Source: Aurantimonas marina (GTDB lineage: Bacteria > Pseudomonadota > Alphaproteobacteria > Rhizobiales > Rhizobiaceae). Taken from it: a stretch of 64,000 nt of DNA. The notes beneath the pieces are model-generated. The model was given only the letters and a program-made list of their open reading frames with translations. It was not told where the DNA came from and did not search any database. Position 1 is the first letter of the stretch; each line of letters starts with the position of its first letter. This document shows, piece by piece, positions 1 through 64,000 of the stretch. Both the position numbers and the translations under genes were made by a program. The stretch lies in contig NZ_JADDXW010000010.1 in NCBI RefSeq assembly GCF_017183135.1, positions 62,001 through 126,000 on the forward strand, in the 5' to 3' direction.

Positions 1-1
1 G

Positions 2-107
2 GAGCATCGGACCAAAAAGCGGAATCCGGTTTTTGGATAACTCCGATGCTCAATCAAAGTGTTAGCGCATCCTTTGTGCGTCCCGATGGACGCACGGCGC
101 GCTAGAG
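2..107. repeat. Hyphomicrobiales-type intergenic double-hairpin repeat
   Basis: Two hairpins in tandem. The first has 10-base arms GAGCATCGGA (2-11) and TCCGATGCTC (42-51), with an inner pair CCAAAAA (12-18) and TTTTTGG (30-36). The second has 8-base arms GTGCGTCC (76-83) and GGACGCAC (88-95) around a CGAT loop. The linker resembles the 'ATCAAAGTGTTAGAGC' linker I remember from a very common intergenic repeat of Hyphomicrobiales genomes. It may be a REP-like element or a transcribed structure. The hairpins are seen directly; the family assignment is from memory. Confidence 0.7.
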
Positions 108-929
108 AGCAGGCTTGAAATCCGCAGACCACGGGCGCCGTCCCGAGTGTCATTGTCCGCATGTGAAATATACAGGCAATACGAAATCCAGGAGTGGCTA
201 GGGAGAGCCTTCTACGACTTTAGCGGCTCATCAGCCACTCCCGGAAACCTGTCAGTGAGAAGCCGCTACGCGGGGACCCGAACATCAGCCCCGGCGGTTG
301 TCGCGGCATCGTACATAGGTGGTTCCATGGAGACCTCCCGGCGTCTGATACGCAAGGAAAAGACTACGCCCGCACCTCGCGGCGTCAAGGGAATTTTTCG
401 CCGTTTTGCGCCGATTCGCGACGGCCGGTCGTGATCGCACCGCCACGGAGCCTGGAGCGACCTGTGATCGGCACCCGTTCGCAGGGCCCGCGACCGCATC
501 GCCGGGGCGTCCGAAATTTTGAGGGTCTACCCCGTTTGAGGGATGCGGGACGGACGTTTTAATGCTGGAATAGCATAGTTCTTCGGGAGGCATCAGCCTC
601 GCGAAAGCTCATCGCTCGCCGTCAACTGCCCCAAGAAACGGCGAGCGATGATTTTGATTCGCGCGTCCGCTCCCAACGGCTGCGGCGCTGTGGGCGCGCC
701 CGCCCTCGCCACCCGCCGGCAACCCCGTCGCCTTGGAACGAGGCCGAAATCGGCTGCGCCATCCGATGGACGATGGCGAGCCGGATCGGTTCACCCGCTT
801 CAGATCGTGAGACCGTGAATTGCCCGTCCTCAGGCTAGCGCGTATGTTCGACCCACCGGATTGTCCGGCACGGGCCCGGGCCAGCTCGTCGCGTTGCGCC
901 TGGCCCCTCCGACAGGGAGGTCCTTCGAA
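108..929. other. Intergenic stretch with no convincing protein gene
   Basis: More than 800 bases without a gene I can support. Short open frames occur on both strands (for example 147-434 plus and 285-593 minus). They have no recognisable domain, no good ribosome binding site, and read as arginine/proline-rich products typical of unselected GC-rich DNA. The only clear structure is the inverted repeat at 610-650. A promoter for the small secreted protein at 930 should lie near the right end, but I see no clear consensus. Confidence 0.5.
610..657 (+). terminator. Strong terminator-like inverted repeat without an obvious upstream gene
   Basis: Perfect 13-base arms, CATCGCTCGCCGT at 610-622 and ACGGCGAGCGATG at 638-650, flank a 15-base loop and are followed on the plus strand by ATTTTGATT. 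This looks like a rho-independent terminator with a short imperfect U-tract. No supported plus-strand gene ends just before it, so it could end an unannotated small RNA or an upstream transcript. Confidence 0.5.
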
Positions 930-1172
930 ATGAAATTCCTCGTTCTTGCGGCGGCGGCGGCAGTGGGCTTTGTCAGCCCGGCCTTCGCTTTCCAGTGTCC
1001 CGCCGACATCGCAACCATCGATCAGGCAATGGCGGCCAGGCAATTGAGCGATGCCGACCGCGCCAAGGTCAACGCTCTTCGTGAAGAGGGCGCGCGACTG
1101 CACGCGGCCGGCTCGCACGCACAATCGGTGCAAAAACTCGCCGAAGCGAAACGGATGCTGGGCGTCCAGTAG
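930..1172 (+). CDS. Small secreted protein, unknown function
   Basis: An 80-residue protein. Residues 1-20 form a clean Sec signal peptide (Lys-2, a hydrophobic Ala/Val-rich core, an AFA cleavage site). The mature protein is about 60 residues, predicted helical and rich in Ala, Arg and Glu, with one cysteine near its start (Cys-23). The ATG at 930 is chosen over an upstream in-frame start at 861 because GGGAGG lies nine bases before it and the signal peptide begins exactly there. The gene stands alone between a long intergenic region and the convergent penicillin-binding protein gene. I do not recognise the family; a periplasmic helical protein is all that can be said. Confidence 0.7.
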   Translation: MKFLVLAAAAAVGFVSPAFAFQCPADIATIDQAMAARQLSDADRAKVNALREEGARLHAAGSHAQSVQKLAEAKRMLGVQ

Positions 1173-1238
1173 CGACGCTCCCGCCTGCAAGCGGGCGGAC
1201 GGGGGAAAAACGCCCGCGACCGTTCGACAATCAGGCGA

Positions 1239-3494
1239 TCAGCCGCCGAACAAGCGCCGGAAGATGGAACGGTCGCTCGCCCGCCCGGACCCGACCCGTC
1301 CCTCCACCGTCACACCCGGCGGGGGTGGGCCATCGGAAATCACGACGCCCTCGCCGCCAACGGCAGCGGGCGGAACGGGCGCACCGGCCTGATTGTAATA
1401 CTGATCCTCGCGGACCGGCATCTCGGAATCGTAATAGCGATCGTCGCCGTAACCGCTATCGGCGGTGAGCGGCGCCTCCGCCTCGCCGATCCGATAGTCG
1501 CCGGGCAGCGGTACGGCCGGCAAGCCTTTATGGGCGGCGGTCATGAAGTCGTGCCAGGCCTGCGCAGGCAACGAGCCGCCGGTGACCTTCTGCATCTTGG
1601 CGCCATTGTCGTTGCCGAGCCAGACGCCGGTGGTCAGATTGGCGGTGTAGCCGAGGAACCATGCGTCCTTGTAGTCCTGGGTCGTGCCGGTCTTGCCGGC
1701 CGCCTGCCACCCCTCGATCGCCGCCTTACGGCCGGTGCCGCCGGTGACGACGCGGGTGAGCATGGCGTTCATCATGCCGACGATGTCCTCGGAAACGATG
1801 ATCGGCGGGACCTCGGCGCCGCGCTCCCACAGCACCTTCCCGCTCTCGGTCGTGATGCGGTTGACCAAGTGCGGCGTTGCCCGGTAGCCGCCATTGGCGA
1901 AGGGAGCGAAGGCGCCGGTGAGTTCCAGCAGCGAAACTTCCGAGGTTCCGAGCGCGATCGATGCATTGTCGACCATCGGTGACTTGATGCCCATCCGCTG
2001 GGCGGTCTCGATCACCGCCGGAGCGCCGACATTATCCACCAACCGCGCCGCGACCGTGTTCAGCGATTGGCGGAGCGCATCGGCGACGGTGACCGGACCC
2101 CGATAGCGATTGTCGTAGTTCTGGGGTGTCCAATTGCCGATCTGGACCGGCGCGTCGTCGATCACCGTCTCGGGACGCCAGCCGTTTTCGAGCGCCGTTT
2201 CGTAGACGAAGGGCTTGAACGAGGAGCCCGGCTGCCGTTTGGCGTCGACAGCACGATTGAACTGGCTCTGGGCGTAGTCGCGCCCACCGACCATGGCGCG
2301 GATCGCGCCAGTGCCGTCGATGGCGACCAGCGCGCCTTGCGAGACATTCTGCTTGGCGCCGTCAACGGTCTGCCGGATGACCTTCTCGGCGGTCTTCTCG
2401 AGGCCGAGATCGATCGTCGTCTCGGCAATGACATCCTCTGCCACGTCACCGATGAGATCGCGGATGTCGCGCATGACGAGGTCGGCGGCATAGTGCTCGG
2501 CGCCGGTCCAGTAGCTCTTGGCGGTGGTCGGCTTCTGCGCCTTGGCGTCGGCGTATTCGGCTTCGCCGATGAACCCGGAGTCGCGCATCGCGGCCAGCAC
2601 AACTTCGGCGCGGGCCTTGGCCGCCGCCGGATCACGGGCGGGCGACAGACGCGAAGGCGCCTTCAGCAGCCCGGCCAGAAGCGCCGCCTCGCCCAGATCC
2701 ACCTCGGCCGCGGATTTGTTGAAATAGCGCCGCGCCGCCGCCTCGACGCCGGTCGCGCCCGAGCCGAAATAGACCCGGTTGAGATACATTTCGAGGATCT
2801 GGTCCTTGGTGAATTTGGTCTCCAGCCACAGCGCCAGGATCGCCTCTTGGATCTTGCGCTGGATGGTCTGTTCCGGATTCAGAAAGATGTTCTTGGCGAG
2901 CTGCTGAGTCAGCGTCGAGCCACCCTGCACCGTCTCGCCCGCCGCCATGTTCTCGCTGAAAGCACGGACGATGCCGACCGGATCGATGCCCCAATGTTCG
3001 TAGAAGCGCCGATCCTCGATGGCGATTACCGCCTGCGGGATGTAGGGGCTCACTTCATCGAGCGAGACCGCCTTGCCGCCGGTCAGGCCGCGATTGGCCA
3101 TCAGTTCGCCGGCGACCGACACGATCTTGACGTTGGGGGGGCGATCGGGGATCGCCCAGGCTTCCTGCGGCAGCTTGACGGCGAAATAGCCGACCACCGC
3201 GGCGACGGCCAGGCCGCCGACGAGGCCGAGCATCAGGAACAGCCGGAAGACGTGGCCAAGGAAGCCGCGTCGGCGTCGTCCGCCTCCCGATCCGCTGGAG
3301 CCGCCGCCTTTCGACCGCCGCGCGGTAGAAGCCGGCTTGGCCGAACGGGTTTTAGTGGGTGCGGCCTTGTTGCGAAGTTTACGGCGGGCGTCGTTGGAAG
3401 CCGTCGGAACGGCCCGGTCGTCGGCGCTGACGTGGAAGTCGTCCACCTCCGGCCCGTCGAAGGTCGGTTCGATGCGCTCGTGCCGTCGTGCCAT
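1239..3494 (-). CDS. Class A penicillin-binding protein (PBP1A-type transglycosylase/transpeptidase)
   Basis: Bifunctional peptidoglycan synthase of 751 residues. A basic, disordered cytoplasmic tail (1-80, Lys/Arg/Ser/Gly-rich) precedes one transmembrane segment at about 81-107. The GT51 glycosyltransferase domain carries the EDRRF motif (catalytic Glu-160) and GGSTLTQQLAKN (191-202). The transpeptidase domain has the SxxK motif SSFK (nucleophile Ser-424), SLN (477-479) and KTGTT (601-605). All catalytic motifs are intact, so the enzyme should polymerise lipid II and cross-link stem peptides in the periplasm. The C-terminal 90 residues are Pro/Gly-rich and low in complexity. The family is certain; the exact paralogue (1A or 1C-like) cannot be fixed, so no symbol is given. 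Confidence 0.93.
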   Translation of the reverse strand: MARRHERIEPTFDGPEVDDFHVSADDRAVPTASNDARRKLRNKAAPTKTRSAKPASTARRSKGGGSSGSGGGRRRRGFLGHVFRLFLMLGLVGGLAVAAVVGYFAVKLPQEAWAIPDRPPNVKIVSVAGELMANRGLTGGKAVSLDEVSPYIPQAVIAIEDRRFYEHWGIDPVGIVRAFSENMAAGETVQGGSTLTQQLAKNIFLNPEQTIQRKIQEAILALWLETKFTKDQILEMYLNRVYFGSGATGVEAAARRYFNKSAAEVDLGEAALLAGLLKAPSRLSPARDPAAAKARAEVVLAAMRDSGFIGEAEYADAKAQKPTTAKSYWTGAEHYAADLVMRDIRDLIGDVAEDVIAETTIDLGLEKTAEKVIRQTVDGAKQNVSQGALVAIDGTGAIRAMVGGRDYAQSQFNRAVDAKRQPGSSFKPFVYETALENGWRPETVIDDAPVQIGNWTPQNYDNRYRGPVTVADALRQSLNTVAARLVDNVGAPAVIETAQRMGIKSPMVDNASIALGTSEVSLLELTGAFAPFANGGYRATPHLVNRITTESGKVLWERGAEVPPIIVSEDIVGMMNAMLTRVVTGGTGRKAAIEGWQAAGKTGTTQDYKDAWFLGYTANLTTGVWLGNDNGAKMQKVTGGSLPAQAWHDFMTAAHKGLPAVPLPGDYRIGEAEAPLTADSGYGDDRYYDSEMPVREDQYYNQAGAPVPPAAVGGEGVVISDGPPPPGVTVEGRVGSGRASDRSIFRRLFGG

Positions 3495-3640
3495 TCAGCC
3501 CAAAGCCCCTTCGGCGAAGATCATGCCGCCACGGCGACGGCCCACCCTCAATCATCCCCTTGCTCGCGGGAATGCAGTCTAATTGCGGCGATTTAACGGG
3601 GCGTTAAGCAATTCGAGCCGCCGCCTTGCGGCGTGCGCGC

Positions 3641-4474
3641 CTAGAACAGGTCGAGCGAGAAGCGGCGCGAGATGCCGAGGCCGAACGTGTACTGGTCCTC
3701 GTCGCCGGCCTTGACGATCGGCGAATCCTTGGCGTCGCCGACGAGGCGCTCATAGGAGGCGTCGGCGTTGAGGAACCAGCCGGTAACGACCTCGTAGCGG
3801 GCCGAGGCAGCGACGCCGACGCTCTTGAAGCCGCCTTTGGGCGCGTAGGTAGTGAAGCGGCCGCCGGAGGCGAATGCCTCCGAGGTGGTGACGCCGAAAT
3901 AGGCGTCCATATAGTCGCTGGAGGCAAAACTCGCGGTCGGACCGGCCTTGAGGATGAGGCGCTCGCTCGGCCGCGCGATCACATTGGCGCCGATGTCGCC
4001 GACGAGACCCTCGCCGCCACCGAAGGCATAGCGCGCCGCGCCGTAAATCTCGGCATTCTCCCATTCATAGCTGGCCTTGAGGCCGACCTCATAGGTCGCG
4101 TCGACATTGTTCAGGCCGGTGAGGGCGGGAAAGTCCGAGGCTTTGCGCTCGCTGGTGTAGCCGAAGGAGGGGCCGATCGAGAAGCCGCGACCGTCCTTGC
4201 CGCCGAAGGCGCCGATGCCGGGAATGCTCAGATATTCGACGCTGACGATCGGCACCGGGGTGATTTCGTAGTGCTCCGAGCCCTCGTATTCCGGCGAGAC
4301 GAAACCGGAAATGCCGAGCTCGAAGACGAAATCCGCGTCGCCGTAATCATAGGCGGCCGGGGCAATTGGCGCCGGGTTGGGATCGTAGGGGCCGGCGACG
4401 TGGTCGGCGGCCGTGGCGGCGAGGCTCGAGCCGAAAACGAGGGCAATCGCCAGGGCGCCGGTACGCACGATCAT
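3641..4474 (-). CDS. MipA/OmpV-family outer-membrane beta-barrel protein
   Basis: About 277 residues from the chosen start. A signal peptide (hydrophobic core followed by an ATAA cleavage site) is followed by aromatic/glycine-alternating strands. These include the family-like stretch with SPEYEGSEHYEITPVP and FSIGPSFGY, and the chain ends in phenylalanine as outer-membrane barrels do. MipA proteins are described as scaffolds linking the lytic transglycosylase MltA to a bifunctional penicillin-binding protein. Many homologues are simply outer-membrane porin-like proteins. The class A PBP gene lies immediately downstream on the same strand, which may be coincidence. The ATG at 4474 is preferred over 4504 because the signal peptide starts there and CTGGAG lies upstream. 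Confidence 0.8.
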   Translation of the reverse strand: MIVRTGALAIALVFGSSLAATAADHVAGPYDPNPAPIAPAAYDYGDADFVFELGISGFVSPEYEGSEHYEITPVPIVSVEYLSIPGIGAFGGKDGRGFSIGPSFGYTSERKASDFPALTGLNNVDATYEVGLKASYEWENAEIYGAARYAFGGGEGLVGDIGANVIARPSERLILKAGPTASFASSDYMDAYFGVTTSEAFASGGRFTTYAPKGGFKSVGVAASARYEVVTGWFLNADASYERLVGDAKDSPIVKAGDEDQYTFGLGISRRFSLDLF

Positions 4475-4823
4475 GTCCTGATACTCCAGCCATTCGCGCC
4501 TCATTTTGCCGTGGTGGCACCGGGCACGTTATGCCTTTCTTTCATACCGGATATCCGGCGATCGACAATGCCGTCCGACGCGGTTTTCGGCTTCCGGCGC
4601 TATTTCCGTTCCCGCCGTTGCGCGGCGACCACAGCGGCGGTTTGTCGCGCAGTCGCATCTTTGCTGGGAGCGGCAATCCGTGCCCTGTCAACGAAAAGGG
4701 CGCGGCAGCCCCCTCGGCGCCGCGCCCTTCGCTGGTCCCCCGCTCGTCATTCGAAGCGCATGCGCTCCGCGAGTGCGGTATCCCCGTGATCACTAAAATT
4801 ACGCGCGATCCGTTAACGACTCG
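4475..4823. other. Intergenic region with mipA promoter side and dipeptidase terminator
   Basis: This 349-base gap lies between two minus-strand genes. It must hold the promoter of the MipA-like gene (near 4475-4600) and it contains the hairpin terminator at 4694-4729 that ends the dipeptidase transcript. I see no credible small gene in it. Confidence 0.5.
4694..4729 (-). terminator. Rho-independent terminator of the M20 dipeptidase gene
   Basis: Perfect 11-base arms AAGGGCGCGGC (4696-4706) and GCCGCGCCCTT (4719-4729). Read on the minus strand, the stem ends in CCCTTTTCG, giving a short U-tract. It lies about 95 bases downstream of the dipeptidase stop codon. Confidence 0.7.
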
Positions 4824-6218
4824 TTAACCCGCCGCCCCGCCGAGCGCCGCAAGCACCCGCGCCCAGGAACGCTGGCCCTTGTGGAAGGAGGTCATCTCGT
4901 ACTTCTCGTTCGGCGAATGGATGCGGTCGTCGCCGCAGCCAAAGCCGATCAGGAGCGATTCCATGCCGAGCCGGTCCTTGAACTCGCCGACCACCGGGAT
5001 CGAGCCGCCCATGGAGATCATCACCGCCGGGTTCGGCCATTCGTCCGACAGTGCACCCCGCGCCTTTTCGAGCCAGGGCGAATCGAACGGCAGCTGGATC
5101 GCCGGCGAGCCGCCATGCGGCGCAAATTCCGCCGTGCAGTCGGCCGGAAGACGGGAGGTGACGAACTCGCGGAAGGCGGCGCGGATCCTGGCCGGATCCT
5201 GGCGGAAGACCAGACGGAACGAGACTTTCGCGAAGGCCTCCGCCGCGATCACGGTCTTGAAGCCCTCGCCGGTGTAGCCCCCGGAAATGCCGTTGAATTC
5301 GGCGGTCGGCCGCGCCCAGACCTGCTCCAGCACCGAGCGGCCCTTTTCGCCGGCCGGCACCGACAGGCCGACCTGACCGAGGAAGTCGGCCTCCGAGAAG
5401 TTCAGACCGTCCCAGATCGCGCGAACGTCATCCGGCAATTCGTCGACGCCGTCATAAAAACCGGGGATCGTCACCCGGCCGTTTTCATCGTGGATCTCGG
5501 CAAGGATCTTCGCCAGCACGCGGATCGGGTTCTGCGCGGCGCCGCCGAAATAGCCCGAATGCAGATCCCGGCTCGCCGCGTTGATCGTCACCTCCTCGCC
5601 GACGAGGCCGCGCAGGCCGGTCGAAATCGCTGGAGTCTGGCGGTCCCACATATTGGTATCGCAGACGAGCGCGACGTCGGCCGACAACTCCGCCCGGTTG
5701 GTGTCGAGAAAGGGTTGCAGCGAGGGCGAGCCGGACTCCTCCTCGCCCTCTAGGAAGATCGTCACCTTGCAGGGCAGTCCGCCGGTCTCGGCCTTATAGG
5801 CCCGGCAGGCCTCGATGAAGGTCATCAACTGGCCCTTGTCGTCGGCCGCCCCGCGCGCCACGATCCGCTTCGTGCCGTCGGGCATTTCCCGGACCGTCGG
5901 CTCGAAGGGCTCGCTCTCCCACAATGCCAACGGATCGACCGGCTGCACGTCGTAATGGCCGTAGAACAACACATGCGGCGCGCCGGAAGGCCCATCGTGA
6001 TGGGCGACGACCATCGGATGTCCGTCGGTATCGCGCACCGAGGCGTCGAAGCCGATCGCGTCGAGATCGCCGGCCAGATACTCGGCCGCGCGCCGGCAAT
6101 CGGCCGCATAGGCCGGATCGGTGGAGATCGACGGGATTTTCAAAAGCTCGGTGAGCCGGCCGAGCGCCCGGTCGAGATTGAGGTCGAGGCAGGCGAGCAC
6201 GCTGTCGAGATTGGCCAT
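4824..6218 (-). CDS. M20-family metallodipeptidase
   Basis: A 464-residue zinc-dependent peptidase of the M20 family (DapE/CPG2/carnosinase-like dipeptidases). Visible metal and catalytic motifs are YGHYDVQP (first zinc ligand and neighbouring Asp), RGAADDKGQ (bridging Asp) and LEGEEESGS (catalytic Glu pair). The bacterial dimerisation domain follows from about residue 205. There is no signal peptide, so it should act in the cytoplasm on small peptides or related amides. The length fits the subgroup usually annotated as 'dipeptidase M20/M25/M40'. It is transcribed alone, with its own terminator. The substrate cannot be deduced. Confidence 0.9.
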   Translation of the reverse strand: MANLDSVLACLDLNLDRALGRLTELLKIPSISTDPAYAADCRRAAEYLAGDLDAIGFDASVRDTDGHPMVVAHHDGPSGAPHVLFYGHYDVQPVDPLALWESEPFEPTVREMPDGTKRIVARGAADDKGQLMTFIEACRAYKAETGGLPCKVTIFLEGEEESGSPSLQPFLDTNRAELSADVALVCDTNMWDRQTPAISTGLRGLVGEEVTINAASRDLHSGYFGGAAQNPIRVLAKILAEIHDENGRVTIPGFYDGVDELPDDVRAIWDGLNFSEADFLGQVGLSVPAGEKGRSVLEQVWARPTAEFNGISGGYTGEGFKTVIAAEAFAKVSFRLVFRQDPARIRAAFREFVTSRLPADCTAEFAPHGGSPAIQLPFDSPWLEKARGALSDEWPNPAVMISMGGSIPVVGEFKDRLGMESLLIGFGCGDDRIHSPNEKYEMTSFHKGQRSWARVLAALGGAAG

Positions 6219-6367
6219 GGATATCCCGTCGTTGGAGAAAGCGCCGAACGAAAACGGCCGCTACCCCTCTCGGGTCACAGCCGGTCGCCGGACGCGGTCG
6301 TCAGGACGCTATCGTTACGGGAGCGGGACGGTCGGGATCAAGGCCTCAGACGAACGCCGTGCCTCTG

Positions 6368-7204
6368 TCACTCCACCATCGCGCCGGGGCCAGGCGTCGC
6401 GCCGGGCGGGCACTTGCCGAGGATGATCATGCCGAGCACCTCGTCCTTGGTGACGTCGCCGGTCTTGGCGCCGCCGACAATCTGGCCGTTCTTCATGACG
6501 ATCACCCGGTCGGCGAGATCGAAGACGTCGTGGATGTCGTGGCTGATCAGGAAGATGCCGATGCCGTCCTTCTTCAACTCCTTGATCAGTTCGCCGACCT
6601 GCGCGGTCTCCTGCGGCCCGAGCGCGGCGGTCGGCTCGTCCATGATCAGGATCTTGGCGTTGAACAGGATCGCCCTGGCGATCGCGACCGACTGGCGCTG
6701 GCCGCCGGACAGCGCCTTCACCGGTTCCTTGAAGCGGCGGAAATTCGGGTTCAGCCGGCCCATCACCTTGCGGGCCTCGGCCTCCATCGCCGCGTCGTCG
6801 AGCGTGCCCCAAGCCGTCAGGATCTCGCGGCCGAGGAAGAGGTTGGCGGCCGCGTCGACATTGTCGGCCAGCGCCAGCGTCTGGTAGATCGTCTCGATGC
6901 CGTAGGCCTTGGCGTCGCGCGGGTTGGAGATCGCCGCCTCCTCGCCGCGCACATGGATCGTCCCGGCATCGCGCTTGTAGGCGCCGGAGAGGATCTTGAT
7001 CAGGGTCGACTTGCCGGCGCCGTTGTGGCCTAGCAGCGCCACCACCTCGCCGGGATAAAGGTCGACCGAGGCGCCTTCGACCGCGTGAATGCCGCCGAAG
7101 GCGATCGAGACGTCGCGCATGTCGATCAGCGCCGGCCCGCTGCGGTCGACGGCGCCGGGGTGGCCGGGGCCGTGATCGGTGATGGCCTCCATCGTCGTGC
7201 TCAT
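6368..7204 (-). CDS. xylG: Sugar ABC transporter ATP-binding protein, single-domain XylG-like
   Basis: A 278-residue ABC ATPase that powers the sugar importer encoded with it. Walker [10 protein letters not shown] is at 59-67, the Q-loop Gln at 108, the LSGGQ signature at 165-169, Walker B ILIMDE at 185-190 and the switch His at 222. Only one nucleotide-binding domain is present, whereas E. coli XylG (about 510 residues) carries two in tandem. This one must work as a homodimer, as FrcA-type rhizobial ATPases do. Its ATG overlaps the stop of the permease gene by four bases (ATGA), so the two are translationally coupled. The C-terminal tail is Gly/Pro-rich. The symbol is by context; the substrate is probably xylose. 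Confidence 0.88.
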
Positions 7205-8514
7205 GCGGCCCTCCTGCGGTAGGTGGTGTCGATCCAGACGGCGATGACGAGGACGATGCCGACGACGATCGACTGCAGCGGCGAATCGACACCCAGAAGC
7301 ACCATGCCCGATTGCAGCGACTGCATGACGAGGGCGCCGAGCATCGCGCCGATGATCGTGCCGGCGCCGCCGGCGAGCGAGGTGCCGCCGATCACCGCGG
7401 CGGCGATGACATAGAGTTCGTCGAGCGTGCCGAGGGCGTTGGTGGCGGCGTTGAGGCGAGCGGTGGAGATCGCCGCGCCGAGAGCCGCGAGCGCGCCCAT
7501 CAGCATGAACACTTTCATCAGTACCCAGCGGGTGTTGATGCCGGCGAGTTCCGCCGCCTCCGGATTGCCGCCGATGGCGAAGACGTACCGGCCGAAGCGG
7601 GTGCGGCGGGCGACGAAGGTCATGACGATGCCGACGACGATGGCGAGCAACACCGGCACGGCGACGCCGTAGCCGATCTGCAGGCCGCCCTCGGGGATCT
7701 CGATGCCGTTGGCTGTGGCGTAACGCCGGGCGATCGCCGACGGCCATTTATAGGCATTGACGATGGCGGCGGCGCCGAGGATCGCCACGAAGGCAATCGC
7801 GCCGATCGTCGCCTCCGCCCAGATCGGCCGGAGCGGGAAGCCGAAGCTGAGGCGTCGGCGCCGCGCGACGACGAGCGAGAGGGCGACCGCGACGCAGGCG
7901 ACGAGCGCCAGCACCCAGGTCCATGTCTCGCCGAGCGAGCCGGTGGCGCCGCCGCCCATCAGCCGGAAGGTATCGTCGAGCGGCGCGACCGTTCGGCCGG
8001 AGGTCAGCCACCAGGCGCCGCCGCGCCAGACCAGAAGGCCGCCGAGCGTGACGATGAAGGCGGGGACACCGAGATAGGCGATGACGTAGCCTTGCAGGCC
8101 ACCGATCGCGACGCCGACGAGAACGCCGCCGAGAAGCGTGATGAACCAGACGAAGGGGCTGTCGAAACCGAGGAGACCTGGCAGGATCTGGGCCTGCAGC
8201 GCCGCCATCGCCATGCCGGTAAAGCCCAGGATGGAGCCCACCGACAGGTCGATGTTGCGGGTGACGATGACCAGCACCATGCCGGTCGCCATCACCGCGA
8301 TCGACGAGGTCTGGACCGTGAGATTCCACAAGTTGCGGGGGGTCAGGAAGATGCCGCCGGACAGGACGTGGAAGACCAGCCAGATGACCAGCAGCGCGCC
8401 GACCATGCCGAGCATGCGCGTGTCCACCTCGGTGGCGCGGATAAAGCCCTTGAGGCCGCCGCCGCCCGGCGTTGCCGCCGCTCCGGCTGTCGTCCCCGAT
8501 GCCGCTTGACTCAT
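7201..8514 (-). CDS. xylH: Sugar ABC transporter permease, XylH-type
   Basis: A 437-residue polytopic inner-membrane protein of the BPD_transp_2 (AraH/RbsC) family with at least ten hydrophobic segments. It carries the family stretch [10 protein letters not shown] and, near the C-terminus, [15 protein letters not shown], the region contacting the ATPase. The length (longer than RbsC at about 320) and the extra loop around residues 215-270 match XylH rather than ribose permeases. It lies between xylF (167 bases upstream) and the overlapping ATPase gene. Function: the membrane channel of the xylose-type importer. Confidence 0.9.
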
Positions 8515-8681
8515 GGCCGCCTCCCTCGCCTAGCAGCTCATCGACCCGTCAGGGCACGTCGAGTGCTCGGCTCCGCCAAACTGTGCAACGAATTGCGCTG
8601 GATAGAAAGCCGCCGGCGGCCTCGCCGCGCGCCTTCACGATCGGTGGCCGCCGCCCTCGCGGACGGCGACCATGTCGCGTT

Positions 8682-9725
8682 TTAGCCGCAGGCCGGAGTG
8701 GAGCCCGCTTCGACACCCTGGCAGACGACGTCCTTCGACACCCAGCCGGCGTCGATGATCGTGTCGAGATTATCCTTGGTGATCGCGACCGGCTTGAGGA
8801 AGATCGACTGCATCTCGACCCCCTTCGGTCCGCCGCTGAACGCTTCCACGTCCGCGACCTCGTTCATGGCCGTGCCCCCGGCGAGGTCGAGTGCGATTTC
8901 CGCCGCCCGCTTGCCGAGTTCGCGGGAGTCCTTCCAGACCGAGACGGTCTGGGTGCCGCGGGCGATTCGATTCAATGCGGCATGGTCGGCGTCCTGGCCG
9001 GAGACCGGAACCGAGCCGGCCAGACCTTGCGCCTCGAGCGCCGCGATGGCGCCGCCGGCGGTGCCGTCATTGGAGGCGACGACCGCGTCGACCTCGTTGT
9101 TATTGGCGGTCAGGATCTGTTCCATGTTCTGCTGGGCGTTGGCCGGCAGCCAGGCGTCGGTATAAGCCTCCCCGACATTCTTGATCTTGCCGGAGTCGAT
9201 GGCTTCCTGGAGCACTTCCATCTGGCCGGAGAACAGGAAGTCGGCGTTCGGATCGGCCGAGGAGCCCTTGATGAAGGCGTAATTGCCTTCCGGCTGCACC
9301 TTCTGCACCTCGCGGGCCTGGATACGGCCGACCTCCTTGTTGTCGAAGGTAATGTAGAAGGCGTCCTGATTTTCGATCAGGCGGTCATAGCCGACCACCG
9401 GAATGCCGTTGTTGACGGCGCTTTCGACAGCGGGGCCGATGGCGTCGGAATCCTGCGCGAGGATGATCAGGGCATCGGCGCCCTGCGAAATCAGCGATTC
9501 CACGTCGGTAAGCTGTTTGGAAGCCGACGACTGGGCGTCAGCCGAGATGTAGCTGGCGCCGGCCGCTTCCAGCGCTGCCTTGATCGCCGCCTCGTCGGTC
9601 TTCCAGCGCTCTTCCTGGAAGTTCGACCAGGACACGCCGACGGTCTTGCCTTCCTGGGCGGAAACCCCGCCCACGGCAGCCATCGAGAACACCGCGCCAG
9701 CTAGCGCGAGCTTCAGAATTTTCAT
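8682..9725 (-). CDS. xylF: D-xylose-type periplasmic sugar-binding protein
   Basis: A 347-residue type I periplasmic binding protein. The signal peptide is residues 1-23 ([10 protein letters not shown] start, VSAQ cleavage). The mature protein has the two-lobed fold features [26 protein letters not shown] and [13 protein letters not shown] typical of XylF. The ATG at 9725 is chosen because GGGAGGA stands eight bases upstream and the signal peptide starts there. A longer in-frame extension to 9827 is Arg/Ser-rich and unlikely. It is the first gene of the xylF-xylH-ATPase operon, divergent from the ROK regulator. Function: captures xylose, or a close pentose, in the periplasm. Confidence 0.92.
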
Positions 9726-9912
9726 GAAATCCTCCCGGCGCATTGGCGCCCCACGATCAGACCGACCGGACCGTTCTCCCGACCGGTCGAGACTTTTTCC
9801 AAGCCTCGTAAAAAATCGTGACAGCAAATCTCATCCGTGTCAACGTGCCAGTCGAGGAACCGCGCGATCCCACTAGGAGAGCGGAGGCGCGGCTGGGAGG
9901 ACAGGCAGGAAT
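9726..9912. promoter_or_regulatory. Divergent xylF / xylR promoter region
   Basis: 187 bases between the divergent importer operon and the ROK repressor gene. The layout predicts back-to-back promoters and operators bound by the ROK protein. Candidate dyads are the palindrome GACCGGTC (9781-9788) and the A/T arms around TTTTTCCAAGCCTCGTAAAAA (9794-9814). None matches an operator I can name, so only the region is claimed. Confidence 0.45.
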
Positions 9913-11133
9913 ATGCTCGCGAAAACCGATGCGGACGACGTGCGCGCGCACAATCGCCGCGCCGTCCTCGACCATCTGCGACGGACCCCGGTCTCGACAC
10001 GCAAGGCGATGAGCGCGGCCACCGGCCTGTCGGTCTCGGCCGCCTCCGCCATTGCAACGGCGCTGCTGCGGGCCGGGCTGATCGTCGAAGTCGACGAGGA
10101 TGAGCGCGCGGCGCGGCGCGGCCGCCCGGGTCGGAGCCTTGCACTCGACGGCTCGGCCGCCAGCGTCGCGGTTGCGAAAATCGCCGTCGGCGAGGTGGCC
10201 GTCCGCGTTTGCAACTATCGCGGCGACCTGCTCGGAGAAGCCCAACGGGAGTGCGACATCTCCGGTTTCGGCGAGGACGATATCGTGCGGCTATTGGCCA
10301 TGCTGCTCGGCGAAGCAATGCTCGGATTGGCGGGAAACACGATGCCGCGAAACCTCATCGTCGCCGTCCAGGGAAAAACCGACAGCAACGCCCGGCGCAT
10401 ACTCTGGTCGCCCGCCTTGAAAGCCCGCGACCTCGACATTGCCGGCCCACTCACTGCCCTGACCGGGGTGCCCGTCGGCGTCTTCAACGATTGTTCGCTG
10501 ATGCCCGAGGCGTTCCGCTGGAAACCGGATTTCGCCCATCGCGATTTCGCCACGCTGTTCATCGGCGTCGGCGTCGGCATGGGGCTGCGGCTCGGCGGCA
10601 CGACCTTTCGGGGTCAACGCTCCTCGGCGGTCGAATTCGGCCATATCAACCACATTCCCGGCGGCGCCCTCTGTCGCTGCGGCAATCGCGGCTGTATCGA
10701 GGCCTATGCCGGCGACTACGCGATCTGGCGGCGGGCGAATGGTCGCACGGACGAAATCTCGGCGGGCCGGGTCAGCGATGCCGATATGCACGATCTCGCC
10801 GCCAAGGCCCGATCGGGCGAGCCCGCCGCGGCGCGTGCCTTCGCCGAGGCCGGCACCGCGATCGGTTACGGTCTCGGGCGCATGTTCACGCTGGTCGATC
10901 CCTTGCCGGTCGTCTTCACCGGCTCCGGCGCCCACGCGATGGACTTGCTGGAGCCGGTGATCCGCGCCGGCATTCGCGACAGCGCCATCGACGGGGTCGG
11001 CGCCGACATGCCCTTCACCCTGGCCGACAACGTGGACGAACTGATCTTCGGAGCCGCCACCGCCAAGGGGCTGGCGGCGTGCGACGATGAATTCGCCCGA
11101 GCCGGCAACGTCGAAACGAGGGAGGCCGCCTGA
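9913..11133 (+). CDS. xylR: ROK-family transcriptional repressor, XylR-like
   Basis: A 406-residue protein with an N-terminal winged helix-turn-helix (about 10-75, with NRRAVLDHLRRTPVSTRKAM) and a ROK sugar-kinase-like domain. The ROK zinc signature CRCGNRGCIEAY has Cys-254, Cys-256 and Cys-261, with the associated His-244 in EFGH. ROK repressors with an HTH bind sugars and control sugar uptake and catabolism. Divergence from xylFHG points to xylose as effector. The start has GAGGACAGGCAGG upstream. Its TGA overlaps the ATG of the next gene (TGATG), so the repressor is in one operon with a di-haem cytochrome and a CRTAC1 protein, which is unusual. Confidence 0.9.
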   Translation: MLAKTDADDVRAHNRRAVLDHLRRTPVSTRKAMSAATGLSVSAASAIATALLRAGLIVEVDEDERAARRGRPGRSLALDGSAASVAVAKIAVGEVAVRVCNYRGDLLGEAQRECDISGFGEDDIVRLLAMLLGEAMLGLAGNTMPRNLIVAVQGKTDSNARRILWSPALKARDLDIAGPLTALTGVPVGVFNDCSLMPEAFRWKPDFAHRDFATLFIGVGVGMGLRLGGTTFRGQRSSAVEFGHINHIPGGALCRCGNRGCIEAYAGDYAIWRRANGRTDEISAGRVSDADMHDLAAKARSGEPAAARAFAEAGTAIGYGLGRMFTLVDPLPVVFTGSGAHAMDLLEPVIRAGIRDSAIDGVGADMPFTLADNVDELIFGAATAKGLAACDDEFARAGNVETREAA

Positions 11134-12542
11134 TGAAGCCCGTCACCCTCGCGACGCTCGGCCTCGCCCTGGCGCTCCCGGCCGCGGCGCAAGAGCCCGC
11201 CTGGAGTGAAAACGCCATCAAGCAGCGGATCGACCCGGCGAGCCTGACCGGCTCCCTCTCCGCCGAAGCCCTGCGCGAACTGGCGCAGCAAGGCCGCGCG
11301 CTGTTCGAAGCGCGGTTCACCATCCTCGATGGCGCCGGCCGGCCGAACGCCACCCAGGCGATCGTCCCGACAGCCTCCCGCCGACCCGCCGAGCAGGCAT
11401 TCCAGCGGCTAGCCGGGCCGGACGCCAACGCCTGCGCCTCCTGCCACAACGAACCCGTCACCGGCGGCGCCGGTGGATTCGTCACCAATGTCTTTGTCTC
11501 CGAAGGCTTCGAAAGCGCCGATTTCGACACGCTCGATCCGCAATTTTCCAACGAACGCGGCACCAATCATCTGTTCGGCGCGGGCCTCGTCGAGCTACTC
11601 GCCCGTGAGATGACCGCCGACCTCGTCGCCACGCGGGCGGAGGCGCTGCAACAGGCGCGCGCCTCGGGCGAGCCGGTGCGCATGGACCTCGCCTCGAAGG
11701 GCGTTGCCTTCGGCCGGATCACGGCGCTTCCCGATGGCTCAGTCGACCTCGCGGGACTCGACGGCGTCGACGCCGACCTCGTCGTGCGACCTTTTACCCA
11801 GAAAGGCGTGATGACGTCGCTCCGCCAGTTCACCGTCAACGCGCTCAACCATCATCATGGCATGCAGCCGGACGAGCGCTGGGGCGCCCGCTGGACCGGG
11901 ACGGCGGATTTCGACGGCGACGGCGTCGCCGACGAAATCGGCACGGGCGAGGTTTCGGCACTGGTCGCCTTTCAGGCGAGCCTGCCGCCGCCGCGCGAGA
12001 CCGCACCGGACGATCCGGCGTGGCGCGAGGCCGCCGCCACCGGGCGTCAGCGCTTCGCCGATCTCGGCTGCGAAAGCTGCCACCGCCCGTCACTACCGCT
12101 GCAGAGCCTCGCCTTCGCCGACCCCGGCCCGGTGGATATGGCCGGCACCCTGCGCCAAGGCGATGTGGCAACCCCGGCGGTCTACGACCTCGCGCTGTTC
12201 GATTGGGCCAAGACGCTGCCCCGCAACGACAAGGGAGAGATTCTGGTGCCGCTGTTCGGCGATCTCAAACGCCACCGCATCGCGGACACCAGAACCGCGG
12301 CGCTCGGCAACGAGACGCTCGCCCAGCGCTTCGTCGAACGCGACGTGTTCATGACGGCCGAGCTTTGGGGGATCGCCGATACGGCCCCCTACGGGCATCG
12401 CGGCGACATGACGACGCTGGACGAGGTGATCCGCGCCCATGGCGGCGCGGCGAGCGGCAGCGCCAAAGCCTATCGCGACCTGCCCGAGGCCGAGCGCTCG
12501 GCGCTGATCGCCTGGCTGAAGACGCTGAGGATCGAACCGTGA
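11133..12542 (+). CDS. Di-haem c-type cytochrome oxidoreductase (DHOR family)
   Basis: A 469-residue secreted protein: signal peptide 1-20 (ALPAAAQ cleavage) and two haem c sites, CASCH (101-105) and CESCH (313-317). The layout, with a long first domain and FTQKGVMTSLRQFTVNALNHH between the haems, matches the 'di-haem oxidoreductase, putative peroxidase' (DHOR) family. The motif YGHRGDMTTLDEVI near the C-terminus also fits. An Asp-rich DFDGDGVADEIG loop (259-270) looks like a calcium site. It should act in the periplasm as an electron-transfer or peroxidase-type enzyme; the substrate is unknown. It starts within the stop of the ROK gene and overlaps the CRTAC1 gene by four bases, so the three are co-translated. 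It is not a MauG/CcpA relative by motif order. Confidence 0.85.
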   Translation: MKPVTLATLGLALALPAAAQEPAWSENAIKQRIDPASLTGSLSAEALRELAQQGRALFEARFTILDGAGRPNATQAIVPTASRRPAEQAFQRLAGPDANACASCHNEPVTGGAGGFVTNVFVSEGFESADFDTLDPQFSNERGTNHLFGAGLVELLAREMTADLVATRAEALQQARASGEPVRMDLASKGVAFGRITALPDGSVDLAGLDGVDADLVVRPFTQKGVMTSLRQFTVNALNHHHGMQPDERWGARWTGTADFDGDGVADEIGTGEVSALVAFQASLPPPRETAPDDPAWREAAATGRQRFADLGCESCHRPSLPLQSLAFADPGPVDMAGTLRQGDVATPAVYDLALFDWAKTLPRNDKGEILVPLFGDLKRHRIADTRTAALGNETLAQRFVERDVFMTAELWGIADTAPYGHRGDMTTLDEVIRAHGGAASGSAKAYRDLPEAERSALIAWLKTLRIEP

Positions 12543-14251
12543 GCCGCCGCCTCGCTCACAGGGGACGGGGCCTTGCAATCGGTCTCGCCGGGCTGCTCGC
12601 CGCCGTCTCCGCCCGTGCCCAGGAAAATCCGACGCCGTCCTTCGCCGGCGATACGCCGGTGTTTCAGGAAGAGGCGAAGGCGGCCGGCATCGACCATGTC
12701 TATGGCGGGCCGTGGGAGTTCTTCGTTGGCGGCGGCGGCGCGGCCTTCGACTGCAATGGCGACCGCTTTCCCGACCTCTTCCTCGCCGGCGGCAAGGGCG
12801 AAGGCGCGTTCTACGTCAACCGGTCGAAGGCCGGGGGCGCGCTCGCCTTCGAAACGGTCGCCCAGAATCTCAACCCGAAGGATCTCGCCAACGTCACCGG
12901 CGCCTATCCGCTCGACATCGACCAGGACGGCCGCGAGGATCTCGTGCTCTTGCGGGTCGGCGGCAACATCCTCTTGAAGGGCGGCCCCGACTGCCGCTTC
13001 GACAAGGCGAATTTCGACTGGAAGTTCGATGGCGGCCGCGCCTGGACGACGGCGTTCTCGGCGATCGTCGAGCCGGGCGCGCGGTTTCCGACCCTCGCCT
13101 TCGGCAACTATGTCGACCGCTCAGCGCCGGGCTCCCCCTGGGGCACCTGCGCCGACAACGTCCTCACGCGTCCCAGGGAGGGCGAAGCACCGGACTATTC
13201 GGAGCCAACGGCGTTGACGCCCGGCTATTGCGCCCTGTCGATGCTGTTCACCGACTGGAACCGCTCGGGCCAGCCGGCGCTCAGGATCACCAACGACCGG
13301 CAGTATTATCGCGGCGGCGAGGAGCAGCTGTGGCGCGTCGAGCCCGGCCGGGCGCCACGCCCCTATCGCAGGGCCGACGGCTGGCAACATTTGACCATCT
13401 GGGGCATGGGCATCGCCGAGGGCGACATCGACGGCGACGGCACCCCGGAATACGCCCTGACCTCGATGGGCGACACCAAGCTGCAATTCCTCGACCGCGA
13501 ATTCGAGGACGCACCGACCTATCGCGACGAGGCCTATGAGCGCGGCGCGACCGCCCACCGGCCCTACAAGGACGACGCGGGCAAGCCGTCGACCGGCTGG
13601 CACGCGGGCTTTGCCGATTTCAACAACGACACCGCGCTCGATCTCGTCATCGCCAAGGGCAATGTCGAGGCGATGCCGGATTTCGCCGCCTATGACCCGG
13701 ACAATCTCCTGATGGGCGGCTTCGACGGCCGCTTCACCGAGCGCGGCAGCGAGGCGGGCCTCGCCCTGCCGACCAAGGGGCGTGGGGCGCTGCTCAGCGA
13801 TTTCAACCTCGACGGCGCGCTGGATCTTCTGGTGATCAATCGCGGCGATCCCGTGAGCCTGTTCCGCAATCTCGGCGCCAAGGCCGATTTCGGCCAACGC
13901 CCGCCGGGCAATTTCCTCCAGATCGCGCTCGGCCAGAAGGACGCCAACCGGGCAGCGCTCGGCGCGAAGCTCGCGATCCGCGTCGGAACGAAAACCATCA
14001 ACCGCACGATTCAGGTCGGCGGCGGCCATGCCTCAGGCACGTCCGGCTTCGTCCATGTCGGCCTCGGCACCGCCGAGCGCGCCGAAGTGCGGGTGCAATG
14101 GCCGGACGGCGAATGGAGCCATCCCTACCGGGTCTTCGCCAACAATTTCGTGCTGATCGACCGCGGCGCGGCGGACGCCCGCTACTGGTATCCCGACGCC
14201 GACCGTCCGGCGCCGCCGCGCCATGCGACCGCTGCCGCCCGCCGGGAGTAG
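12539..14251 (+). CDS. Secreted FG-GAP / ASPIC-UnbV (CRTAC1 family) protein
   Basis: A 570-residue protein from a GTG start that overlaps the preceding stop (GTGA). Residues 1-28 are a signal peptide ending in SARAQ. The body carries FG-GAP/VCBS-type calcium-loop repeats: DCNGDRFPDLFLAGG (71-85), DIDQDGREDLVLL (126-138), DIDGDGTPEYALTS, DFNNDTALDLVIAKG and DFNLDGALDLLVINRG. These predict a beta-propeller. The last about 90 residues form an ASPIC/UnbV domain (GAKLAIRVGTKTINRTIQVGGG, then VQWPDGEWSHPYRVFANN). The role is unknown. Coupling to a di-haem enzyme suggests the propeller is its partner or substrate in the periplasm; this is inference. The GTG start is supported by the overlap and by the signal peptide position. 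Confidence 0.85.
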   Translation: MSRRLAHRGRGLAIGLAGLLAAVSARAQENPTPSFAGDTPVFQEEAKAAGIDHVYGGPWEFFVGGGGAAFDCNGDRFPDLFLAGGKGEGAFYVNRSKAGGALAFETVAQNLNPKDLANVTGAYPLDIDQDGREDLVLLRVGGNILLKGGPDCRFDKANFDWKFDGGRAWTTAFSAIVEPGARFPTLAFGNYVDRSAPGSPWGTCADNVLTRPREGEAPDYSEPTALTPGYCALSMLFTDWNRSGQPALRITNDRQYYRGGEEQLWRVEPGRAPRPYRRADGWQHLTIWGMGIAEGDIDGDGTPEYALTSMGDTKLQFLDREFEDAPTYRDEAYERGATAHRPYKDDAGKPSTGWHAGFADFNNDTALDLVIAKGNVEAMPDFAAYDPDNLLMGGFDGRFTERGSEAGLALPTKGRGALLSDFNLDGALDLLVINRGDPVSLFRNLGAKADFGQRPPGNFLQIALGQKDANRAALGAKLAIRVGTKTINRTIQVGGGHASGTSGFVHVGLGTAERAEVRVQWPDGEWSHPYRVFANNFVLIDRGAADARYWYPDADRPAPPRHATAAARRE

Positions 14252-14254
14252 CCC

Positions 14255-15385
14255 TCACCCGCCGAGCGGCGGGGCGGTGGCCAGCGACACCGACTTGATC
14301 TGGGCAAAGAGCCGGTCGCCGACGGCGAGGCCCAGCCGCGCCGCCGAGCGCCGCGTCACCTTGGCGACGAAACTCAGCTCCGGCGCCCCGTCGAGGGCGA
14401 GCACGAAGGCCAGGCTGGCGGCTGCGGCGGTCGGTTCGACCGCGACGATCCGCACGGCGAGCGTGTTGAGGATGGTCGAAAGGGTCGGGATTTCCCGCGA
14501 CAGGCTGACGTCGCTGGCCTCGATGCGCAGGCGCCGCAGCCCGCCGATGTCGTCGGGCCCGCAGCCGTCGACGAAGACCCGTTGGCCGCCGAGATCGAGT
14601 TCGGCCAGCGCGTCCGCCGCGTCAAACGCCACTACGCGCGCCGGCAGCACCGAGGCCGCGTGCGGATCGCGCACGAAGCCGAGACCGGCGTCGGTCAGCG
14701 CCATGTTGAGCGGGCCGCTGGCGCGGACCCGGCCGGCTTCGAGCACCACGATCCGGTCGGCGAGACGTTCGACCTCCGCAATGTCGTGGCTGATATAGAG
14801 GATCGGGATCCGCAGCCGGTCGTGCAGCGCCTCGAAATACGGCAGGATCTCGTCCTTCGCCATGCGGTCGAGAGCCGCCAGCGGCTCGTCCATCAACAAC
14901 AGGCGTGGCCGCGACAGGATCGCGCGGCCGAGCGCGACGCGCTGGCGTTCGCCGCCGGACAGCGTCGTCGGTGAGCGGTCGAGCAGCGGACGCAGGCCGA
15001 GCAGGCCGACGATCTCGGAAAACTGCCCTTCATCGAGGCCGCCGACGCTGCGCCGCGCCCCATAGACGAGGTTTCTGGCGACCGTCAGATGGGCAAACAG
15101 GCTCGCTTCCTGGAAGACGTAGCCGATCTCGCGCCGGTGCGGCGGGCGAAAGGTCCGTGCATCCTGCCAAGTCTCGGAGCCGACCACGACACGGCCCGTA
15201 AGCCGGGTGAGCCCGGCAACGGCCCGGAGCACCGAGGTCTTGCCCGAGCCGGACGGGCCGAACAGGGCGGTGACGCCGGAGGCCGGCAGATCGAAGGCGA
15301 CGTCGAGCGCGAACCGCCCCAGCCGGCCCGCCAGCGCGATGTCGATGCGGGCCGTGTCCGCTTTGGAGCCATCATGGGTCGTCAC
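14255..15385 (-). CDS. modC: Molybdate ABC transporter ATP-binding protein
   Basis: A 376-residue ABC ATPase. Walker A GPSGSGKT is at 43-50, LSGGE at 142-146 and Walker B LLLMDE at 162-167. The C-terminal part (about 295-370, with [19 protein letters not shown]) has the Mop/TOBE-like fold specific to ModC. Its ATG overlaps the modB stop by four bases (ATGA). It energises molybdate import for molybdenum enzymes. It converges on the CRTAC1 gene with only three bases between the stop codons, leaving no room for a terminator outside the genes. Confidence 0.93.
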
Positions 15386-16053
15386 GGCTGCGGCTGCCCC
15401 ATCCGCCGGCCGATCAGCGTCATGGTCAGGATGACGAGGAAGGAAAACACCAGCATGCCGCCGGCGAGGATATGCGCCTCGGTCCAGCGCAGGGTCTCGA
15501 CGTAGTCATAGATCGCGACCGACAGCACCTTGGTCTCTCCCGGAATACTGCCGCCGATCATCAACACGACGCCGAACTCGCCGACGGTGTGGGCGAAGCC
15601 GAGCACCGCGCCGGTAAGGAAACCCGGCCGTGCCAACGGCAACGCCACTGTCAGGAACCGGTCGAGCGGCGCGGCGCGCAGCGTCGCCGCGACCTCCAGC
15701 GGTCGCTCGCCGATCGCCTCGAAGGCGTTGCGGATCGGCTGCACGACGAAGGGCATGGAATAGACGACCGAGCCGATCACCAGCCCCTCGAAGCTGAAGG
15801 CGAGCGTTCTCACGCCGAGAAGACCACCGAGACCGTCCGGCCCGAGCGCGATCAGAAGATAGAAGCCGAGGACGGTCGGCGGCAGCACCAACGGCAGCGC
15901 CACGAGCGTGCCGACGATCTCCTTCCACCGCGCCCGGGATCGCGCCAGCCACCAGGCGAGCGGCGTGCCGATCAGCAACAGGATCAGCGTCGTCGCGGTC
16001 GCGAGTTCAAGGGTCAGGACGACCGCGCTGAGGATTTCACCGCCTTCGAACAC
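15382..16053 (-). CDS. modB: Molybdate ABC transporter permease
   Basis: An inner-membrane permease of about 223 residues with five to six transmembrane segments. The EAA-type loop is [30 protein letters not shown], and [15 protein letters not shown] is typical of ModB. A GTG at 16053, four bases after the modA stop, is chosen. The alternative ATG at 16113 would overlap modA by more than 50 bases and add residues before the first membrane segment. It lies between modA and modC in a tight operon. Family certain; start codon moderately certain. Confidence 0.9.
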
Positions 16054-16057
16054 TGCG

Positions 16058-16813
16058 TCAATCGCCCGTATCGTAGCCGAACCGGCGAATGATCGCAGCC
16101 GCTTCCGGCCCATTCAGGAAAGCGACAAACGCCTTCGCGGTTTTACTGTCCCGGCCATTTTCCAGCAGCACCGCATCCTGCCGGATCGGCGGGTAGAGAT
16201 CGGCCGGCACCTCGAAGAGCGAACCGCTCTCGTTGCCGGCGACCTGCGCCAGCGCGACGAAGCCGAGTTCGGCATTGCCGGTCTGAACGAACTGGAATGT
16301 CTGCGCGATATTTGTGCCACGGACGAGTTTCGGCTCCAGCGCGTCGTAGACGCCGAGTGCCCGCATCGCCGCGACGGCGGCGGCGCCATAGGGAGCGGTC
16401 AGAGGATTGGCGATGGCGATCCTGTCGAAATTCCCGGCCTTCAGCGTCTCGGCGCCGGTGATCCGGTCCGGATCGGCGCTGTAGAGGACGATCTTGCCGA
16501 TGGCGTAGGTGAAGACCGTACCCGGAACGGCGAGCTTCTCCGCCACCGCCTTTTTCGGGCGCTCCACGTCGGCGGCCAGAAACACCGCGAACGGCGCGTT
16601 CTGGGAAATCTGCGTGTAGAGCGTGCCGGTCGAACCGAAGCTGAGTTCGGCCGTGTCGCCGGTCTTCGCCGCGAAGGCGGCGGCGATCGCCTTGGCCGCT
16701 TCGGTGAAGTTCGCCGCCACCGCGACCCGCACCGTCGCGGCATGGGCGAAGGACGGCACGCACAGCGCGACGAAAAGACCGGCGACGGCCAAAGAGCGGT
16801 TCCAGCGACGCAA
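16058..16813 (-). CDS. modA: Molybdate-binding periplasmic protein
   Basis: A type II periplasmic binding protein of about 251 residues with a signal peptide ([20 protein letters not shown]). The ModA features are [30 protein letters not shown] (the oxyanion-binding serines) and [14 protein letters not shown]. It captures molybdate or tungstate. The start is a TTG at 16813 preceded by AGGA at a good distance. An ATG at 16852 is the alternative and would add 13 residues without a ribosome binding site. The gene begins less than 80 bases after the ribokinase stop on the same strand. No ModE gene or clear ModE palindrome is seen. Confidence 0.9.
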
Positions 16814-16890
16814 GCGACATCCTTTGCTTGGGCATGAGGGTGAGCGGACCATAAACGCCCGAACCGCGGCCCGCCAGAGCGCCCACGCCC

Positions 16891-17853
16891 TCAGCGAGCG
16901 GCGAGCGCCTGTTCGATCTCGGTCGCCGTCGGCATCGCCGATTGGGCACCGACGCGGCGACAGGCGAACGATGCCGCCACGACGGCCTGTTCGGCCGCCT
17001 GCCCCGCCGCCAGCTTGTTGCAAAGGCCGGCCGCGAAGACCCCGACGAAGGTGTCGCCGGCGCCGGTGGTATCGACCGGCTCCACCGCCAGCGCCGAAAT
17101 CGCATGAACGCCCTCGCCGCCGGCGACCAGCGCGCCCTTGGCTCCCAGCGTCGCGATAACCACAAGCCCGAAGCGGGCGGCGAGAGCCATCGCCAGCGCG
17201 CCGGGCTCGTCCCCGCCGATTCCAGACAGTCCGGCGGCGGCGGCAAGTTCGCTCTCGTTGACGATGAGATAGTCGGCCAGCGGCAGCAGCCGCGCCAGAT
17301 CGTCGGCATCGAGTTGGGCCGGCACCGGGGCCAGATTGACCACCACGCACCCCCTTATGGCTCTGGCTCGCTCCGCCGCCGCGAGGCTGGCGGCGAGCGG
17401 CGTTTCCATTTGCAGCACGAGCACGCTGGACGGGCCAAGCAGACCGTCAGGCAGCGCCGCGGCGTCGAGACGGGCATTGGCGCCGCTCGCCACCGTGATG
17501 GCATTCTCGCCGCCGCTGTCGATGCTGATGAAGGCGCAGCCGGTTCGCGCCGGCGCCGTCTGCAGGCCGCTGATGTCGATGCCCTCATTGGCCAGATTGC
17601 CGGTGACCGCCCTGCCCAGTTCGTCGTCTCCGACCGCGCCGACCATCGCGACACGGTCGGCCCCGCCCAGAACGCGCGCGGCGGCGACTGCCTGGTTGGC
17701 GCCCTTGCCGCCGAACAACTGTTCGTAATCCGGGGCAAGCACGGTCTCGCCCGGACGCGCGATCGCCGCGACCCGGCAGACCAGATCGACGTTCAGCGAG
17801 CCGAAGACGACGACGGACGCGGCTTGCGCCGCCCGGTCAGCTTTATCGGCCAT
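16891..17853 (-). CDS. rbsK: Ribokinase-type carbohydrate kinase (PfkB family)
   Basis: A 320-residue PfkB kinase. The N-terminal GSLNVDLV, the glycine motif FGGKGANQAVAAARVLG (PfkB signature 1) and the C-terminal DTTGAGDTFVGVFAAGL (signature 2, catalytic Asp and anion hole) are all intact. These patterns match ribokinase best. It would phosphorylate ribose, or a similar pentose or nucleoside-derived sugar, at O5. The ATG at 17853 is chosen over 17874 because GAAGGAAC lies seven bases upstream. No ribose transporter adjoins it; downstream on the same strand is modABC. Confidence 0.87.
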   Translation of the reverse strand: MADKADRAAQAASVVVFGSLNVDLVCRVAAIARPGETVLAPDYEQLFGGKGANQAVAAARVLGGADRVAMVGAVGDDELGRAVTGNLANEGIDISGLQTAPARTGCAFISIDSGGENAITVASGANARLDAAALPDGLLGPSSVLVLQMETPLAASLAAAERARAIRGCVVVNLAPVPAQLDADDLARLLPLADYLIVNESELAAAAGLSGIGGDEPGALAMALAARFGLVVIATLGAKGALVAGGEGVHAISALAVEPVDTTGAGDTFVGVFAAGLCNKLAAGQAAEQAVVAASFACRRVGAQSAMPTATEIEQALAAR

Positions 17854-17963
17854 AGCCTGTTCCTTCGCTCGCATCGTTCGGGGAAACGCCGCAGGTAGCG
17901 GACACGTGGTGCTTCGGCGACCGGCTCCAGCCGCACCGGAAAATCCACCGCGTCATGCCGGGC

Positions 17964-18461
17964 TCAGGCCCCGTCGCCGGGATGCCGGTGGATCGGATCG
18001 ACCCAATAGACCTCCTCCGGCCGCTCGACCGGTTCGACGTCGGTGATATTGACGACCACCGCCTCGTTGTCGGAGCGCACGAGCACGCATTCGAGCGGAT
18101 TTTCGGGATCGGCATTGATCTCCTGATGCGGCACGTAGGGCGGCACGAAGATGAAGTCGCCGGCTTCGGCCTCGGCCACGAATTCCAGCCGCTCGCCCCA
18201 GCGCATCCGGGCCTTGCCGCGCAACACGAAGATGACGCTTTCCAGCGCGCCGTGATGATGGACGCCGGTCTTGGCGTCGGGCTCGATGGTGACCGTACCG
18301 GCCCAGATCTTCTGCGCCCCGACGCGGGCGTGATTGATCGCCGCCTGGCGAAACATGCCGGGCGTCTGGGCCGTGTTGGAATCGAGCTGATCGCCCTTGA
18401 TGACGCGGACCCCGTCATGCTTCCAGCGGGACGGGCTCGGGGTTGGGGGACTGTCGCTCAT
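17964..18461 (-). CDS. Cupin-domain protein
   Basis: A 165-residue single-domain cupin. Motif 1 is TGVHHHGALESVIFVLRGK (metal-binding His cluster and Glu) and motif 2 is AGDFIFVPPYVPHQEIN (Pro and His). Small cupins of this type include sugar isomerases, dioxygenases and sensors, so no reaction can be named. There is no signal peptide. Genes on the same strand flank it (ribokinase downstream, peroxiredoxin upstream) but with gaps of about 110 and 125 bases, the latter containing a terminator, so it is probably its own transcript. Confidence 0.8.
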   Translation of the reverse strand: MSDSPPTPSPSRWKHDGVRVIKGDQLDSNTAQTPGMFRQAAINHARVGAQKIWAGTVTIEPDAKTGVHHHGALESVIFVLRGKARMRWGERLEFVAEAEAGDFIFVPPYVPHQEINADPENPLECVLVRSDNEAVVVNITDVEPVERPEEVYWVDPIHRHPGDGA

Positions 18462-18512
18462 GCTGCCCTCGTCGGCGTGGTTGCTCGGCCGAACGGGACG
18501 CTATCTGGAAAA

Positions 18513-18541
18513 CCCCCGGGGCAAAAGCCTCGCCCCGGGGT
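18513..18541 (-). terminator. Rho-independent terminator of the peroxiredoxin gene
   Basis: Nine-base GC arms CCCCGGGGC (18514-18522) and GCCCCGGGG (18532-18540) flank AAAAGCCTC. On the minus strand the stem is followed by GGGTTTTCC. It lies about 45 bases past the stop of the AhpC/TSA-like gene and before the cupin gene. Confidence 0.75.
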
Positions 18542-18586
18542 CCTCTTCGCTGCAAGCCGACCGATTTCGCCGGCGGCCTTCGCCGC

Positions 18587-19114
18587 TCAGGCGGCGAGCT
18601 TGCCGCGGATCGGATAGTCGTTTTCGAGGATGAAGCCGAGCCCCTTCTTCAAACCCTCCAGCGTCGGCCGGGCAAAGGGGATGCTCTGGAAATGCAGGGC
18701 ATAGATCGTGCCATCCGGGTAGATCATCGCGATACCGGGCTCGGCGAAACGTGCCGGCTCGGAATCCTTCTCCTGGCCGGAAATGAACAGCCCCCATTCG
18801 CGGGCGCTTTCCTCGCTGAAGCCATAGCCGATCGGCAGATCGCCGATCGTCCACTCCTGCTTCTGGCGCTCGGCCCGCTGCTTCGAATCCATCGACACGG
18901 CATGGACCGAGACGCCCATTGCCTCGAACTCGGCGCGCCTGTCGTTCAGTTCTTCCAGCTGCGTCTTGCAGATCGGGCAATGGACGCCGCGATAGAAGAA
19001 GATCACGGACATCTTCTCGGGCGTCGTGGCGGCCAGATCGAGGGCGGGGCCGCCGAGAACCTCCACAGCCAGCTTCGGAGCCTTGTCGCCTGGAATAGGG
19101 GTCGAGTGTCGCAT
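18587..19114 (-). CDS. AhpC/TSA-family peroxiredoxin-like protein
   Basis: A 175-residue thioredoxin-fold protein. The active-site region VIFFYRGVHCPICKTQLEEL has Cys-46 and Cys-49 in a CxxC arrangement, as in 'peroxiredoxin-like' or AhpC/TSA family members; a classical 2-Cys peroxiredoxin would have a single peroxidatic Cys there. The rest (VSMDSKQRAERQKQEW, GLFISGQ) fits the fold. No signal peptide. The ATG at 19114 has AAGGAC eight bases upstream; a longer start at 19216 is unlikely. The gene is divergent from a cytochrome P460 gene and ends in its own terminator. Expected role: thiol-based peroxide or disulfide chemistry in the cytoplasm. Confidence 0.83.
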   Translation of the reverse strand: MRHSTPIPGDKAPKLAVEVLGGPALDLAATTPEKMSVIFFYRGVHCPICKTQLEELNDRRAEFEAMGVSVHAVSMDSKQRAERQKQEWTIGDLPIGYGFSEESAREWGLFISGQEKDSEPARFAEPGIAMIYPDGTIYALHFQSIPFARPTLEGLKKGLGFILENDYPIRGKLAA

Positions 19115-19461
19115 GAGAACGTCCTTCTGTTTCAGATGAATCTTGGGTTCGTCGTCCCCAGGAATGCCGACGAAGCGCTGGGGTTGCGCGTCACTTTTTC
19201 GTGCGGTCCGGATCAAGCCCCACGACGCTCCGCCCTCGCAAGGTTCGACTGCGGCATCGCAAGCGGCCGTCCACCCCGCAAAAGGGGGCGGCGCATAATT
19301 TTTCCGCCTCGGCCGTTACAAATCCCGCCCCCGCCGCGAATAGCCATAGAGTGTGCAGGTTTCTTGCCGCGTCGAAGACGTCGGCGCGGTGAGCCGGGCT
19401 GGCACTGCTCGCACGATTTTTCGGGGATCGGCCTCGGAGTCGGAAGAAGGTGGAGGAAATC
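19115..19461. promoter_or_regulatory. Divergent promoter region of peroxiredoxin and cytochrome P460 genes
   Basis: 347 bases between two divergent redox genes. It must contain both promoters. The segment 19290-19330 is comparatively A/T-rich (ATAATTTTTCC), a likely promoter core. I could not identify a defined operator such as NnrR/FNR TTGAT-type boxes. Confidence 0.45.
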
Positions 19462-20019
19462 ATGAAATTTCGTTCAAAGCTGGTCGGAAGCCTCGTCGTC
19501 GCCTCGGCGCTGACCATGGCCGTGGCCCAGGCGCAGACCCCGCCCTTCGGTCAGGAAGAGGACACCGCCTATGCCCAGAAGGTCTGGGCGGCGATGGAAG
19601 AGCTGAAACTTGCCGGCGACGGCGCCATTCACGCCTTTCCCTATGCCGGCACCGACCCGCACGGCATGATGCTCGAGACCTTCTATCTCAACGCCGAGAT
19701 CGACGGTCAGGCCGGCTCGCTGGTGGTCAAGAACAATTACGGGCCGGAAGGCGTCACCGCCGACCAGGTTTTGGCCGATCCAGGCGGACATCTCGGCGCG
19801 GTCACGGTCATGTTCAAGCGCGAGGCCGGTTACGACGCGGAGAACAAGGACTGGTTCTACGCCAAATATCTGCCGGACGGTTCGCTCGACAAGAATCCGA
19901 AGGGGACGGAACTTGCCGGCCGGGTCGCCAAGGGCAATGCCGAGGCCGGCTGCATCGCCTGCCATTCGGCGGCTCCGGGCGAGGATTTCCTGTTCACCAC
20001 CGACCGCGCCGACTGGTAA
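19462..20019 (+). CDS. Cytochrome P460-family c-type haem protein
   Basis: A 185-residue secreted protein: signal peptide 1-25 (VAQAQ cleavage) and a single C-terminal haem c site CIACH (164-168). The stretches SLVVKNNYG, VTVMFKREAGYDAENKDWFYAKYLPDG and CHSAAPGEDFLFT follow the cytochrome P460 pattern. In P460 a lysine cross-links to the haem, and Lys-90 or a neighbour is the candidate here. Characterised P460 proteins oxidise hydroxylamine or NO, but many family members have no known activity. The start has GGAGG six bases upstream. It is divergent from a peroxiredoxin and convergent with a CoA-transferase gene. Confidence 0.82.
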   Translation: MKFRSKLVGSLVVASALTMAVAQAQTPPFGQEEDTAYAQKVWAAMEELKLAGDGAIHAFPYAGTDPHGMMLETFYLNAEIDGQAGSLVVKNNYGPEGVTADQVLADPGGHLGAVTVMFKREAGYDAENKDWFYAKYLPDGSLDKNPKGTELAGRVAKGNAEAGCIACHSAAPGEDFLFTTDRADW

Positions 20020-20079
20020 CAAGCTGATCCCGAAGCGCGATCATCACCTACCGGATGTTTCGCGCTCCGGCTCACTCCG

Positions 20080-21228
20080 TCAGCCCTTTGCGGACGCAGG
20101 TTCGGCCAGCCCGAACTCGGCGAGAACCCGTTTCGTGTCCTCGCCGAGAGCCGGCACCTTGCCGAATTCGGGAAGCCGTCCATCGATCAAAAAGCCCGGC
20201 GCCAGCATCGTGACCGGGCCTGACGGCGTATCGACCGTCACCGTCCGGTTCTGGGCGTGGTTCTTCAAATCTTCCATATCGGACAGTCGGCCATAGGCGA
20301 TCTGCGCCGCCTCGAGGCGCGCCGCCATGGCGTCGCGATCATGGCGCGCGAAGATGTCCTGGATGATCGCCTCCAGCGCCGGCCGGTTGGCGACGCGCCG
20401 GTTGTTCGATGAGAAGCGCTCGTCGGTGGCCAGTTCCGGTTGCTCCAGCGCCTTGGCGCAAAGATTGACCCATTCGCGCTCGTTCTGGATCGACAACAGG
20501 ATCGCGCGGCCGTCGGAGCATTCGTAGACCCCGTAGGGGGCGATGGTGGGGTGGCTGAGCCCGTTGCGCGGCGGCGTCAGGCCGCCATAGACATATTGCA
20601 GATAGGGAACGTTCATCCAGTCGGAGAGTGCGTGGAACAGCGACAGTGCGATGTGCCGCCCGGCCCCGGTCCGCTCGCGGGCGTAAAGCGCCTGCATGAT
20701 GCTGGATAGCGCGGTCATGCCGGCGGCGATGTCGCAGACCGAAACGCCGACGCGCGCCGGCCCGTGTTCGTTGCCGGTGACGGAAGAAAGCCCCGTCTCC
20801 GCCTGCACCAGAAGGTCATAGGCCTTCAGATGTGCGAGCGGGCCGTCGTCGCCGTAGCCGGAGATCGAGCAGGTGATCAGCCGCGGATAGCGCGCCCGCA
20901 GTTCGTCGGGATCGAAGCCGAGCCGCGAAATGACGCCGGGTGCGAGATTCTGGATGAAGATATCTGCCTTGCCGATCAGCCCGGCGAGTCGTTCGCGATC
21001 CTCGGCATTCTTGAGGTCCAGCCGGACCGATTCCTTGCCACGATTGAGCCAGACGAAATAGGCGCTCTCGCCATGCACGAAGCTGTCGTAACCGCGGGCG
21101 AAGTCGCCCTCCGGGCGTTCGATCTTCAGGACCCGCGCGCCGGCGTCGGCGAGCCGCCCCGAGACATAGGGCGCGGCGACGGCCTGCTCGACGGAAACGA
21201 CGAGAACGCCGGCGAGATCATTGTTCAT
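20080..21228 (-). CDS. CaiB/BaiF-family (class III) CoA-transferase
   Basis: A 382-residue class III CoA-transferase. The N-terminal KIERPEGDFARGYDS, LNRGKESVRLDLKN and the segment with the expected catalytic Asp (VCDIAAGM, Asp-166) are present. Such enzymes move CoA between carboxylic acids, for example succinyl-CoA and an acid. It is divergent from the MmgE/PrpD-fumarase operon with a shared 244-base control region. I therefore infer it activates a C4-C5 dicarboxylate used by that operon (itaconate, mesaconate or citramalate). It differs clearly from the second CoA-transferase at 30.8 kb, so the two are not recent duplicates. Confidence 0.87.
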   Translation of the reverse strand: MNNDLAGVLVVSVEQAVAAPYVSGRLADAGARVLKIERPEGDFARGYDSFVHGESAYFVWLNRGKESVRLDLKNAEDRERLAGLIGKADIFIQNLAPGVISRLGFDPDELRARYPRLITCSISGYGDDGPLAHLKAYDLLVQAETGLSSVTGNEHGPARVGVSVCDIAAGMTALSSIMQALYARERTGAGRHIALSLFHALSDWMNVPYLQYVYGGLTPPRNGLSHPTIAPYGVYECSDGRAILLSIQNEREWVNLCAKALEQPELATDERFSSNNRRVANRPALEAIIQDIFARHDRDAMAARLEAAQIAYGRLSDMEDLKNHAQNRTVTVDTPSGPVTMLAPGFLIDGRLPEFGKVPALGEDTKRVLAEFGLAEPASAKG

Positions 21229-21472
21229 TCAGGAGCTCCGCTTCGCTGCGTGATGGCCAGGGGTGATCGATCTCGGCCGATCGTCGCGCCGGGTTCTATT
21301 CGAGCCGACCGGCGTAAACCAGAGCCGACGGTCGCCAGCGGCAGCGGGTCGCGACGTCGATCCGGCAACAAGACTTGACCCGCGCGACAATGCCAATAAA
21401 CCGACAGGCTTACGATTGTCGCGCCGGAACGGGACGAGCGGGCCACGCAACGCTGCTTGGGAGGGCACGAGC
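21229..21472. promoter_or_regulatory. Divergent control region with a 10-bp-arm palindrome
   Basis: The 244 bases between the CoA-transferase and MmgE/PrpD genes contain a perfect inverted repeat, GCGCGACAAT (21382-21391) and ATTGTCGCGC (21415-21424), centred 70 bases before the MmgE/PrpD start. A -35-like TTGACC (21375-21380) overlaps its left side. This looks like a promoter with an operator for a dimeric regulator. No regulator gene lies nearby. Confidence 0.6.
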
Positions 21473-22849
21473 ATGAGCGACGAAACCACGATCCTCGCGA
21501 CATTCGTCGCCAGGCTGTCCTTCGACGCGATTCCGCCCGAGGTCGCCCTGCGCGCCCGCCATCTGGCGCTCGATCTGACCGGCAGCATCGTGCGGGCCCA
21601 TGCCGAATCGGAATCCACCCCGAGCCTCTATGCGACGCTGGACGAACTCGGCCTCGGCGGGCCGGGCGCCGCCAGCGTCATCGGCACCGGACGCCGGCTG
21701 GCGCCGCCGGTCGCGGCGCTGGTCAACGGCATGCTCGGCCATTCCCTCGATTTCGACGACACCCACGCCGATTCCTCGCTGCATCCCTCCGCCCCGGTGG
21801 TGCCGGCGGCGCTAGCGGTCGGCGAGATGGTCGGCGCGAGCGGCGCCGAGATCGTCACGGCGATCGTCGCCGGCTACGAGGTCTGCTGCCGGCTCGGCAA
21901 TGCGCTCGACCCGACCAGCCATTACGCGCGCGGCTTCCACCCCACCGCGACCGCCGGCACCTTCGGCGCGGCGGCGGCAGCCGCGCGGCTCTTCGGCCTC
22001 GACGCGGACGGTGTCGCCAGCGCTTTCGGCGTCTCCGGCAGTCAGGCGGCCGGTTCGCTGCAATTTCTCGTCAACGGTGCCTGGAACAAGCGCTGGCAGG
22101 TCGGCGCGGCGGCGATGAACGGCGTCTTCGCCGCGACATTGGCCAAGAACGGCTTCAAGGCCGCGTCCGCCCCGATCGAGGGCCGGCACGGACTGCTCGT
22201 CGGCTATACCGACGCCGCCGATCCGGCCAAGGCAGTGGCCGATCTCGGCACCGTGTGGGAAACCATGAAGATCGGCATGAAGCCCTACCCTGCCTGCCGC
22301 TACACCCATGCCGCCCTCGACGGGCTGCTCGCGCTGCGGCGCGAGCAGCGGCTTACCGCAGCCGACGTCCGCTCCGTGACCATCGGCCTGCACCGCAACG
22401 GCATCACGCTGACCGGCGATCCCCTGCCGGAAAAGCGCCGGGTGCGCACCATCGTCGACGGCCAGTTCTCCATGCCCTTCGTCGCCAGCGTCGCCCTCGA
22501 CCAGGGCTCGTTCGGCTGGGACGACTACAGGCGGATCGGCGATCCAGCACTCGACGCATTGTCGGATCGGATCGACGTCGTGCGCGACGAGAGCCTGGAA
22601 GGGCTGGGGCATCCCTTCGGCGCGACGCTCCGCGTCGAGACCAGATCGGGCGCGATGGAGCGACGCATCCCCGACCCGTCCGGCGAGCCGGCGACCTTCC
22701 CGGACGCGGCCGCCATCCGCGCCAAGTTCATGGCGCTGGCCGAACCGGTTCTCGGCGACGACGCCCGACGTCTGGCCGACAGCATCGAAGGGCTCGATCG
22801 CCTCCCAGCCTTCGGCGCGATGCCGCCTTCCAGCGAGGCAGCGGCGTGA
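21473..22849 (+). CDS. MmgE/PrpD-family protein
   Basis: A 458-residue all-helical MmgE/PrpD family protein. Family stretches are GHSLDFDDTHADSSLHPSAPVVPAAL (split as GHSLDFDDTH and LHPSAPVV), AGYEVCCRLG, RGFHPTATAGTFGAAAAAARL and MKPYPACRYTHAALD. The family includes 2-methylcitrate dehydratase (PrpD) and cis-aconitate decarboxylase (Irg1/CadA), so it can dehydrate, isomerise or decarboxylate small tricarboxylates or branched acids. GGGAGGG precedes the ATG at 21473. It is the first gene of the operon and overlaps the fumarase start by four bases. In context it may supply or interconvert a C5/C6 branched acid. No other methylcitrate-cycle gene adjoins it; prpE is 24 kb away. Confidence 0.88.
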   Translation: MSDETTILATFVARLSFDAIPPEVALRARHLALDLTGSIVRAHAESESTPSLYATLDELGLGGPGAASVIGTGRRLAPPVAALVNGMLGHSLDFDDTHADSSLHPSAPVVPAALAVGEMVGASGAEIVTAIVAGYEVCCRLGNALDPTSHYARGFHPTATAGTFGAAAAAARLFGLDADGVASAFGVSGSQAAGSLQFLVNGAWNKRWQVGAAAMNGVFAATLAKNGFKAASAPIEGRHGLLVGYTDAADPAKAVADLGTVWETMKIGMKPYPACRYTHAALDGLLALRREQRLTAADVRSVTIGLHRNGITLTGDPLPEKRRVRTIVDGQFSMPFVASVALDQGSFGWDDYRRIGDPALDALSDRIDVVRDESLEGLGHPFGATLRVETRSGAMERRIPDPSGEPATFPDAAAIRAKFMALAEPVLGDDARRLADSIEGLDRLPAFGAMPPSSEAAA

Positions 22850-24372
22850 GCGCTTCTCCCATCACCGAGGAGGATTTCATCCGCTCGGTCGCGGACGCGC
22901 TGCAATACATCGCGGTCTATCACCCGCCGGATTTCATCGCCCATCTCGCCGAGGCGTATCACCGCGAGGAAAGCCCGTCGGCTAAGAACGCCATGGCGCA
23001 GATCCTGGTCAATTCCCGCATGGCCGCGCTCGGCGGGCGGCCGATGTGCCAGGACACCGGTACGGTCAACGTCTTCGTCAAATTCGGCATGGAGGCGCGC
23101 CTGGCCACCACGCGCCCGCTCGCCGAGCTGGTCAACGAGGCGGTGGCGATCGCCTATACCGACGCGGCGAACCCCTTGCGCCCGTCGATCCTCGACGACC
23201 CGATCTTCGAGCGCAAGAACACCGGGACCAATGCCCCCGCCGTCACCCATGTGGAGCTGGTAGCCGGAAGCGAAATCGCGGTGACGGTGGCGGCCAAGGG
23301 CGGCGGCTCGGAAAACAAGGCGCGTTTCGCCGCGCTCAACCCGGGCGACTCGGTCGTCGACTGGGTGCTGAAGACGGTAGAGGGGCTCGGCGCCGGCTGG
23401 TGTCCACCAGGCATTCTCGGCATCGGCGTCGGCGGCACCGCCGAAAAGGCGATGCTGCTCGCCAAGCAATCGCTGATGGCGCCGATCGACATGACGGCGC
23501 TGATCGCCCGCGGCCCGGCCTCGAAGCTCGAGGAACTGCGCATCGAACTCTATGAGAAGGTCAACGCGCTCGGCATCGGCGCGCAGGGGCTCGGCGGCCT
23601 GACCACGGTGCTCGACGTCAAGATCGCGACCTATCCCGTTCATGCCGCGTCGAAGCCGGTCGGGCTGGTCCCGCAATGCGCCGCCGACCGGCATCTGAGC
23701 TTCACGCTCGACGGCACCGGCCCGGCGGAATTCACGCCGCCGGCGATCGATCGGTGGCCCGACATCGCCCTCGGCCAAGGGGACGCGGCCGTGCCCCGTG
23801 TCGACCTTGATGATCTGACCCGCGAGGATGTCGCCAGCTGGCAGGCCGGCGAGACGCTGCTCCTGTCGGGCCGGCTGCTGACCGGGCGCGACGCCGCCCA
23901 CAAGCGGATGATCGCGATGCTCGATCGCGGCGAGGCACTCCCCGTCGATCTCGATGGCCGCGCGATCTACTATGTCGGGCCCGTCGATGCGGTGCGCGAC
24001 GAGGCGGTGGGACCGGCCGGCCCGACCACGTCGACGCGCATGGACCCGTACACCGACCAATTGCTGGAGGCGACCGGCCTCTTGGTGATGATCGGCAAGG
24101 CCGAGCGCGGTCCGTCGGCGATCGACAGCATAAGGCGGCACGGCGCGGCCTATCTCATCGCCGTCGGCGGCGCGGCCTATCTGGTCTCCAAGGCAATCCG
24201 CTCCTCGCGCGTCCTCGCCTTCGACGATCTCGGCATGGAGGCGATCCGCGAATTCGTGGTCGAGGACATGCCGGTCACCGTCGCGGTCGACGCCAGAGGC
24301 ACCTCCATCCACACCACCGGTCCGGCGCGCTGGAAGCGGCCGGAGATTCGTGTTTCAGGCCGAACGGTCTAG
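22846..24372 (+). CDS. Class I (iron-sulfur) fumarate hydratase family enzyme
   Basis: A 508-residue single-chain class I hydro-lyase with alpha and beta parts fused. It starts at a GTG overlapping the MmgE/PrpD stop (GTGA). The three expected [4Fe-4S] cysteines are Cys-68 in MCQDTGT, Cys-186 in WCPPGILG and Cys-278 in PQCAADRH. The beta part has the family motif GPTTSTRMDPY. Class I fumarases hydrate fumarate and are also known to act on mesaconate, giving citramalate, or on tartrate. Placement in a branched-acid operon rather than with TCA-cycle genes suggests mesaconate as the physiological substrate; this is inference. Oxygen sensitivity is expected for the family. Confidence 0.88.
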   Translation: MSASPITEEDFIRSVADALQYIAVYHPPDFIAHLAEAYHREESPSAKNAMAQILVNSRMAALGGRPMCQDTGTVNVFVKFGMEARLATTRPLAELVNEAVAIAYTDAANPLRPSILDDPIFERKNTGTNAPAVTHVELVAGSEIAVTVAAKGGGSENKARFAALNPGDSVVDWVLKTVEGLGAGWCPPGILGIGVGGTAEKAMLLAKQSLMAPIDMTALIARGPASKLEELRIELYEKVNALGIGAQGLGGLTTVLDVKIATYPVHAASKPVGLVPQCAADRHLSFTLDGTGPAEFTPPAIDRWPDIALGQGDAAVPRVDLDDLTREDVASWQAGETLLLSGRLLTGRDAAHKRMIAMLDRGEALPVDLDGRAIYYVGPVDAVRDEAVGPAGPTTSTRMDPYTDQLLEATGLLVMIGKAERGPSAIDSIRRHGAAYLIAVGGAAYLVSKAIRSSRVLAFDDLGMEAIREFVVEDMPVTVAVDARGTSIHTTGPARWKRPEIRVSGRTV

Positions 24373-24440
24373 CCGCGCGGTTCGGAACAGCTCAAACCTC
24401 CCCAAAAACCACAAGCAATTCGATGAACAGGATGTCTCCA

Positions 24441-25607
24441 ATGAATGCCACGGCGATCGAGAACGAGCACCAGGACATCCGCGAGGCGGTCGCCAGGCTC
24501 TGCGCCGACTTCCCCGGCGAATACTGGCGCAAGCTCGATCGCGAGATGGCCTATCCGGCCGAGTTCGTCGCGGCGCTGACTGATGCCGGCTATCTCGCCG
24601 CGCTGATTCCGGAGGAATATGGCGGCTCCGGCCTGCCGCTTTCGGCCGCCGCGGCGATCCTCGAGGAAGTGCAACGAACCGGGTGCAACGGCGCCGCCTG
24701 TCACGCTCAGATGTATATCATGGGCGCGCTGCTGCGGCATGGCAACGAGGCCCAGAAGCGAGCCTACCTGCCAAAGATCGCGACCGGCGAATTGCGGCTG
24801 CAGGCCTTCGGCGTGACCGAGCCGACCAGCGGCACCGACACGAGTTCGATCAAGACCTTCGCCGAGAAGCGCGGCGACCATTACGTCGTCAATGGCCAGA
24901 AAATCTGGACCTCACGCGCCGAATATTCCGACCTGATGCTGCTGCTCGCCCGCACGACGCCGAAGGACCAGGTCCAGAAGCGCACGGACGGCCTGTCGGT
25001 GTTCATCCTCGACATGCAAGAAGCCAGGAAAGGCGGCATGACCATCCGGCCGATCCGCACGATGATGAACCACGCGACCACCGAGATCTTCTTCGACAAC
25101 GTCACCGTCCCGGCCGAGAATCTGATCGGCGAAGAAGGCAAGGGCTTTCGCTATATTCTCTCGGGCATGAACGCCGAGCGCATCCTGATCGCCGCCGAAT
25201 GCATCGGCGACGCCAAATGGTTCACCGCCAAGTCCACCGCCTACGCCAAGGAACGCTCGGTCTTCGGCCGCCCGATCGGCCAGAACCAGGGGATTCAATT
25301 CCCGATCGCGCGGGCCTATGCGCAGATGCGCGCGGCCGAGCTGATGGTCCATCGCGCGGCGCAGATGTTCGAGGCGGGCGAGAATTGCGGCGCAGAAGCC
25401 AACATGGCCAAGATGCTGGCCGCCGAGGCCTCCTGGGCGGCGGCCGAAGCCTGCGTCCAGACCCATGGCGGCTTCGGTTTCGCCGAGGAATACGACGTCG
25501 AACGCAAGTTCCGCGAGGCGCGGCTCTATCAGGTGGCGCCGATCTCGACCAATCTGATTCTATCCTATCTCGCCGAGCATGTGCTCGGCCTGCCGCGATC
25601 ATACTAG
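24441..25607 (+). CDS. Acyl-CoA dehydrogenase
   Basis: A 388-residue flavin enzyme of the acyl-CoA dehydrogenase family. FAD/substrate motifs are AFGVTEPTSGTDTSSI (123-137), GQKIWTS (152-158), RSVFGRPIGQNQGIQFPIA and QTHGGFGFAEEY (340-351). The usual catalytic Glu of the YEGT motif is absent: the position reads LYQVAPIS with Gln-364. A Glu at 246 (NAERILIA) sits where isovaleryl-CoA dehydrogenase has its base, so activity is probable. Three in-frame ATGs exist (24423, 24432, 24441); the last has AGGA at the right distance. A homologue occupies a similar place in the Pseudomonas itaconate cluster as I remember it. The substrate is unknown; methylsuccinyl-CoA or another short branched acyl-CoA is possible. 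Confidence 0.88.
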   Translation: MNATAIENEHQDIREAVARLCADFPGEYWRKLDREMAYPAEFVAALTDAGYLAALIPEEYGGSGLPLSAAAAILEEVQRTGCNGAACHAQMYIMGALLRHGNEAQKRAYLPKIATGELRLQAFGVTEPTSGTDTSSIKTFAEKRGDHYVVNGQKIWTSRAEYSDLMLLLARTTPKDQVQKRTDGLSVFILDMQEARKGGMTIRPIRTMMNHATTEIFFDNVTVPAENLIGEEGKGFRYILSGMNAERILIAAECIGDAKWFTAKSTAYAKERSVFGRPIGQNQGIQFPIARAYAQMRAAELMVHRAAQMFEAGENCGAEANMAKMLAAEASWAAAEACVQTHGGFGFAEEYDVERKFREARLYQVAPISTNLILSYLAEHVLGLPRSY

Positions 25608-25707
25608 CGGAACGAAAAGGATTGGGGGCAGTATTCCGCCGGCATCCCGCGCCAACTGACTGGAATCGAACATTTCGAGACATCATCATCCAGGGAGACG
25701 CAAGCCG

Positions 25708-26565
25708 ATGAGCGAGACGATCGATATCGGCCATCTGAAACGCTGGATCGGCCGCACCGAAGAGGCCGACGACCAGATCGACATAAGACTCGTCCGCTCG
25801 TTTCTGGCGACGCTCGACCGCGATCCGGGCGACGTGTCCGAGGGCGATCCGGCACCGCTCTGCCTGCATTGGTGCCTTGCGCCGCCGGTGGTACCCAACT
25901 CTGCCACCGGACCGGACGGACACCCGGCGCGCGGCGGTTTCCTGCCGCCGGTGCCGCTGCCCCGGCGCATGTGGGCCGGTGGCGAACTGCGTTTTCTGGC
26001 CCCGCTCGTCGTTGGCGACCGGGTGACGCGGCGCTCGCGCATCGAAGCCGTCGAACTCAAGCAGGGCCGCTCCGGACCCTTGTGCTTCGTGACGGTCCGG
26101 CATGACATTCTCGCATCCGCTGTCGTCGCCATCGAGGAGCGCCAGGACGTCGTCTACCGCGCCGCCGAGACCGGCGGCGCCACGCCCGCAGGGCGGCGGC
26201 CCGAGGCACTCGAGACGCCGAAAGCCGACGCGACCCACAGCTTCGAGCCGAGCCCCCTCGCCCTGTTCCGTTATTCGGCCCTGACCTTCAACGGCCATCG
26301 CATCCATTACGATCGATCCTATTGCCTCGAGGAAGAGAACTATCCCGGCCTCGTCGTGCACGGGCCGCTGCAGGCGACGCTGCTGGCACATCTCGCGGCC
26401 GAGACGCTTGGTCGGACGCCGGCGGTGTTTTCCTATCGTGGCGTCAAGCCGCTGTTCGACGGCGAAACGATGGGCCTCAACGCGCGGCGCAACGGCAACG
26501 GCTGCGAACTCTGGTCGAACGGCGCCGATGGCGCGGCGCGGATGCAGGCGACGGCGTGGGTCTGA
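25708..26565 (+). CDS. MaoC/FAS1-like hot-dog hydratase (possible mesaconyl-C4-CoA or itaconyl-CoA hydratase)
   Basis: A 285-residue double hot-dog protein with a FAS1-like dehydratase domain. The N-terminal half has PLCLHWCLAPPVVP and the GFLPPVPLPRRMWAGGELRF stretch (79-96). The C-terminal half has the hydratase-type motif HRIHYDRSYC then YPGLVVHGPL (about 197-221, with Asp-202 and His-218 as likely catalytic residues). This architecture is that of mesaconyl-C4-CoA hydratase and itaconyl-CoA hydratase, which make citramalyl-CoA, and of related fungal HTD2-like proteins. It is the last gene of the MmgE/PrpD-fumarase-ACAD operon, 100 bases after the dehydrogenase, and converges on tctA. The family is well supported; the exact substrate is inferred from context. 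Confidence 0.82.
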   Translation: MSETIDIGHLKRWIGRTEEADDQIDIRLVRSFLATLDRDPGDVSEGDPAPLCLHWCLAPPVVPNSATGPDGHPARGGFLPPVPLPRRMWAGGELRFLAPLVVGDRVTRRSRIEAVELKQGRSGPLCFVTVRHDILASAVVAIEERQDVVYRAAETGGATPAGRRPEALETPKADATHSFEPSPLALFRYSALTFNGHRIHYDRSYCLEEENYPGLVVHGPLQATLLAHLAAETLGRTPAVFSYRGVKPLFDGETMGLNARRNGNGCELWSNGADGAARMQATAWV

Positions 26566-26595
26566 ACCGCCGAGCGCCCGTCCCTGCGCGGCGTC

Positions 26596-28128
26596 TCAGT
26601 CCGCCATCGTCTCCTGCTCGATCTCCAACGCCGGCTTCGCCCGCCGCCGCTTGCGGAACGCGAAATAGACGGCGGCGAGAAGGAAGAACGCCGTCACCGT
26701 GTAGAGTCCGATCGAAATCCCGCTGCCGATGAGGATTGCCGGATCGCCGCCCGAGATCGACAGCGCCCGCCGCAGCATGCTTTCCATCTCGCCGCCGAGC
26801 AAAAGCCCGAGTACGACCGGGACCACGGAGATGTCGAGCTTGCGCAGGATGAAACCGAGGACGCCGAACCCGACCATGACGTGCAGGTCGAAGGTGGAGT
26901 GGCTGATCGAATAGATGCCGACGAAGGAAATCATCACCACGAACGGCATCAGCGCCCACATCGGGATCGACAGCATCCGGGTGAACAGGCCGACCAGCGG
27001 CAGATTGAGGATCAGCAGGAACACGTTCGCCATGAACAGCGCCGCGATCAGGCCCCAGACGATATCCGGCTGGTTCTGGAATAACAGCGGCCCCGGGGTG
27101 ATATTGAGCGAGATCAGCAGCGCCAGCAGCACCGCCGTCGTGCCCGAGCCCGGCACGCCGAGCGCTAGCATCGGCACCAGCGCCCCGCCGGCGGCGGCAT
27201 TGTTGCCGGCCTCGGGCGCCGCGACCCCGCGCGGATCGCCTTTGCCGAAGGTGTTGTTGCTGTTCGAATAGCGCTTTTCCAGCGTATAGGCGATGAACGA
27301 ACCGAGCGAAGCACCCGCCCCCGGCAGGATGCCGGCGACGAAGCCGAGCCCCGAGCCGCGAAACATCGCGCCGAGCGCCTTGCGGATATCCGCCCAGCGG
27401 GCGAAGGCGCGTTTGACCGGGATTGCGCCGGCATGACCGCCAGCACCGTGTTCCAAAAGGATCAGCGCCTCGGAGATAGCGAAGAGGCCGACAATCGCGA
27501 CGATCGCGTGAAAACCGTCATAAAGATGGAAGTTGTCGAAGGTGTAGCGCGGCACGCCGCTTTGTGGGTCGATCCCCACCGTTCCCAGCGCCAGGCCGAT
27601 CCCAGCCGCCAGCAGCGTCTTGGCGGGATTGGCGCCGGTGATGCCGCCGATCGTGGCGAAGGCCATGACGTAGAGCGCGAAATATTCGGCCGGGCCGAAG
27701 CGGATGGCGAACTGGACCAGAAGCGGCGCAAACAGCACGAGGCCGATGGTCGAAGCCACCGCGCCGACGAAGGAGGCGATGCCGGAAATCGCCAGGGCTT
27801 CCGGTGCCTTGCCCTGCTGGGCCATCGGATAGCCGTCGAGACAGGTCATCATCGCCGGTTCGTCGCCGGGGATGTTCAGCATGATCGAAGAGATGCGGCC
27901 GCCATACATGCAGCCGTAATAGACACAGGCGAGCAGAATCAGCGCCGAGCCCGCCGGCAGTTGCAGCGAGAACGCCAGCGGGATCAGGATGGCGACGCCG
28001 TTGACCGGGCCGAGGCCGGGGAGCGCCCCGATGATCGTGCCGATGAAGCAACCGAACAGGGCGAGCCCGATATTCGTCGGGGTGAGGGCTGTGGCGAAGC
28101 CGTCGGCGAGAAAACCAAGAATTTCCAC
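26596..28128 (-). CDS. tctA: Tripartite tricarboxylate transporter, large permease subunit
   Basis: A 510-residue TctA-family protein with about twelve transmembrane segments. It carries the two glycine-rich family motifs ALPGLGPVNGVAILIPLAF and GILPGAGASLGSFIAYTLEK. The GTG start at 28128 is supported by AAGGAG six bases upstream. With TctB and TctC it imports a di- or tricarboxylate using an ion gradient. It is the last gene of tctCBA and converges on the hydratase gene with 30 bases between stops, linking the transporter to the branched-acid island. Confidence 0.93.
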   Translation of the reverse strand: MEILGFLADGFATALTPTNIGLALFGCFIGTIIGALPGLGPVNGVAILIPLAFSLQLPAGSALILLACVYYGCMYGGRISSIMLNIPGDEPAMMTCLDGYPMAQQGKAPEALAISGIASFVGAVASTIGLVLFAPLLVQFAIRFGPAEYFALYVMAFATIGGITGANPAKTLLAAGIGLALGTVGIDPQSGVPRYTFDNFHLYDGFHAIVAIVGLFAISEALILLEHGAGGHAGAIPVKRAFARWADIRKALGAMFRGSGLGFVAGILPGAGASLGSFIAYTLEKRYSNSNNTFGKGDPRGVAAPEAGNNAAAGGALVPMLALGVPGSGTTAVLLALLISLNITPGPLLFQNQPDIVWGLIAALFMANVFLLILNLPLVGLFTRMLSIPMWALMPFVVMISFVGIYSISHSTFDLHVMVGFGVLGFILRKLDISVVPVVLGLLLGGEMESMLRRALSISGGDPAILIGSGISIGLYTVTAFFLLAAVYFAFRKRRRAKPALEIEQETMAD

Positions 28129-28158
28129 GTGATCTCCTTGGCACCGGTCAAGCGGTGA

Positions 28159-28599
28159 CTAGCCGAACAGCGGTCCCATCGGCAGCGGCAGACCGAAAAT
28201 GCCGTCGAACAGAAAGAACAGCCCGAAACCGATCACCAGTCCGGTGAGAACGGATTGCAACCAGCTTCCGCCGAGAATCCGGGCCAGAAAAACCGCCGCG
28301 ACGCTTGTCGACAGCGGAAAGCCCGCCGGTTCGAGGACAAACGGATAGGCGATGAGGACCGCCAGCATGGCGAACTGGCCCCAGACATGGGGCCAGCGGA
28401 ACCAGACCGGGTCGGGATCCGGCTTAACGATCAGAAAGGCGGCGAACAGACCGAGCGGCACGGCGACCATGCGGGGAAACAGGCTGGGACCGGCCGGATC
28501 GCCATAGGCTACGACATAGTCGCTGGCGGCGATCCAGTACCAGATCGCGAGGGCGAGCAGTAACGCCCCCGCAATCCGGTCGCTGAGACGAAGGCTCAT
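28159..28599 (-). CDS. tctB: Tripartite tricarboxylate transporter, small membrane subunit
   Basis: A 146-residue protein with four hydrophobic segments (AGALLLALAIWYWIA, LFPRMVAVPLGLFAAFLI, FAMLAVLIAYPFVL, and a C-terminal LVIGFGLFFLFDGIFG), as in TctB. The ATG at 28599 is chosen over 28620 because AGGACC stands just before it and 28620 would overlap tctC. It begins seven bases after the tctC stop. Confidence 0.9.
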   Translation of the reverse strand: MSLRLSDRIAGALLLALAIWYWIAASDYVVAYGDPAGPSLFPRMVAVPLGLFAAFLIVKPDPDPVWFRWPHVWGQFAMLAVLIAYPFVLEPAGFPLSTSVAAVFLARILGGSWLQSVLTGLVIGFGLFFLFDGIFGLPLPMGPLFG

Positions 28600-28606
28600 G
28601 GCGGTC

Positions 28607-29581
28607 CTACTGGATGACACCGATAGCCTTCGAGATCTCGGCGGCCTTGTCCTTGGACTCGCGGACGAAGGCGTCGAATTCCTTACCGCCGCGCCAGATC
28701 GGGGTCAGGCCGGACTCGGTCGCCGCCGTCTGCCAGCCTTCCGAATCGTAGAGCGTCTTCATCTTCTCGACCCAGAAATCATAGGCGTCGTCGGGAACCC
28801 CGCCGCCCATGTAGAAGCCGCGCCAGTTGTAGCCGACCGCTTCGATGCCCTGCTCCTTGGCGGTGGCGATATCCGGATAGGCCGGAAGCCTGTCGTCGGA
28901 CATGACCGCGAGCGCCTTGGCGTCGCCCGACTGGATGAAGCCGCCGATTTCACCGATGTCGGTGAGGACGACGCCAATATGGCCGCCGAGCAACTGGGTG
29001 ACGGCGTCACCGCCGCCGGAGAACTCCACCCAACGGATGTCCTTCAGCTTGTCGGTCGGAACGCCCGCTTCCTGCGCCAGGATCAGGAACCGCAGATGGT
29101 CCCAGCCGCCGATCGAGGACGATCCGCCGACCACGATTCCGGCCGGGTCTTCCTTGACGGCGGCGAGCACGGCTTCCAGCGAGTCGTATTCGGAATCCTT
29201 GTTGACCAGCACCGTGCCGACATCTGCTCCGAGCATGCCTAGCCACCGCATCTGATCGATGCCGGCCGGGTACTTGTCCTGGGCGATCTGGGTGATGCCG
29301 ACGGTCGACGTCGCCACGATCAGGTTCGGGTCGTCATTGCGCTTCGATGCTACATTGGCGAAGGCCACCGCGCCGACGGCGCCCGGCATGTTGGTGACCT
29401 GGACGGCACCCGGCACGAGACCCTCTTCCTGCAGAATCCGCCCGACCGTCCGGCAGGTGAAATCCCAGCCTCCGCCGGGATTGGCCGGCGCGATGCATTC
29501 GACATTCGACGGCTCGAACGCCGCCGCCGGCAAGGCGATCGACGCGACGGCCGCGGCCATCAACAAACGTTTCAAAAACAT
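28607..29581 (-). CDS. tctC: Tripartite tricarboxylate transporter solute-binding protein
   Basis: A 324-residue periplasmic receptor of the Bug/TctC family. The signal peptide is residues 1-21 (LPAAAFE). The motifs IAPANPGGGWDFTCRT and NMPGAVGAVAFANV belong to the ligand-binding site seen in Bug proteins, which hold the carboxylate through main-chain amides and two waters. It is first in tctCBA and divergent from the lyase gene at 29850. Bug proteins bind citrate, aspartate, glutamate, nicotinate and similar acids. The ligand here is inferred to be the acid degraded by the neighbouring enzymes. Confidence 0.92.
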   Translation of the reverse strand: MFLKRLLMAAAVASIALPAAAFEPSNVECIAPANPGGGWDFTCRTVGRILQEEGLVPGAVQVTNMPGAVGAVAFANVASKRNDDPNLIVATSTVGITQIAQDKYPAGIDQMRWLGMLGADVGTVLVNKDSEYDSLEAVLAAVKEDPAGIVVGGSSSIGGWDHLRFLILAQEAGVPTDKLKDIRWVEFSGGGDAVTQLLGGHIGVVLTDIGEIGGFIQSGDAKALAVMSDDRLPAYPDIATAKEQGIEAVGYNWRGFYMGGGVPDDAYDFWVEKMKTLYDSEGWQTAATESGLTPIWRGGKEFDAFVRESKDKAAEISKAIGVIQ

Positions 29582-29728
29582 GACTTCCCTCCCTCAGGCG
29601 GCAGCTCTTGCGTCCCCCGCCATGTTGTCGGCTGCATGAGATCATGCCGTCAGCGGCATTTTTACTGCGGGCCTTCCTAGTGGATGACACCGAAGCAAAC
29701 GACTGGTCAAGGCCGAAGTCGCAACCTT

Positions 29729-29772
29729 CTATGCTGCGTCGCACATAGAATTTATGCTGCGACGCGGGGCAT
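29729..29772. promoter_or_regulatory. Two tandem dyad-symmetric sites between tctC and the lyase gene
   Basis: Site 1, CTATGCTGCGTCGCACATAG (29729-29748), has outer arms CTATG/CATAG and an inner TGCG-T-CGCA dyad. Site 2, ATGCTGCGACGCGGGGCAT (29754-29772), repeats the ATGCTGCG core and closes with GCAT. The starts are 24 bases apart, on nearly the same helix face, in the 268-base divergent region. This is the pattern of a two-site operator serving both the transporter and the lyase/CoA-transferase operon. Confidence 0.6.
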
Positions 29773-29849
29773 CAATTGGAAATTTACTTTCCAGCGCACC
29801 TTCAGGTATGGAAACCGTCACACCACCGAAACAAAATAGGAGCGGGACG

Positions 29850-30821
29850 ATGGCCGAAACCGGCAATGTGCTTCCCATGCCGGTGCGCGCGGGGAGCCGG
29901 GTTGAAATCTGCGAGGTGGGCCCGCGCGACGGCTTCCAGATCGAGAAACAATTCATCCCGACGCAACGCAAGATCGAAATCGTCAACAGTCTGATCGATG
30001 CCGGCTTGCGCAAGGTCCAGGTGACCTCCTTCGTCTCGCCCCGCGCCGTGCCACAACTCGCCGACGCTGCTGAGGTTCTGGCCGGGATCGAAAAGAAGCC
30101 AGGCGTGATCCTGACGGCGCTGGTGCCGAACGCCCGCGGCGCCGAGCGGGCGGCCGCGACGCAACTCGACATCATGGGCCTGTTCTGCTCGGCCTCCGAA
30201 GCGCACAGCCGCAAGAACGTCAACGCCTCTATCGACGAGACGCTGGCCCGCTTCCCGCCAGTGGTTGAGATCGCCAAAGCGGCCGGCAAGCGAGTCCAGG
30301 GAGGCGTTGCCACCGCCTTCGGCTGCCCCTTCGAGGGCGACGTGCCGCCGGAATCCGTCGTAAGGATCGCGCGCTTCTACCGTGATCTCGGCATCGTCGA
30401 TCTTAATCTTGGCGACACGACCGGCATGGCAACGCCAACGACGGTCAAGGCGTTGCTGGCGGCCCTGCGGGAGGGCGTGCCGGAAATGAAAATCACGCTG
30501 CATTTCCACAACACGCGCGGCGTCGGCCTCGCCAACGTCATGGTCGGGCTCGCCGAGGGCGTCAACCGCTATGATTCCTCGATCGGCGGTCTTGGCGGCT
30601 GCCCCTTCGCGGCGGGGGCGACGGGCAATATCTGCACCGAGGATCTCGTCTATCTGCTCGAGGAAAGCGGTTATGAGACCGGCGTCGATCTCGAACGCCT
30701 GATCGATGTGGCCAAGCGAACCGAGACGATCCTTGGCCGCGAGTTGCCGGGCCAGGTGATCAAGGCCGGGCCGCGTCTGACCCGGCACGGCGTCGACGAT
30801 GTCTCGACGGCGGCGGGTTGA
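29850..30821 (+). CDS. HMG-CoA-lyase-family lyase (possible citramalyl-CoA lyase)
   Basis: A 323-residue HMGL-like TIM-barrel enzyme. Catalytic features of HMG-CoA lyase are present: GPRDGFQ (Arg-26, Asp-27), the divalent-metal ligands HFH (His-218, His-220), the glycine loop GLGGCPFA with Cys-251, and Asn-260. Such enzymes cleave hydroxyacyl-CoAs by a retro-aldol/Claisen reaction. The next gene is a class III CoA-transferase. This same pairing is known for the (R)-citramalate CoA-transferase and (R)-citramalyl-CoA lyase of Chloroflexus, so citramalyl-CoA (to acetyl-CoA and pyruvate) is as likely as HMG-CoA (leucine breakdown). No other leucine-pathway gene is near. The ATG at 29850 has AGGAGC upstream; a longer start at 29754 is rejected. 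Confidence 0.88.
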   Translation: MAETGNVLPMPVRAGSRVEICEVGPRDGFQIEKQFIPTQRKIEIVNSLIDAGLRKVQVTSFVSPRAVPQLADAAEVLAGIEKKPGVILTALVPNARGAERAAATQLDIMGLFCSASEAHSRKNVNASIDETLARFPPVVEIAKAAGKRVQGGVATAFGCPFEGDVPPESVVRIARFYRDLGIVDLNLGDTTGMATPTTVKALLAALREGVPEMKITLHFHNTRGVGLANVMVGLAEGVNRYDSSIGGLGGCPFAAGATGNICTEDLVYLLEESGYETGVDLERLIDVAKRTETILGRELPGQVIKAGPRLTRHGVDDVSTAAG

Positions 30822-30826
30822 GCGGC

Positions 30827-32011
30827 ATGGAGCAGCCGCTCGCCGGCATTCGCGTCGTCGATCTGACGCGGATTCTTTCCGGCCCGTTCTGTTCGATGAT
30901 CCTCGGCGATCTCGGCGCCGATGTCGTCAAGATCGAAACGCCTGGGACGGGCGATCACGTGCGCGGCCAGGGAGCCATCATCGACGGCATGTCTTGGTAC
31001 TTTGCCAGCTTCAACCGCAACAAGCGCTCGATGACGCTCGACCTGAAGCGCGAGGAGGGAAAAGCCGTCCTGCGTAAACTCTTGGCCGAGGCCGACGTGC
31101 TGGTCGAGAATTTCCGGCCCGGCGTCCTCGCCGCGATGGGGCTCGACCGCGCCGGCCTCGACGCCATCAATCCGCGGCTCGTCGTCGGCTCGGTCAATGG
31201 CTACGGCACCACCGGCCCCTATAGCGAGCGGCCGGCCTTCGATTTTATCACCCAGGCGATGTCCGGCTTCATGGCGGTGAACGGGACGATGGAAAGCGGT
31301 CCGATCCGCGCCGCACCACCACTGACCGATCTCATCGCCGGTCTCTATACGGCGCTCGGCATCGTCGCGGCGTTGAGGACACGCGATCGCGACGGCCACG
31401 GCCAAGCGGTCGAATCGTCCATGATGAACGGCATGATCTCGATGATGGCCTATCTGTCGGCCGCCCAGCTCGCCACCGGCCAGACGCCGCCGCCGACCGG
31501 CAACGATCACCCGATCGCCTCGCCCTATGGGCTGTTCCAGGCGTCCGACGGTCCGGTGGCGGTCGCCGCGTCGACCACGCCGATCCTGCGCCGGTTCCTG
31601 GAGACGACCGGGCTGTTGGCGATGCTGGAGGATGAGCGCTTCGATACCAACGCCAAGCGGGTCGAACGCCGCGCCGAGGTCAATGCGATGATCGACGATG
31701 CCATGCGTCACGAAAGTCAAGCGGTCTGGATCGCGCGGCTGAACGCCGCTGGCGTTCCCTGCGGCCGGGTCCAGACGCTCGCGGAGGTGTTCGAGGACCC
31801 GCAGGTGCGGGATCAGGAGATGGTCCTCGACATCGATCATCCGGGCCACGGCACGGTTCGGATGACCGGCTTTCCGATCAAATTCTCCGACACGCCCTGC
31901 GTCATCCGCCATCCAGCGCCGGATCTCGGTGCCGACACCGACACGGTTCTTACCGAGGCGGGCTATTCGTCCGCCGAGATCGCGGCGTTACGGGACGACG
32001 GCGTGATCTGA
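30827..32011 (+). CDS. CaiB/BaiF-family (class III) CoA-transferase, second copy
   Basis: A 394-residue class III CoA-transferase. The conserved elements are LSGPFCSMILGDLGADVVKIE, FNRNKRSMTLDLK, ENFRPGV, INPRLVVGSVNGYG and the catalytic Asp-168 in PLTDLIAG. It begins six bases after the lyase stop; a TTG overlapping that stop (30818) is an alternative start. Tight coupling to the lyase implies that it makes the lyase's CoA-ester substrate, plausibly succinyl-CoA:citramalate (or itaconate/mesaconate) CoA-transfer. It shares the class III fold with the gene at 20.1-21.2 kb but is far from it in sequence. Confidence 0.88.
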   Translation: MEQPLAGIRVVDLTRILSGPFCSMILGDLGADVVKIETPGTGDHVRGQGAIIDGMSWYFASFNRNKRSMTLDLKREEGKAVLRKLLAEADVLVENFRPGVLAAMGLDRAGLDAINPRLVVGSVNGYGTTGPYSERPAFDFITQAMSGFMAVNGTMESGPIRAAPPLTDLIAGLYTALGIVAALRTRDRDGHGQAVESSMMNGMISMMAYLSAAQLATGQTPPPTGNDHPIASPYGLFQASDGPVAVAASTTPILRRFLETTGLLAMLEDERFDTNAKRVERRAEVNAMIDDAMRHESQAVWIARLNAAGVPCGRVQTLAEVFEDPQVRDQEMVLDIDHPGHGTVRMTGFPIKFSDTPCVIRHPAPDLGADTDTVLTEAGYSSAEIAALRDDGVI

Positions 32012-32029
32012 CCGCCGTGCAAATGAAAA

Positions 32030-32059
32030 CGGCCGCGTGCCCTTTCGGACACGCGGCCG
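32030..32059. terminator. Bidirectional terminator between CoA-transferase and TAXI receptor genes
   Basis: Perfect 10-base arms CGGCCGCGTG (32030-32039) and CACGCGGCCG (32050-32059) around CCCTTTCGGA, preceded by AAATGAAAA. It lies between convergent genes and can end both. On the minus strand the stem is followed by TTTTCATTT. Confidence 0.8.
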
Positions 32060-32084
32060 ATTCACGTGAAACAACGGCTACCCT

Positions 32085-33035
32085 TTAGAGCAGGCCAGCT
32101 TCCTTGTAGTAGCGCTCGGCGCCGGGATGCAGCGCGACCGGCAGGTTCTTGGCCGCCTTGGCCGGATCGATGGACTTCGCCGCATTGTGGGCAGCGACCA
32201 GCTCCGGCAGGTTTTCGATCAGCTGCTTGGTCATCTGGTAGACCAGCTCCTCGTCGACGTCGCTCGATGTGACCAAGATATTGGTGATCGCCAGCGTCGG
32301 AACGGCTTCCGTCTGGCCATCATAGGTGCCGGCCGGAATTTCCGCTGCCTGGAATGGCGCGCCGAGCTTTTCGGCGATGTCGGCTGGAACCGCGACGACC
32401 GTGATTGGCAGCGACGAGGCGAGATCGCGGATCGAGGCGACACCGAGGCCGGCCGACTGAAGCGTCGCGTCGAGCTGGCGGTTCTTGATCAGCTCGACCG
32501 ACTCGGCGAAGGGCAGATATTCGGTCTTGCCGAGATCCTCATAGCTCATGCCCGCGGCCGAGAAGATCGCCCGCGCGTTGAGTTCGGTACCCGAGGCCGG
32601 TGCGCCGACCGATAGCGCCTTGCCCTTCAGACCGGCCAGATCGGTGATGCCGGAATCCTTGGAGGCGACGATCTGGACGTAGTTGGGATAGATCGCGGCG
32701 ATGGCGCGCAGCTTCTCGACCGGCTGCTGGAAGCCGGCGTCGGCGTTGCCTTCGGCGGCGGCCTTGACCGAGTCGCCGAGGGCGAAGGCGATCTCGCCGC
32801 GTCCCTGGGCGATCAGATTGATGTTCTCGACCGAGGCCTTGGTCGACTGGACCTGGGTCTTCACTCCCTCGATCTTGTCGCCATAAACCTTGGCCAGCGC
32901 GACACCGAGCGGATAGTAGACGCCGGACGTGCCGCCGGTGAGCACATTGATGAACTGCTGGGCCGAGGCCGCGGCCGGCGCCATGGCAAGGCCCGCGACG
33001 AGTGCCGAAGCGGCGAGACGGTTGAATAGCTTCAT
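32085..33035 (-). CDS. TAXI-family TRAP transporter solute-binding protein
   Basis: A 316-residue periplasmic receptor of the TAXI group. The signal peptide is 1-25 (AAASAQQ). The mature start VLTGGTSGVYYPLGVALAKVY is the family hallmark, followed by IAFALGDSVKAAAEG and LSVGAPASGTELNARAI. The ATG at 33035 has GGGAGGA upstream. TAXI receptors normally work with a fused TRAP membrane protein encoded next door, but no TRAP permease gene is present on either side, so this is an orphan receptor or its permease lies elsewhere. Known TAXI ligands include glutamate and 2-oxoglutarate-like acids. Confidence 0.88.
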   Translation of the reverse strand: MKLFNRLAASALVAGLAMAPAAASAQQFINVLTGGTSGVYYPLGVALAKVYGDKIEGVKTQVQSTKASVENINLIAQGRGEIAFALGDSVKAAAEGNADAGFQQPVEKLRAIAAIYPNYVQIVASKDSGITDLAGLKGKALSVGAPASGTELNARAIFSAAGMSYEDLGKTEYLPFAESVELIKNRQLDATLQSAGLGVASIRDLASSLPITVVAVPADIAEKLGAPFQAAEIPAGTYDGQTEAVPTLAITNILVTSSDVDEELVYQMTKQLIENLPELVAAHNAAKSIDPAKAAKNLPVALHPGAERYYKEAGLL

Positions 33036-33235
33036 GAAGTGTCCTCCCAAAAAGGGCCACGGCGGCCCGATCGCCGATTTGTAACAGCCGGCGGCAAAAC
33101 CTCAAGGGCAGTGCCATCCAGGGGCTTCGGCGCCGGGTAGCGCCGCCGCGCGTGGCGTGCCTGCGTCCTCCGCCGAATTGACTTCACGCGCGCCATGTCG
33201 GATGTCCTCCCGCAACGCAATATCGGAGAACCCGC

Positions 33236-35407
33236 ATGTCCGACATGATCGACGTCCACGACCTCAAAGTTGCGACCATCCTGAAGACTTTCATCGACTC
33301 CGAAGCCTTGCCGGATACCGGGATCGCGCCGGATGTCTTCTGGAAAGGGACCTCGGACATCCTCAACGGGCTGGCGCCGCGCAACCGCGAGTTGCTGCGG
33401 GTCCGCGAGGACATGCAGGCCAGGATCGACGACTGGCACCGCGAGCGCCGCGGCAAGCCGATCGACATGAAGGAATACAAGGCGTTCCTGAGCGATCTCG
33501 GCTATCTTGTGCCGGAGGGTCCGGACTTTGTCATCGAGACCGACAATGTCGATCCGGAGATCGCGTTGATCCCCGGTCCGCAGCTCGTCGTGCCGCTGAT
33601 GAACGCGCGCTACACGCTGAACGCGGCCAATGCCCGCTGGGCCTCGCTCTACGACGCGCTCTACGGTACCGACGCGATGGGCGACCTTCCCGAGGGCAAG
33701 GGCTACGACCGGGCGCGAGGAGCGCGCGTCGTCACCTGGGCGAAGAGCTTCCTCGACGGCTTGGCCCCGCTCGATCGCATCTCGCATATCGACGTGAAGG
33801 CCTATTCGGTCGAGGAGGGCACGCTCGCCGCCACCTTCAACGGTGGCAAGCAGGCGCGGCTGAAGAACCCGGGAGCCTTCGCCGGCTATCGCGGCGACGC
33901 GGCGGCGCCGACGGCCTTGCTGTTCAAGCATAACGGTCTGCATCTGGAAGTGACCATCGATGCGACCAGCCGCATCGGCAAGAACGACCCGGCGAACGTC
34001 GCCGACATGGTGATGGAATCGGCGATCACCACGATCTGCGACTGCGAGGATTCGATCGCCGCGGTCGACGCGGAGGACAAGACCGCCGTCTATCGCAACT
34101 GGCTCGGCCTGATGAAGGGCGACCTTGAGGACAGCTTCGAAAAGGGCGGCGAGACGGTGACGCGGCGGCTGAACCCGGATCGCGACTATGTCGGCGCCGA
34201 CGGCGCGCCCCTCGCCCTGCCGGGCCGCTCGCTGCTCCTGATCCGCAATGTCGGCCACCTGATGACCAACCCGGCCATCCAGCTCAAGGACGGGAGCGAG
34301 GTGCCGGAGGGCATCATGGACGCGGTGATCACGGCGATGATCGCGATGCACGACCTCAAGAAGACCGGCGGCCTCCGCAATTCGCGTTCCGGCTCGATCT
34401 ACATCGTCAAGCCGAAGATGCACGGACCGGACGAGGTCGCCTTCTCCGACGAGATCTTCGGCCGCGTCGAGGATCTTCTCGGCCTGCCTCGCTACACGTT
34501 GAAGATGGGCATCATGGACGAGGAGCGCCGCACCACGGTCAATCTCAAGGAGTGCATCCGCGCGGCCAAGCACCGGGTGTTCTTCATCAACACCGGCTTC
34601 CTCGATCGCACCGGCGACGAGATCCACACCTCGATGGAAGCCGGTCCGATGGTCCGCAAGACGGTGATGAAGGACCGCACCTGGATCAAGGCCTATGAGG
34701 ACTGGAACGTCGATGTCGGCCTCGCCTGCGGCCTCACGGGCAAGGCGCAGATCGGCAAGGGCATGTGGGCGATGCCGGCCAGGATGCACGACATGCTGGC
34801 ACAGAAGATCGGCCATCCCCAGGCCGGCGCCAACACTGCCTGGGTGCCGAGTCCGACAGCGGCAACGCTGCACGCGACGCATTATCACAAGGTCGACGTG
34901 CTCGCCTGGCAGCAGGCGATCGCCCAGAAGGGCCGGCGGGCGATCCTTTCCGACATCCTGACCATTCCGCTGGCCAACCGCGCCAACTGGCCGGAGGAGC
35001 AGGTGAAAGGCGAGGTCGAGAACAACGCGCAGGGCATCCTCGGCTATGTGGTGCGCTGGATCGATCAGGGCGTCGGCTGCTCGACCGTGCCCGACATCAA
35101 CGATGTCGGCCTGATGGAGGACCGCGCCACCTGCCGGATTTCCTCCCAGCACATCGCCAACTGGCTGCATCACGGCGTCGTCTCCAGGGACGAGGTGATG
35201 GAAGCCATGAAGAAGATGGCCAGGAAGGTCGACGAGCAGAACGCCGGCGATCCGAACTACCAGCCGATGGCCGAAAATTTCGACGGCTCGATCGCCTTCA
35301 AGGCGGCCTGCGATCTGGTCTTCGAGGGACGTGAACAGCCCTCCGGCTATACCGAGCCGGTTCTGCATCGCCGCCGGCTGGAGAAGAAGGCGCGGACGGC
35401 GTCCTGA
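33236..35407 (+). CDS. glcB: Malate synthase G
   Basis: A 723-residue malate synthase, the same length as E. coli GlcB. Characteristic segments are [32 protein letters not shown] (the catalytic-loop acidic region), [34 protein letters not shown] and [14 protein letters not shown]. It condenses glyoxylate with acetyl-CoA to malate. GGAGAA precedes the ATG at a proper distance. It is a single-gene transcript divergent from the orphan TAXI receptor gene. Isocitrate lyase is not in the window. The enzyme would also consume acetyl-CoA released by the neighbouring branched-acid pathway. Confidence 0.96.
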
Positions 35408-35478
35408 CGCTTTCATCGCGACGTGACGGCGCGGGGCGCAAACTTGGCCGGCTCGACTGGGATGTTTGAATGGAAAAA

Positions 35479-35503
35479 AGGCCCGTCGCGCGGCGACGGG
35501 CCT
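35479..35503. terminator. Terminator between glcB and the small secreted protein gene
   Basis: The stem GCCCGTCGC (35481-35489) / GCGACGGGC (35493-35501), extended by AAG/CTT, has a 3-base loop. On the minus strand it is followed by a TTTTTT run (the AAAAAA at 35474-35479), making it a textbook terminator for the minus-strand gene. It may also end glcB. Confidence 0.85.
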
Positions 35504-35525
35504 TCGATCTTCGTTGGCAGCGCGA

Positions 35526-35873
35526 TTACTGCTGCGACTTCATCTGCTTCTGCACTACCTGGGTCAGCGCCTGTGACGAGGAAGAAGCGTCGCAGGTAGC
35601 GCCTTCGTCGGTCTTCTTGTCCGACGCCAGGACGTTGGCCGTCACGTCACAGACATTTGCCGCGACGCCTACGGGCACTTCGACGGTCACCGGAATCTGC
35701 GAGACATCGACGTTCAAGTCCTGGGCGATCTGGCTGACGACCACGTCCCCCAGCGTGACATTGACGAGTCCCTCCGACTGACTGTTGTTGCCGCCGCCGC
35801 TATTGCTCTGGGCGAAGGCGGAGCCACCCATGGCGAGCGCGAAGGTGGCGGCGAGTGCTGTGGTCTTGAACAT
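35526..35873 (-). CDS. Small secreted protein, unknown function
   Basis: A 115-residue protein with a clear signal peptide (1-21, MFKTTALAAT start, GGSAFAQ cleavage). The mature part opens with a Ser/Asn/Gly-rich linker. Then come hydrophobic, Val-rich segments (VNVTLGDVVVSQIAQDLNVDVSQIPVTVEVPVGVAANV, shown here only to describe composition in part: VTVEVPVGVAANV) and two cysteines, about residues 76 and 95, that could pair. AAGGAA eight bases upstream supports the ATG at 35873. Own terminator downstream. I do not recognise the family. Beta-rich secreted or surface-associated protein is the best description. Confidence 0.75.
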   Translation of the reverse strand: MFKTTALAATFALAMGGSAFAQSNSGGGNNSQSEGLVNVTLGDVVVSQIAQDLNVDVSQIPVTVEVPVGVAANVCDVTANVLASDKKTDEGATCDASSSSQALTQVVQKQMKSQQ

Positions 35874-35960
35874 GGAAAGTTCCTTTTTCTCGAATCGAGT
35901 TGTCCCTGTCGCCACCTCTAACCCGCTGATAACGAGAGTGTTCCGGCGTCGGAGCATAAA

Positions 35961-35980
35961 TATCACGGCGCCGTGATATG
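35961..35980. promoter_or_regulatory. Perfect 20-bp palindrome upstream of the small secreted protein gene
   Basis: ATATCACGGCGCCGTGATAT is a perfect 20-base palindrome about 90 bases upstream of the start at 35873. Its length and position fit an operator or activator site for a dimeric regulator. No known consensus is claimed. Confidence 0.55.
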
Positions 35981-36158
35981 GCCCCCTTACGGACACCGAC
36001 GCGGCGTATTTCCTTCACACATGCGGCCTCCGATCCTACTTGCGGACGGTCGACGCCGGAGCGTCCGAGATGGCCTTACCGGGACCAGGGTCGGCGATGC
36101 ATCAACGGACCTCTCTCTGCCTCCAGCCGGAATGAAGCTCCAGCTGACGCGCATGAGA

Positions 36159-36190
36159 AAGCCGCCGGAGGCACGTCCCTCGAGCGGCTT
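36159..36190 (-). terminator. Likely phaZ terminator
   Basis: The arms AAGCCGC (36159-36165) and GCGGCTT (36184-36190), plus inner GAGG/CCTC pairs separated by a 2x2 mismatch, form a hairpin. On the minus strand it is followed by TCTCAT after a TT, a weak U-tract. It is 45 bases past the phaZ stop. Confidence 0.5.
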
Positions 36191-36234
36191 CGCTGGATGG
36201 AATTTAACGGGAGCGGCACGCGCTCCGCCCAGAA

Positions 36235-38178
36235 CTACCGGCGGGTTCGCGGCTTGGCGGCGGCACTGGCGGCCCGGCGAGCACGGCGATTGAGACGCGC
36301 CGTCGTCGTCGGAGCGTCCGAATTGGCCGCCGGCTGCACCGGCTCGCTCTTTCGCGATGTGGAAACGCGTTGAGCCGCGGTCTTGGTCGCGGCCGGCTTC
36401 ACCGCCGCAGCGGACTTGCCCGACTCGCCTCCACTCTTCTTCGCCGCCTCCTGCTGGAGCTTCGGCTCGGCGTTGGAAGCGGCCTTTTTCGGCTCGGCAT
36501 CCGCGGACTTGGCCGACGGCGCCGCGACGGCGCGCTTGGCCGGCGCCGATTCCGCGAACAGGTTCGGCGCCGCATCGTTCGCCGCACGTCTGGCCTTGGC
36601 TTTACGCGCTTTCGGCTTGTCGCTTTTCGGTTGAGCGACCCGGGTCGGCTCGGCGACGGGCTTGGCTTTGCCACGTTTCGCCGGAGCGGCCTTGGCTTTC
36701 AATGCCGTGCTCTTCGCGCCGTTGGCGGAAGCAGCCCCGCTTTTGGCCTTCGGGGTCTTTGCGGTGCTGACCTTGGCTTTCGTCGCGGGCTCCGTCGCCG
36801 CAAGCGCTGCATCGGCGGCGGCCAGCTTGGCGACCTCGGCCTCTCCGACGATAGCCTTGCCGAGCTTTTCGGCCTTTGCCTCCCGCTCGGCGACGGCGCC
36901 CTCGCGCCGCGGCGCCACATCCTTGTGCGGCTGGGTCGCGTTGGCGTGGGTGGTCCCGTGTGTCAGGGCGAAGTCGACGATGCGCGGGCAAATCTCGGCG
37001 CGGAAGCGTGAGCCGTTGAAGACGCCGTAATGACCGACCTTCGGCTGCACGTAGTGGACGCGCATGTCGGCCGGGATGTTCGAGCAGAGCCGCTGCGCCG
37101 CCTCGGTCTGGCCGACGCCGGAGATGTCGTCGTTCTCGCCCTCCACGGTCAAGAGCGCCGTGCGCCTGATCTTGGTCAGGTCGATCCGCTTGCCGCGATG
37201 CATCATCTCGCCTTTCGGCAGCGAGTGCTTGATGAACACCTCCTCGACGGTCTGGAGATAGAACTCGGCGGTCAGATCCATCACCGCGTTGTATTCGTCG
37301 TAGAACTCGCGGTGCTTGTCGGCCGAGTCGCCGTCATCCTTCACCATATGCCAGAAGAATTCCTTGTGCGCCGTCATGTGCCGATCGAGGTTCATCGACA
37401 TGAAGCCGGTCAGCTGCAGGAAGCCGGGATAGACCGGCCGCATGAAGCCCGGCTGCGGGAAGGGCACGGTCATGATGACGTTGTCGCGGAACCAGTCGAT
37501 GCCCTTTTCCTCGGCCATCTGGTTGACCGCCGTGGGATTGACCCTTGTGTCGATCGGACCGCCCATCAGCGTCATCGTCGCGGGCGTGCAATCGTCCTCG
37601 TCCGCTTCCATCAGTGCCACCGCCATCATCACCGGGACGGCCGGCTGGCAGACGCCGATGATGTGGGTGTCAGGTCCAAGGAACTGGAGCATCTCGATGA
37701 GATAGTCGACATAGTCGTCGAGGTCGAAGCGACCGTCGGTCACCGGCACCTTGCGGGCGTCGGTCCAGTCGGTGATGTAGACCTCGCCATAGGGAAGCAG
37801 CGCTTCCACCGTGCCGCGCAGCAGCGTGGCGTAATGGCCGGACATCGGCGCGACCAGAAGAAACCGCGGGTCCGGTCCGTGCCGCTTGGGCAGTTCCCGG
37901 TCGAAATGCAGCATTCGGCCGAAGGGCTTCTCCCAGACCACCCGGTCCTGGACGGGAACCCGCTGGCCGGCGACGAAGGTCTCCTCGATACCGAATTCCG
38001 GTTTGCCGTAGACCCGCGTGGTCCGCTCGAACAGCTCGGCCGCCGCCGCGATGGAGCGCCCGGCCGTGGTCTGCGACAGCGGATTGAGCGGGTTCTGGTA
38101 GAACAGCCGGGTGACGTCGGCCATGGCCCGAAGCGGAGTGAGCGCCGCGTGATTCCATTCGTAAAAGTGGTACAACAT
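36235..38178 (-). CDS. phaZ: Intracellular polyhydroxyalkanoate depolymerase with long basic C-terminal tail
   Basis: 647 residues. Residues 1-415 are a PhaZ-type intracellular PHB depolymerase: N-terminal MLYHFYEWNHAALTPLRA, the nucleophile motif IIGVCQPA with catalytic Cys-177, Asp-350/351 in EGENDDISG and His-383 in KVGHYGVF. It releases hydroxybutyrate from storage granules. Residues about 416-647 are not part of the usual enzyme (about 400-430 residues). They are a Lys/Ala/Pro-rich low-complexity tail with repeated KAK, AAKP and KPKARKAKARR motifs, like histone H1 or phasin tails, likely disordered and nucleic-acid or granule binding. The start at 38178 has CGGGAG upstream. The frame stays open without disruption, so the tail is genuine coding sequence. 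Confidence 0.9.
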   Translation of the reverse strand: MLYHFYEWNHAALTPLRAMADVTRLFYQNPLNPLSQTTAGRSIAAAAELFERTTRVYGKPEFGIEETFVAGQRVPVQDRVVWEKPFGRMLHFDRELPKRHGPDPRFLLVAPMSGHYATLLRGTVEALLPYGEVYITDWTDARKVPVTDGRFDLDDYVDYLIEMLQFLGPDTHIIGVCQPAVPVMMAVALMEADEDDCTPATMTLMGGPIDTRVNPTAVNQMAEEKGIDWFRDNVIMTVPFPQPGFMRPVYPGFLQLTGFMSMNLDRHMTAHKEFFWHMVKDDGDSADKHREFYDEYNAVMDLTAEFYLQTVEEVFIKHSLPKGEMMHRGKRIDLTKIRRTALLTVEGENDDISGVGQTEAAQRLCSNIPADMRVHYVQPKVGHYGVFNGSRFRAEICPRIVDFALTHGTTHANATQPHKDVAPRREGAVAEREAKAEKLGKAIVGEAEVAKLAAADAALAATEPATKAKVSTAKTPKAKSGAASANGAKSTALKAKAAPAKRGKAKPVAEPTRVAQPKSDKPKARKAKARRAANDAAPNLFAESAPAKRAVAAPSAKSADAEPKKAASNAEPKLQQEAAKKSGGESGKSAAAVKPAATKTAAQRVSTSRKSEPVQPAANSDAPTTTARLNRRARRAASAAAKPRTRR

Positions 38179-38271
38179 CAACTCCCGCCATGCCTTCCGA
38201 TTGAATCTAGCAGAATTTGCTGCAACGCACAAATTTAGGGACGTTGCGAGGATTTTTCCAGCTGATTCGCT

Positions 38272-38793
38272 TCATGAGAGCCATTTGACCCATATCATCG
38301 GGGTGTCGAGATCACCGACCTCGCTCGCTCCGGTCGCCTTCCGATGCGGCAGTCTATCCTCAAGTTCCTTACGCGAGACCGTCACGAATCCGTCACGTTC
38401 ATTGGACGCCGCATTGCGGGGGTTGTCGACAGTAGCAGGTATGCCAACCGTCAAAAGGCCGAACCAGCGTGCCCTTTGGGTCACAGCCGCGATCAGCGCC
38501 TCGCCGACAGGGGCGGCCGGCGGCGTTGCAATACAGTGCTCCACAAGCAGGCAGACGTCGCCGTGCTCCCGCGCGGCGGCAAAACCGACCGGTCGGCCGT
38601 CGCGCTTGGACGCGAGGACGAAAATCTCATGCGACAATAAGAAGCGGATGAATTCCGGCAACGCCGGCGCCGCCGGCCGTGCCTTGCGCCGGATCGCCAG
38701 CAAGGCCTCGGCCTCGCCGGGCTCCATCATCCGAATGCGGTAGCCTTTCGGCGCCAGACTCTTGAAAGCCTTACGGCCAGGCTTCTTCGCCAT
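38272..38793 (-). CDS. GNAT-like acetyltransferase domain protein
   Basis: About 173 residues. After a basic N-terminus, RIRMMEPGEAEALLAIRRKA starts a GNAT-like fold. FVLASKRDGRPVGFAAA is the beta2-beta4 region. VGEALIAAVTQRARWFGLLTVGIPATVDNPRNAASNERDGF matches the C-terminal N-x-x-A-x-x-x-Y/E-x-x-GF pattern in layout (key residues Asn, Ala, Gly-Phe). The CoA-binding Q/RxxGxG/A loop is weak (PAAPVG), so acetyltransferase activity is uncertain. The start at 38793 is chosen over 38835 on protein grounds; there is no strong ribosome binding site. It precedes phaZ by 93 bases on the same strand. Confidence 0.65.
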   Translation of the reverse strand: MAKKPGRKAFKSLAPKGYRIRMMEPGEAEALLAIRRKARPAAPALPEFIRFLLSHEIFVLASKRDGRPVGFAAAREHGDVCLLVEHCIATPPAAPVGEALIAAVTQRARWFGLLTVGIPATVDNPRNAASNERDGFVTVSRKELEDRLPHRKATGASEVGDLDTPMIWVKWLS

Positions 38794-38908
38794 CGCGACA
38801 CCATGCGGTGGGCGGCGGCTTGGCAAACCACCCACCTGTTCTCATGCCCAAGGGCGCTTCGCGCATCGCATCGCCTGCGGATCGGCGCCCTTGTATCAAT
38901 GCGATCCG

Positions 38909-39202
38909 CTACCCCTCATAGCCCCCGACGATGATCATGTCGGCATCGGCATAGCGCTGCCGGATCTCCTTGGCCTTCTGGTATTGGTCGCTGTGGTAGC
39001 AGGCCTTGGCGGTCTCGACGCTGTCGAACTCGATGACGACGTTGCGGCCGCGCGCGGTTCCTTCCAGCGCCTCGAACTCGCCGCCACGGGCGAGAAACTT
39101 TGCGCCATATTCGCGGAATGCCGGCGCGGCGGTCTCGACATAGCCCTTGTATCCCTCGGGGTCGCGCACGTCGACGCGTGCGATCCAGTAACCTTTAGCC
39201 AT
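38909..39202 (-). CDS. DUF1330-family protein
   Basis: A 97-residue protein with the DUF1330 pattern: AKGYWIARVDVRDPEGYKGY at the N-terminus, FLARGGEFEALEG, NVVIEFDSVETAKACYHSDQYQ, and a C-terminal GG. These are ferredoxin-like alpha/beta dimers related to dimeric alpha-beta barrel proteins. The function is not established. Downstream of pyrF by about 60 bases, same strand, possibly co-transcribed. Confidence 0.82.
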   Translation of the reverse strand: MAKGYWIARVDVRDPEGYKGYVETAAPAFREYGAKFLARGGEFEALEGTARGRNVVIEFDSVETAKACYHSDQYQKAKEIRQRYADADMIIVGGYEG

Positions 39203-39262
39203 GCGTCCTTGCTCCCATTCAGCGCCTGGCCCCTCCGGTCGGCGCTTTGCTGCAATGCGTCC

Positions 39263-39988
39263 CTACGCTGTGGAGGCGAGCGCCGCCGCCATCTCGTCGA
39301 GGATTCCCGTCGCGGCCTGGCGCGGGTTCCCGGCCGCGACGATCGGCCGGGCGACGACGAGATGCGATGCCCCTGATCCAAGCGCGTCGGCCGGTGTCGA
39401 CACCCGTTTCTGATCGCCGGCGGGCGCCCCGGCCGGCCGGATGCCAGGCGTGACGATCGCCATCTCAGACCCGATCAGCGCGCGCATCGGCGCCGCCTCG
39501 TGCGCTGCCGAGACAATCCCGCTCATGCCGATGTCGCGTGCCTGCTCCGCCCGCATCCGCACCAGATCCGAAACACCATGGGCATAGCCGGCCGCCTTCA
39601 GATCGCCGTCGTCGAGCGAGGTCAGCACCGTGACGCCGAGCAGCGACAGCTCCGAACCTTTGGCGGCGTCGACGGCGGCCCGCATGGCGTGCGGATAGGC
39701 GTGGATGGTCAGCATCGACGCGCCGAGCGCAAGCGCGCTGTCGACGCCCTTGGCGACCGTGTTGGGAATGTCGAGGAGCTTCAGGTCGAGGAACACCCGC
39801 TTGCCGGCATTCGCAAGCTCCGTGACCAGCGGCAGCCCGCCCGCATAGGCGAGTTGATAGCCGATCTTGTACCAGGACACGGCATCGCCGAGCGTCTCGA
39901 CGATCGTCTCTGCCTCGGCGCGGGTCGACACGTCGAGCCCGACGATCAGCCTGTCGCGCGCGGCGTTGCCGGCGTTCGCGTCGCTCAA
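39263..39988 (-). CDS. pyrF: Orotidine-5'-phosphate decarboxylase
   Basis: A 241-residue TIM-barrel enzyme that makes UMP from OMP. The catalytic lysine motif is [11 protein letters not shown], with upstream LIVGLDVS and C-terminal [17 protein letters not shown], the phosphate loop. A TTG at 39988 is chosen as start: it overlaps the polA stop (TTGA) and has GGAGGA at the ideal distance. An ATG at 40003 is possible but would overlap polA more and lacks a site. Translational coupling to polA is thus indicated. Confidence 0.94.
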
Positions 39989-42909
39989 TGGGCTTCCTCC
40001 CAATTGTCGGCGGCCTTGGCCTCGACCTCGATCGGCACGGTGAGTTCGACGCGCGGCAGCGCCGCCCCTTCCATCACCTGCTTGATCACCGGCAGGCTTG
40101 CCTCGACCTCCTCCTCGTCAACCTCGAAGATCAGTTCGTCATGCACCTGCAACAGCATCTGCGCCGACAGGCCGGCGGCGGCGAGCGCCGGCTCCATGCG
40201 GATCATGGCGCGGCGGATGATGTCGGCGGCGGTGCCCTGGATCGGCGCGTTGATCGCGGCGCGCTCGCTGAAGGCGCGTACCGACGGATTCGGCCCCCTG
40301 ATGTCGGGATAATGCGCCCGCCGGCCGAACAGCGTCTCGACGTAGCCATGTTCTTTCGCAAAGGATTTCGTCGCATCCATGTAGTCACGAATGCCCGGAA
40401 AGCGCTCGAAATAGCGCTTGATGTAGAGCCCGGCCTCCTCGCGCGGGATCGACAGCTGGTTGGCGAGGCCGAAGGCCGAGATGCCGTAGATGATGCCGAA
40501 ATTGATCGCCTTGGCCCGGCGTCGCACGTCGGCGGGCATGCCCTCCACCGGCACGCCGAACATTTCCGATGCCGTCATCGCGTGGATGTCGTGCCCCTCG
40601 CGAAACGCCTCCTTGAGCTGCGGAATGTCGGCGATATGGGCGAGGATACGCAGTTCGATCTGGCTGTAATCGGCCGAAACCAGCTTCTTGCCCTTGGGCG
40701 CGACGAAGGCGGTGCGGATCGCCCGGCCCTCCTCGGTTCGCACCGGGATGTTCTGCAAATTCGGCTCGGAGGAGGAGAGCCGCCCCGTCGTCGTCGAGGC
40801 CATGGCGTAGGAGGTGTGGATCCGGCCTTCAGCGTCCATGTGAGCGGGAAGCGTGTCGGTATAGGTGCCCTTCAGCTTGCTGAGCTGGCGCCAGTCGACG
40901 ATGCGGCGGGGCAGCTCATGTCCCTCGGCCGCCAGATCCTCCAGCACCCGCGCGTCGGTCGACCACTGACCGCTCTTGGTCTTCTTGCCACCCGGCAGGC
41001 TCAGTTTGCCGAACAGTATTTCACCGAGCTGCTTGGGCGAACCCGGATTGAACGCCTCGCCGGCGATCTCGGCGATCTCGGCTTCTAGCCCCGCCTGCTT
41101 CTGGGCGAAACGGCCCGATAGACGCGACAGGATCTGCCGGTCGGTCTTGATGCCACGCTGTTCCATGCGCGCCAGCACCGGCACTAGCGGCCGTTCCAGC
41201 CGCGCATAGACCGAGGCGAGCCCCTCGGCGACGAGGCGCGGCTTCAAAACCTGCCACAGGCGCAGCGTCACGTCGGCGTCCTCGGCCGCGTATTCGGTGA
41301 CCTTGTCGATCGGGCAGGCGGCGATCGCCTTCACGCCTTTGCCGGAACCACAGAGTTCCTTGTAGGAGACCGGCTTGTGGCCAAGGAAGCGCTCCGACAA
41401 TTCGTCCATGCCGTGCCCGTCGAGCGAGGCCGAGGCATCGAGGGCATAGGAGATCAGCATGGTGTCGTCGAAGGATTGAACGGTGATTCCGTGCTGGAGC
41501 AGGACGAGGTAATCATATTTGAAGTTCTGGCCGATCTTCAGGATCGACGCGTCCTCGAGCACCGGTTTGAGGATCGCCAGCGCCTCATCCAGGGAGAGCT
41601 GCGGACCGATCTCGTCCTCCTCCGACTTGTCCGACAGAAGATCCGCCGCGCCGGCGGGCGAGACATGGCCGAGCGGCAGATAGGCGGCGCGGCCCGGACG
41701 GGTGGCGAAGGAGACGCCGACGAGGTCGCAATTCATCGCCGACAGCGAACTGGTCTCGGTATCGAAGGCGAGAATGCCGGCCTCGCGCGCTTCCGCCATC
41801 CAGGCTTGCAGCGTCGCGGCATCGCGGATCGTGACATAGGCCGAGCGGTCGAACACGGCCGTTGCCGCCGCCTTGCGACTCTCGACAAGCCCGGCCGGCG
41901 TGAAGGGCAGCAGCGTCTCGCCGTGGCCATGCGGCTCGGCGGGCGCGGCGGGGTCGAGGTCAGGCCCGCGGGCGGGGCCTTCGACGGTGATGTCGGCGGT
42001 TTCCACCTCGGCGGCGTTGGTGTCGAGCCGGGCGGCGACGCGCCGGGTCAACGTGGTGAACTCCATCGCCTTGAGGAATGAAATCAGCTTCTCGCCGTCC
42101 GGCTCGTGGATGAACAGATCGTCGAGCGGGGTGTCGAGCGGCGTCGCGCAGTCGAGCGTCACCAACTGCCGCGACAGCCGCGCCTGCTCGGCGAAGGCGA
42201 TCAGGTTCTCGCGCCGCTTGGTCTGCTTGATTTCCGGCGCGCGGGCGAGCAACGTTTCGAGGTCGCCATATTCATCGAGCAATTGCGCCGCCGTCTTCGG
42301 GCCGATGCCCGGCACGCCCGGCACGTTGTCGGAGGTATCGCCGACCAAAGCCTGCAGCTCGATCATCTTGTCGGGATAGACGCCGAACTTCTCCTTCACC
42401 TCCTCCGGCCCGAGCCGCTTGTCCTTCATCTGGTCGTAGAGGATGACGCACGGCCCGACGAGCTGCATCAGGTCCTTGTCGGACGACACGATGGTGACGT
42501 CACCGCCCGCTTCCAGCGCGTGGCGGGTATAGGTCGCGATCAGGTCGTCGGCCTCAAAACCCTGCTTTTCGATGCAGGGCAGGTCGAAGGCCCGCACCGC
42601 CTCCCGGATCAGCGAGAACTGCGGCACAAGGTCTTCCGGCGGCGCCTCGCGATTGGCCTTGTACTGGTCGTAGAGTTCGTTGCGGAAGGTGGTGGAGGAA
42701 TGGTCGAAGATCACTGCGAAATGCGTCGGCGCGACGCCCACGGACGTGTCGCGCGATTCCTCCACCAGCTTCCACAGCATGTTGCAGAAGCCGGAGACCG
42801 CGCCGACCGGCAGGCCGTCGGATTTGCGGGTCAGCGGCGGCAGCGCGTGATAGGCCCGGAAGATGTAGGCCGAGCCGTCGACGAGGAAGAGATGATCGCC
42901 TTTTTGCAT
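39985..42909 (-). CDS. polA: DNA polymerase I
   Basis: A 974-residue Pol I with all three domains. The 5'-3' exonuclease comprises residues 1-290 ([48 protein letters not shown]). The proofreading domain lies at about 365-570 with an intact DTETSSL motif and KYDYLVL. The polymerase domain has [34 protein letters not shown] and [10 protein letters not shown]. It removes RNA primers and fills gaps. The start at 42909 ([12 protein letters not shown]) matches the family N-terminus; 42945 would add 12 residues. Its stop overlaps the start of pyrF. Confidence 0.97.
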
Positions 42910-43384
42910 GCGCCGGAGATAGCTTGGCGCCCGCCCCAAGTCCATCGCTCAGGCGCCGGGGCGTGCGTTGGGAGCGTTGGCCGGACGGACGACCAAGATC
43001 GCGCGGCGGGAGGATTGCTGGCCGCAAGAAATCTGCCGCTTGCATTGTGCGACCGCGCCCTGTTCATTACCGCGAATTAAGCTTTCCATCACGGGTATGT
43101 GACGCGCGCGCGGATGCGCTCCCTTGATTTATTTCCACCCGAGTCGCATTTTAGCTTAGGCGATGCCTCAAGGCGTCGCGTTCGGCCGAAGCACGTCCCC
43201 CGCTTAAGCCGAATTGAGAGCGATGCGGCCCTCTTCCCCCTCTCCAGGGCCCTCGTTCGATAGAAGCGAGAGAGTCGTTGCGGTGTATCCCCCTCCAGGC
43301 CGCGGCGGCTCTCTTTGCGTTCGGGGTTAACCTTCATTGTGACGCTGCGGTCCGCGTCGCAAATCCGTCGGTGCCGCCATCCCT
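42910..43384. other. Intergenic region upstream of polA
   Basis: 475 bases between xylB (minus) and polA (minus). It must contain the polA promoter (the A/T-richer part around 43068-43160, with GAATTAAGCTTTCC and GATTTATTTCC) and the end of the xylB transcript. A minus-strand open frame at 43089-43337 is Arg-rich with no domain and no ribosome binding site, so it is not called. I looked for a tRNA and found none; the GTTCGA at 43253-43258 does not sit in a cloverleaf. Confidence 0.5.
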
Positions 43385-44842
43385 TTACCCTGCCGTCGCC
43401 GCCTTCACAGCCGGATAGAGCGCGCGATATCGGCGCCAGGCGGCGTCATAGGCGTCGGCCTTGTCGCGCTCCGGCGCGAAACGCCGCGAGATCGGCGGCT
43501 CGCGCATGACCGATGCGGGATCGGCACCGGTCGCCGCGCACAGGCCGAGCCGCGCCGCGCCAAAGGCCGCGCCGAAATCGCCCGCTTCCGGCAGCGCGAT
43601 CTCGCAGCCGAGCACCGTTGCCATCAGTTTCAGCCAATAGGCCGAGCGCGAGCCCGCGCCGACGGCGATCAGCCGTTCCGGCCGGGCTTCCGCGCCGCCG
43701 GCCTCCAGACAATCGCGCATGGAAAAGGCGACGCCTTCTAGCACCGCCCGCGTCATCGCCGCACGGTTGGTACCCGCCTCCAGACCCGCGAAGACGCCTC
43801 TGATCTCGGAATCGTTGTGCGGCGTGCGCTCCCCCGACAGATACGGCAGAAACACCAGCCGCCCCGGATCGGCGAGTTCCTCGCCGAGCGCGCCGGTCAG
43901 CGCCTCCGGCTTTTCCCGCAGGAGTTGTGACAGCCACTCAACCGAGCCCGCCGCCGACAGCGTCACGCCCATCTGGTGCCAGAGGCCGGGGATGGCGTGG
44001 CAAAAGGTGTGCAGCGCCGTCTCCGGCGCCGGTGCGTAGCCTGCAGTCGCGGTGAACAGGACGCCGGAGGTTCCGAGCGACAGAAAGCCGGTGCCGGGTT
44101 CGGCGACGCCGACACCGCAGGCCGACGCCGCGTTATCGCCGCCTCCGCCGGCGACAACCGTTCCCGCCTTCATCCCGAAGGCGGCGGCGAGTTCCGGCCT
44201 GAGACCGCCCGAAACCGCGGTGCCCTCGACAAGGCGCGGCATGTGCGAGAGCGACAGGCCAGTCTTCTCCAGCATGCGGATCGACCAGTCGCGCTTACCG
44301 GTGTCGAGCCACGACGTGCCGGCGGCGTCCGACATCTCCGACACCGCCTCGCCGGTGAGCCAGAGCCGCAGAGTGTCCTTCGGCAGCAGCACTTTTCGAA
44401 CCTTGGCGAAAATCTCCGGCTCGTTACGCGCGACCCAGACCAGTTTCGGTGCGGTGAACCCCGGAAAGACGATATTGCCGGTGATCGCGCGCGATTCTGC
44501 GTCGTCGAGTTCGCGCGCCTCTTCGTGGCTGCGCGTGTCGTTCCACAGGATCGAGGGGCGCAGCACCTGATCGTCCGCCCCCAGCAGCGTCGCCCCGTGC
44601 ATATGGCCCGACAGGCCGATGCCGGCGACGGCGGCAAGCTCCTCCGGGTGCTCGGCCCTCAGCTTCGCCAGGACGTTTTCGCAGGCGGCGATCCAGCTTG
44701 CCGGGTCCTGCTCCGACCAGCCGAAGCGCGGCCGCTCGACGTCGAGCGGCACGGAGACGGACGCGATGGCGCGCTGTTTATCGTCGATCAAAAGCGCCTT
44801 CAGCGAGGATGTACCGAGGTCGAGGCCGAGAAAGGTGGTCAT
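43385..44842 (-). CDS. xylB: Xylulokinase
   Basis: A 485-residue FGGY-family kinase. N-terminal GLDLGTSSLKALL is the phosphate-1 motif, GLSGHMHGATLL is the xylulose-binding segment specific to XylB, and GGGGDNAASACGVG carries the catalytic Asp. C-terminal LIAVGAGSRSAYWLKLMA is the adenosine region. It phosphorylates D-xylulose. Its ATG overlaps the hicB stop by four bases (ATGA), so it is the distal gene of a hicA-hicB-xylB unit. A xylA remnant lies just upstream of hicA, showing the original xylA-xylB order. Confidence 0.94.
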   Translation of the reverse strand: MTTFLGLDLGTSSLKALLIDDKQRAIASVSVPLDVERPRFGWSEQDPASWIAACENVLAKLRAEHPEELAAVAGIGLSGHMHGATLLGADDQVLRPSILWNDTRSHEEARELDDAESRAITGNIVFPGFTAPKLVWVARNEPEIFAKVRKVLLPKDTLRLWLTGEAVSEMSDAAGTSWLDTGKRDWSIRMLEKTGLSLSHMPRLVEGTAVSGGLRPELAAAFGMKAGTVVAGGGGDNAASACGVGVAEPGTGFLSLGTSGVLFTATAGYAPAPETALHTFCHAIPGLWHQMGVTLSAAGSVEWLSQLLREKPEALTGALGEELADPGRLVFLPYLSGERTPHNDSEIRGVFAGLEAGTNRAAMTRAVLEGVAFSMRDCLEAGGAEARPERLIAVGAGSRSAYWLKLMATVLGCEIALPEAGDFGAAFGAARLGLCAATGADPASVMREPPISRRFAPERDKADAYDAAWRRYRALYPAVKAATAG

Positions 44843-45264
44843 CGGTCTGCTACACCCTTGCGGGGCTTGTCGCTTCGACCAAGCGTCCGTCGCGCAGCGG
44901 CGGCGAGAAAACCAGACCGCGTCAGGCCGTGGTCGCGGGCATAGGCATCGATCGCCTCCAGATCCGCCTCCGGCAGCGTGACATTGACGCGTATCGAGCG
45001 CTTGGTCCGCGCCGGCGCTTCGACGAGCACGGCGACGCCATCCCGGAACCGCCGATCCCGCATGATGGTTTCGAGCGAGGAAGGCAGCGGTAATTGCGCC
45101 CCGTCCTCGATCAGCCCCTCGATATGAAGGGCGAGCGCCTCTTCGGCCATGGCGCGCGCCTCGTCCAGATCGCGCCCCGCCGTCACGCAGCCGGGCAGAT
45201 CGGGGAAGGAGACCCCGAAATCGCTCTCCGCCTCCTTGTGAAGGATCGCGATGTATTCGGTCAT
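44839..45264 (-). CDS. hicB: HicB-family antitoxin
   Basis: A 141-residue antitoxin. The N-terminal partially degraded RNase-H-like fold (AILHKEAESDFGVSFPDLPGCVTAG with the SFPDLPGC hallmark) is followed by EALALHIEGLIEDG. The C-terminal ribbon-helix-helix DNA-binding domain is RSIRVNVTLPEADLEAIDAYARDHGLTRSGFL. It should neutralise HicA and repress the pair's promoter. It overlaps hicA and xylB by four bases each. This makes xylB translation dependent on the toxin-antitoxin message, which is unusual. Confidence 0.9.
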   Translation of the reverse strand: MTEYIAILHKEAESDFGVSFPDLPGCVTAGRDLDEARAMAEEALALHIEGLIEDGAQLPLPSSLETIMRDRRFRDGVAVLVEAPARTKRSIRVNVTLPEADLEAIDAYARDHGLTRSGFLAAAARRTLGRSDKPRKGVADR

Positions 45265-45458
45265 GGGTTGCGCCTCAAATCGATTCCGGCCTGTTTTTCG
45301 ATGCTCCGCAGCGTTCCGACAGGGAGGTCGCGTTTGGGATGCGGAAGCGTGACCCGGCCGGGCTTCTCGGGATGTTTCAGCTGCAGGTGACTGCCGCGCT
45401 GGCGAACCTCAACCCAGCCGTCGGCCAGAAGCCGCGCAAGAACGCGACGACTATCCAT
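45261..45458 (-). CDS. hicA: HicA-family mRNA interferase toxin
   Basis: A 65-residue double-stranded-RNA-binding-fold toxin: SRRVLARLLADGWVEVRQRGSHLQLKHP with the catalytic His in GSH, then the family end LPVGTLRSIEKQAGID. It cleaves mRNA when HicB is lost. The gene order toxin-antitoxin is usual for hicAB. The start codon directly follows, and partly lies inside, the palindrome at 45457-45474, so the message may be leaderless or very short-leadered. Confidence 0.9.
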   Translation of the reverse strand: MDSRRVLARLLADGWVEVRQRGSHLQLKHPEKPGRVTLPHPKRDLPVGTLRSIEKQAGIDLRRNP

Positions 45459-45474
45459 GTGTATAAATACACAT
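45457..45474. promoter_or_regulatory. hicAB operator palindrome
   Basis: ATGTGTATAAATACACAT: perfect 8-base arms around AA, abutting the hicA start codon. The TATAAATA core could be the -10 region. This position and symmetry fit autorepression by the ribbon-helix-helix domain of HicB. Confidence 0.7.
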
Positions 45475-45499
45475 CCTAGTCATGCTCTTACAAGTCCCC

Positions 45500-45553
45500 T
45501 CACACATACCGGTTCACCACGCGCTCCAGATATTCCTGCCGGCCGCAGCGCGG
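45500..45553 (-). pseudogene. xylA: 3' remnant of xylose isomerase gene xylA
   Basis: Read on the minus strand, the last 17 codons before a TGA give PRCGRQEYLERVVNRYV. This is the C-terminal end of bacterial xylose isomerases, which typically finish in PRSGRQEYLENLVNRYV or close to it. Immediately upstream in frame is a TAG, and the sequence beyond 45553 belongs to the downstream part of an unrelated outer-membrane protein gene (stop at 45574). So all but the end of xylA has been lost by deletion or replacement. The scrap lies just upstream of hicAB-xylB, the place expected of xylA. A working xylA may exist elsewhere. Confidence 0.8.
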
Positions 45554-45573
45554 CTACCCGCCGCCGCTCGTCA

Positions 45574-46467
45574 TCAGAAACGATACCAGAGGGCGGTGAT
45601 CAAGCCCCGTTCCTTGATCGCGTTGGTCCCGGCCACGGTGGCGAAGCCGCCCGCCTGCAGCGACCAACGTTCGTTGACATCGTAGACCATCGAGAGTTGT
45701 GCCTTGTGGTAGGCATAGGTCTCGACATCCTCGCCGCCGCCGGCCGAGAAGGTTGCAAAGCCCTGGGCGAGCAGCAGGATATTCGACCACGGCCGGACGC
45801 CGAAGGTGAGGTCGAGCTTCACTTCGTCCGGCCCGTCGCCGACCCGGTAGCGATAGGCCGCTTGCGCGTCGACGAAGGCAGGATAGTCACCGACCCTGAA
45901 GCCGTAGCCGGCCAGCGCCCGCGCCTCGATTTGCGGCGCGTCCCAACCAAAGGTGTCGACCGCCGCGTCGGCCGCGCCGAAGGCATCCTCGACCCGCGCC
46001 GAAATCTGGCCGGAGGCGACGAAGCCGTCCGCTTCGAACAGGCGGAGACGGCCGCCGATCCCCACATGCGACAACGCCGGCCGCGCGAAGGGCAGATCGC
46101 CCTCGCGCTCGGCTCCGAACTCGCCCTCGCCGAGCAGCGTGAAGGTTTCCGTGAGGCCGTATTCGACGAGGATTGCGACCGCGCCTTTCTCGAAATCCGG
46201 TCGCGGGGCGGGAGCGCCATCCGCATCGAAGGCCGTGTCGGCTTGCGAATAGAGGCCGGTGACGATCGCCTGGACGGCGCCTTTTTCTCGCGGCCAGGCG
46301 CCGGCATAGGCGGCGTCGCCCATGCCAAAGCCAACCCAAACGAGGCCCGCAATGACCGCAGGCGCCGCACGCATCGCGCGGAACTTGCCGACGCAGAGCG
46401 GCATACGCCAGAATCGCCCTACGACCCATTTATCCTGTCGCGCAAGTGTCTTCCTCACCGCCGACAT
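45574..46467 (-). CDS. Putative outer-membrane beta-barrel protein
   Basis: About 297 residues. A hydrophobic signal-like segment (AAPAVIAGLVWVGFGMGDAAYA) lies about 31 residues after the chosen start. The rest alternates Gly/aromatic/charged residues in strands (GRLRLFEADGFVASGQIS, FVDAQAAYRYRVG, WSLQAGGFATVAG) and ends WYRF with terminal Phe, as outer-membrane proteins do. The ATG at 46467 is chosen for the very strong GGAGGAGGGG before it. ATG 46404 or 46374 would give a shorter, more usual signal peptide. No family is recognised by me. It is divergent from prpE with about 200 bases between. Its 3' end lies at the breakpoint of the xylA remnant. Confidence 0.68.
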   Translation of the reverse strand: MSAVRKTLARQDKWVVGRFWRMPLCVGKFRAMRAAPAVIAGLVWVGFGMGDAAYAGAWPREKGAVQAIVTGLYSQADTAFDADGAPAPRPDFEKGAVAILVEYGLTETFTLLGEGEFGAEREGDLPFARPALSHVGIGGRLRLFEADGFVASGQISARVEDAFGAADAAVDTFGWDAPQIEARALAGYGFRVGDYPAFVDAQAAYRYRVGDGPDEVKLDLTFGVRPWSNILLLAQGFATFSAGGGEDVETYAYHKAQLSMVYDVNERWSLQAGGFATVAGTNAIKERGLITALWYRF

Positions 46468-46668
46468 CGGCGCCCCTCCTCCGAGACGCCGCATCCGCTT
46501 GCGAGCTTAGAAAGAAACGCCAAAGGGCCGCAACTCGATTCTAAGGTCCGCGAACAATGGGGCCGAAAGCAGCATTTCCGTTCCGGACGCCGCCAAGTAG
46601 ACTGCCGCCCGAGGAAAAGCGTCACGGCCGCGGCAACGCAAGCCACGACGCGATCGGGAGAAACGGAC

Positions 46669-48567
46669 ATGGCGAGCCGCTACCACGAGGTTTATGATTC
46701 CTGGCGCAAGGATCCTGAAGGCTTCTGGATGCAAGCCGCGCGGGATCTCGCCTGGACGAAGGAGCCGACCCGCGCGCTCGACGCCGATGCCGGGGTCTAT
46801 GGCCGCTGGTTTCCCGATGGCGAATGCAACACCTGCTTCAACGCCCTCGACCGCCATGTCGACGCCGGCCGCGGCGACCAGGCGGCGATCATCCACGACA
46901 GCCCGGTCACCGGCACCAAGCGGCGCATCACCTATGGCGAGCTCCTGCGCGAGGTGAAGGCCCTGGCGGCGAGCCTGACCGATCTCGGCGTCGAGAAGGG
47001 CGACCGGGTGATCATCTACATGCCGATGATCCCGGAAACGATCGTCGCCATGCTGGCCTGCGCCCGGCTCGGCGCGATCCATTCGGTGGTGTTCGGCGGC
47101 TTCGCGGCGCGCGAACTCGCCACCCGGATCGATGACGCCACCCCAAAGCTGATCCTGTCGGCCTCCTGCGGCATCGAACCGACCCGGCAGGTCGAATACA
47201 AGCCGCTGCTCGACAAGGCGATCGAACTGGCGACGCACAAGCCGCAGGCAACGATCGTCCTGCAGCGGCCTCAACGTGAATGCACCATGGTCGAGGGTCG
47301 TGATCACGACTGGGTGGCCTCGCGTGACAACGCCTTCGCCGAGATCGATGCCGGCCGCGACGTGCCCTGCCTCGCCCTCAAGGCGACCGACCCGCTTTAT
47401 ATTCTCTACACCTCGGGCACGACCGGAAAGCCGAAGGGGGTCGTGCGCGACAATGGTGGCCACATGGTCGCGCTCCACTGGTCGATGGACGCGATCTTCG
47501 GCGCCAAGGCCGGCGACGTGTTTTGGGCGGCGTCCGACGTCGGCTGGGTCGTCGGCCATTCCTACATCGTCTATGCGCCGCTCCTGAAAGGCTGCACAAC
47601 GGTGCTCTACGAGGGCAAGCCGATCGGCACGCCCGACGCCGGCGCCTTCTGGCGGGTCGTCGCCGAACACGGCGTCAAGGTGCTGTTCACCGCGCCGACG
47701 GCGATCCGCGGCATCCGCAAGGAAGACCCGGAGGGCGCCCTGGCCACGCAATATGATCTGTCGCAATTCGAGGCACTGTTCCTCGCCGGCGAACGCGCCG
47801 ACCCGGATACGCTGATCTGGGCGGAAAAGACGCTCGACCGCCCGGTGATCGACCATTGGTGGCAGACCGAATCCGGCTGGCCGATCGCGGCGAACCCAAA
47901 AGGCCTCGGCCTGCTGCCGATCAAGCGCGGCAGCCCCGGCGTCGCCATGCCCGGCTACGAAATTCATGTGCTCGACGCGGCGGGCAAGGAGGCCGCGCCG
48001 ACCGAAATGGGCGCCATCGCGGTGAAACTGCCCCTACCGCCGGGCGCGCTGCCCACGTTGTGGAACGCCGAGGACCGTTTCCGGGACGGTTATCTGTCGG
48101 CCTTTCCCGGCTATTACTCGACCTCAGACGGCGGCTTCCTCGACGAGGAGGGCTATCTCTACGTCATGGGCCGCACCGACGACGTGATCAATGTCGCCGG
48201 CCACCGCCTGTCGACCGGCGAGATGGAGGAGGCCGTCGCCGGCCATCCGGCGGTCGCCGAATGCGCCGTCATCGGCATGCGCGACGATCTGAAGGGCGAG
48301 CTTCCCTGCGGCTTCGTCGTCCTCAAGAACACCAACGGGCAGGATCGCGCCGAGATCGAGCGTGAACTCGTCGCCATCGTGCGCGATCGCATCGGCCCTG
48401 TCGCCGCCTTCAAGCGCGTCGTCGTCGTCGACAAGCTGCCGAAAACGCGCTCCGGCAAGGTGCTGCGCCGCACGATGAAGGCGATCGTCGACCACGATCC
48501 GTTCGACATGCCGGCGACGATCGAGGACGCGAGCGCCATCGACGACGTCAAGCGCGCGGTGGGGTGA
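46669..48567 (+). CDS. prpE: Propionyl-CoA synthetase (acyl-CoA synthetase, ACSS3/PrpE type)
   Basis: A 632-residue AMP-forming acyl-CoA synthetase. The N-terminal FDSWRKDPEGFW-like segment (YDSWRKDPEGFWMQAA) and CFNALDRHVDAGRGDQ are typical. The P-loop is YTSGTTGKPKGVVRDN (247-262; the R-D-N after the loop is a PrpE feature). WWQTESGWPI and YYSTSDGGF follow, and the acetylatable lysine lies in LPKTRSGKVLRR. It activates propionate (or acetate) to the CoA ester in the cytoplasm. The start has CGGGAG upstream. Although a PrpD-family gene is 24 kb away, no methylcitrate synthase or lyase adjoins this gene. Confidence 0.92.
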   Translation: MASRYHEVYDSWRKDPEGFWMQAARDLAWTKEPTRALDADAGVYGRWFPDGECNTCFNALDRHVDAGRGDQAAIIHDSPVTGTKRRITYGELLREVKALAASLTDLGVEKGDRVIIYMPMIPETIVAMLACARLGAIHSVVFGGFAARELATRIDDATPKLILSASCGIEPTRQVEYKPLLDKAIELATHKPQATIVLQRPQRECTMVEGRDHDWVASRDNAFAEIDAGRDVPCLALKATDPLYILYTSGTTGKPKGVVRDNGGHMVALHWSMDAIFGAKAGDVFWAASDVGWVVGHSYIVYAPLLKGCTTVLYEGKPIGTPDAGAFWRVVAEHGVKVLFTAPTAIRGIRKEDPEGALATQYDLSQFEALFLAGERADPDTLIWAEKTLDRPVIDHWWQTESGWPIAANPKGLGLLPIKRGSPGVAMPGYEIHVLDAAGKEAAPTEMGAIAVKLPLPPGALPTLWNAEDRFRDGYLSAFPGYYSTSDGGFLDEEGYLYVMGRTDDVINVAGHRLSTGEMEEAVAGHPAVAECAVIGMRDDLKGELPCGFVVLKNTNGQDRAEIERELVAIVRDRIGPVAAFKRVVVVDKLPKTRSGKVLRRTMKAIVDHDPFDMPATIEDASAIDDVKRAVG

Positions 48568-48615
48568 GGGATCTGCCGGCCCCGAACAAGCGGCGGACCT
48601 TGCAAGGCCTCGCAT

Positions 48616-48646
48616 CTGTATATACTTTTCTGATATGAATATACAG
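48616..48646. promoter_or_regulatory. vapBC operator, inverted repeat
   Basis: CTGTATAT (48616-48623) and ATATACAG (48639-48646) form a dyad with a 15-base spacer, 16 bases upstream of vapB. The A/T-rich spacer with TATACTT probably holds the -10. It suits autoregulation by the VapB-VapC complex. The arms share the TGTAT core with the hicAB operator. Confidence 0.65.
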
Positions 48647-48661
48647 TGCGGAGATTTGATC

Positions 48662-48910
48662 ATGGCGCTTTACATCCGGGACCCTGAAGTCGACGAACTC
48701 GCTAGGAAGCTTCGCGCCATGACCGGGGCCAAGAGCAAGACGGACGCCGTCCGACGGGCGCTGCGGAACGAGTTGCGTCGGGCGCGCCGGCCCGAGCGGT
48801 TCGACGACCGGAACGCCAAAGTGATGACGATGGCCGATGCCCTTGGCTCGTCGCAAACGCTTCCCTTCGACCTGAAGGCCTTCACCGACGCAATGTGGGA
48901 CGACGCCTGA
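48662..48910 (+). CDS. vapB: VapB-type antitoxin (Rv0623-like family)
   Basis: An 82-residue antitoxin: ALYIRDPEVDELARKLRAMTG-type ribbon-helix-helix N-terminus with SKTDAVRRALRNELRRA. The C-terminal toxin-wrapping tail ends FDLKAFTDAMWDDA. GGAG nine bases before the ATG at 48662 supports that start over 48635. The stop overlaps the vapC start (TGATG). Confidence 0.88.
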   Translation: MALYIRDPEVDELARKLRAMTGAKSKTDAVRRALRNELRRARRPERFDDRNAKVMTMADALGSSQTLPFDLKAFTDAMWDDA

Positions 48911-49329
48911 TGATGATCGACGCCTCGGCGATCGTGGCGATTCTCAACCGCGAGCCCGACGCGGAGAGATTGAAGCGCGCGATCGAAGAGGCGGACTCGC
49001 CCCTGTACACCTCGCCCCTTGCGCTGTTCGAGGCGACGCTCGGCCTGGCCCGCGCCAAATGCGATCCGCGCCGCCGCCCGACGACGGAAGAGATCGCCGC
49101 GGCGGACATCGTCGTGCTTGAATTTGTCAAAGCCAACACGCTCGAGGTCGTGGCCGTCGGCCCACAAACGGCGGCGCGCGCCCTGCGGGCGGCTGCGACT
49201 TATGGCAAGATCGTCGGCCACCCGGCTGATCTGAATTTCGGCGACTGCTTCATCTACGCCAGCGCCAAGGAAATCGGCGCGCGCCTTCTCTACACCGGCA
49301 ACGACTTCGCGAAGACCGACCTGGCATGA
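48910..49329 (+). CDS. vapC: VapC-type PIN-domain ribonuclease toxin
   Basis: A 139-residue PIN domain. The acidic metal site is visible: Asp-4 (MIDASAIVAIL), Glu-41 (LALFEATLG), Asp-112 (NFGDCFIYASA) and Asp-132 (YTGNDFAKTDL). All are intact, so it should be an active RNase. The start at 48910 is coupled to vapB. It ends 100 bases before argB. Confidence 0.9.
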   Translation: MMIDASAIVAILNREPDAERLKRAIEEADSPLYTSPLALFEATLGLARAKCDPRRRPTTEEIAAADIVVLEFVKANTLEVVAVGPQTAARALRAAATYGKIVGHPADLNFGDCFIYASAKEIGARLLYTGNDFAKTDLA

Positions 49330-49429
49330 TCTTAGCCGAAGACACCGCCGCCGCGCCCCGGTTCCTCTTCGCGCCGTTTCCGGCTAGAAGCCCGGCGCAG
49401 CCCATAAGCACGGGTTCCGGAGACCGTTC

Positions 49430-50332
49430 ATGAGTGATGCCGCCCTGCCCCAGGACAATGGCGAGACCCAGGCGCGCCTGCTCGCTCAGGCCCTGCCCTT
49501 CATGCAGGCCTATGAGAACAAGACCGTCGTGGTGAAATACGGCGGCCACGCCATGGGCGATCCCGAGCTGGGTCAGGCGTTTGCCCGCGACATCGCGCTC
49601 TTGAAGCAGTCCGGCGTCAACCCGATCGTCGTCCATGGCGGCGGCCCGCAGATCGGCCGGATGCTGACCCAGATGGGCATCGAATCGCGCTTCGAGGGCG
49701 GCCTGCGCGTCACCGACGAGGAGACGGTAAAGATCGTCGAAATGGTTCTCGCCGGTTCGATCAACAAGGAGATCGTCGCCCTGATCAACGCCGAGGGCGA
49801 ATGGGCGATCGGCCTCTGCGGCAAGGACGGCAACATGGTCTTCGCCGAAAAGGCCCGTAAGACCGTCGTCGATCCCGACTCGAACATCGAGCGGGTTCTC
49901 GATCTCGGCTTTGTCGGCGAACCGGTCGAGGTCGACCGCACGCTGCTCGACCTTTTGGCTCGCTCGGAGATGATCCCGGTGATCGCGCCGGTCGCCCCCG
50001 GCCGCGACGGCGCCACCTACAACATCAACGCCGACACCTTCGCCGGCGCCATCGCCGGCGCGCTGGAAGCCTCGCGCCTGTTGTTCCTCACCGACGTGCC
50101 CGGCGTCCTCGACAAATCCGGCCAGCTGATCAAGGAGCTGTCGGTGGCGGAGGCGAAAAACCTCATTCGCGACGGCACCATCTCCGGCGGCATGATCCCC
50201 AAGGTCGAGACCTGCATCGAGGCGATCGAGCGCGGCGTCGAGGGCGTCGTCATCCTCAACGGCAAGAAGCGCCACGCCGTCCTGCTGGAGCTGTTGACCA
50301 AGCACGGGGCGGGCACGCTCATCGTGCGGTGA
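49430..50332 (+). CDS. argB: Acetylglutamate kinase
   Basis: A 300-residue amino-acid kinase. [12 protein letters not shown] at the N-terminus (P-loop-like glycines and catalytic Lys), [12 protein letters not shown] (substrate loop), [10 protein letters not shown], and [16 protein letters not shown] with [12 protein letters not shown] near the end identify ArgB. It phosphorylates N-acetyl-L-glutamate in arginine biosynthesis. The N-terminal helix ([22 protein letters not shown]) is typical of arginine-sensitive hexameric forms. Single gene, no other arg gene beside it. Confidence 0.96.
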
Positions 50333-50586
50333 TGGACATCAGGCCTGGGCCCGGAATACTCCGGTCAGCGTCGCCGCTTTGGTCGCACGGCAGCACTTCC
50401 TGAAACGCAATTCCTCGCCATCCAGGGACCTGCGTTGTAGACTGGCGATCCAGGCAAACCGACGGATAACCAAAATCGGGGTGTCCATCCGGTCGCCGAT
50501 CGACCAGAACGCCGTATCCGCCTTCGGCCGGCATGGGTCGCGGGCCGGATCGGCGGCAATATCGACAGAGAAGAAAAGGAGCCACG

Positions 50587-50730
50587 ATGCCGAGAAAGCC
50601 CAATTTCGATTTCGAGCGTCAGGAACGCGATAAAGCCAAGGCCGCCAAGAAGGCCGCGAAGGCCGAGGCGAAGGCCGCCGCCAAGGAGCAGGCAGCCGCC
50701 ACCCCAGAGGCCCCGGAACCGCGGGACTGA
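50587..50730 (+). CDS. Small Lys/Ala-rich hypothetical protein
   Basis: A 47-residue basic peptide beginning MPRKPNFDFERQERDKAK and continuing as a Lys/Ala helix to PEPRD. AAGGAG sits five bases before the ATG, a near-ideal ribosome binding site, so I regard it as real. Short proteins with the same start are, to my recollection, widespread in alphaproteobacteria and uncharacterised. There is no membrane segment; nucleic-acid or membrane-surface binding is possible. Confidence 0.7.
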   Translation: MPRKPNFDFERQERDKAKAAKKAAKAEAKAAAKEQAAATPEAPEPRD

Positions 50731-50972
50731 TCCCTCCGTCCGGCATCCTTCGGGGTACGGATATGCAAGGACGAAGGTCTATCCCATCGCCACGTCGGTT
50801 CGGGACGACGCTGAACACCGTCGCGGACATGCGGGTGTGAGCGGTGGAACGGCCGGTAACCTCCAGATCGGGATCAACGCACGGTGCAGCGGAAACAGGC
50901 GACGCCTTACCCTTCGCAGGCCTTCCTCGGTTGGTATTTCGAGATCGGTCGCGGACGCCGTCGGGCAGACCG

Positions 50973-52007
50973 ATGATCGATCCCGTCGCGCCTGTCCGGG
51001 ACGATCCGCTGTCGGATCTGGGCTGGTCCGCGTTCTTTGCAGAACAGCTGACATCGGCTGACGAGGGTCTCCAGCCGGTGCGCGTCTCCAAAATTCATCG
51101 CTCGCGCATCACCGCCATGTCACCCAAAGGTCCTGTCGAGCCGGTGCTGCCGGCCGACATCCCGATCAGCCACTTCGCGGTCGGCGACTTCGTGCTGGTC
51201 GATCCCGAGACGCTCCTCGTCCATCGCCGCCTCGACCGCCGGTCGATCCTCCAGCGCCGGGTGTCCGGCACGCATGTCCCGCAATGTGCCGGCGCCAACA
51301 TCGACACGCTGTTCATCGTCACATCGTGCGACGCCGATTTCAATCCGGCACGGCTCGAGCGTTATCTGGCTGTCGCCAACCAGGCCGGAACAGAGCCGGT
51401 CATCCTGTTGACGAAGGCGGATCTCGCGACCGACCCGGACGCCTTTCATCGCCAGGCCAGCGCGTTGCAGCGCGGCCTCGACGTGGTGATCGTCAATCCC
51501 AAGGCAAGCGAGGCGGCGCTGGCGCTGGCGCCGTGGTGCGCACGCGGACAGACGGTGGCGGTGGTCGGATCATCGGGTGTCGGCAAGTCGACGCTGGTGA
51601 ATACGCTGGTCGGATCGGCCGCGGCGGCGCCGCAGCTGACCGGCGCCGTGCGCGAACACGATTCCAAGGGGCGGCACACGACCACCGCGCGCTCGCTTCA
51701 CGCGATCGCGGGCGGCGGCTGGGTGATCGATACGCCGGGGATAAGGACGTTGCAGGTCAGCGATGTGGCCGACGGTCTCGACCGGCTGTTCGCGGAGATC
51801 ACCGAGCGCGCGCCGCAATGCCGGTTCAGCGACTGCACCCATGCGCACGAGCCGCAATGCGCGGTTCAGGCCGGCGTTATCGCCGGCGACATCGATCCCG
51901 AACGGCTGGCACGCTGGCGCAAGCTGAAAGACGAGAACGCCGACAATGACCGCGCCGAGACGGGTTGGGCCGGCCGCTCAGGCGGCGGGCGCAAGAACAG
52001 GCGTTGA
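50973..52007 (+). CDS. rsgA: Ribosome small-subunit-dependent GTPase A
   Basis: A 344-residue circularly permuted GTPase. An OB-fold N-terminus (about 35-105) precedes G4 LLTKAD (145-150), G1 GSSGVGKST (199-207), the G2-like GRHTTT (233-238) and G3 DTPG (253-256). The C-terminal zinc finger has Cys-283, Cys-288, His-290 and Cys-296. It assists late maturation of the 30S subunit. The ATG at 50973 is preferred; in-frame codons back to 50844 are not protein-like. A basic GGGRKNRR end is present. Confidence 0.94.
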   Translation: MIDPVAPVRDDPLSDLGWSAFFAEQLTSADEGLQPVRVSKIHRSRITAMSPKGPVEPVLPADIPISHFAVGDFVLVDPETLLVHRRLDRRSILQRRVSGTHVPQCAGANIDTLFIVTSCDADFNPARLERYLAVANQAGTEPVILLTKADLATDPDAFHRQASALQRGLDVVIVNPKASEAALALAPWCARGQTVAVVGSSGVGKSTLVNTLVGSAAAAPQLTGAVREHDSKGRHTTTARSLHAIAGGGWVIDTPGIRTLQVSDVADGLDRLFAEITERAPQCRFSDCTHAHEPQCAVQAGVIAGDIDPERLARWRKLKDENADNDRAETGWAGRSGGGRKNRR

Positions 52008-52047
52008 CTCGCCGAAGCCGCGCTCTGTGCCTGTCCCCGCTCGCGCG

Positions 52048-53223
52048 TCAGGCAGGCGACCAACGCTCCCGCGCGACATGCGGCAGGATCGACGCTGCAG
52101 TCACCCCTGCGATTGCCGCCGCGCCGAGGAACATCGTCTGCGGCCCGAACGTCCCGGACGCGAAGCCGGCGAACGCCGGCCCGATGACGCTGCCCACGGC
52201 CATAGCCAGAAGCACCGCGGTGAAGCTGAGGGAAGGCAGTGAGGGGAAGAGCTTTTCCGACCAGAAGGCGAGCACCGCGCTCATCATCATCACATAGGCG
52301 CCCTGAAGGCCGGCCGAGATGACAACGCTCGTCCAGGAATTCGGCGTCAGCGCCACCAGCACCAACGCCGTGGCAGCTGCGATATGCAGGAGACGCAACA
52401 GCCAGGGCAGCCCGATGATCTTGTGAATGTGTCCGGTCGCGAGGCCGATCAGGCCGCAAATGCCATAGGCGAGGAACACGACGGCCGGCGCGGCCCTTTC
52501 CACAATTCCGGGCAGCCCACCCGCCTGCTGAATCCGATCGGCGGCGAAGGAGATATAGATTGTGGTGGTAATGCCGAAGGACAAGGCAATCAGCAGAAGC
52601 GGCCGCGCGGGCCCGGTGAGGAGGGTTGCCCAAGGGGTGCTCGAAGCGGGACCCGGGTCGCCGGCAAGCTCGCGCAAGGCCGCCCAGTTCGCAAGGAGCG
52701 TCAGGAGCGCGGCGAGCGCGAAGGCGGCCCAACCAAAGCGCCAGGATAGTTCGCTGAAGCTGACTATTAGTGCCGTGGCGCCTGCAGCGGCGACGCCGAG
52801 ACTCGTGCCGGTGCTGACGATGGAAAGGCTCACCTCATGCCATCGGTCTTCCACCAGCCGATGAACGGCGTTGTTGAAGGGCGTCCAGGAAAAGCCGGCG
52901 CTCGACGTCGCCAGGAACACTCCGGACGCGAGAACCCAGACATTCGGCGCGGCCGCGACAATCCCCATGCCGATCACCGCAGCCAGAAGGCCGCTGACCA
53001 CCGGCAGGCGAGGCCCCCATCGTGACGTCATCCAGTAGCCGATCAAAAGACCCAGCAGGAAGCCGAAAAAGCCGATGCCGGAGACCACACCGGCAATGCC
53101 GGTCGACATCGAAAAGGTCGATTTGAACTCTGTCAGAAACAGTCCGAAGCCCATACGCGCCGGGCCGAAGGTGATGGCGGTCGCGGCGAAGCCCGCAGCC
53201 GAAAGCTTCCAGACTGGTCTCAT
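52048..53223 (-). CDS. MFS transporter
   Basis: A 391-residue protein with about twelve hydrophobic segments. It begins MRPVWKLSAAGFAATAITFGPARMGFGLFLTEF and has an MFS-type loop after helix 2 (YWMTSRWGPRLP, a form of the G-x-x-x-D-R-x-G-R motif). The length and the early FGPARMGFGLFL segment resemble YbfB/YjiJ-like permeases. The start at 53223 has CAGGGAC upstream; longer starts are rejected. Substrate unknown. Convergent with rsgA. Confidence 0.85.
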   Translation of the reverse strand: MRPVWKLSAAGFAATAITFGPARMGFGLFLTEFKSTFSMSTGIAGVVSGIGFFGFLLGLLIGYWMTSRWGPRLPVVSGLLAAVIGMGIVAAAPNVWVLASGVFLATSSAGFSWTPFNNAVHRLVEDRWHEVSLSIVSTGTSLGVAAAGATALIVSFSELSWRFGWAAFALAALLTLLANWAALRELAGDPGPASSTPWATLLTGPARPLLLIALSFGITTTIYISFAADRIQQAGGLPGIVERAAPAVVFLAYGICGLIGLATGHIHKIIGLPWLLRLLHIAAATALVLVALTPNSWTSVVISAGLQGAYVMMMSAVLAFWSEKLFPSLPSLSFTAVLLAMAVGSVIGPAFAGFASGTFGPQTMFLGAAAIAGVTAASILPHVARERWSPA

Positions 53224-53443
53224 GTTCTGCGTCCCTGCGTTTTCGAAGAAGCGCAGCAGCCCCCTTATCGGTTCCGCGCTGCGAAAGCCGGGTGTTTTGC
53301 CGCGACCGGAACGGCTGTCGCCGATCCCGTCGCATGGGCGTCGGAAAGTCGGGGTTACAAATGCCGTGAGGGTCGCACGAGCCTGTGGAAGAGCGGCCGC
53401 GTCTGGGTGACGGGCACGCAAGAGGGACGCACTTTTCTCGATG

Positions 53444-54364
53444 TCATGTCGCCGCCGCCAACAACACCACGATCCCCCCGACGATCAGCACGCAGCCGAT
53501 AAGTTCCAGCCGGGTGATGGTCTCGCGGAACCAGAACACCGACGAGGCATAGGTGAACACCAGCTCGATCTGGCCGAGCGCCCGGACATAGGCGACCTTT
53601 TCCAGCGTCATCGCCGTGAACCAGCCGGCCGAGCCGCAAACGCCGACGATCCCGACGAGAAGGGCCGGCCGCCAGGCCCGCGCCACGGCCTTCAGCTCGG
53701 CGCGGTCACGCAGTGCCATCCAGGCCAGCATCGCCAGCGTCTGGATGCCCGTCGCGAAGGCCAGCGTCATCGCCGCGCGCATCAAAACCCCGCCGTCACC
53801 AAGCGACAGCGACGCCCAGCGAAAGCAGACCGCCGAGACGCCGAACAGCGCGCCGGAGAGAAGACCGATCCCGGCCTCGCGCGAGACGAGACCGTCGGCG
53901 ATCGCGCTCCAGCCGCGCCGGCCCCCTGCCCCGCGTCCGGCGACCGAAATGAGCCCGACTCCGAACACACCGACGACGATGGCGACCAAGGCCAGCGGCG
54001 CGATGGCCTCGCCGAGGATCAAGAGGCCAAACAGTGCCGCCTGCATTGGCTCGGTCTTGGAATAGGCCGTCCCGACCATGAAATTGCGGAAGGAAAACAG
54101 ATAGACGAGCAGGAAGGTGGCGAGAATCTGCGCGATCCCGCCGGCGGCGACGGCGAACAGGAAGGTGCCGTTCGGGGATGGAAAGTCCGTGCCGAGAAGG
54201 ATGCGCAAGGCGAAAACATAGAGGACGGCGAAGGGAAAACCGAAGCCGAAGCGCGCGAAGGTCGCCCCGGTCGTGCCCATGCGCCCCTTCAATTGCCGCT
54301 GCAGGGCCGAGCGCAGATTTTGCAGGAACGCGGCGGTGATGGTAATCGGAATCCAGAGCGGCAC
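53444..54364 (-). CDS. DMT-family (EamA) transporter
   Basis: A 306-residue protein with ten predicted transmembrane helices in two EamA repeats. The motif FRNFMVGTAYSKTEPMQAALFGLLILGEAI closes the first repeat, and YVRALGQIELVFTYASSVFWFRETITRLELIGCVLIVGG closes the second. It is likely an inner-membrane exporter of metabolites or amino acids. The start is a GTG at 54364, 89 bases from the divergent HAD gene. Confidence 0.87.
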   Translation of the reverse strand: MPLWIPITITAAFLQNLRSALQRQLKGRMGTTGATFARFGFGFPFAVLYVFALRILLGTDFPSPNGTFLFAVAAGGIAQILATFLLVYLFSFRNFMVGTAYSKTEPMQAALFGLLILGEAIAPLALVAIVVGVFGVGLISVAGRGAGGRRGWSAIADGLVSREAGIGLLSGALFGVSAVCFRWASLSLGDGGVLMRAAMTLAFATGIQTLAMLAWMALRDRAELKAVARAWRPALLVGIVGVCGSAGWFTAMTLEKVAYVRALGQIELVFTYASSVFWFRETITRLELIGCVLIVGGIVVLLAAAT

Positions 54365-54453
54365 AGGCGATCCGTCAGCTTTGTCTAACCGCCCTTCGCT
54401 CTCCTATTCGGCGACGCTTGGCAAGGCGGCCGACGCTCGAACCTCTGGACATC

Positions 54454-55173
54454 ATGACCGCGCCCACAGTCATCCGCCACACCGCCGACGCGTCTCCGCG
54501 AGACTTCGCCGACATCCGCGACTGGGTTTTCGATCTCGACAACACGCTCTACCCGCGCCACACCAATCTCTTCACGCAGATCGATCAGCGCATGACCGCC
54601 TTCGTGGCGGATTTCCTGTCGCTGCCAAGAGACGAGGCGCGGGCGGTCCAGAAGGATTTCTACCGCCGCTACGGCACCACCCTGCGCGGGTTGATGCAGG
54701 AGCACCAAGTCGATCCCGACGCCTTCCTGCAATATGTCCACGACATCGACTATTCGTGGATCAGCCCCGACCCCGCGCTCGGCGAGGAGATCAAGGCGCT
54801 GCCGGGGCGCAAGTTCATCTTCACCAATGGCGACCGCGGCCACGCCGAGCGCACGGCGCGCCAGCTCGGCGTTCTCGATCATTTCGAGGACATTTTCGAT
54901 CTGGTGGCCGCCGGGCTGGTTCCGAAGCCCGCCTCCGAGACCTACGACAAATTCATGGGGCTGCACCGGATCGAGGCCGACCGCGCGGTCATGTTCGAGG
55001 ATCTGGCGCGCAATCTCGAAGTTCCCAAGTTACTGGGCATGCGGACCGTACTGATCGTGCCGCGTAATCTGGAAGAGACCTTCGGCGACGTCTGGGAGCA
55101 TGAGGGCCGCGATGGCGAGCATATCGACTACGTCACCGACGACCTCGCCACCTTTCTGCGCTCCGTCCGTTAA
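54454..55173 (+). CDS. HAD-superfamily pyrimidine 5'-nucleotidase-like phosphatase
   Basis: A 239-residue HAD phosphatase. Motif I is VFDLDNTLYP (nucleophile Asp), motif II FTNGDRGHAERTAR, motif III KPASETYDKFM (Lys), motif IV FEDLARNLEVPKLLGM (Asp). The DLDNTLYP form and the length match the Sdt1/PHM8-like pyrimidine 5'-nucleotidase group. It probably dephosphorylates UMP/CMP or a similar small phosphate. The start at 54454 is preferred; in-frame codons back to 54418 have no ribosome binding site. Confidence 0.87.
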   Translation: MTAPTVIRHTADASPRDFADIRDWVFDLDNTLYPRHTNLFTQIDQRMTAFVADFLSLPRDEARAVQKDFYRRYGTTLRGLMQEHQVDPDAFLQYVHDIDYSWISPDPALGEEIKALPGRKFIFTNGDRGHAERTARQLGVLDHFEDIFDLVAAGLVPKPASETYDKFMGLHRIEADRAVMFEDLARNLEVPKLLGMRTVLIVPRNLEETFGDVWEHEGRDGEHIDYVTDDLATFLRSVR

Positions 55174-55182
55174 CCCGTCGGA

Positions 55183-55488
55183 TCAGTTTCCGAGCAGCGA
55201 CCGGCCTTTCCTGACGAGGCTGGCGCCCCGGGCAAGCGCCGCCTTCTTCATCAACGCGATGTCGTAACGACCGGCTGAGGTTTCCTGGCCGTTCTCGACG
55301 GCCGCGTCCTGTGCGCGGGGCACGGACTTGCTTACCGAGCCCGTCTTCGCCGCCTCGCGATCTGCGCGGCTACGGGCGTCGCTATCGCTGCTTTCCCCGG
55401 CTCGGGACGTGCCATCGCCGATGGACTGGGGCGTATCCCGGTCCTGCTGCTGGCGCATCATTGACGGGTCGGTATCGAGATCGGGCAT
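55183..55488 (-). CDS. Hypothetical hydrophilic protein
   Basis: A 101-residue, highly charged protein (Asp, Ser, Arg, Gln-rich first 70 residues, likely disordered), with a basic helix at the end (YDIALMKKAALARGASLVRKGRSLLGN). GAGGAG six bases before the ATG supports it. It has no signal peptide or membrane segment. I do not recognise it. Confidence 0.65.
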   Translation of the reverse strand: MPDLDTDPSMMRQQQDRDTPQSIGDGTSRAGESSDSDARSRADREAAKTGSVSKSVPRAQDAAVENGQETSAGRYDIALMKKAALARGASLVRKGRSLLGN

Positions 55489-55687
55489 TGGAGTCTCCTC
55501 AACTAAGTGCGGAACGGCGCAACGGCCGGCCGAAAACCTTTGATGAAAAACGCAGTGGTTTCGGGAGAGGTTCCGCCCCGTGCGAAACGGATTTTCGCTG
55601 GCGTCTTGGCGCTATGGCGACCGGGATCGCGCGAAGCCCCCGCTGCCGGCGCGCAATCTTGCACGGTTCGCGGCGCTGCTACTGCCT

Positions 55688-57214
55688 TCAGCCGCCAACG
55701 CAGAGGATGGGCAGGATCGAATCCTTCACTTCGGCGGTCGTGTCTGGAACGCTGGCCAGAGGCTCCGCCGGGTCGGCGATCTCGAAGGCGATGCCGTTGG
55801 CGTTGAGGAAGGCCGCCGCGGCATCGGGACGAATGGCGAAATTGATCGACTGGGGAATGTCACCGGTGGCGTCGGCGACGGCCACCGCGTTCAGCTTGGC
55901 CGTAACCACGCCAACGACGCGGCCGGCGAGATCGATCAGCGGCCCGCCGGAATTGCCGGGCTGCACCGCGGCGGAAATCTGCAGATAGCGCGGGTCGTTC
56001 ATCAGGCCGAGCAGCGACGAGACATTGCCGCGTGTCACATTGAGGGAGTCGGCGAGGATTGAGCGCAGCGGATAGCCCAGCGCCAGAATGTCCTCACCGA
56101 GACGCGGCTTGCCGGCCGAGATTTCCAGCGGCTCGCCGAGGGCGTCATCGACCTTGATCAGGGCGAGATCGTTCTCGGAATCGATAATGGTCTGGCTGGC
56201 GGCGCCGAGGTCGCCGACCAGAACCGTCCTGCAAGCCTTGACCACATGGGCGTTGGTCAGGAGCCAGCCGTCGCGCGAGACGACAAAGCCGGTGCCGGCC
56301 ATGTCGAATTCCTGCGCACCCGGCTGGACATCACCGGCGCCGGCCTCGCCGGGGAGTTCGAACACATGCGGACGGCTCGGATCGGCATAGGCCATCGCGT
56401 AGCGCGCTTCGGGCGCTCCGACCCCACGCTTGCGCGTCAGCATCGAGGAAAACGGATTCGCCTCGTTGGCCGCGACCAGCGGCGCCTGCGGCTCACCGGC
56501 GAAGGGATCGAAGAGGTTCGACGCGACGGCTGCGTAGGGCGCCATCCGCCCCGCCTCGCCGCCGGTGTAGGAGATTGAAAGACCGCGCAGATCGCCATCA
56601 CGCTCCGCGAAGCGCATCACATAGGCGCGGCCCGACTCTTGGCCACGCAGAACGAACCAGCTTCCCGCGAACTCGGCGCCGCTTACCGAGCGATCAGCAG
56701 TCGGCTGGCTCAGGACGTCGAACAGGCCCCGGAGAGTCTGCCCGGTGTCGGCGATGCGCACGGTCTCGATTTCAACGGCGTCATCAGCTGAGCGCCAGAG
56801 ATTGCCGACCTCGGTCGCGCCGAAGTCGCGCACTAGCCCTAGAGGTAGCGGGGCACGAGCGCCCGTCATGGCGTCGTCGACCAAGGTCATGCCGAGAGCC
56901 TCTTCGGCCTCGTCCGACCGCGCGATCAAAAGTCTCAGCATCGCTTCATCGATGATGCCGGTCGGCGTCATTCCGTGACGGGCCTGAAAGTCGCGGATCG
57001 CGCGCAGCGACGCGGCGTCGACCGTGCCATCGAAGGCGCCGACATAGTCGCCGGTCCAGGCGAGACGAATTTGCAATCCCTTGCGGAAATCGGAATCGGT
57101 CTGACTGTTGTAGGCGATCGACAGCTCGGAGACCTGGGCGACGGCCGTCAGCGGCGCCAGAGGCGCGACGGCCATGGCTATTCCCGCTAACAAAACCTTC
57201 GTGACGCGCCGCAT
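55688..57214 (-). CDS. Secreted trypsin-like serine protease with peptidoglycan-binding-like domain
   Basis: A 508-residue exported protein. Signal peptide 1-26 (LTAVAQ). Residues about 40-100 resemble a PG_binding_1 repeat (GDYVGAFDGTVDAASLRAIRDFQARHGMTPTGIID). A middle region (105-295) has no family I recognise. A trypsin-like/DegP-type catalytic domain from about 300 has His-323 in LLTNAHVV, Asp-349 in SENDLALIKV and Ser-422 in PGNSGGPL. There is no PDZ domain, unlike DegP/HtrA. It would be a periplasmic or cell-wall-associated protease. The ATG at 57214 has GGGGGATG upstream. Confidence 0.87.
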   Translation of the reverse strand: MRRVTKVLLAGIAMAVAPLAPLTAVAQVSELSIAYNSQTDSDFRKGLQIRLAWTGDYVGAFDGTVDAASLRAIRDFQARHGMTPTGIIDEAMLRLLIARSDEAEEALGMTLVDDAMTGARAPLPLGLVRDFGATEVGNLWRSADDAVEIETVRIADTGQTLRGLFDVLSQPTADRSVSGAEFAGSWFVLRGQESGRAYVMRFAERDGDLRGLSISYTGGEAGRMAPYAAVASNLFDPFAGEPQAPLVAANEANPFSSMLTRKRGVGAPEARYAMAYADPSRPHVFELPGEAGAGDVQPGAQEFDMAGTGFVVSRDGWLLTNAHVVKACRTVLVGDLGAASQTIIDSENDLALIKVDDALGEPLEISAGKPRLGEDILALGYPLRSILADSLNVTRGNVSSLLGLMNDPRYLQISAAVQPGNSGGPLIDLAGRVVGVVTAKLNAVAVADATGDIPQSINFAIRPDAAAAFLNANGIAFEIADPAEPLASVPDTTAEVKDSILPILCVGG

Positions 57215-57286
57215 GTCATCCCCCATCGTGTCCGGTGACACATAAGGAACGCGGCGGTCCCGTTTTCGATCCCGGGACGATTCATT

Positions 57287-57300
57287 TTTTCTTAAGAAAA
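57287..57300. promoter_or_regulatory. A/T palindrome upstream of the serine protease gene
   Basis: TTTTCTTAAGAAAA is a perfect 14-base palindrome about 75 bases upstream of the protease start, in otherwise GC-rich DNA. It may be part of the promoter or a regulator site. Confidence 0.4.
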
Positions 57301-57351
57301 GATGGCCGCGACCTTTCCACTTTGCGGCAATGCTCTAAGCGGGGCGTTGCG

Positions 57352-58527
57352 TCACTCGGCGGGCATTGGCCGCCTAACGGCGGCTACCGTCTCCGCTTCT
57401 CCCAGGTCGACGGCTTCGATCCGCTCCCCACGCCGGATCAGCTTCTCGGTCGAGACGAGGATCTGGTCGACATCCCGTCCCGCCTGACCGAAATGTGTCT
57501 TCAAGGCGGCAACGCGGGCGTCGAGCCGGGTCAGATCCTCGGTCAGATGCCGGACCTCCTGCTGGATACGGCCGGCCTCGGCGCGCATCCGCGCATCCTT
57601 GAGGATCGCCTGCACGACCTGGATGGACAGCAAGAGCAGCGACGGCGACACGATGACGACCCGCGCCCGATAGGCTTTCTGGACGACGTCCTCGAACCGC
57701 TCATGCAGCTCGGCGAAAATCGTCTCCGACGGCACGAACAAAAAGGCGGTATCCTGCGTTTCGCCGGGAATCAGATATTTCCCGGCGATCGCCTTGACGT
57801 GGACGTCCATGTCGCGCCGCAGCCGGCTCGCCGCGAAGTCTCGGGCGTCGTCGCTGTCGGCGTCGCACAGGGCGCTATAGGCCTCGAGCGGAAACTTGGC
57901 GTCGATGGCGAGCGAGGGCGCGCCGTTCGGCATCAGGATCAGGCAATCAGGCCGCTTGCCGTTGGAGAGTGTTGCCTGGAAGGAATAGGCGGCGCTCGGC
58001 AGCGCGTCTGCGACGATCGCCTGCATCCGGCCCTCGCCGAAAGCGCCACGCGTCTGCTTGTTGGCGAGGATGTCCTGCAGCCGCACGACCTCGCCCGCCA
58101 GATTGCGGATTTCGCCCTGCGCGCGATCGATCACCGCAAGGCGCTCGGACAGGGCGGACAGCGACGCGTTGGTGGTAGTGGTCGTCTGGAGGATCGATTG
58201 GCCCACCCGCGAGGAGAGACCGTCGAAGCGCTCGGCGAGGGTGCGGGTGAGGTCCGCCTGCCGGGCGCCGAAGATCTCGGCCATCGTCTGCATCCGGCCG
58301 GTGATTTCGGCCTGGGATTTGAGCACTGCGTCCAGCCGATCGGACGATTCCGCCTCGCGACCTTCCGCCAGCTCCTGCGCCTCCCGCACGGCGCTGCGCG
58401 CGCGCAGCCACAGGAGAAAGAAGAGCAAGAACAGGCCTGCCAGCGCCAGGGCAAAGACCGGAACCACCTGGCCGCCGATCGTGACGATGGGCGTCGTGAG
58501 AATGGCGGCAAGAGCGTCGCTGTCCAT
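57352..58527 (-). CDS. rmuC: RmuC-family DNA recombination protein
   Basis: A 391-residue protein. One N-terminal transmembrane helix (VPVFALALAGLFLLFFLLWL) is followed by a coiled coil (about 45-150). The RmuC nuclease-like core has GAFGEGRMQAIVADALP, PDCLILMPNGAPSLAIDAKFPLEAY (restriction-endonuclease-like D-x-K) and FLFVPSETIFAEL. It is thought to limit sequence inversions between short inverted repeats. Divergent from def. Confidence 0.93.
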   Translation of the reverse strand: MDSDALAAILTTPIVTIGGQVVPVFALALAGLFLLFFLLWLRARSAVREAQELAEGREAESSDRLDAVLKSQAEITGRMQTMAEIFGARQADLTRTLAERFDGLSSRVGQSILQTTTTTNASLSALSERLAVIDRAQGEIRNLAGEVVRLQDILANKQTRGAFGEGRMQAIVADALPSAAYSFQATLSNGKRPDCLILMPNGAPSLAIDAKFPLEAYSALCDADSDDARDFAASRLRRDMDVHVKAIAGKYLIPGETQDTAFLFVPSETIFAELHERFEDVVQKAYRARVVIVSPSLLLLSIQVVQAILKDARMRAEAGRIQQEVRHLTEDLTRLDARVAALKTHFGQAGRDVDQILVSTEKLIRRGERIEAVDLGEAETVAAVRRPMPAE

Positions 58528-58674
58528 GGTCCGACCCTAGATGCGATTCGTTAACGAATTGGACCAAAGCACGAACATTGCAGCGCCGGAAGTATCATCG
58601 TCGCAGGAATGCCCGTCCTCATGTCGGCACCGCACCGATTGACCGCGATTGTGTCAGCGATTACCTCAGCGGCC

Positions 58675-59190
58675 ATGACGATCAAGCCTCTCATCATTCT
58701 GCCGGATCCGATCCTGCGCCAGACCTCCAAACCCGTCGAAACGGTTGACGACCGCGTTAAGCGGCTGGCCGACGATATGCTGGAAACGATGTATGACGCG
58801 CCCGGCATCGGCCTCGCCGCGATCCAGGTGGGTGAACCGCTTCGCCTGCTGGTCATCGACGTTTCGAAGGAAGAGGAAGACAGGGCGCCGCAGGTGTTCC
58901 TGAACCCCGAAATTTTGGCCGAGTCCGACCTCCGCAGCGTCTATGAAGAGGGCTGCCTGTCGATCCCGGATTATTATGCCGAGGTCGAGCGGTCCGCCGA
59001 GGTGACGGTCCGCTATCTCGGTCTCGACGGCAAGATGCACGAAGAGACGGCGGACGGCATTCTGGCCACCTGCCTCTTGCACGAGATCGACCATCTCGAC
59101 GGCGTCCTGTTCATCGATCACATCTCCAAGCTGAAGCGGGACATGGTGGTGAAGAAGTTCACCAAGGCCGCCCGCAAGGCCATCGCATGA
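58675..59190 (+). CDS. def: Peptide deformylase
   Basis: A 171-residue metalloenzyme with all three motifs: [19 protein letters not shown] (metal-binding Cys) and [10 protein letters not shown] (metal-binding His pair with catalytic Glu). It removes the N-formyl group from nascent proteins. The start at 58675 ([15 protein letters not shown]) matches the family N-terminus; earlier in-frame starts are unlikely. First gene of def-fmt-truA. Confidence 0.96.
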
Positions 59191-59197
59191 GCCGGCG

Positions 59198-60157
59198 ATG
59201 ACACTGCGCGTCGTCTTCATGGGGACGCCCGCCTTCGCGGTCCCGACCTTGCGCGCCATCCATGCTGCCGGACATGAGATCGCCGCCGTCTACACACAGC
59301 CGCCGCGCAAGGCCGGCCGCCGGGGCCTGACATTGACCCCCTCCCCCGTCCAGACCGAAGCCGAACGGCTGGGGCTGGACGTCCGCACGCCGCTGAATTT
59401 CAAGGACGAGGCGGAGATCACGGCCTTCGCGGCGCTTGAGGCAGACGTCGCAATCGTCGTCGCCTATGGCCTGTTGCTGCCGCGCGCGATCCTCGACGCC
59501 CCGCGTCACGGCTGTCTCAACGGTCACGGCTCGCTGCTGCCGCGCTGGCGCGGCGCCGCGCCGATCCAGCGCGCGATCGAGGCCGGCGACGCCACTACCG
59601 GCATGATGGTGATGCGCATGGAAGCCGGCCTCGACACCGGTCCGGTGGCGCTGACGGCCGAGACACCGATCGGCGATGCCGAGACGGCGGGCGAGTTGTA
59701 CGACCGGCTGGCGACGATCTCGGCCGATCTGATGGCCGAGGCGCTGGAAAAGCTTGAAGCCGGCACCCTGACCTTCGAGGATCAGGATGCGTTAACCGCG
59801 CGAACCGGCCGCCAGCCGGTCTATGCGCGCAAGATCGACAAGGCCGAGGCGGCGCTGGATTTCGCCGGCGAGGCCCGCCTGATCGCCGCCAGGATCAACG
59901 CCTTCTCGCCATTTCCGGGCGCCTGGACGACGATTCCCTTCGGTGAAAAGAAGGAACGGGTGAAGATTCTGCGCGCCAGGGCCGAAACGGGCTCGGGCGC
60001 GCCGGGCACGCTGCTCGACGACCGCCTGCTGGTCGCCTGCGGTTCGGGCGCGGTGCGTCTCCTCGAACTGCAGCGCGCCGGCGGCAAGCCGATGGCCGCG
60101 GAAGACCTTCTGCGGGGATCGCCCGTGCCGGCCGGCAGTGTCGCTGGCTCCACCTGA
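59198..60157 (+). CDS. fmt: Methionyl-tRNA formyltransferase
   Basis: A 319-residue enzyme. [16 protein letters not shown] at the N-terminus, the active-site [20 protein letters not shown] (Asn and His conserved; NGHG in place of the common NVHA) and GLDTGP are followed by a C-terminal OB-fold tRNA domain. It formylates initiator Met-tRNA. It starts seven bases after def, and its TGA overlaps the truA start. Confidence 0.96.
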
Positions 60158-60936
60158 TGCCCCGATACAAGCTCACCATCGAGTATAACGGCAAGCCCTA
60201 TTGCGGCTGGCAGCGCCAGACAAACGACCCGTCTGTGCAGGAGGCCGTCGAGACCGCAATCACCGGCTTTTCCGGCGAGACGGCGACGCTGTTCGGCGCC
60301 GGGCGGACCGACGCCGGCGTCCATGCCACCGGCCAGGTCGCCCATCTCGATCTGACGCGGGAATGGGACTGCGACGTCGTGCGTGACGCGCTCAACGCCC
60401 ATCTGCGCGGCGAGGCCGTCGCAATCCTCGATGTCGAGCGGGTCCCAGACGATTTCGACGCTCGTTTTTCCGCCCGCAAGCGGCATTATCTCTACCGCAT
60501 CTTCAATCGCCGGCCGCCGCCGGCGCTGCTTGCCGGCCAGGTCTGGTGGGTCTCCAAGCCGCTCGCCATCGACGCGATGCATCGCGCCGCCCAGCGCCTC
60601 GTCGGCACCCACGATTTCAACACCTTCCGCTCCGCCCATTGTCAGGCGAAGAATCCGATCCGCACGCTCGAACGCCTCGACGTCGTCAAGGGCCCCGGCG
60701 ACGAGATCCACATCCACGCCATGGCGCAGTCCTTCCTGCACAACCAGATCCGGTCCTTCGCAGGGACGCTGAAGCTCGTCGGCGAACACCGCTGGAGCGA
60801 GGAAGATCTCGTCGCGGCACTGAAATCGCGTGACCGCACCCGCTGCGGCCCGGTCGCTCCGGCCGGCGGGCTCTATCTGACCAGGGTTGAATATGGCACG
60901 GCGCCGAAGCGCACGCTGCCGCCCTATCCGGGCTGA
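60157..60936 (+). CDS. truA: tRNA pseudouridine(38-40) synthase
   Basis: A 259-residue pseudouridine synthase with the catalytic Asp in [17 protein letters not shown], then [10 protein letters not shown]-type [15 protein letters not shown] and [14 protein letters not shown]. It modifies the tRNA anticodon arm. Start overlaps the fmt stop (TGATG). Confidence 0.96.
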
Positions 60937-60945
60937 CCGGCCGGG

Positions 60946-61536
60946 TCAGATGAGCGCAATGCCGGTCACGTCCATCACCGCGCCATAGCTGACCAGGGCA
61001 CCGACGATCATCAGCACGGTGACCGCCACGGCGCCGCCGATATCCTTGCCGGTGGCAAAGAAGATCAGCCGCGCCGTGAGCGTGATGGAAGCGATGGTGA
61101 CGAGCCCGCCGAGCAATGCCGTTCCCGCGCCCATGCCGACCAGAAGCACGATCAGCCAATAGGGCGCGAACGCCCAGGCGAGCATGGCGCCGCCCCAATT
61201 GGTGGCGACCACCAGCGGCACGATCTTGCGGGAATAGCCGATCGGCTTGGCGACCAGCATCAGGACGAGGATCGGCAGCATCCAGGCGAGAACATCGGCC
61301 AGAGCATGCGCGCCATAAACGGCGACTGGACCCATGTCGGTGACCCGGCCTTCGCCCTGGACCGACTCGAACTCGATCCAGGACAGGGCGATCGGCGGCA
61401 GCGCCACCACGATGGCCGAAAAGGACTGCCAGAAGCCGTCGGCGGACAGATCGAGACGCTTCAGCCCCTCGCTCCGGCCGGCCATCAGCAAGGCGGCGCC
61501 CGAGAAAAACCGGACGATATCGTCGATGCTCGGCAT
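60946..61536 (-). CDS. YIP1-family-like inner-membrane protein
   Basis: A 196-residue protein with five to six transmembrane helices and the start MPSIDDIVRFFSGAALLMAGRSEGLKRLDLSADGFWQSF. The arrangement of an N-terminal amphipathic part and a helix bundle resembles bacterial YIP1 domain proteins; the match is by overall look, not a firm motif. It starts five bases after the dapE stop, so it is in the dapE operon. Function unknown. Confidence 0.7.
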   Translation of the reverse strand: MPSIDDIVRFFSGAALLMAGRSEGLKRLDLSADGFWQSFSAIVVALPPIALSWIEFESVQGEGRVTDMGPVAVYGAHALADVLAWMLPILVLMLVAKPIGYSRKIVPLVVATNWGGAMLAWAFAPYWLIVLLVGMGAGTALLGGLVTIASITLTARLIFFATGKDIGGAVAVTVLMIVGALVSYGAVMDVTGIALI

Positions 61537-61540
61537 CAGG

Positions 61541-62734
61541 TCAGGCGTGGGCGGTGAACCAGCGGGCGATGAAGGCTTCATAGATCCTCGTCAGTTCCTC
61601 GAGGTCGGACAGGGCCACCCGTTCGTTGGCCATGTGCATAGTCTTGCCGACAAGACCGAATTCCACAACCGGGCAGTAATCCTTGATGAAACGCGCGTCC
61701 GACGTGCCCCCCGATGTGGAGAGTTCCGGCTGGAGCCCGGTCACATCGGCAACCGCCGCCATCAGCGACTGAGTCAGGACATCGTCGCGGGTAAGGAAGG
61801 CCTCCGCAGGACGGTCGCGCCACAGGATCTCGAACGTCGCGGCCTCGCGGTCGGGCCGAAATCGCTCCGACCCCGCCGCCGCTCGAATGCGGCGTCGCAG
61901 CTCATCCTTGAGGTTCTCCGGGGTCCAGCGATCGCTGAAGCGGACGTTGAAGCACAGGCGCGCGCGCGCCGGAACGACGTTCACCGAGGGATTGCCGGTA
62001 TCGATCGAGGTGATTTCGAGGTTGGAGGCCGGAAAGCGTTCGGACCCCGCGTCGAGCGGTTCGCCCATCAGCGCCTCGGCGATCGCAACGACCGCACGCA
62101 CCGGATTGTCCGCCAGATGCGGATAGGCGACGTGGCCCTGCCGACCGGAGACCCGTACCTCGGCCGAGAGCGAGCCGCGCCGGCCGACCTTGATCATGTC
62201 GCCGAGTACATCCCGGTTGGTCGGTTCGCCGACGAGACAGGCGTCGAAATTTTCGCCTCGGGCCCTGGCCCACTCCAGGAGCTTGACCGTGCCGTTCACC
62301 GCCGGCCCCTCCTCGTCGCCGGTGATCAGCAGCGAGACGCGGCCCGCCGGGGCGCCGTGACGGGCGACATGGCGCCCATAAGCGGCGGCGAAGGCGGCGA
62401 TGCCGCCCTTCATGTCGACCGCGCCGCGCCCGTAGAGCTCGCCGTCGACGATCGCCGCCGAAAAGGGGCCCTCCCGCCAGTCGCTGGCCTCGCCCGGCGG
62501 CACCACGTCGGTGTGCCCGGCAAAGACCAGATGCGGGCCGGATGTCCCGGCGCGGGCGAAGAGATTCTCGACATCGGGCGTACCCTGATCGGAAAACACC
62601 GGGCGCTCGACCGCGAATCCGAGCGGCGCCAGCATGGCTTCGAGCGTGGCCAGCGCGCCGCCCTCGTCAGGGGTCACCGAAGGGCAACGGATCAGGCGGG
62701 AGAGAATGTCGACGGGATCGGTCATCTTTGTCAT
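61541..62734 (-). CDS. dapE: Succinyl-diaminopimelate desuccinylase
   Basis: A 397-residue M20 enzyme of the lysine/peptidoglycan pathway. Zinc and catalytic motifs are FAGHTDVVPPG, GRGAVDMKGGIAAF, ITGDEEGPA (catalytic Glu) and CLVGEPTN, with STSGGTSDARFI near the end, the DapE-specific substrate loop. It makes LL-diaminopimelate. ATG 62734 is chosen; ATG 62725 is equally possible, and 62785 is not. Confidence 0.95.
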   Translation of the reverse strand: MTKMTDPVDILSRLIRCPSVTPDEGGALATLEAMLAPLGFAVERPVFSDQGTPDVENLFARAGTSGPHLVFAGHTDVVPPGEASDWREGPFSAAIVDGELYGRGAVDMKGGIAAFAAAYGRHVARHGAPAGRVSLLITGDEEGPAVNGTVKLLEWARARGENFDACLVGEPTNRDVLGDMIKVGRRGSLSAEVRVSGRQGHVAYPHLADNPVRAVVAIAEALMGEPLDAGSERFPASNLEITSIDTGNPSVNVVPARARLCFNVRFSDRWTPENLKDELRRRIRAAAGSERFRPDREAATFEILWRDRPAEAFLTRDDVLTQSLMAAVADVTGLQPELSTSGGTSDARFIKDYCPVVEFGLVGKTMHMANERVALSDLEELTRIYEAFIARWFTAHA

Positions 62735-62892
62735 GGCCGCGTCAGATAAATCAATTGATGCAGTCGCGCCACAGCCGCTTGACAAGCCGACCGTGACGAG
62801 GCTGGAAATCGCGCTCCGGCCCGGCTTGCCACCTTTCCGCCGCGATGCGGACGAACGGAATGGCCGCGGCCCGTTTGTTGAGGGAAAAGTGC

Positions 62893-63873
62893 ATGCGAGT
62901 CTCGAAGTTCATCAGCCCAGCGACAAGGCGCGCCGTCACGGCGTCGACGTTCGCCATCGTCGCCATTGCGAGCCTTTCCGGTTGCGTCGCCGGCGGCTCG
63001 CCGTTGGTCTCGGCCCTCGAAACTGCGCAGAGCGACGTCGGAACGGCTGGAGCCACCGAGGCGGAGGTCGCGGCGTTGACGACCGGTATCGCCCCCACGC
63101 AAGGCGACGTGAAAATCGCCGCCCGCGAGGCGAAACAGGCCGCCGAGAGCGGCACCATCTCCGGTAGCGCCGCCCTCGACAGGATGATCGAAGCGCACGC
63201 ACGCGACAACGGCATCCCGCCGGCGCTGGCCTATGCCGTCGTGCGCGTCGAAAGCCGCTACAATCCGAAGGCGCGCGGCGCCGGCGGCGTCTACGGCCTC
63301 AGCCAGATCAAGCCGGCGACGGCCCGCAGCATGGGTTTTTCCGGCTCGGCCAACGCTCTTTTCGACCCGGACACCAACCTCACCTACGGCATGAAATATC
63401 TGAAGGGCGCCTGGGAACAGGGCGGCCGCGACGTCTGCAAGGCGTCGATGAAATACAAGGGCGGGCTGCGCACGACCCGCATGAGCAAATCGGCCGCCCG
63501 CTATTGCTCTGCCGTCAAGGCGCATATGGCCGAGATCATCAAACGGCGGCGGATGCCGGCGGCCGTCGAAGCACCGACCGACGCCACAGGCTTGGTCGAA
63601 ACGCTGGTAGCCGCGGTGACGCCGGCAGCCGAACCGTCGGCCGTGAGAAAGAAACAGGTCCGCACCCTCTCGGCGGAAGCCGTTCCAGCCACCGCGTCGG
63701 CGCCGACCATGGCGCCAGAGGCCGCGAGCGCCGCAGCCGTGGATGGCGCCACGCCACCGAAGGACGGCGAAGCCAAGGGCGGCCGCATCGTCGCAGCGAC
63801 CGCCGCCACAGCCTCCATTGTCGCGGACGATGCCGCGCTCGCCGATCGCATGGCCGGCACCGCGGACAAATAG
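62893..63873 (+). CDS. Lipoprotein lytic transglycosylase (SLT domain)
   Basis: A 326-residue protein with a lipoprotein signal (lipobox LSGC, lipidated Cys-31). An SLT domain covers about 95-205: the catalytic Glu is Glu-120 in VVRVESRYNP, GLSQIKPATA lies at 135-144, and NLTYGMKYL follows. The C-terminal 110 residues are an Ala/Pro/Thr-rich disordered tail. It would cleave peptidoglycan glycan strands from the periplasmic side of the membrane. GAGGGA supports the ATG at 62893. Confidence 0.88.
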   Translation: MRVSKFISPATRRAVTASTFAIVAIASLSGCVAGGSPLVSALETAQSDVGTAGATEAEVAALTTGIAPTQGDVKIAAREAKQAAESGTISGSAALDRMIEAHARDNGIPPALAYAVVRVESRYNPKARGAGGVYGLSQIKPATARSMGFSGSANALFDPDTNLTYGMKYLKGAWEQGGRDVCKASMKYKGGLRTTRMSKSAARYCSAVKAHMAEIIKRRRMPAAVEAPTDATGLVETLVAAVTPAAEPSAVRKKQVRTLSAEAVPATASAPTMAPEAASAAAVDGATPPKDGEAKGGRIVAATAATASIVADDAALADRMAGTADK

Positions 63874-63880
63874 CGTTGGC

Positions 63881-64000
63881 TCAGTCGCGGTCGACGACGA
63901 CCAGCATCGGCCCCAGCCGGTCGCGGCGGTAGTCGATGCCGGCTTCGGGATAGGAAAGGCTCGACACCTTGCCGTCGAAGAACAGCGCGTCGCGGCAGCC
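63881..64000 (-). CDS. C-terminal fragment of an unidentified protein (gene runs off the window)
   Basis: The last 39 codons and stop of a minus-strand gene that continues beyond position 64000. The visible residues include GCRDALFFDGKVSSLSYPEA and end RLGPMLVVVDRD. The reading frame is clean and the stop lies seven bases from the convergent lytic transglycosylase stop, so a real gene is likely. I do not recognise the family from this piece. Confidence 0.6.
   Translation of the reverse strand, partial: GCRDALFFDGKVSSLSYPEAGIDYRRDRLGPMLVVVDRD

Follow-up and report, generated by a model that had tools for sequence, protein, structure and literature searches.

How does a bacterium that carries candidate genes for turning C5-branched dicarboxylates into citramalyl-CoA complete the pathway when the CitE-type lyase is missing from the gene set? 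The question is raised by an island in Aurantimonas, within a window of 64,000 nucleotides (the whole stretch of DNA that was analysed). The island is made of two abutting modules. In module A the CoA-transferase gene CoAT1 diverges from MmgE-fumarase-acyl-CoA dehydrogenase-hydratase, and in module B tctCBA diverges from HMGL-CoAT2. We favor a two-module C5-branched dicarboxylate degradation island in which the module B HMGL lyase closes the module A pathway, a reading in which our belief and our doubt are evenly balanced. Within it, HMGL together with CoAT2 is the most likely provider of citramalyl-CoA cleavage.

Gene content and layout

Every gene claimed in the initial annotation (two CoA-transferases, MmgE/PrpD, fumarase, acyl-CoA dehydrogenase or ACAD, hydratase, HMGL and tctCBA) is present (Table 1), and its claim that unrelated genes are absent was borne out, as we saw no extra genes among those of the island (20080-32011). 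The Tct importer is complete, with TctA, TctB and TctC in 26596-29581 on the minus strand. The composition, described at the outset as unusual, is so in gene content and not in bases: the G+C of the island (0.63-0.69 in 2 kb steps) resembles that of the remainder of the window. The MmgE start was shifted by inspection of the sequence, and this protein owes its name to its solved relatives and to matches, weak ones, to NCBIfam PrpD; the HMGL start was set by eye at an ATG behind a ribosome-site-like run.

Table 1. Features of the island, with window positions and supporting matches
Feature	Module	Position	Strand	Support
CoAT1, class III CoA-transferase, Ict-like	A	20080..21228	-	PF02515 353.8 bits
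Candidate operator CGCGACAAT-N23-ATTGTCGCG, divergent CoAT1/MmgE promoter	A	21383..21423		block kept in 4/4 Aurantimonas records
MmgE/PrpD-family protein	A	21473..22849	+	solved relatives (IDS epimerase first), weak NCBIfam PrpD matches
Class I (Fe-S) fumarase, candidate mesaconase	A	22846..24372	+	PF05681 300 bits, PF05683 265 bits
Acyl-CoA dehydrogenase, Mcd-like, (RS)-methylsuccinyl-C4-CoA dehydrogenase candidate	A	24423..25607	+	65% to P. aeruginosa Mcd
FAS1_DH/MaoC-type hydratase, Ich-like, itaconyl-CoA / mesaconyl-C4-CoA hydratase candidate	A	25708..26565	+	PF13452
TctA, tripartite tricarboxylate transporter large permease	B	26596..28128	-	PF01970 501 bits
TctB, small permease	B	28159..28620	-	PF07331
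TctC, solute-binding protein	B	28607..29581	-	PF03401
Candidate citramalyl-CoA lyase, from a non-canonical subfamily of the HMGL family	B	29850..30821	+	PF00682 165.1 bits
CoAT2, class III CoA-transferase, 4-base overlap with HMGL	B	30818..32011	+	PF02515 441.7 bits

Module A and itaconate-type clusters

Module A is orthologous to the itaconate/methylsuccinate cluster of Shinella HZN7, with 55-69% identity. CoAT1 is 69% identical to the Shinella enzyme and 49.6% over 377 aa to P. aeruginosa Ict (PA0882), ACAD is 65.0% identical to P. aeruginosa Mcd, and the hydratase is 45.8% identical to P. aeruginosa Ich. The hydratase has two solved relatives, 8khg and 8huc (best E 1.7e-59), one of them named itaconyl-CoA hydratase. 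The itaconate-type chemistry proposed earlier is broadly right, but from its sequence MmgE appears to be no clear methylsuccinate isomerase. It is 62-78% identical to cluster members in Shinella and two further genomes (G274, G023) and lies outside the Msi clade; its identity to P. aeruginosa Msi is 34.1%, and 15 of 60 hydratase loci hold an MmgE at 59-65%, so its clade leaves that assignment unsupported. In clusters of this kind, the available text of PMC12290011 and PMC9875883 assigns MmgE and ACAD to methylsuccinate degradation, which the ACAD sequence fits.

The fumarase carries both Fumerase domains. Because it is the only class I match in the genome, beside one FumC-type match elsewhere, a mesaconase role is reasonable for this candidate. 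An in-cluster fumarase is not peculiar to the island, a point missed in the initial annotation: Aureimonas and other relatives that retain CitE have one too.

The missing CitE-type lyase

In the sections of PMC12290011 available to us, Ich and the CitE-type (S)-citramalyl-CoA lyase (Ccl) are the specific enzymes of itaconate breakdown. No ccl lies within the locus. This is not remarkable in itself, as 43 of 60 Ich stretches, some of them cut by contig ends, show no CitE. Among these 60 stretches and Shinella taken together, nine carry a window-type MmgE; CitE shares the stretch in eight of the nine, and in the ninth, from Aureimonas (L059), it lies just beyond, 3-4 kb from MmgE in a longer record (L153). 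In the window and in all three other Aurantimonas A-clusters, HMGL is nearby and CitE is absent.

The genome as a whole has two PF03328 matches. One is a lyase, 32% identical to Ccl, whose gene neighbors a leuD-like gene; the other is an HpcH-type protein of 258 aa. Two matches each were also found in G681 and G682, and three to six in the other five genomes searched. Among solved structures, the leuD-neighbour lyase, whose neighborhood was examined in its own genome alone, most resembles malyl-CoA lyase and human CLYBL, and by its sequence could itself cleave (S)-citramalyl-CoA. All of 42 hand-chosen genomes, ccl-bearing ones included, have a match to it at 43-100% identity, which speaks against an origin as a ccl replacement. 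That proposal is weakened by these matches of at least 43%, and we retain it as the main rival. Beyond this match, six of the 42 genomes are without a CitE-type match at E <= 1e-15, and three of the six are Aurantimonas with A and B. The genome G208 has Ich without a second CitE-type match and without the window's HMGL subfamily.

A proposed pathway and its stereochemistry

The sequences themselves show which genes are present and in what order, their identities to known genes, the lack of ccl and the subfamily signature of the HMGL. From these we infer the following route, with all of its substrates and its direction of flux, and that ccl was once present and then lost. The class I fumarase would first hydrate mesaconate to (S)-citramalate, and CoAT1 would activate itaconate, (S)-citramalate or methylsuccinate. 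ACAD would oxidise methylsuccinyl-CoA, and Ich would hydrate itaconyl-CoA or mesaconyl-C4-CoA to citramalyl-CoA, the CitE-type citramalyl-CoA lyase having presumably been lost from module A. TctCBA would import citramalate or a related acid and CoAT2 would activate it, and the non-canonical HMGL-family lyase would cleave citramalyl-CoA to acetyl-CoA and pyruvate, thereby also closing the module A pathway.

The initial annotation, in proposing an HMGL-type lyase, overlooked a mismatch between this fold and (S)-citramalyl-CoA. HMGL-fold lyases cleave (S)-HMG-CoA, according to the available part of PMC6689899; taken with CIP reasoning, this makes (R)-citramalyl-CoA the spatial counterpart, and the fold predicts R. 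Fumarase and Ich yield S products, whereas an HMGL-fold lyase is expected to take R. It is possible, if on the unlikely side, that an HMGL-fold lyase displaced the CitE-type Ccl for (S)-citramalyl-CoA, a non-orthologous displacement with inverted enantiomer preference and a remodelled pocket, perhaps separately in Aurantimonas and Pontibrevibacter. The remodelling would consist of Tyr to Gly/Ala and, in the window copy, additionally of Glu to Gln, and would have helped the displacement. A Pontibrevibacter plasmid operon, MmgE-ACAD-TRAP-CoAT-HMGL, has an ACAD at 68% and an HMGL with most of the subfamily signature, and may be a second case of the HMGL-type version.

Alternative readings of the locus

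The rival that survives best is that the modules are neighbors that work independently of each other, which we regard as a serious possibility though short of probable. The CLYBL/Mcl-like leuD-neighbour lyase, on another contig, would cleave the (S)-citramalyl-CoA of module A, and module B would separately take up and cleave (R)-citramalate, or a citraconate-derived acid, with a lyase of the Chloroflexus kind. The stereochemistry of the HMGL fold (PMC6689899, available part) and the ubiquity and solved relatives of the leuD-neighbour lyase favor it. Module B also stands alone in other Alphaproteobacteria without module A, with CoAT2 as the syntenic partner of HMGL, and in G137 it accompanies a CitE-bearing cluster; it is therefore not tied to A. 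On C. necator pBB2, HMGL-CoAT occurs together with leuCD, and in Roseomonas leuCD is close by; these partners fit citraconate/(R)-citramalate, which agrees with the reading that we favor as well. Against the favored reading, the window's HMGL subfamily was beside Ich in none of the 60 stretches, and the four stretches with HMGL carry another, L088-like type.

The promoters point the same way. In alignments of four Aurantimonas copies for module A and five for module B, no operator common to both was found; the conserved CGCGACAAT/ATTGTCGCG palindrome of the A promoter is absent from B, and a single regulon is therefore unsupported. The 7-base core of the palindrome has one match in the window and none in 100 shuffles, and among 332 loci it occurs also in one unrelated stretch (L091). 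The genes of the island adjoin, as first described, but the modules occur apart in other genomes. Against independence, relatives with a match to the leuD-neighbour lyase still keep a dedicated ccl, and A and B are adjacent in the window and in three other Aurantimonas records, all without ccl. These three records keep the same order, which is thus not due to chance, at 86-98% identity, and all three lack the dehydrogenase between Fum and Ich.

It is improbable that HMGL is an ordinary HMG-CoA lyase, with module B serving 3-hydroxy-3-methylglutarate degradation or leucine breakdown. The NCBIfam label is hydroxymethylglutaryl-CoA lyase (374.7 bits, cut-off 246), and the solved relatives of CoAT2 include succinate--hydroxymethylglutarate CoA-transferase. 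Moreover, the genome has one other HMGL match only, at E <= 1e-50, and so the window HMGL could double as HMG-CoA lyase. However, no leucine-pathway gene was seen beside HMGL, and at four positions that are invariant across all 18 rows of the subfamily it differs from the canonical-type rows, of which 21 of 22, typed by sequence and not by gene neighbors, form a separate clade in the tree. These observations disfavor a canonical leucine enzyme; the HMGL belongs to a non-canonical subfamily with altered active-site residues. Of the catalytic residues of HMG-CoA lyase, which we take to be R41, D42, E72, D204, H233, H235, C266 and N275 (human numbering), all are retained except E72, which is Gln in the window, four further Aurantimonas copies and Ponticoccus, and Glu in all five solved sequences among the matches listed, two of them human. 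The change does not track module A, and we rule it out as a mark of A-bearing Aurantimonas, because G137 has Gln with no module A beside its HMGL and G041 and G201 have Glu.

We give very little credence to module A acting on some other dicarboxylate whose CoA ester undergoes dehydrogenation and hydration: the clade of MmgE, the absence of ACAD beside MmgE in the three other Aurantimonas records and the placing of a second C. necator Ich homologue in another pathway (PMC12290011, available text) would agree with it, but Ict-, Mcd- and Ich-like proteins co-occur, sister clusters carry CitE, and the best hit of the hydratase is the solved itaconyl-CoA hydratase.

Significance

The itaconate/methylsuccinate gene set is known; the locus carries a variant in which ccl is missing, and a lyase of an unrelated family, which comes with a neighboring uptake module, may take over its task. 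We found no description of an HMGL-type lyase in itaconate degradation in the titles and abstract openings of the open-licence PMC literature, nor, in that literature, a paper on Aurantimonas together with itaconate. If our reading is true, some degraders of itaconate, mesaconate and citramalate have been overlooked or misread as leucine degraders, the annotated plasmid records that we examined naming the enzyme HMG-CoA lyase, and the HMGL-type version offers a clean test case for whether the fold dictates the enantiomer cleaved. A further lead is Tct-HMGL-CoAT, a small putative module for uptake and cleavage that occurs in several alphaproteobacterial orders.

Comparison with known systems

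The ich-mcd-msi-ict-ccl clusters of P. aeruginosa and C. necator share with the island a related CoA-transferase, dehydrogenase and hydratase (50, 65 and 46% to P. aeruginosa) and an MmgE/PrpD gene in the operon. The island differs in having no CitE-type ccl, a class I fumarase in the operon and an MmgE of another clade; a tripartite tricarboxylate transporter replaces TRAP, and HMGL and a second CoA-transferase adjoin. E. coli FumD and P. putida PP_0897 are also class I fumarases (PMC4682846 and PMC9875883, available parts), whereas the Aurantimonas fumarase lies inside the operon, and relatives with a fumarase near such clusters also carry CitE. Plasmid pShin-09 of Shinella sp. HZN7 (ict diverging from ccl-mmgE-mcd-ich) has the shared genes in the same order and orientation at 55-69% identity, but CitE is present and no fumarase, Tct or HMGL is listed in the 21 kb shown.

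The Chloroflexus pair of (R)-citramalyl-CoA lyase and CoA-transferase is HMGL-like, with the two adjacent. Module B likewise pairs a lyase with a CoA-transferase. In the available text of PMC8307300, the enzymes are (R)-citramalyl-CoA lyase (EC 4.1.3.46) and succinyl-CoA:(R)-citramalate CoA-transferase (EC 2.8.3.20).

In the tctCBA/HMGL-CoAT modules of Ponticoccus, Nitratireductor, Skermanella, Paracoccus seriniphilus and Alloyangia plasmids, itaconate-type genes are absent from the stretches read, and in five of six a GntR regulator separates TctC from HMGL, as it does not in the Aurantimonas window. These modules share with module B the same divergent layout, with HMGL at 58-67% and TctA at 66-74% identity.

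Gene content and conservation in Aurantimonas

Domain searches bore out the gene list of the initial annotation, and reading of the DNA shifted the starts of the MmgE and HMGL genes to 21473 and 29850. The genome (4.03 Mb in 66 contigs) has ordinary G+C in this region. We treat the island as two modules: A, with CoA-transferase CoAT1, MmgE, class I fumarase, an Mcd-like acyl-CoA dehydrogenase (ACAD) and hydratase Ich; and B, with the tctCBA importer, HMGL and CoAT2. Three named Aurantimonas records keep the order CoAT1, MmgE-fumarase-Ich, TctABC, HMGL-CoAT2 at 86-98% identity, and all three lack ACAD between fumarase and Ich, a clean presence/absence difference inside one genus (window against L150-L152). 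Genomes G681 and G682 carry a 65-66% ACAD elsewhere. The fumarase is 95-96% identical in three Aurantimonas records and 71-74% in five Aureimonas records (best 80 of 297 relatives), which places the organism in Aurantimonas. The TAXI-family protein adjoins CoAT2 in the three other Aurantimonas records too, and no permease was recognised beside it among the open frames scanned there.

Features located in the window and in other DNA stretches (L numbers)
Feature	Location	Context	Source
MmgE gene	21473-22849	module A	
ACAD gene	24423-25607	module A	
TAXI-type (TAXI-family TRAP) binding protein	32085-33050	right of island	domain search
Malate synthase G	33236-35407	right of island	domain search
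leuD-neighbour lyase	L011:6005-6895, contig C23	one of this genome's two PF03328 matches, beside leuD-like gene (Aconitase_C domain)	
Second HMGL-CoAT uptake module	L013:1891-8566, contig C56 around 189-196 kb	same genome	
MmgE-ACAD-TRAP transporter-CoA-transferase-HMGL operon	L337:3267-10924	one direction; Pontibrevibacter nitratireducens plasmid	

A palindrome in the module A promoter, CGCGACAAT-N23-ATTGTCGCG, is conserved in all four Aurantimonas records. Its core occurs once in the window and in none of 100 shuffles, and among 332 loci elsewhere it is found in L091 only, besides the Aurantimonas records and the window's own genome. The palindrome is missing from the module B promoter, which argues for separate control of the two modules; their proximity could still reflect shared use.

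A divergent HMGL subfamily

The six solved sequences matching the window HMGL at E <= 1e-60 all bear the name HMG-CoA lyase. We compared 18 subfamily rows (window included) with 22 canonical-type rows, setting aside from both counts four L088-like rows, the second Skermanella copy, the C56 copy and a duplicate of the window. Every subfamily row has HHN for HHD (D in 21/22 canonical-type rows), His for Phe (Phe in 22/22), Thr for Ile after GDT (Ile in 22/22) and Ala for Trp (Trp in 18/22). At what we take to be Tyr167 in human HMGL numbering, 16 of the 18 have Ala or Gly and the other two Cys or Ser, against Tyr in 14, Phe in 4 and other residues in 4 of the canonical type. The Glu72 position holds Gln in the window and 4/6 other copies examined from the genus (L150, L151, L152, G137); G041 and G201 have Glu. 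Among the 18 rows, Gln is confined to the window and Ponticoccus. The tree unites 21/22 canonical-type rows with support (100/98) and leaves the window outside; the window groups with Ponticoccus and Roseomonas (99/96), and the larger subfamily fork reaches only 92/82.

A separate HMGL-like protein occurs at four Ich/Mcd loci without CitE (L088, L090, L100, L109; genomes G148, G032, G123); it has Glu where Asp42 would be and Gln in place of Glu72. These loci also carry a citrate-synthase-domain protein (268 aa in L088, the size of citryl-CoA lyase), and Pfam recognised a biotin carboxylase in L088 only.

Which lyase serves module A

The locus itself holds no CitE-type lyase. Ich matches occur in 116/297 genomes of the family, and we surveyed stretches around the 60 best after the window's own, some cut by contig ends. 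CitE was present in 17/60, so Ich loci lacking it are not unusual; some HMGL was present in 4/60 and fumarase in 4/60. These four HMGLs are of the L088-like type, leaving the window's subfamily beside Ich in 0/60. MmgE of the window's type (at least 55% identity) occurs in 8/60 stretches and in Shinella, with CitE in the same stretch at eight of these nine loci; at the ninth, L059 (Aureimonas), CitE lies just outside, 3-4 kb from MmgE (per L153; G683).

CitE-type lyases take (S)-citramalyl-CoA and (R)-HMG-CoA, and HMGL-type lyases (S)-HMG-CoA (PMC6689899). Under the priority rules, (S)-HMG-CoA corresponds spatially to (R)-citramalyl-CoA. An HMGL without changes would therefore cleave the R enantiomer, against the S products of Ich and fumarase. 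Either, as the bolder reading, the HMGL subfamily has switched enantiomer preference, or, as the main rival, module B is for (R)-citramalate and module A relies on the leuD-neighbour lyase encoded on another contig. Among solved structures, that lyase is closest to a malyl-CoA lyase and human CLYBL, and its best match has 43-100% identity in all 42 genomes hand-picked from Aurantimonas and from CitE-bearing and CitE-less Ich genomes (the leuD neighbourhood being seen in the window's genome). PF03328 matches number two each in the window's genome, G681 and G682, and 3-6 in the other five genomes searched (G023, G274, G683, G684, G685). No second CitE-type match at E <= 1e-15 was found in 6/42 genomes: the window's, G681, G682, G041, G201 and G208. 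Ich is not matched in G041 and G201; G208 possesses Ich but neither replacement, a point against a strict replacement rule. The HMGL subfamily (at least 57%) is present in 8/42 genomes, six of the window's genus plus G133 and G148. It does not exclude CitE, since G137 holds module B and, elsewhere, a CitE-bearing cluster.

The Pontibrevibacter operon is a possible second case of HMGL in place of the CitE-type lyase gene (ccl), judged from sequence in one operon among the listed matches. Its ACAD is 68% identical to that of the window, its MmgE only about 31-32% to either MmgE type, and an enoyl-CoA hydratase (ECH_1) gene lies divergent nearby; no Ich or CitE is annotated within the plasmid stretch. 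Its HMGL (48%) has most of the subfamily signature, with Ala at the Trp position, His at Phe, Ala at Tyr167 and Asn at HHD; after GDT it has Ile rather than Thr, and Glu72 is kept.

Module B beyond the island

The HMGL gene overlaps CoAT2 by 4 bases, and the pair is divergent from tctCBA. This layout recurs in 6/10 HMGL regions examined (all six on plasmids: Ponticoccus, two Nitratireductor, Skermanella, Paracoccus seriniphilus, Alloyangia) and in Tritonibacter. Five of these six plasmid regions have a GntR regulator between TctC and HMGL, whereas the window has none. Three genomes of the window's genus (G137, G041, G201) carry module B with no module A neighbour in the stretch, and in seven further genomes of the class (L292-L298) HMGL adjoins CoAT2 with tctABC not found in the stretch. 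On C. necator pBB2 leuCD comes after the HMGL-CoAT pair; in Roseomonas it sits upstream of the pair. Enzymes of the LeuCD type can convert citraconate into (R)-citramalate and back, and on these grounds citramalate is favoured as the module B substrate.

The C56 module, comprising a PEP-mutase/isocitrate-lyase-family protein, a CoA-transferase III, a DctM-DctP-DctQ TRAP transporter and an HMGL (41% to the window's), gives this genome two HMGL-CoAT uptake modules.

Comparison with known itaconate clusters

Two MmgE clades accompany Mcd/Ich (the window's MmgE and loci L045-L109): one is 59-65% identical to P. aeruginosa methylsuccinate isomerase (Msi) and found in 15/60 loci; the window's is 34-38% and persists without Mcd beside it in the three other Aurantimonas records.

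The genome's only class I match is the window fumarase, with a single FumC-type match besides, as would suit a dedicated mesaconase role. Hydration of mesaconate to (S)-citramalate is a reaction of class I fumarases (PMC4682846; for P. putida PP_0897, PMC9875883). The P. aeruginosa and C. necator cluster degrades itaconate by way of itaconate CoA-transferase (Ict), Ich and Ccl, with Msi and Mcd added for methylsuccinate (PMC12290011, PMC9875883). Compared with P. aeruginosa (reference cluster taken from a plasmid record), CoAT1 is 50% identical to Ict, MmgE 34% to Msi, ACAD 65% to Mcd and the hydratase 46% to Ich. The Shinella sp. HZN7 plasmid cluster, ordered CoA-transferase, then CitE-MmgE-ACAD-MaoC, gives identities of 69% for CoAT1, 62% for MmgE, 65% for ACAD and 55% for Ich. 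The initial annotation, which proposed degradation of itaconate, mesaconate and citramalate with an HMGL-type lyase, a TTT importer and a class I fumarase, was broadly right in its chemistry. The island represents a known cluster in variant form, with a proposed enzyme swap that can be tested directly, rather than a new kind of system.
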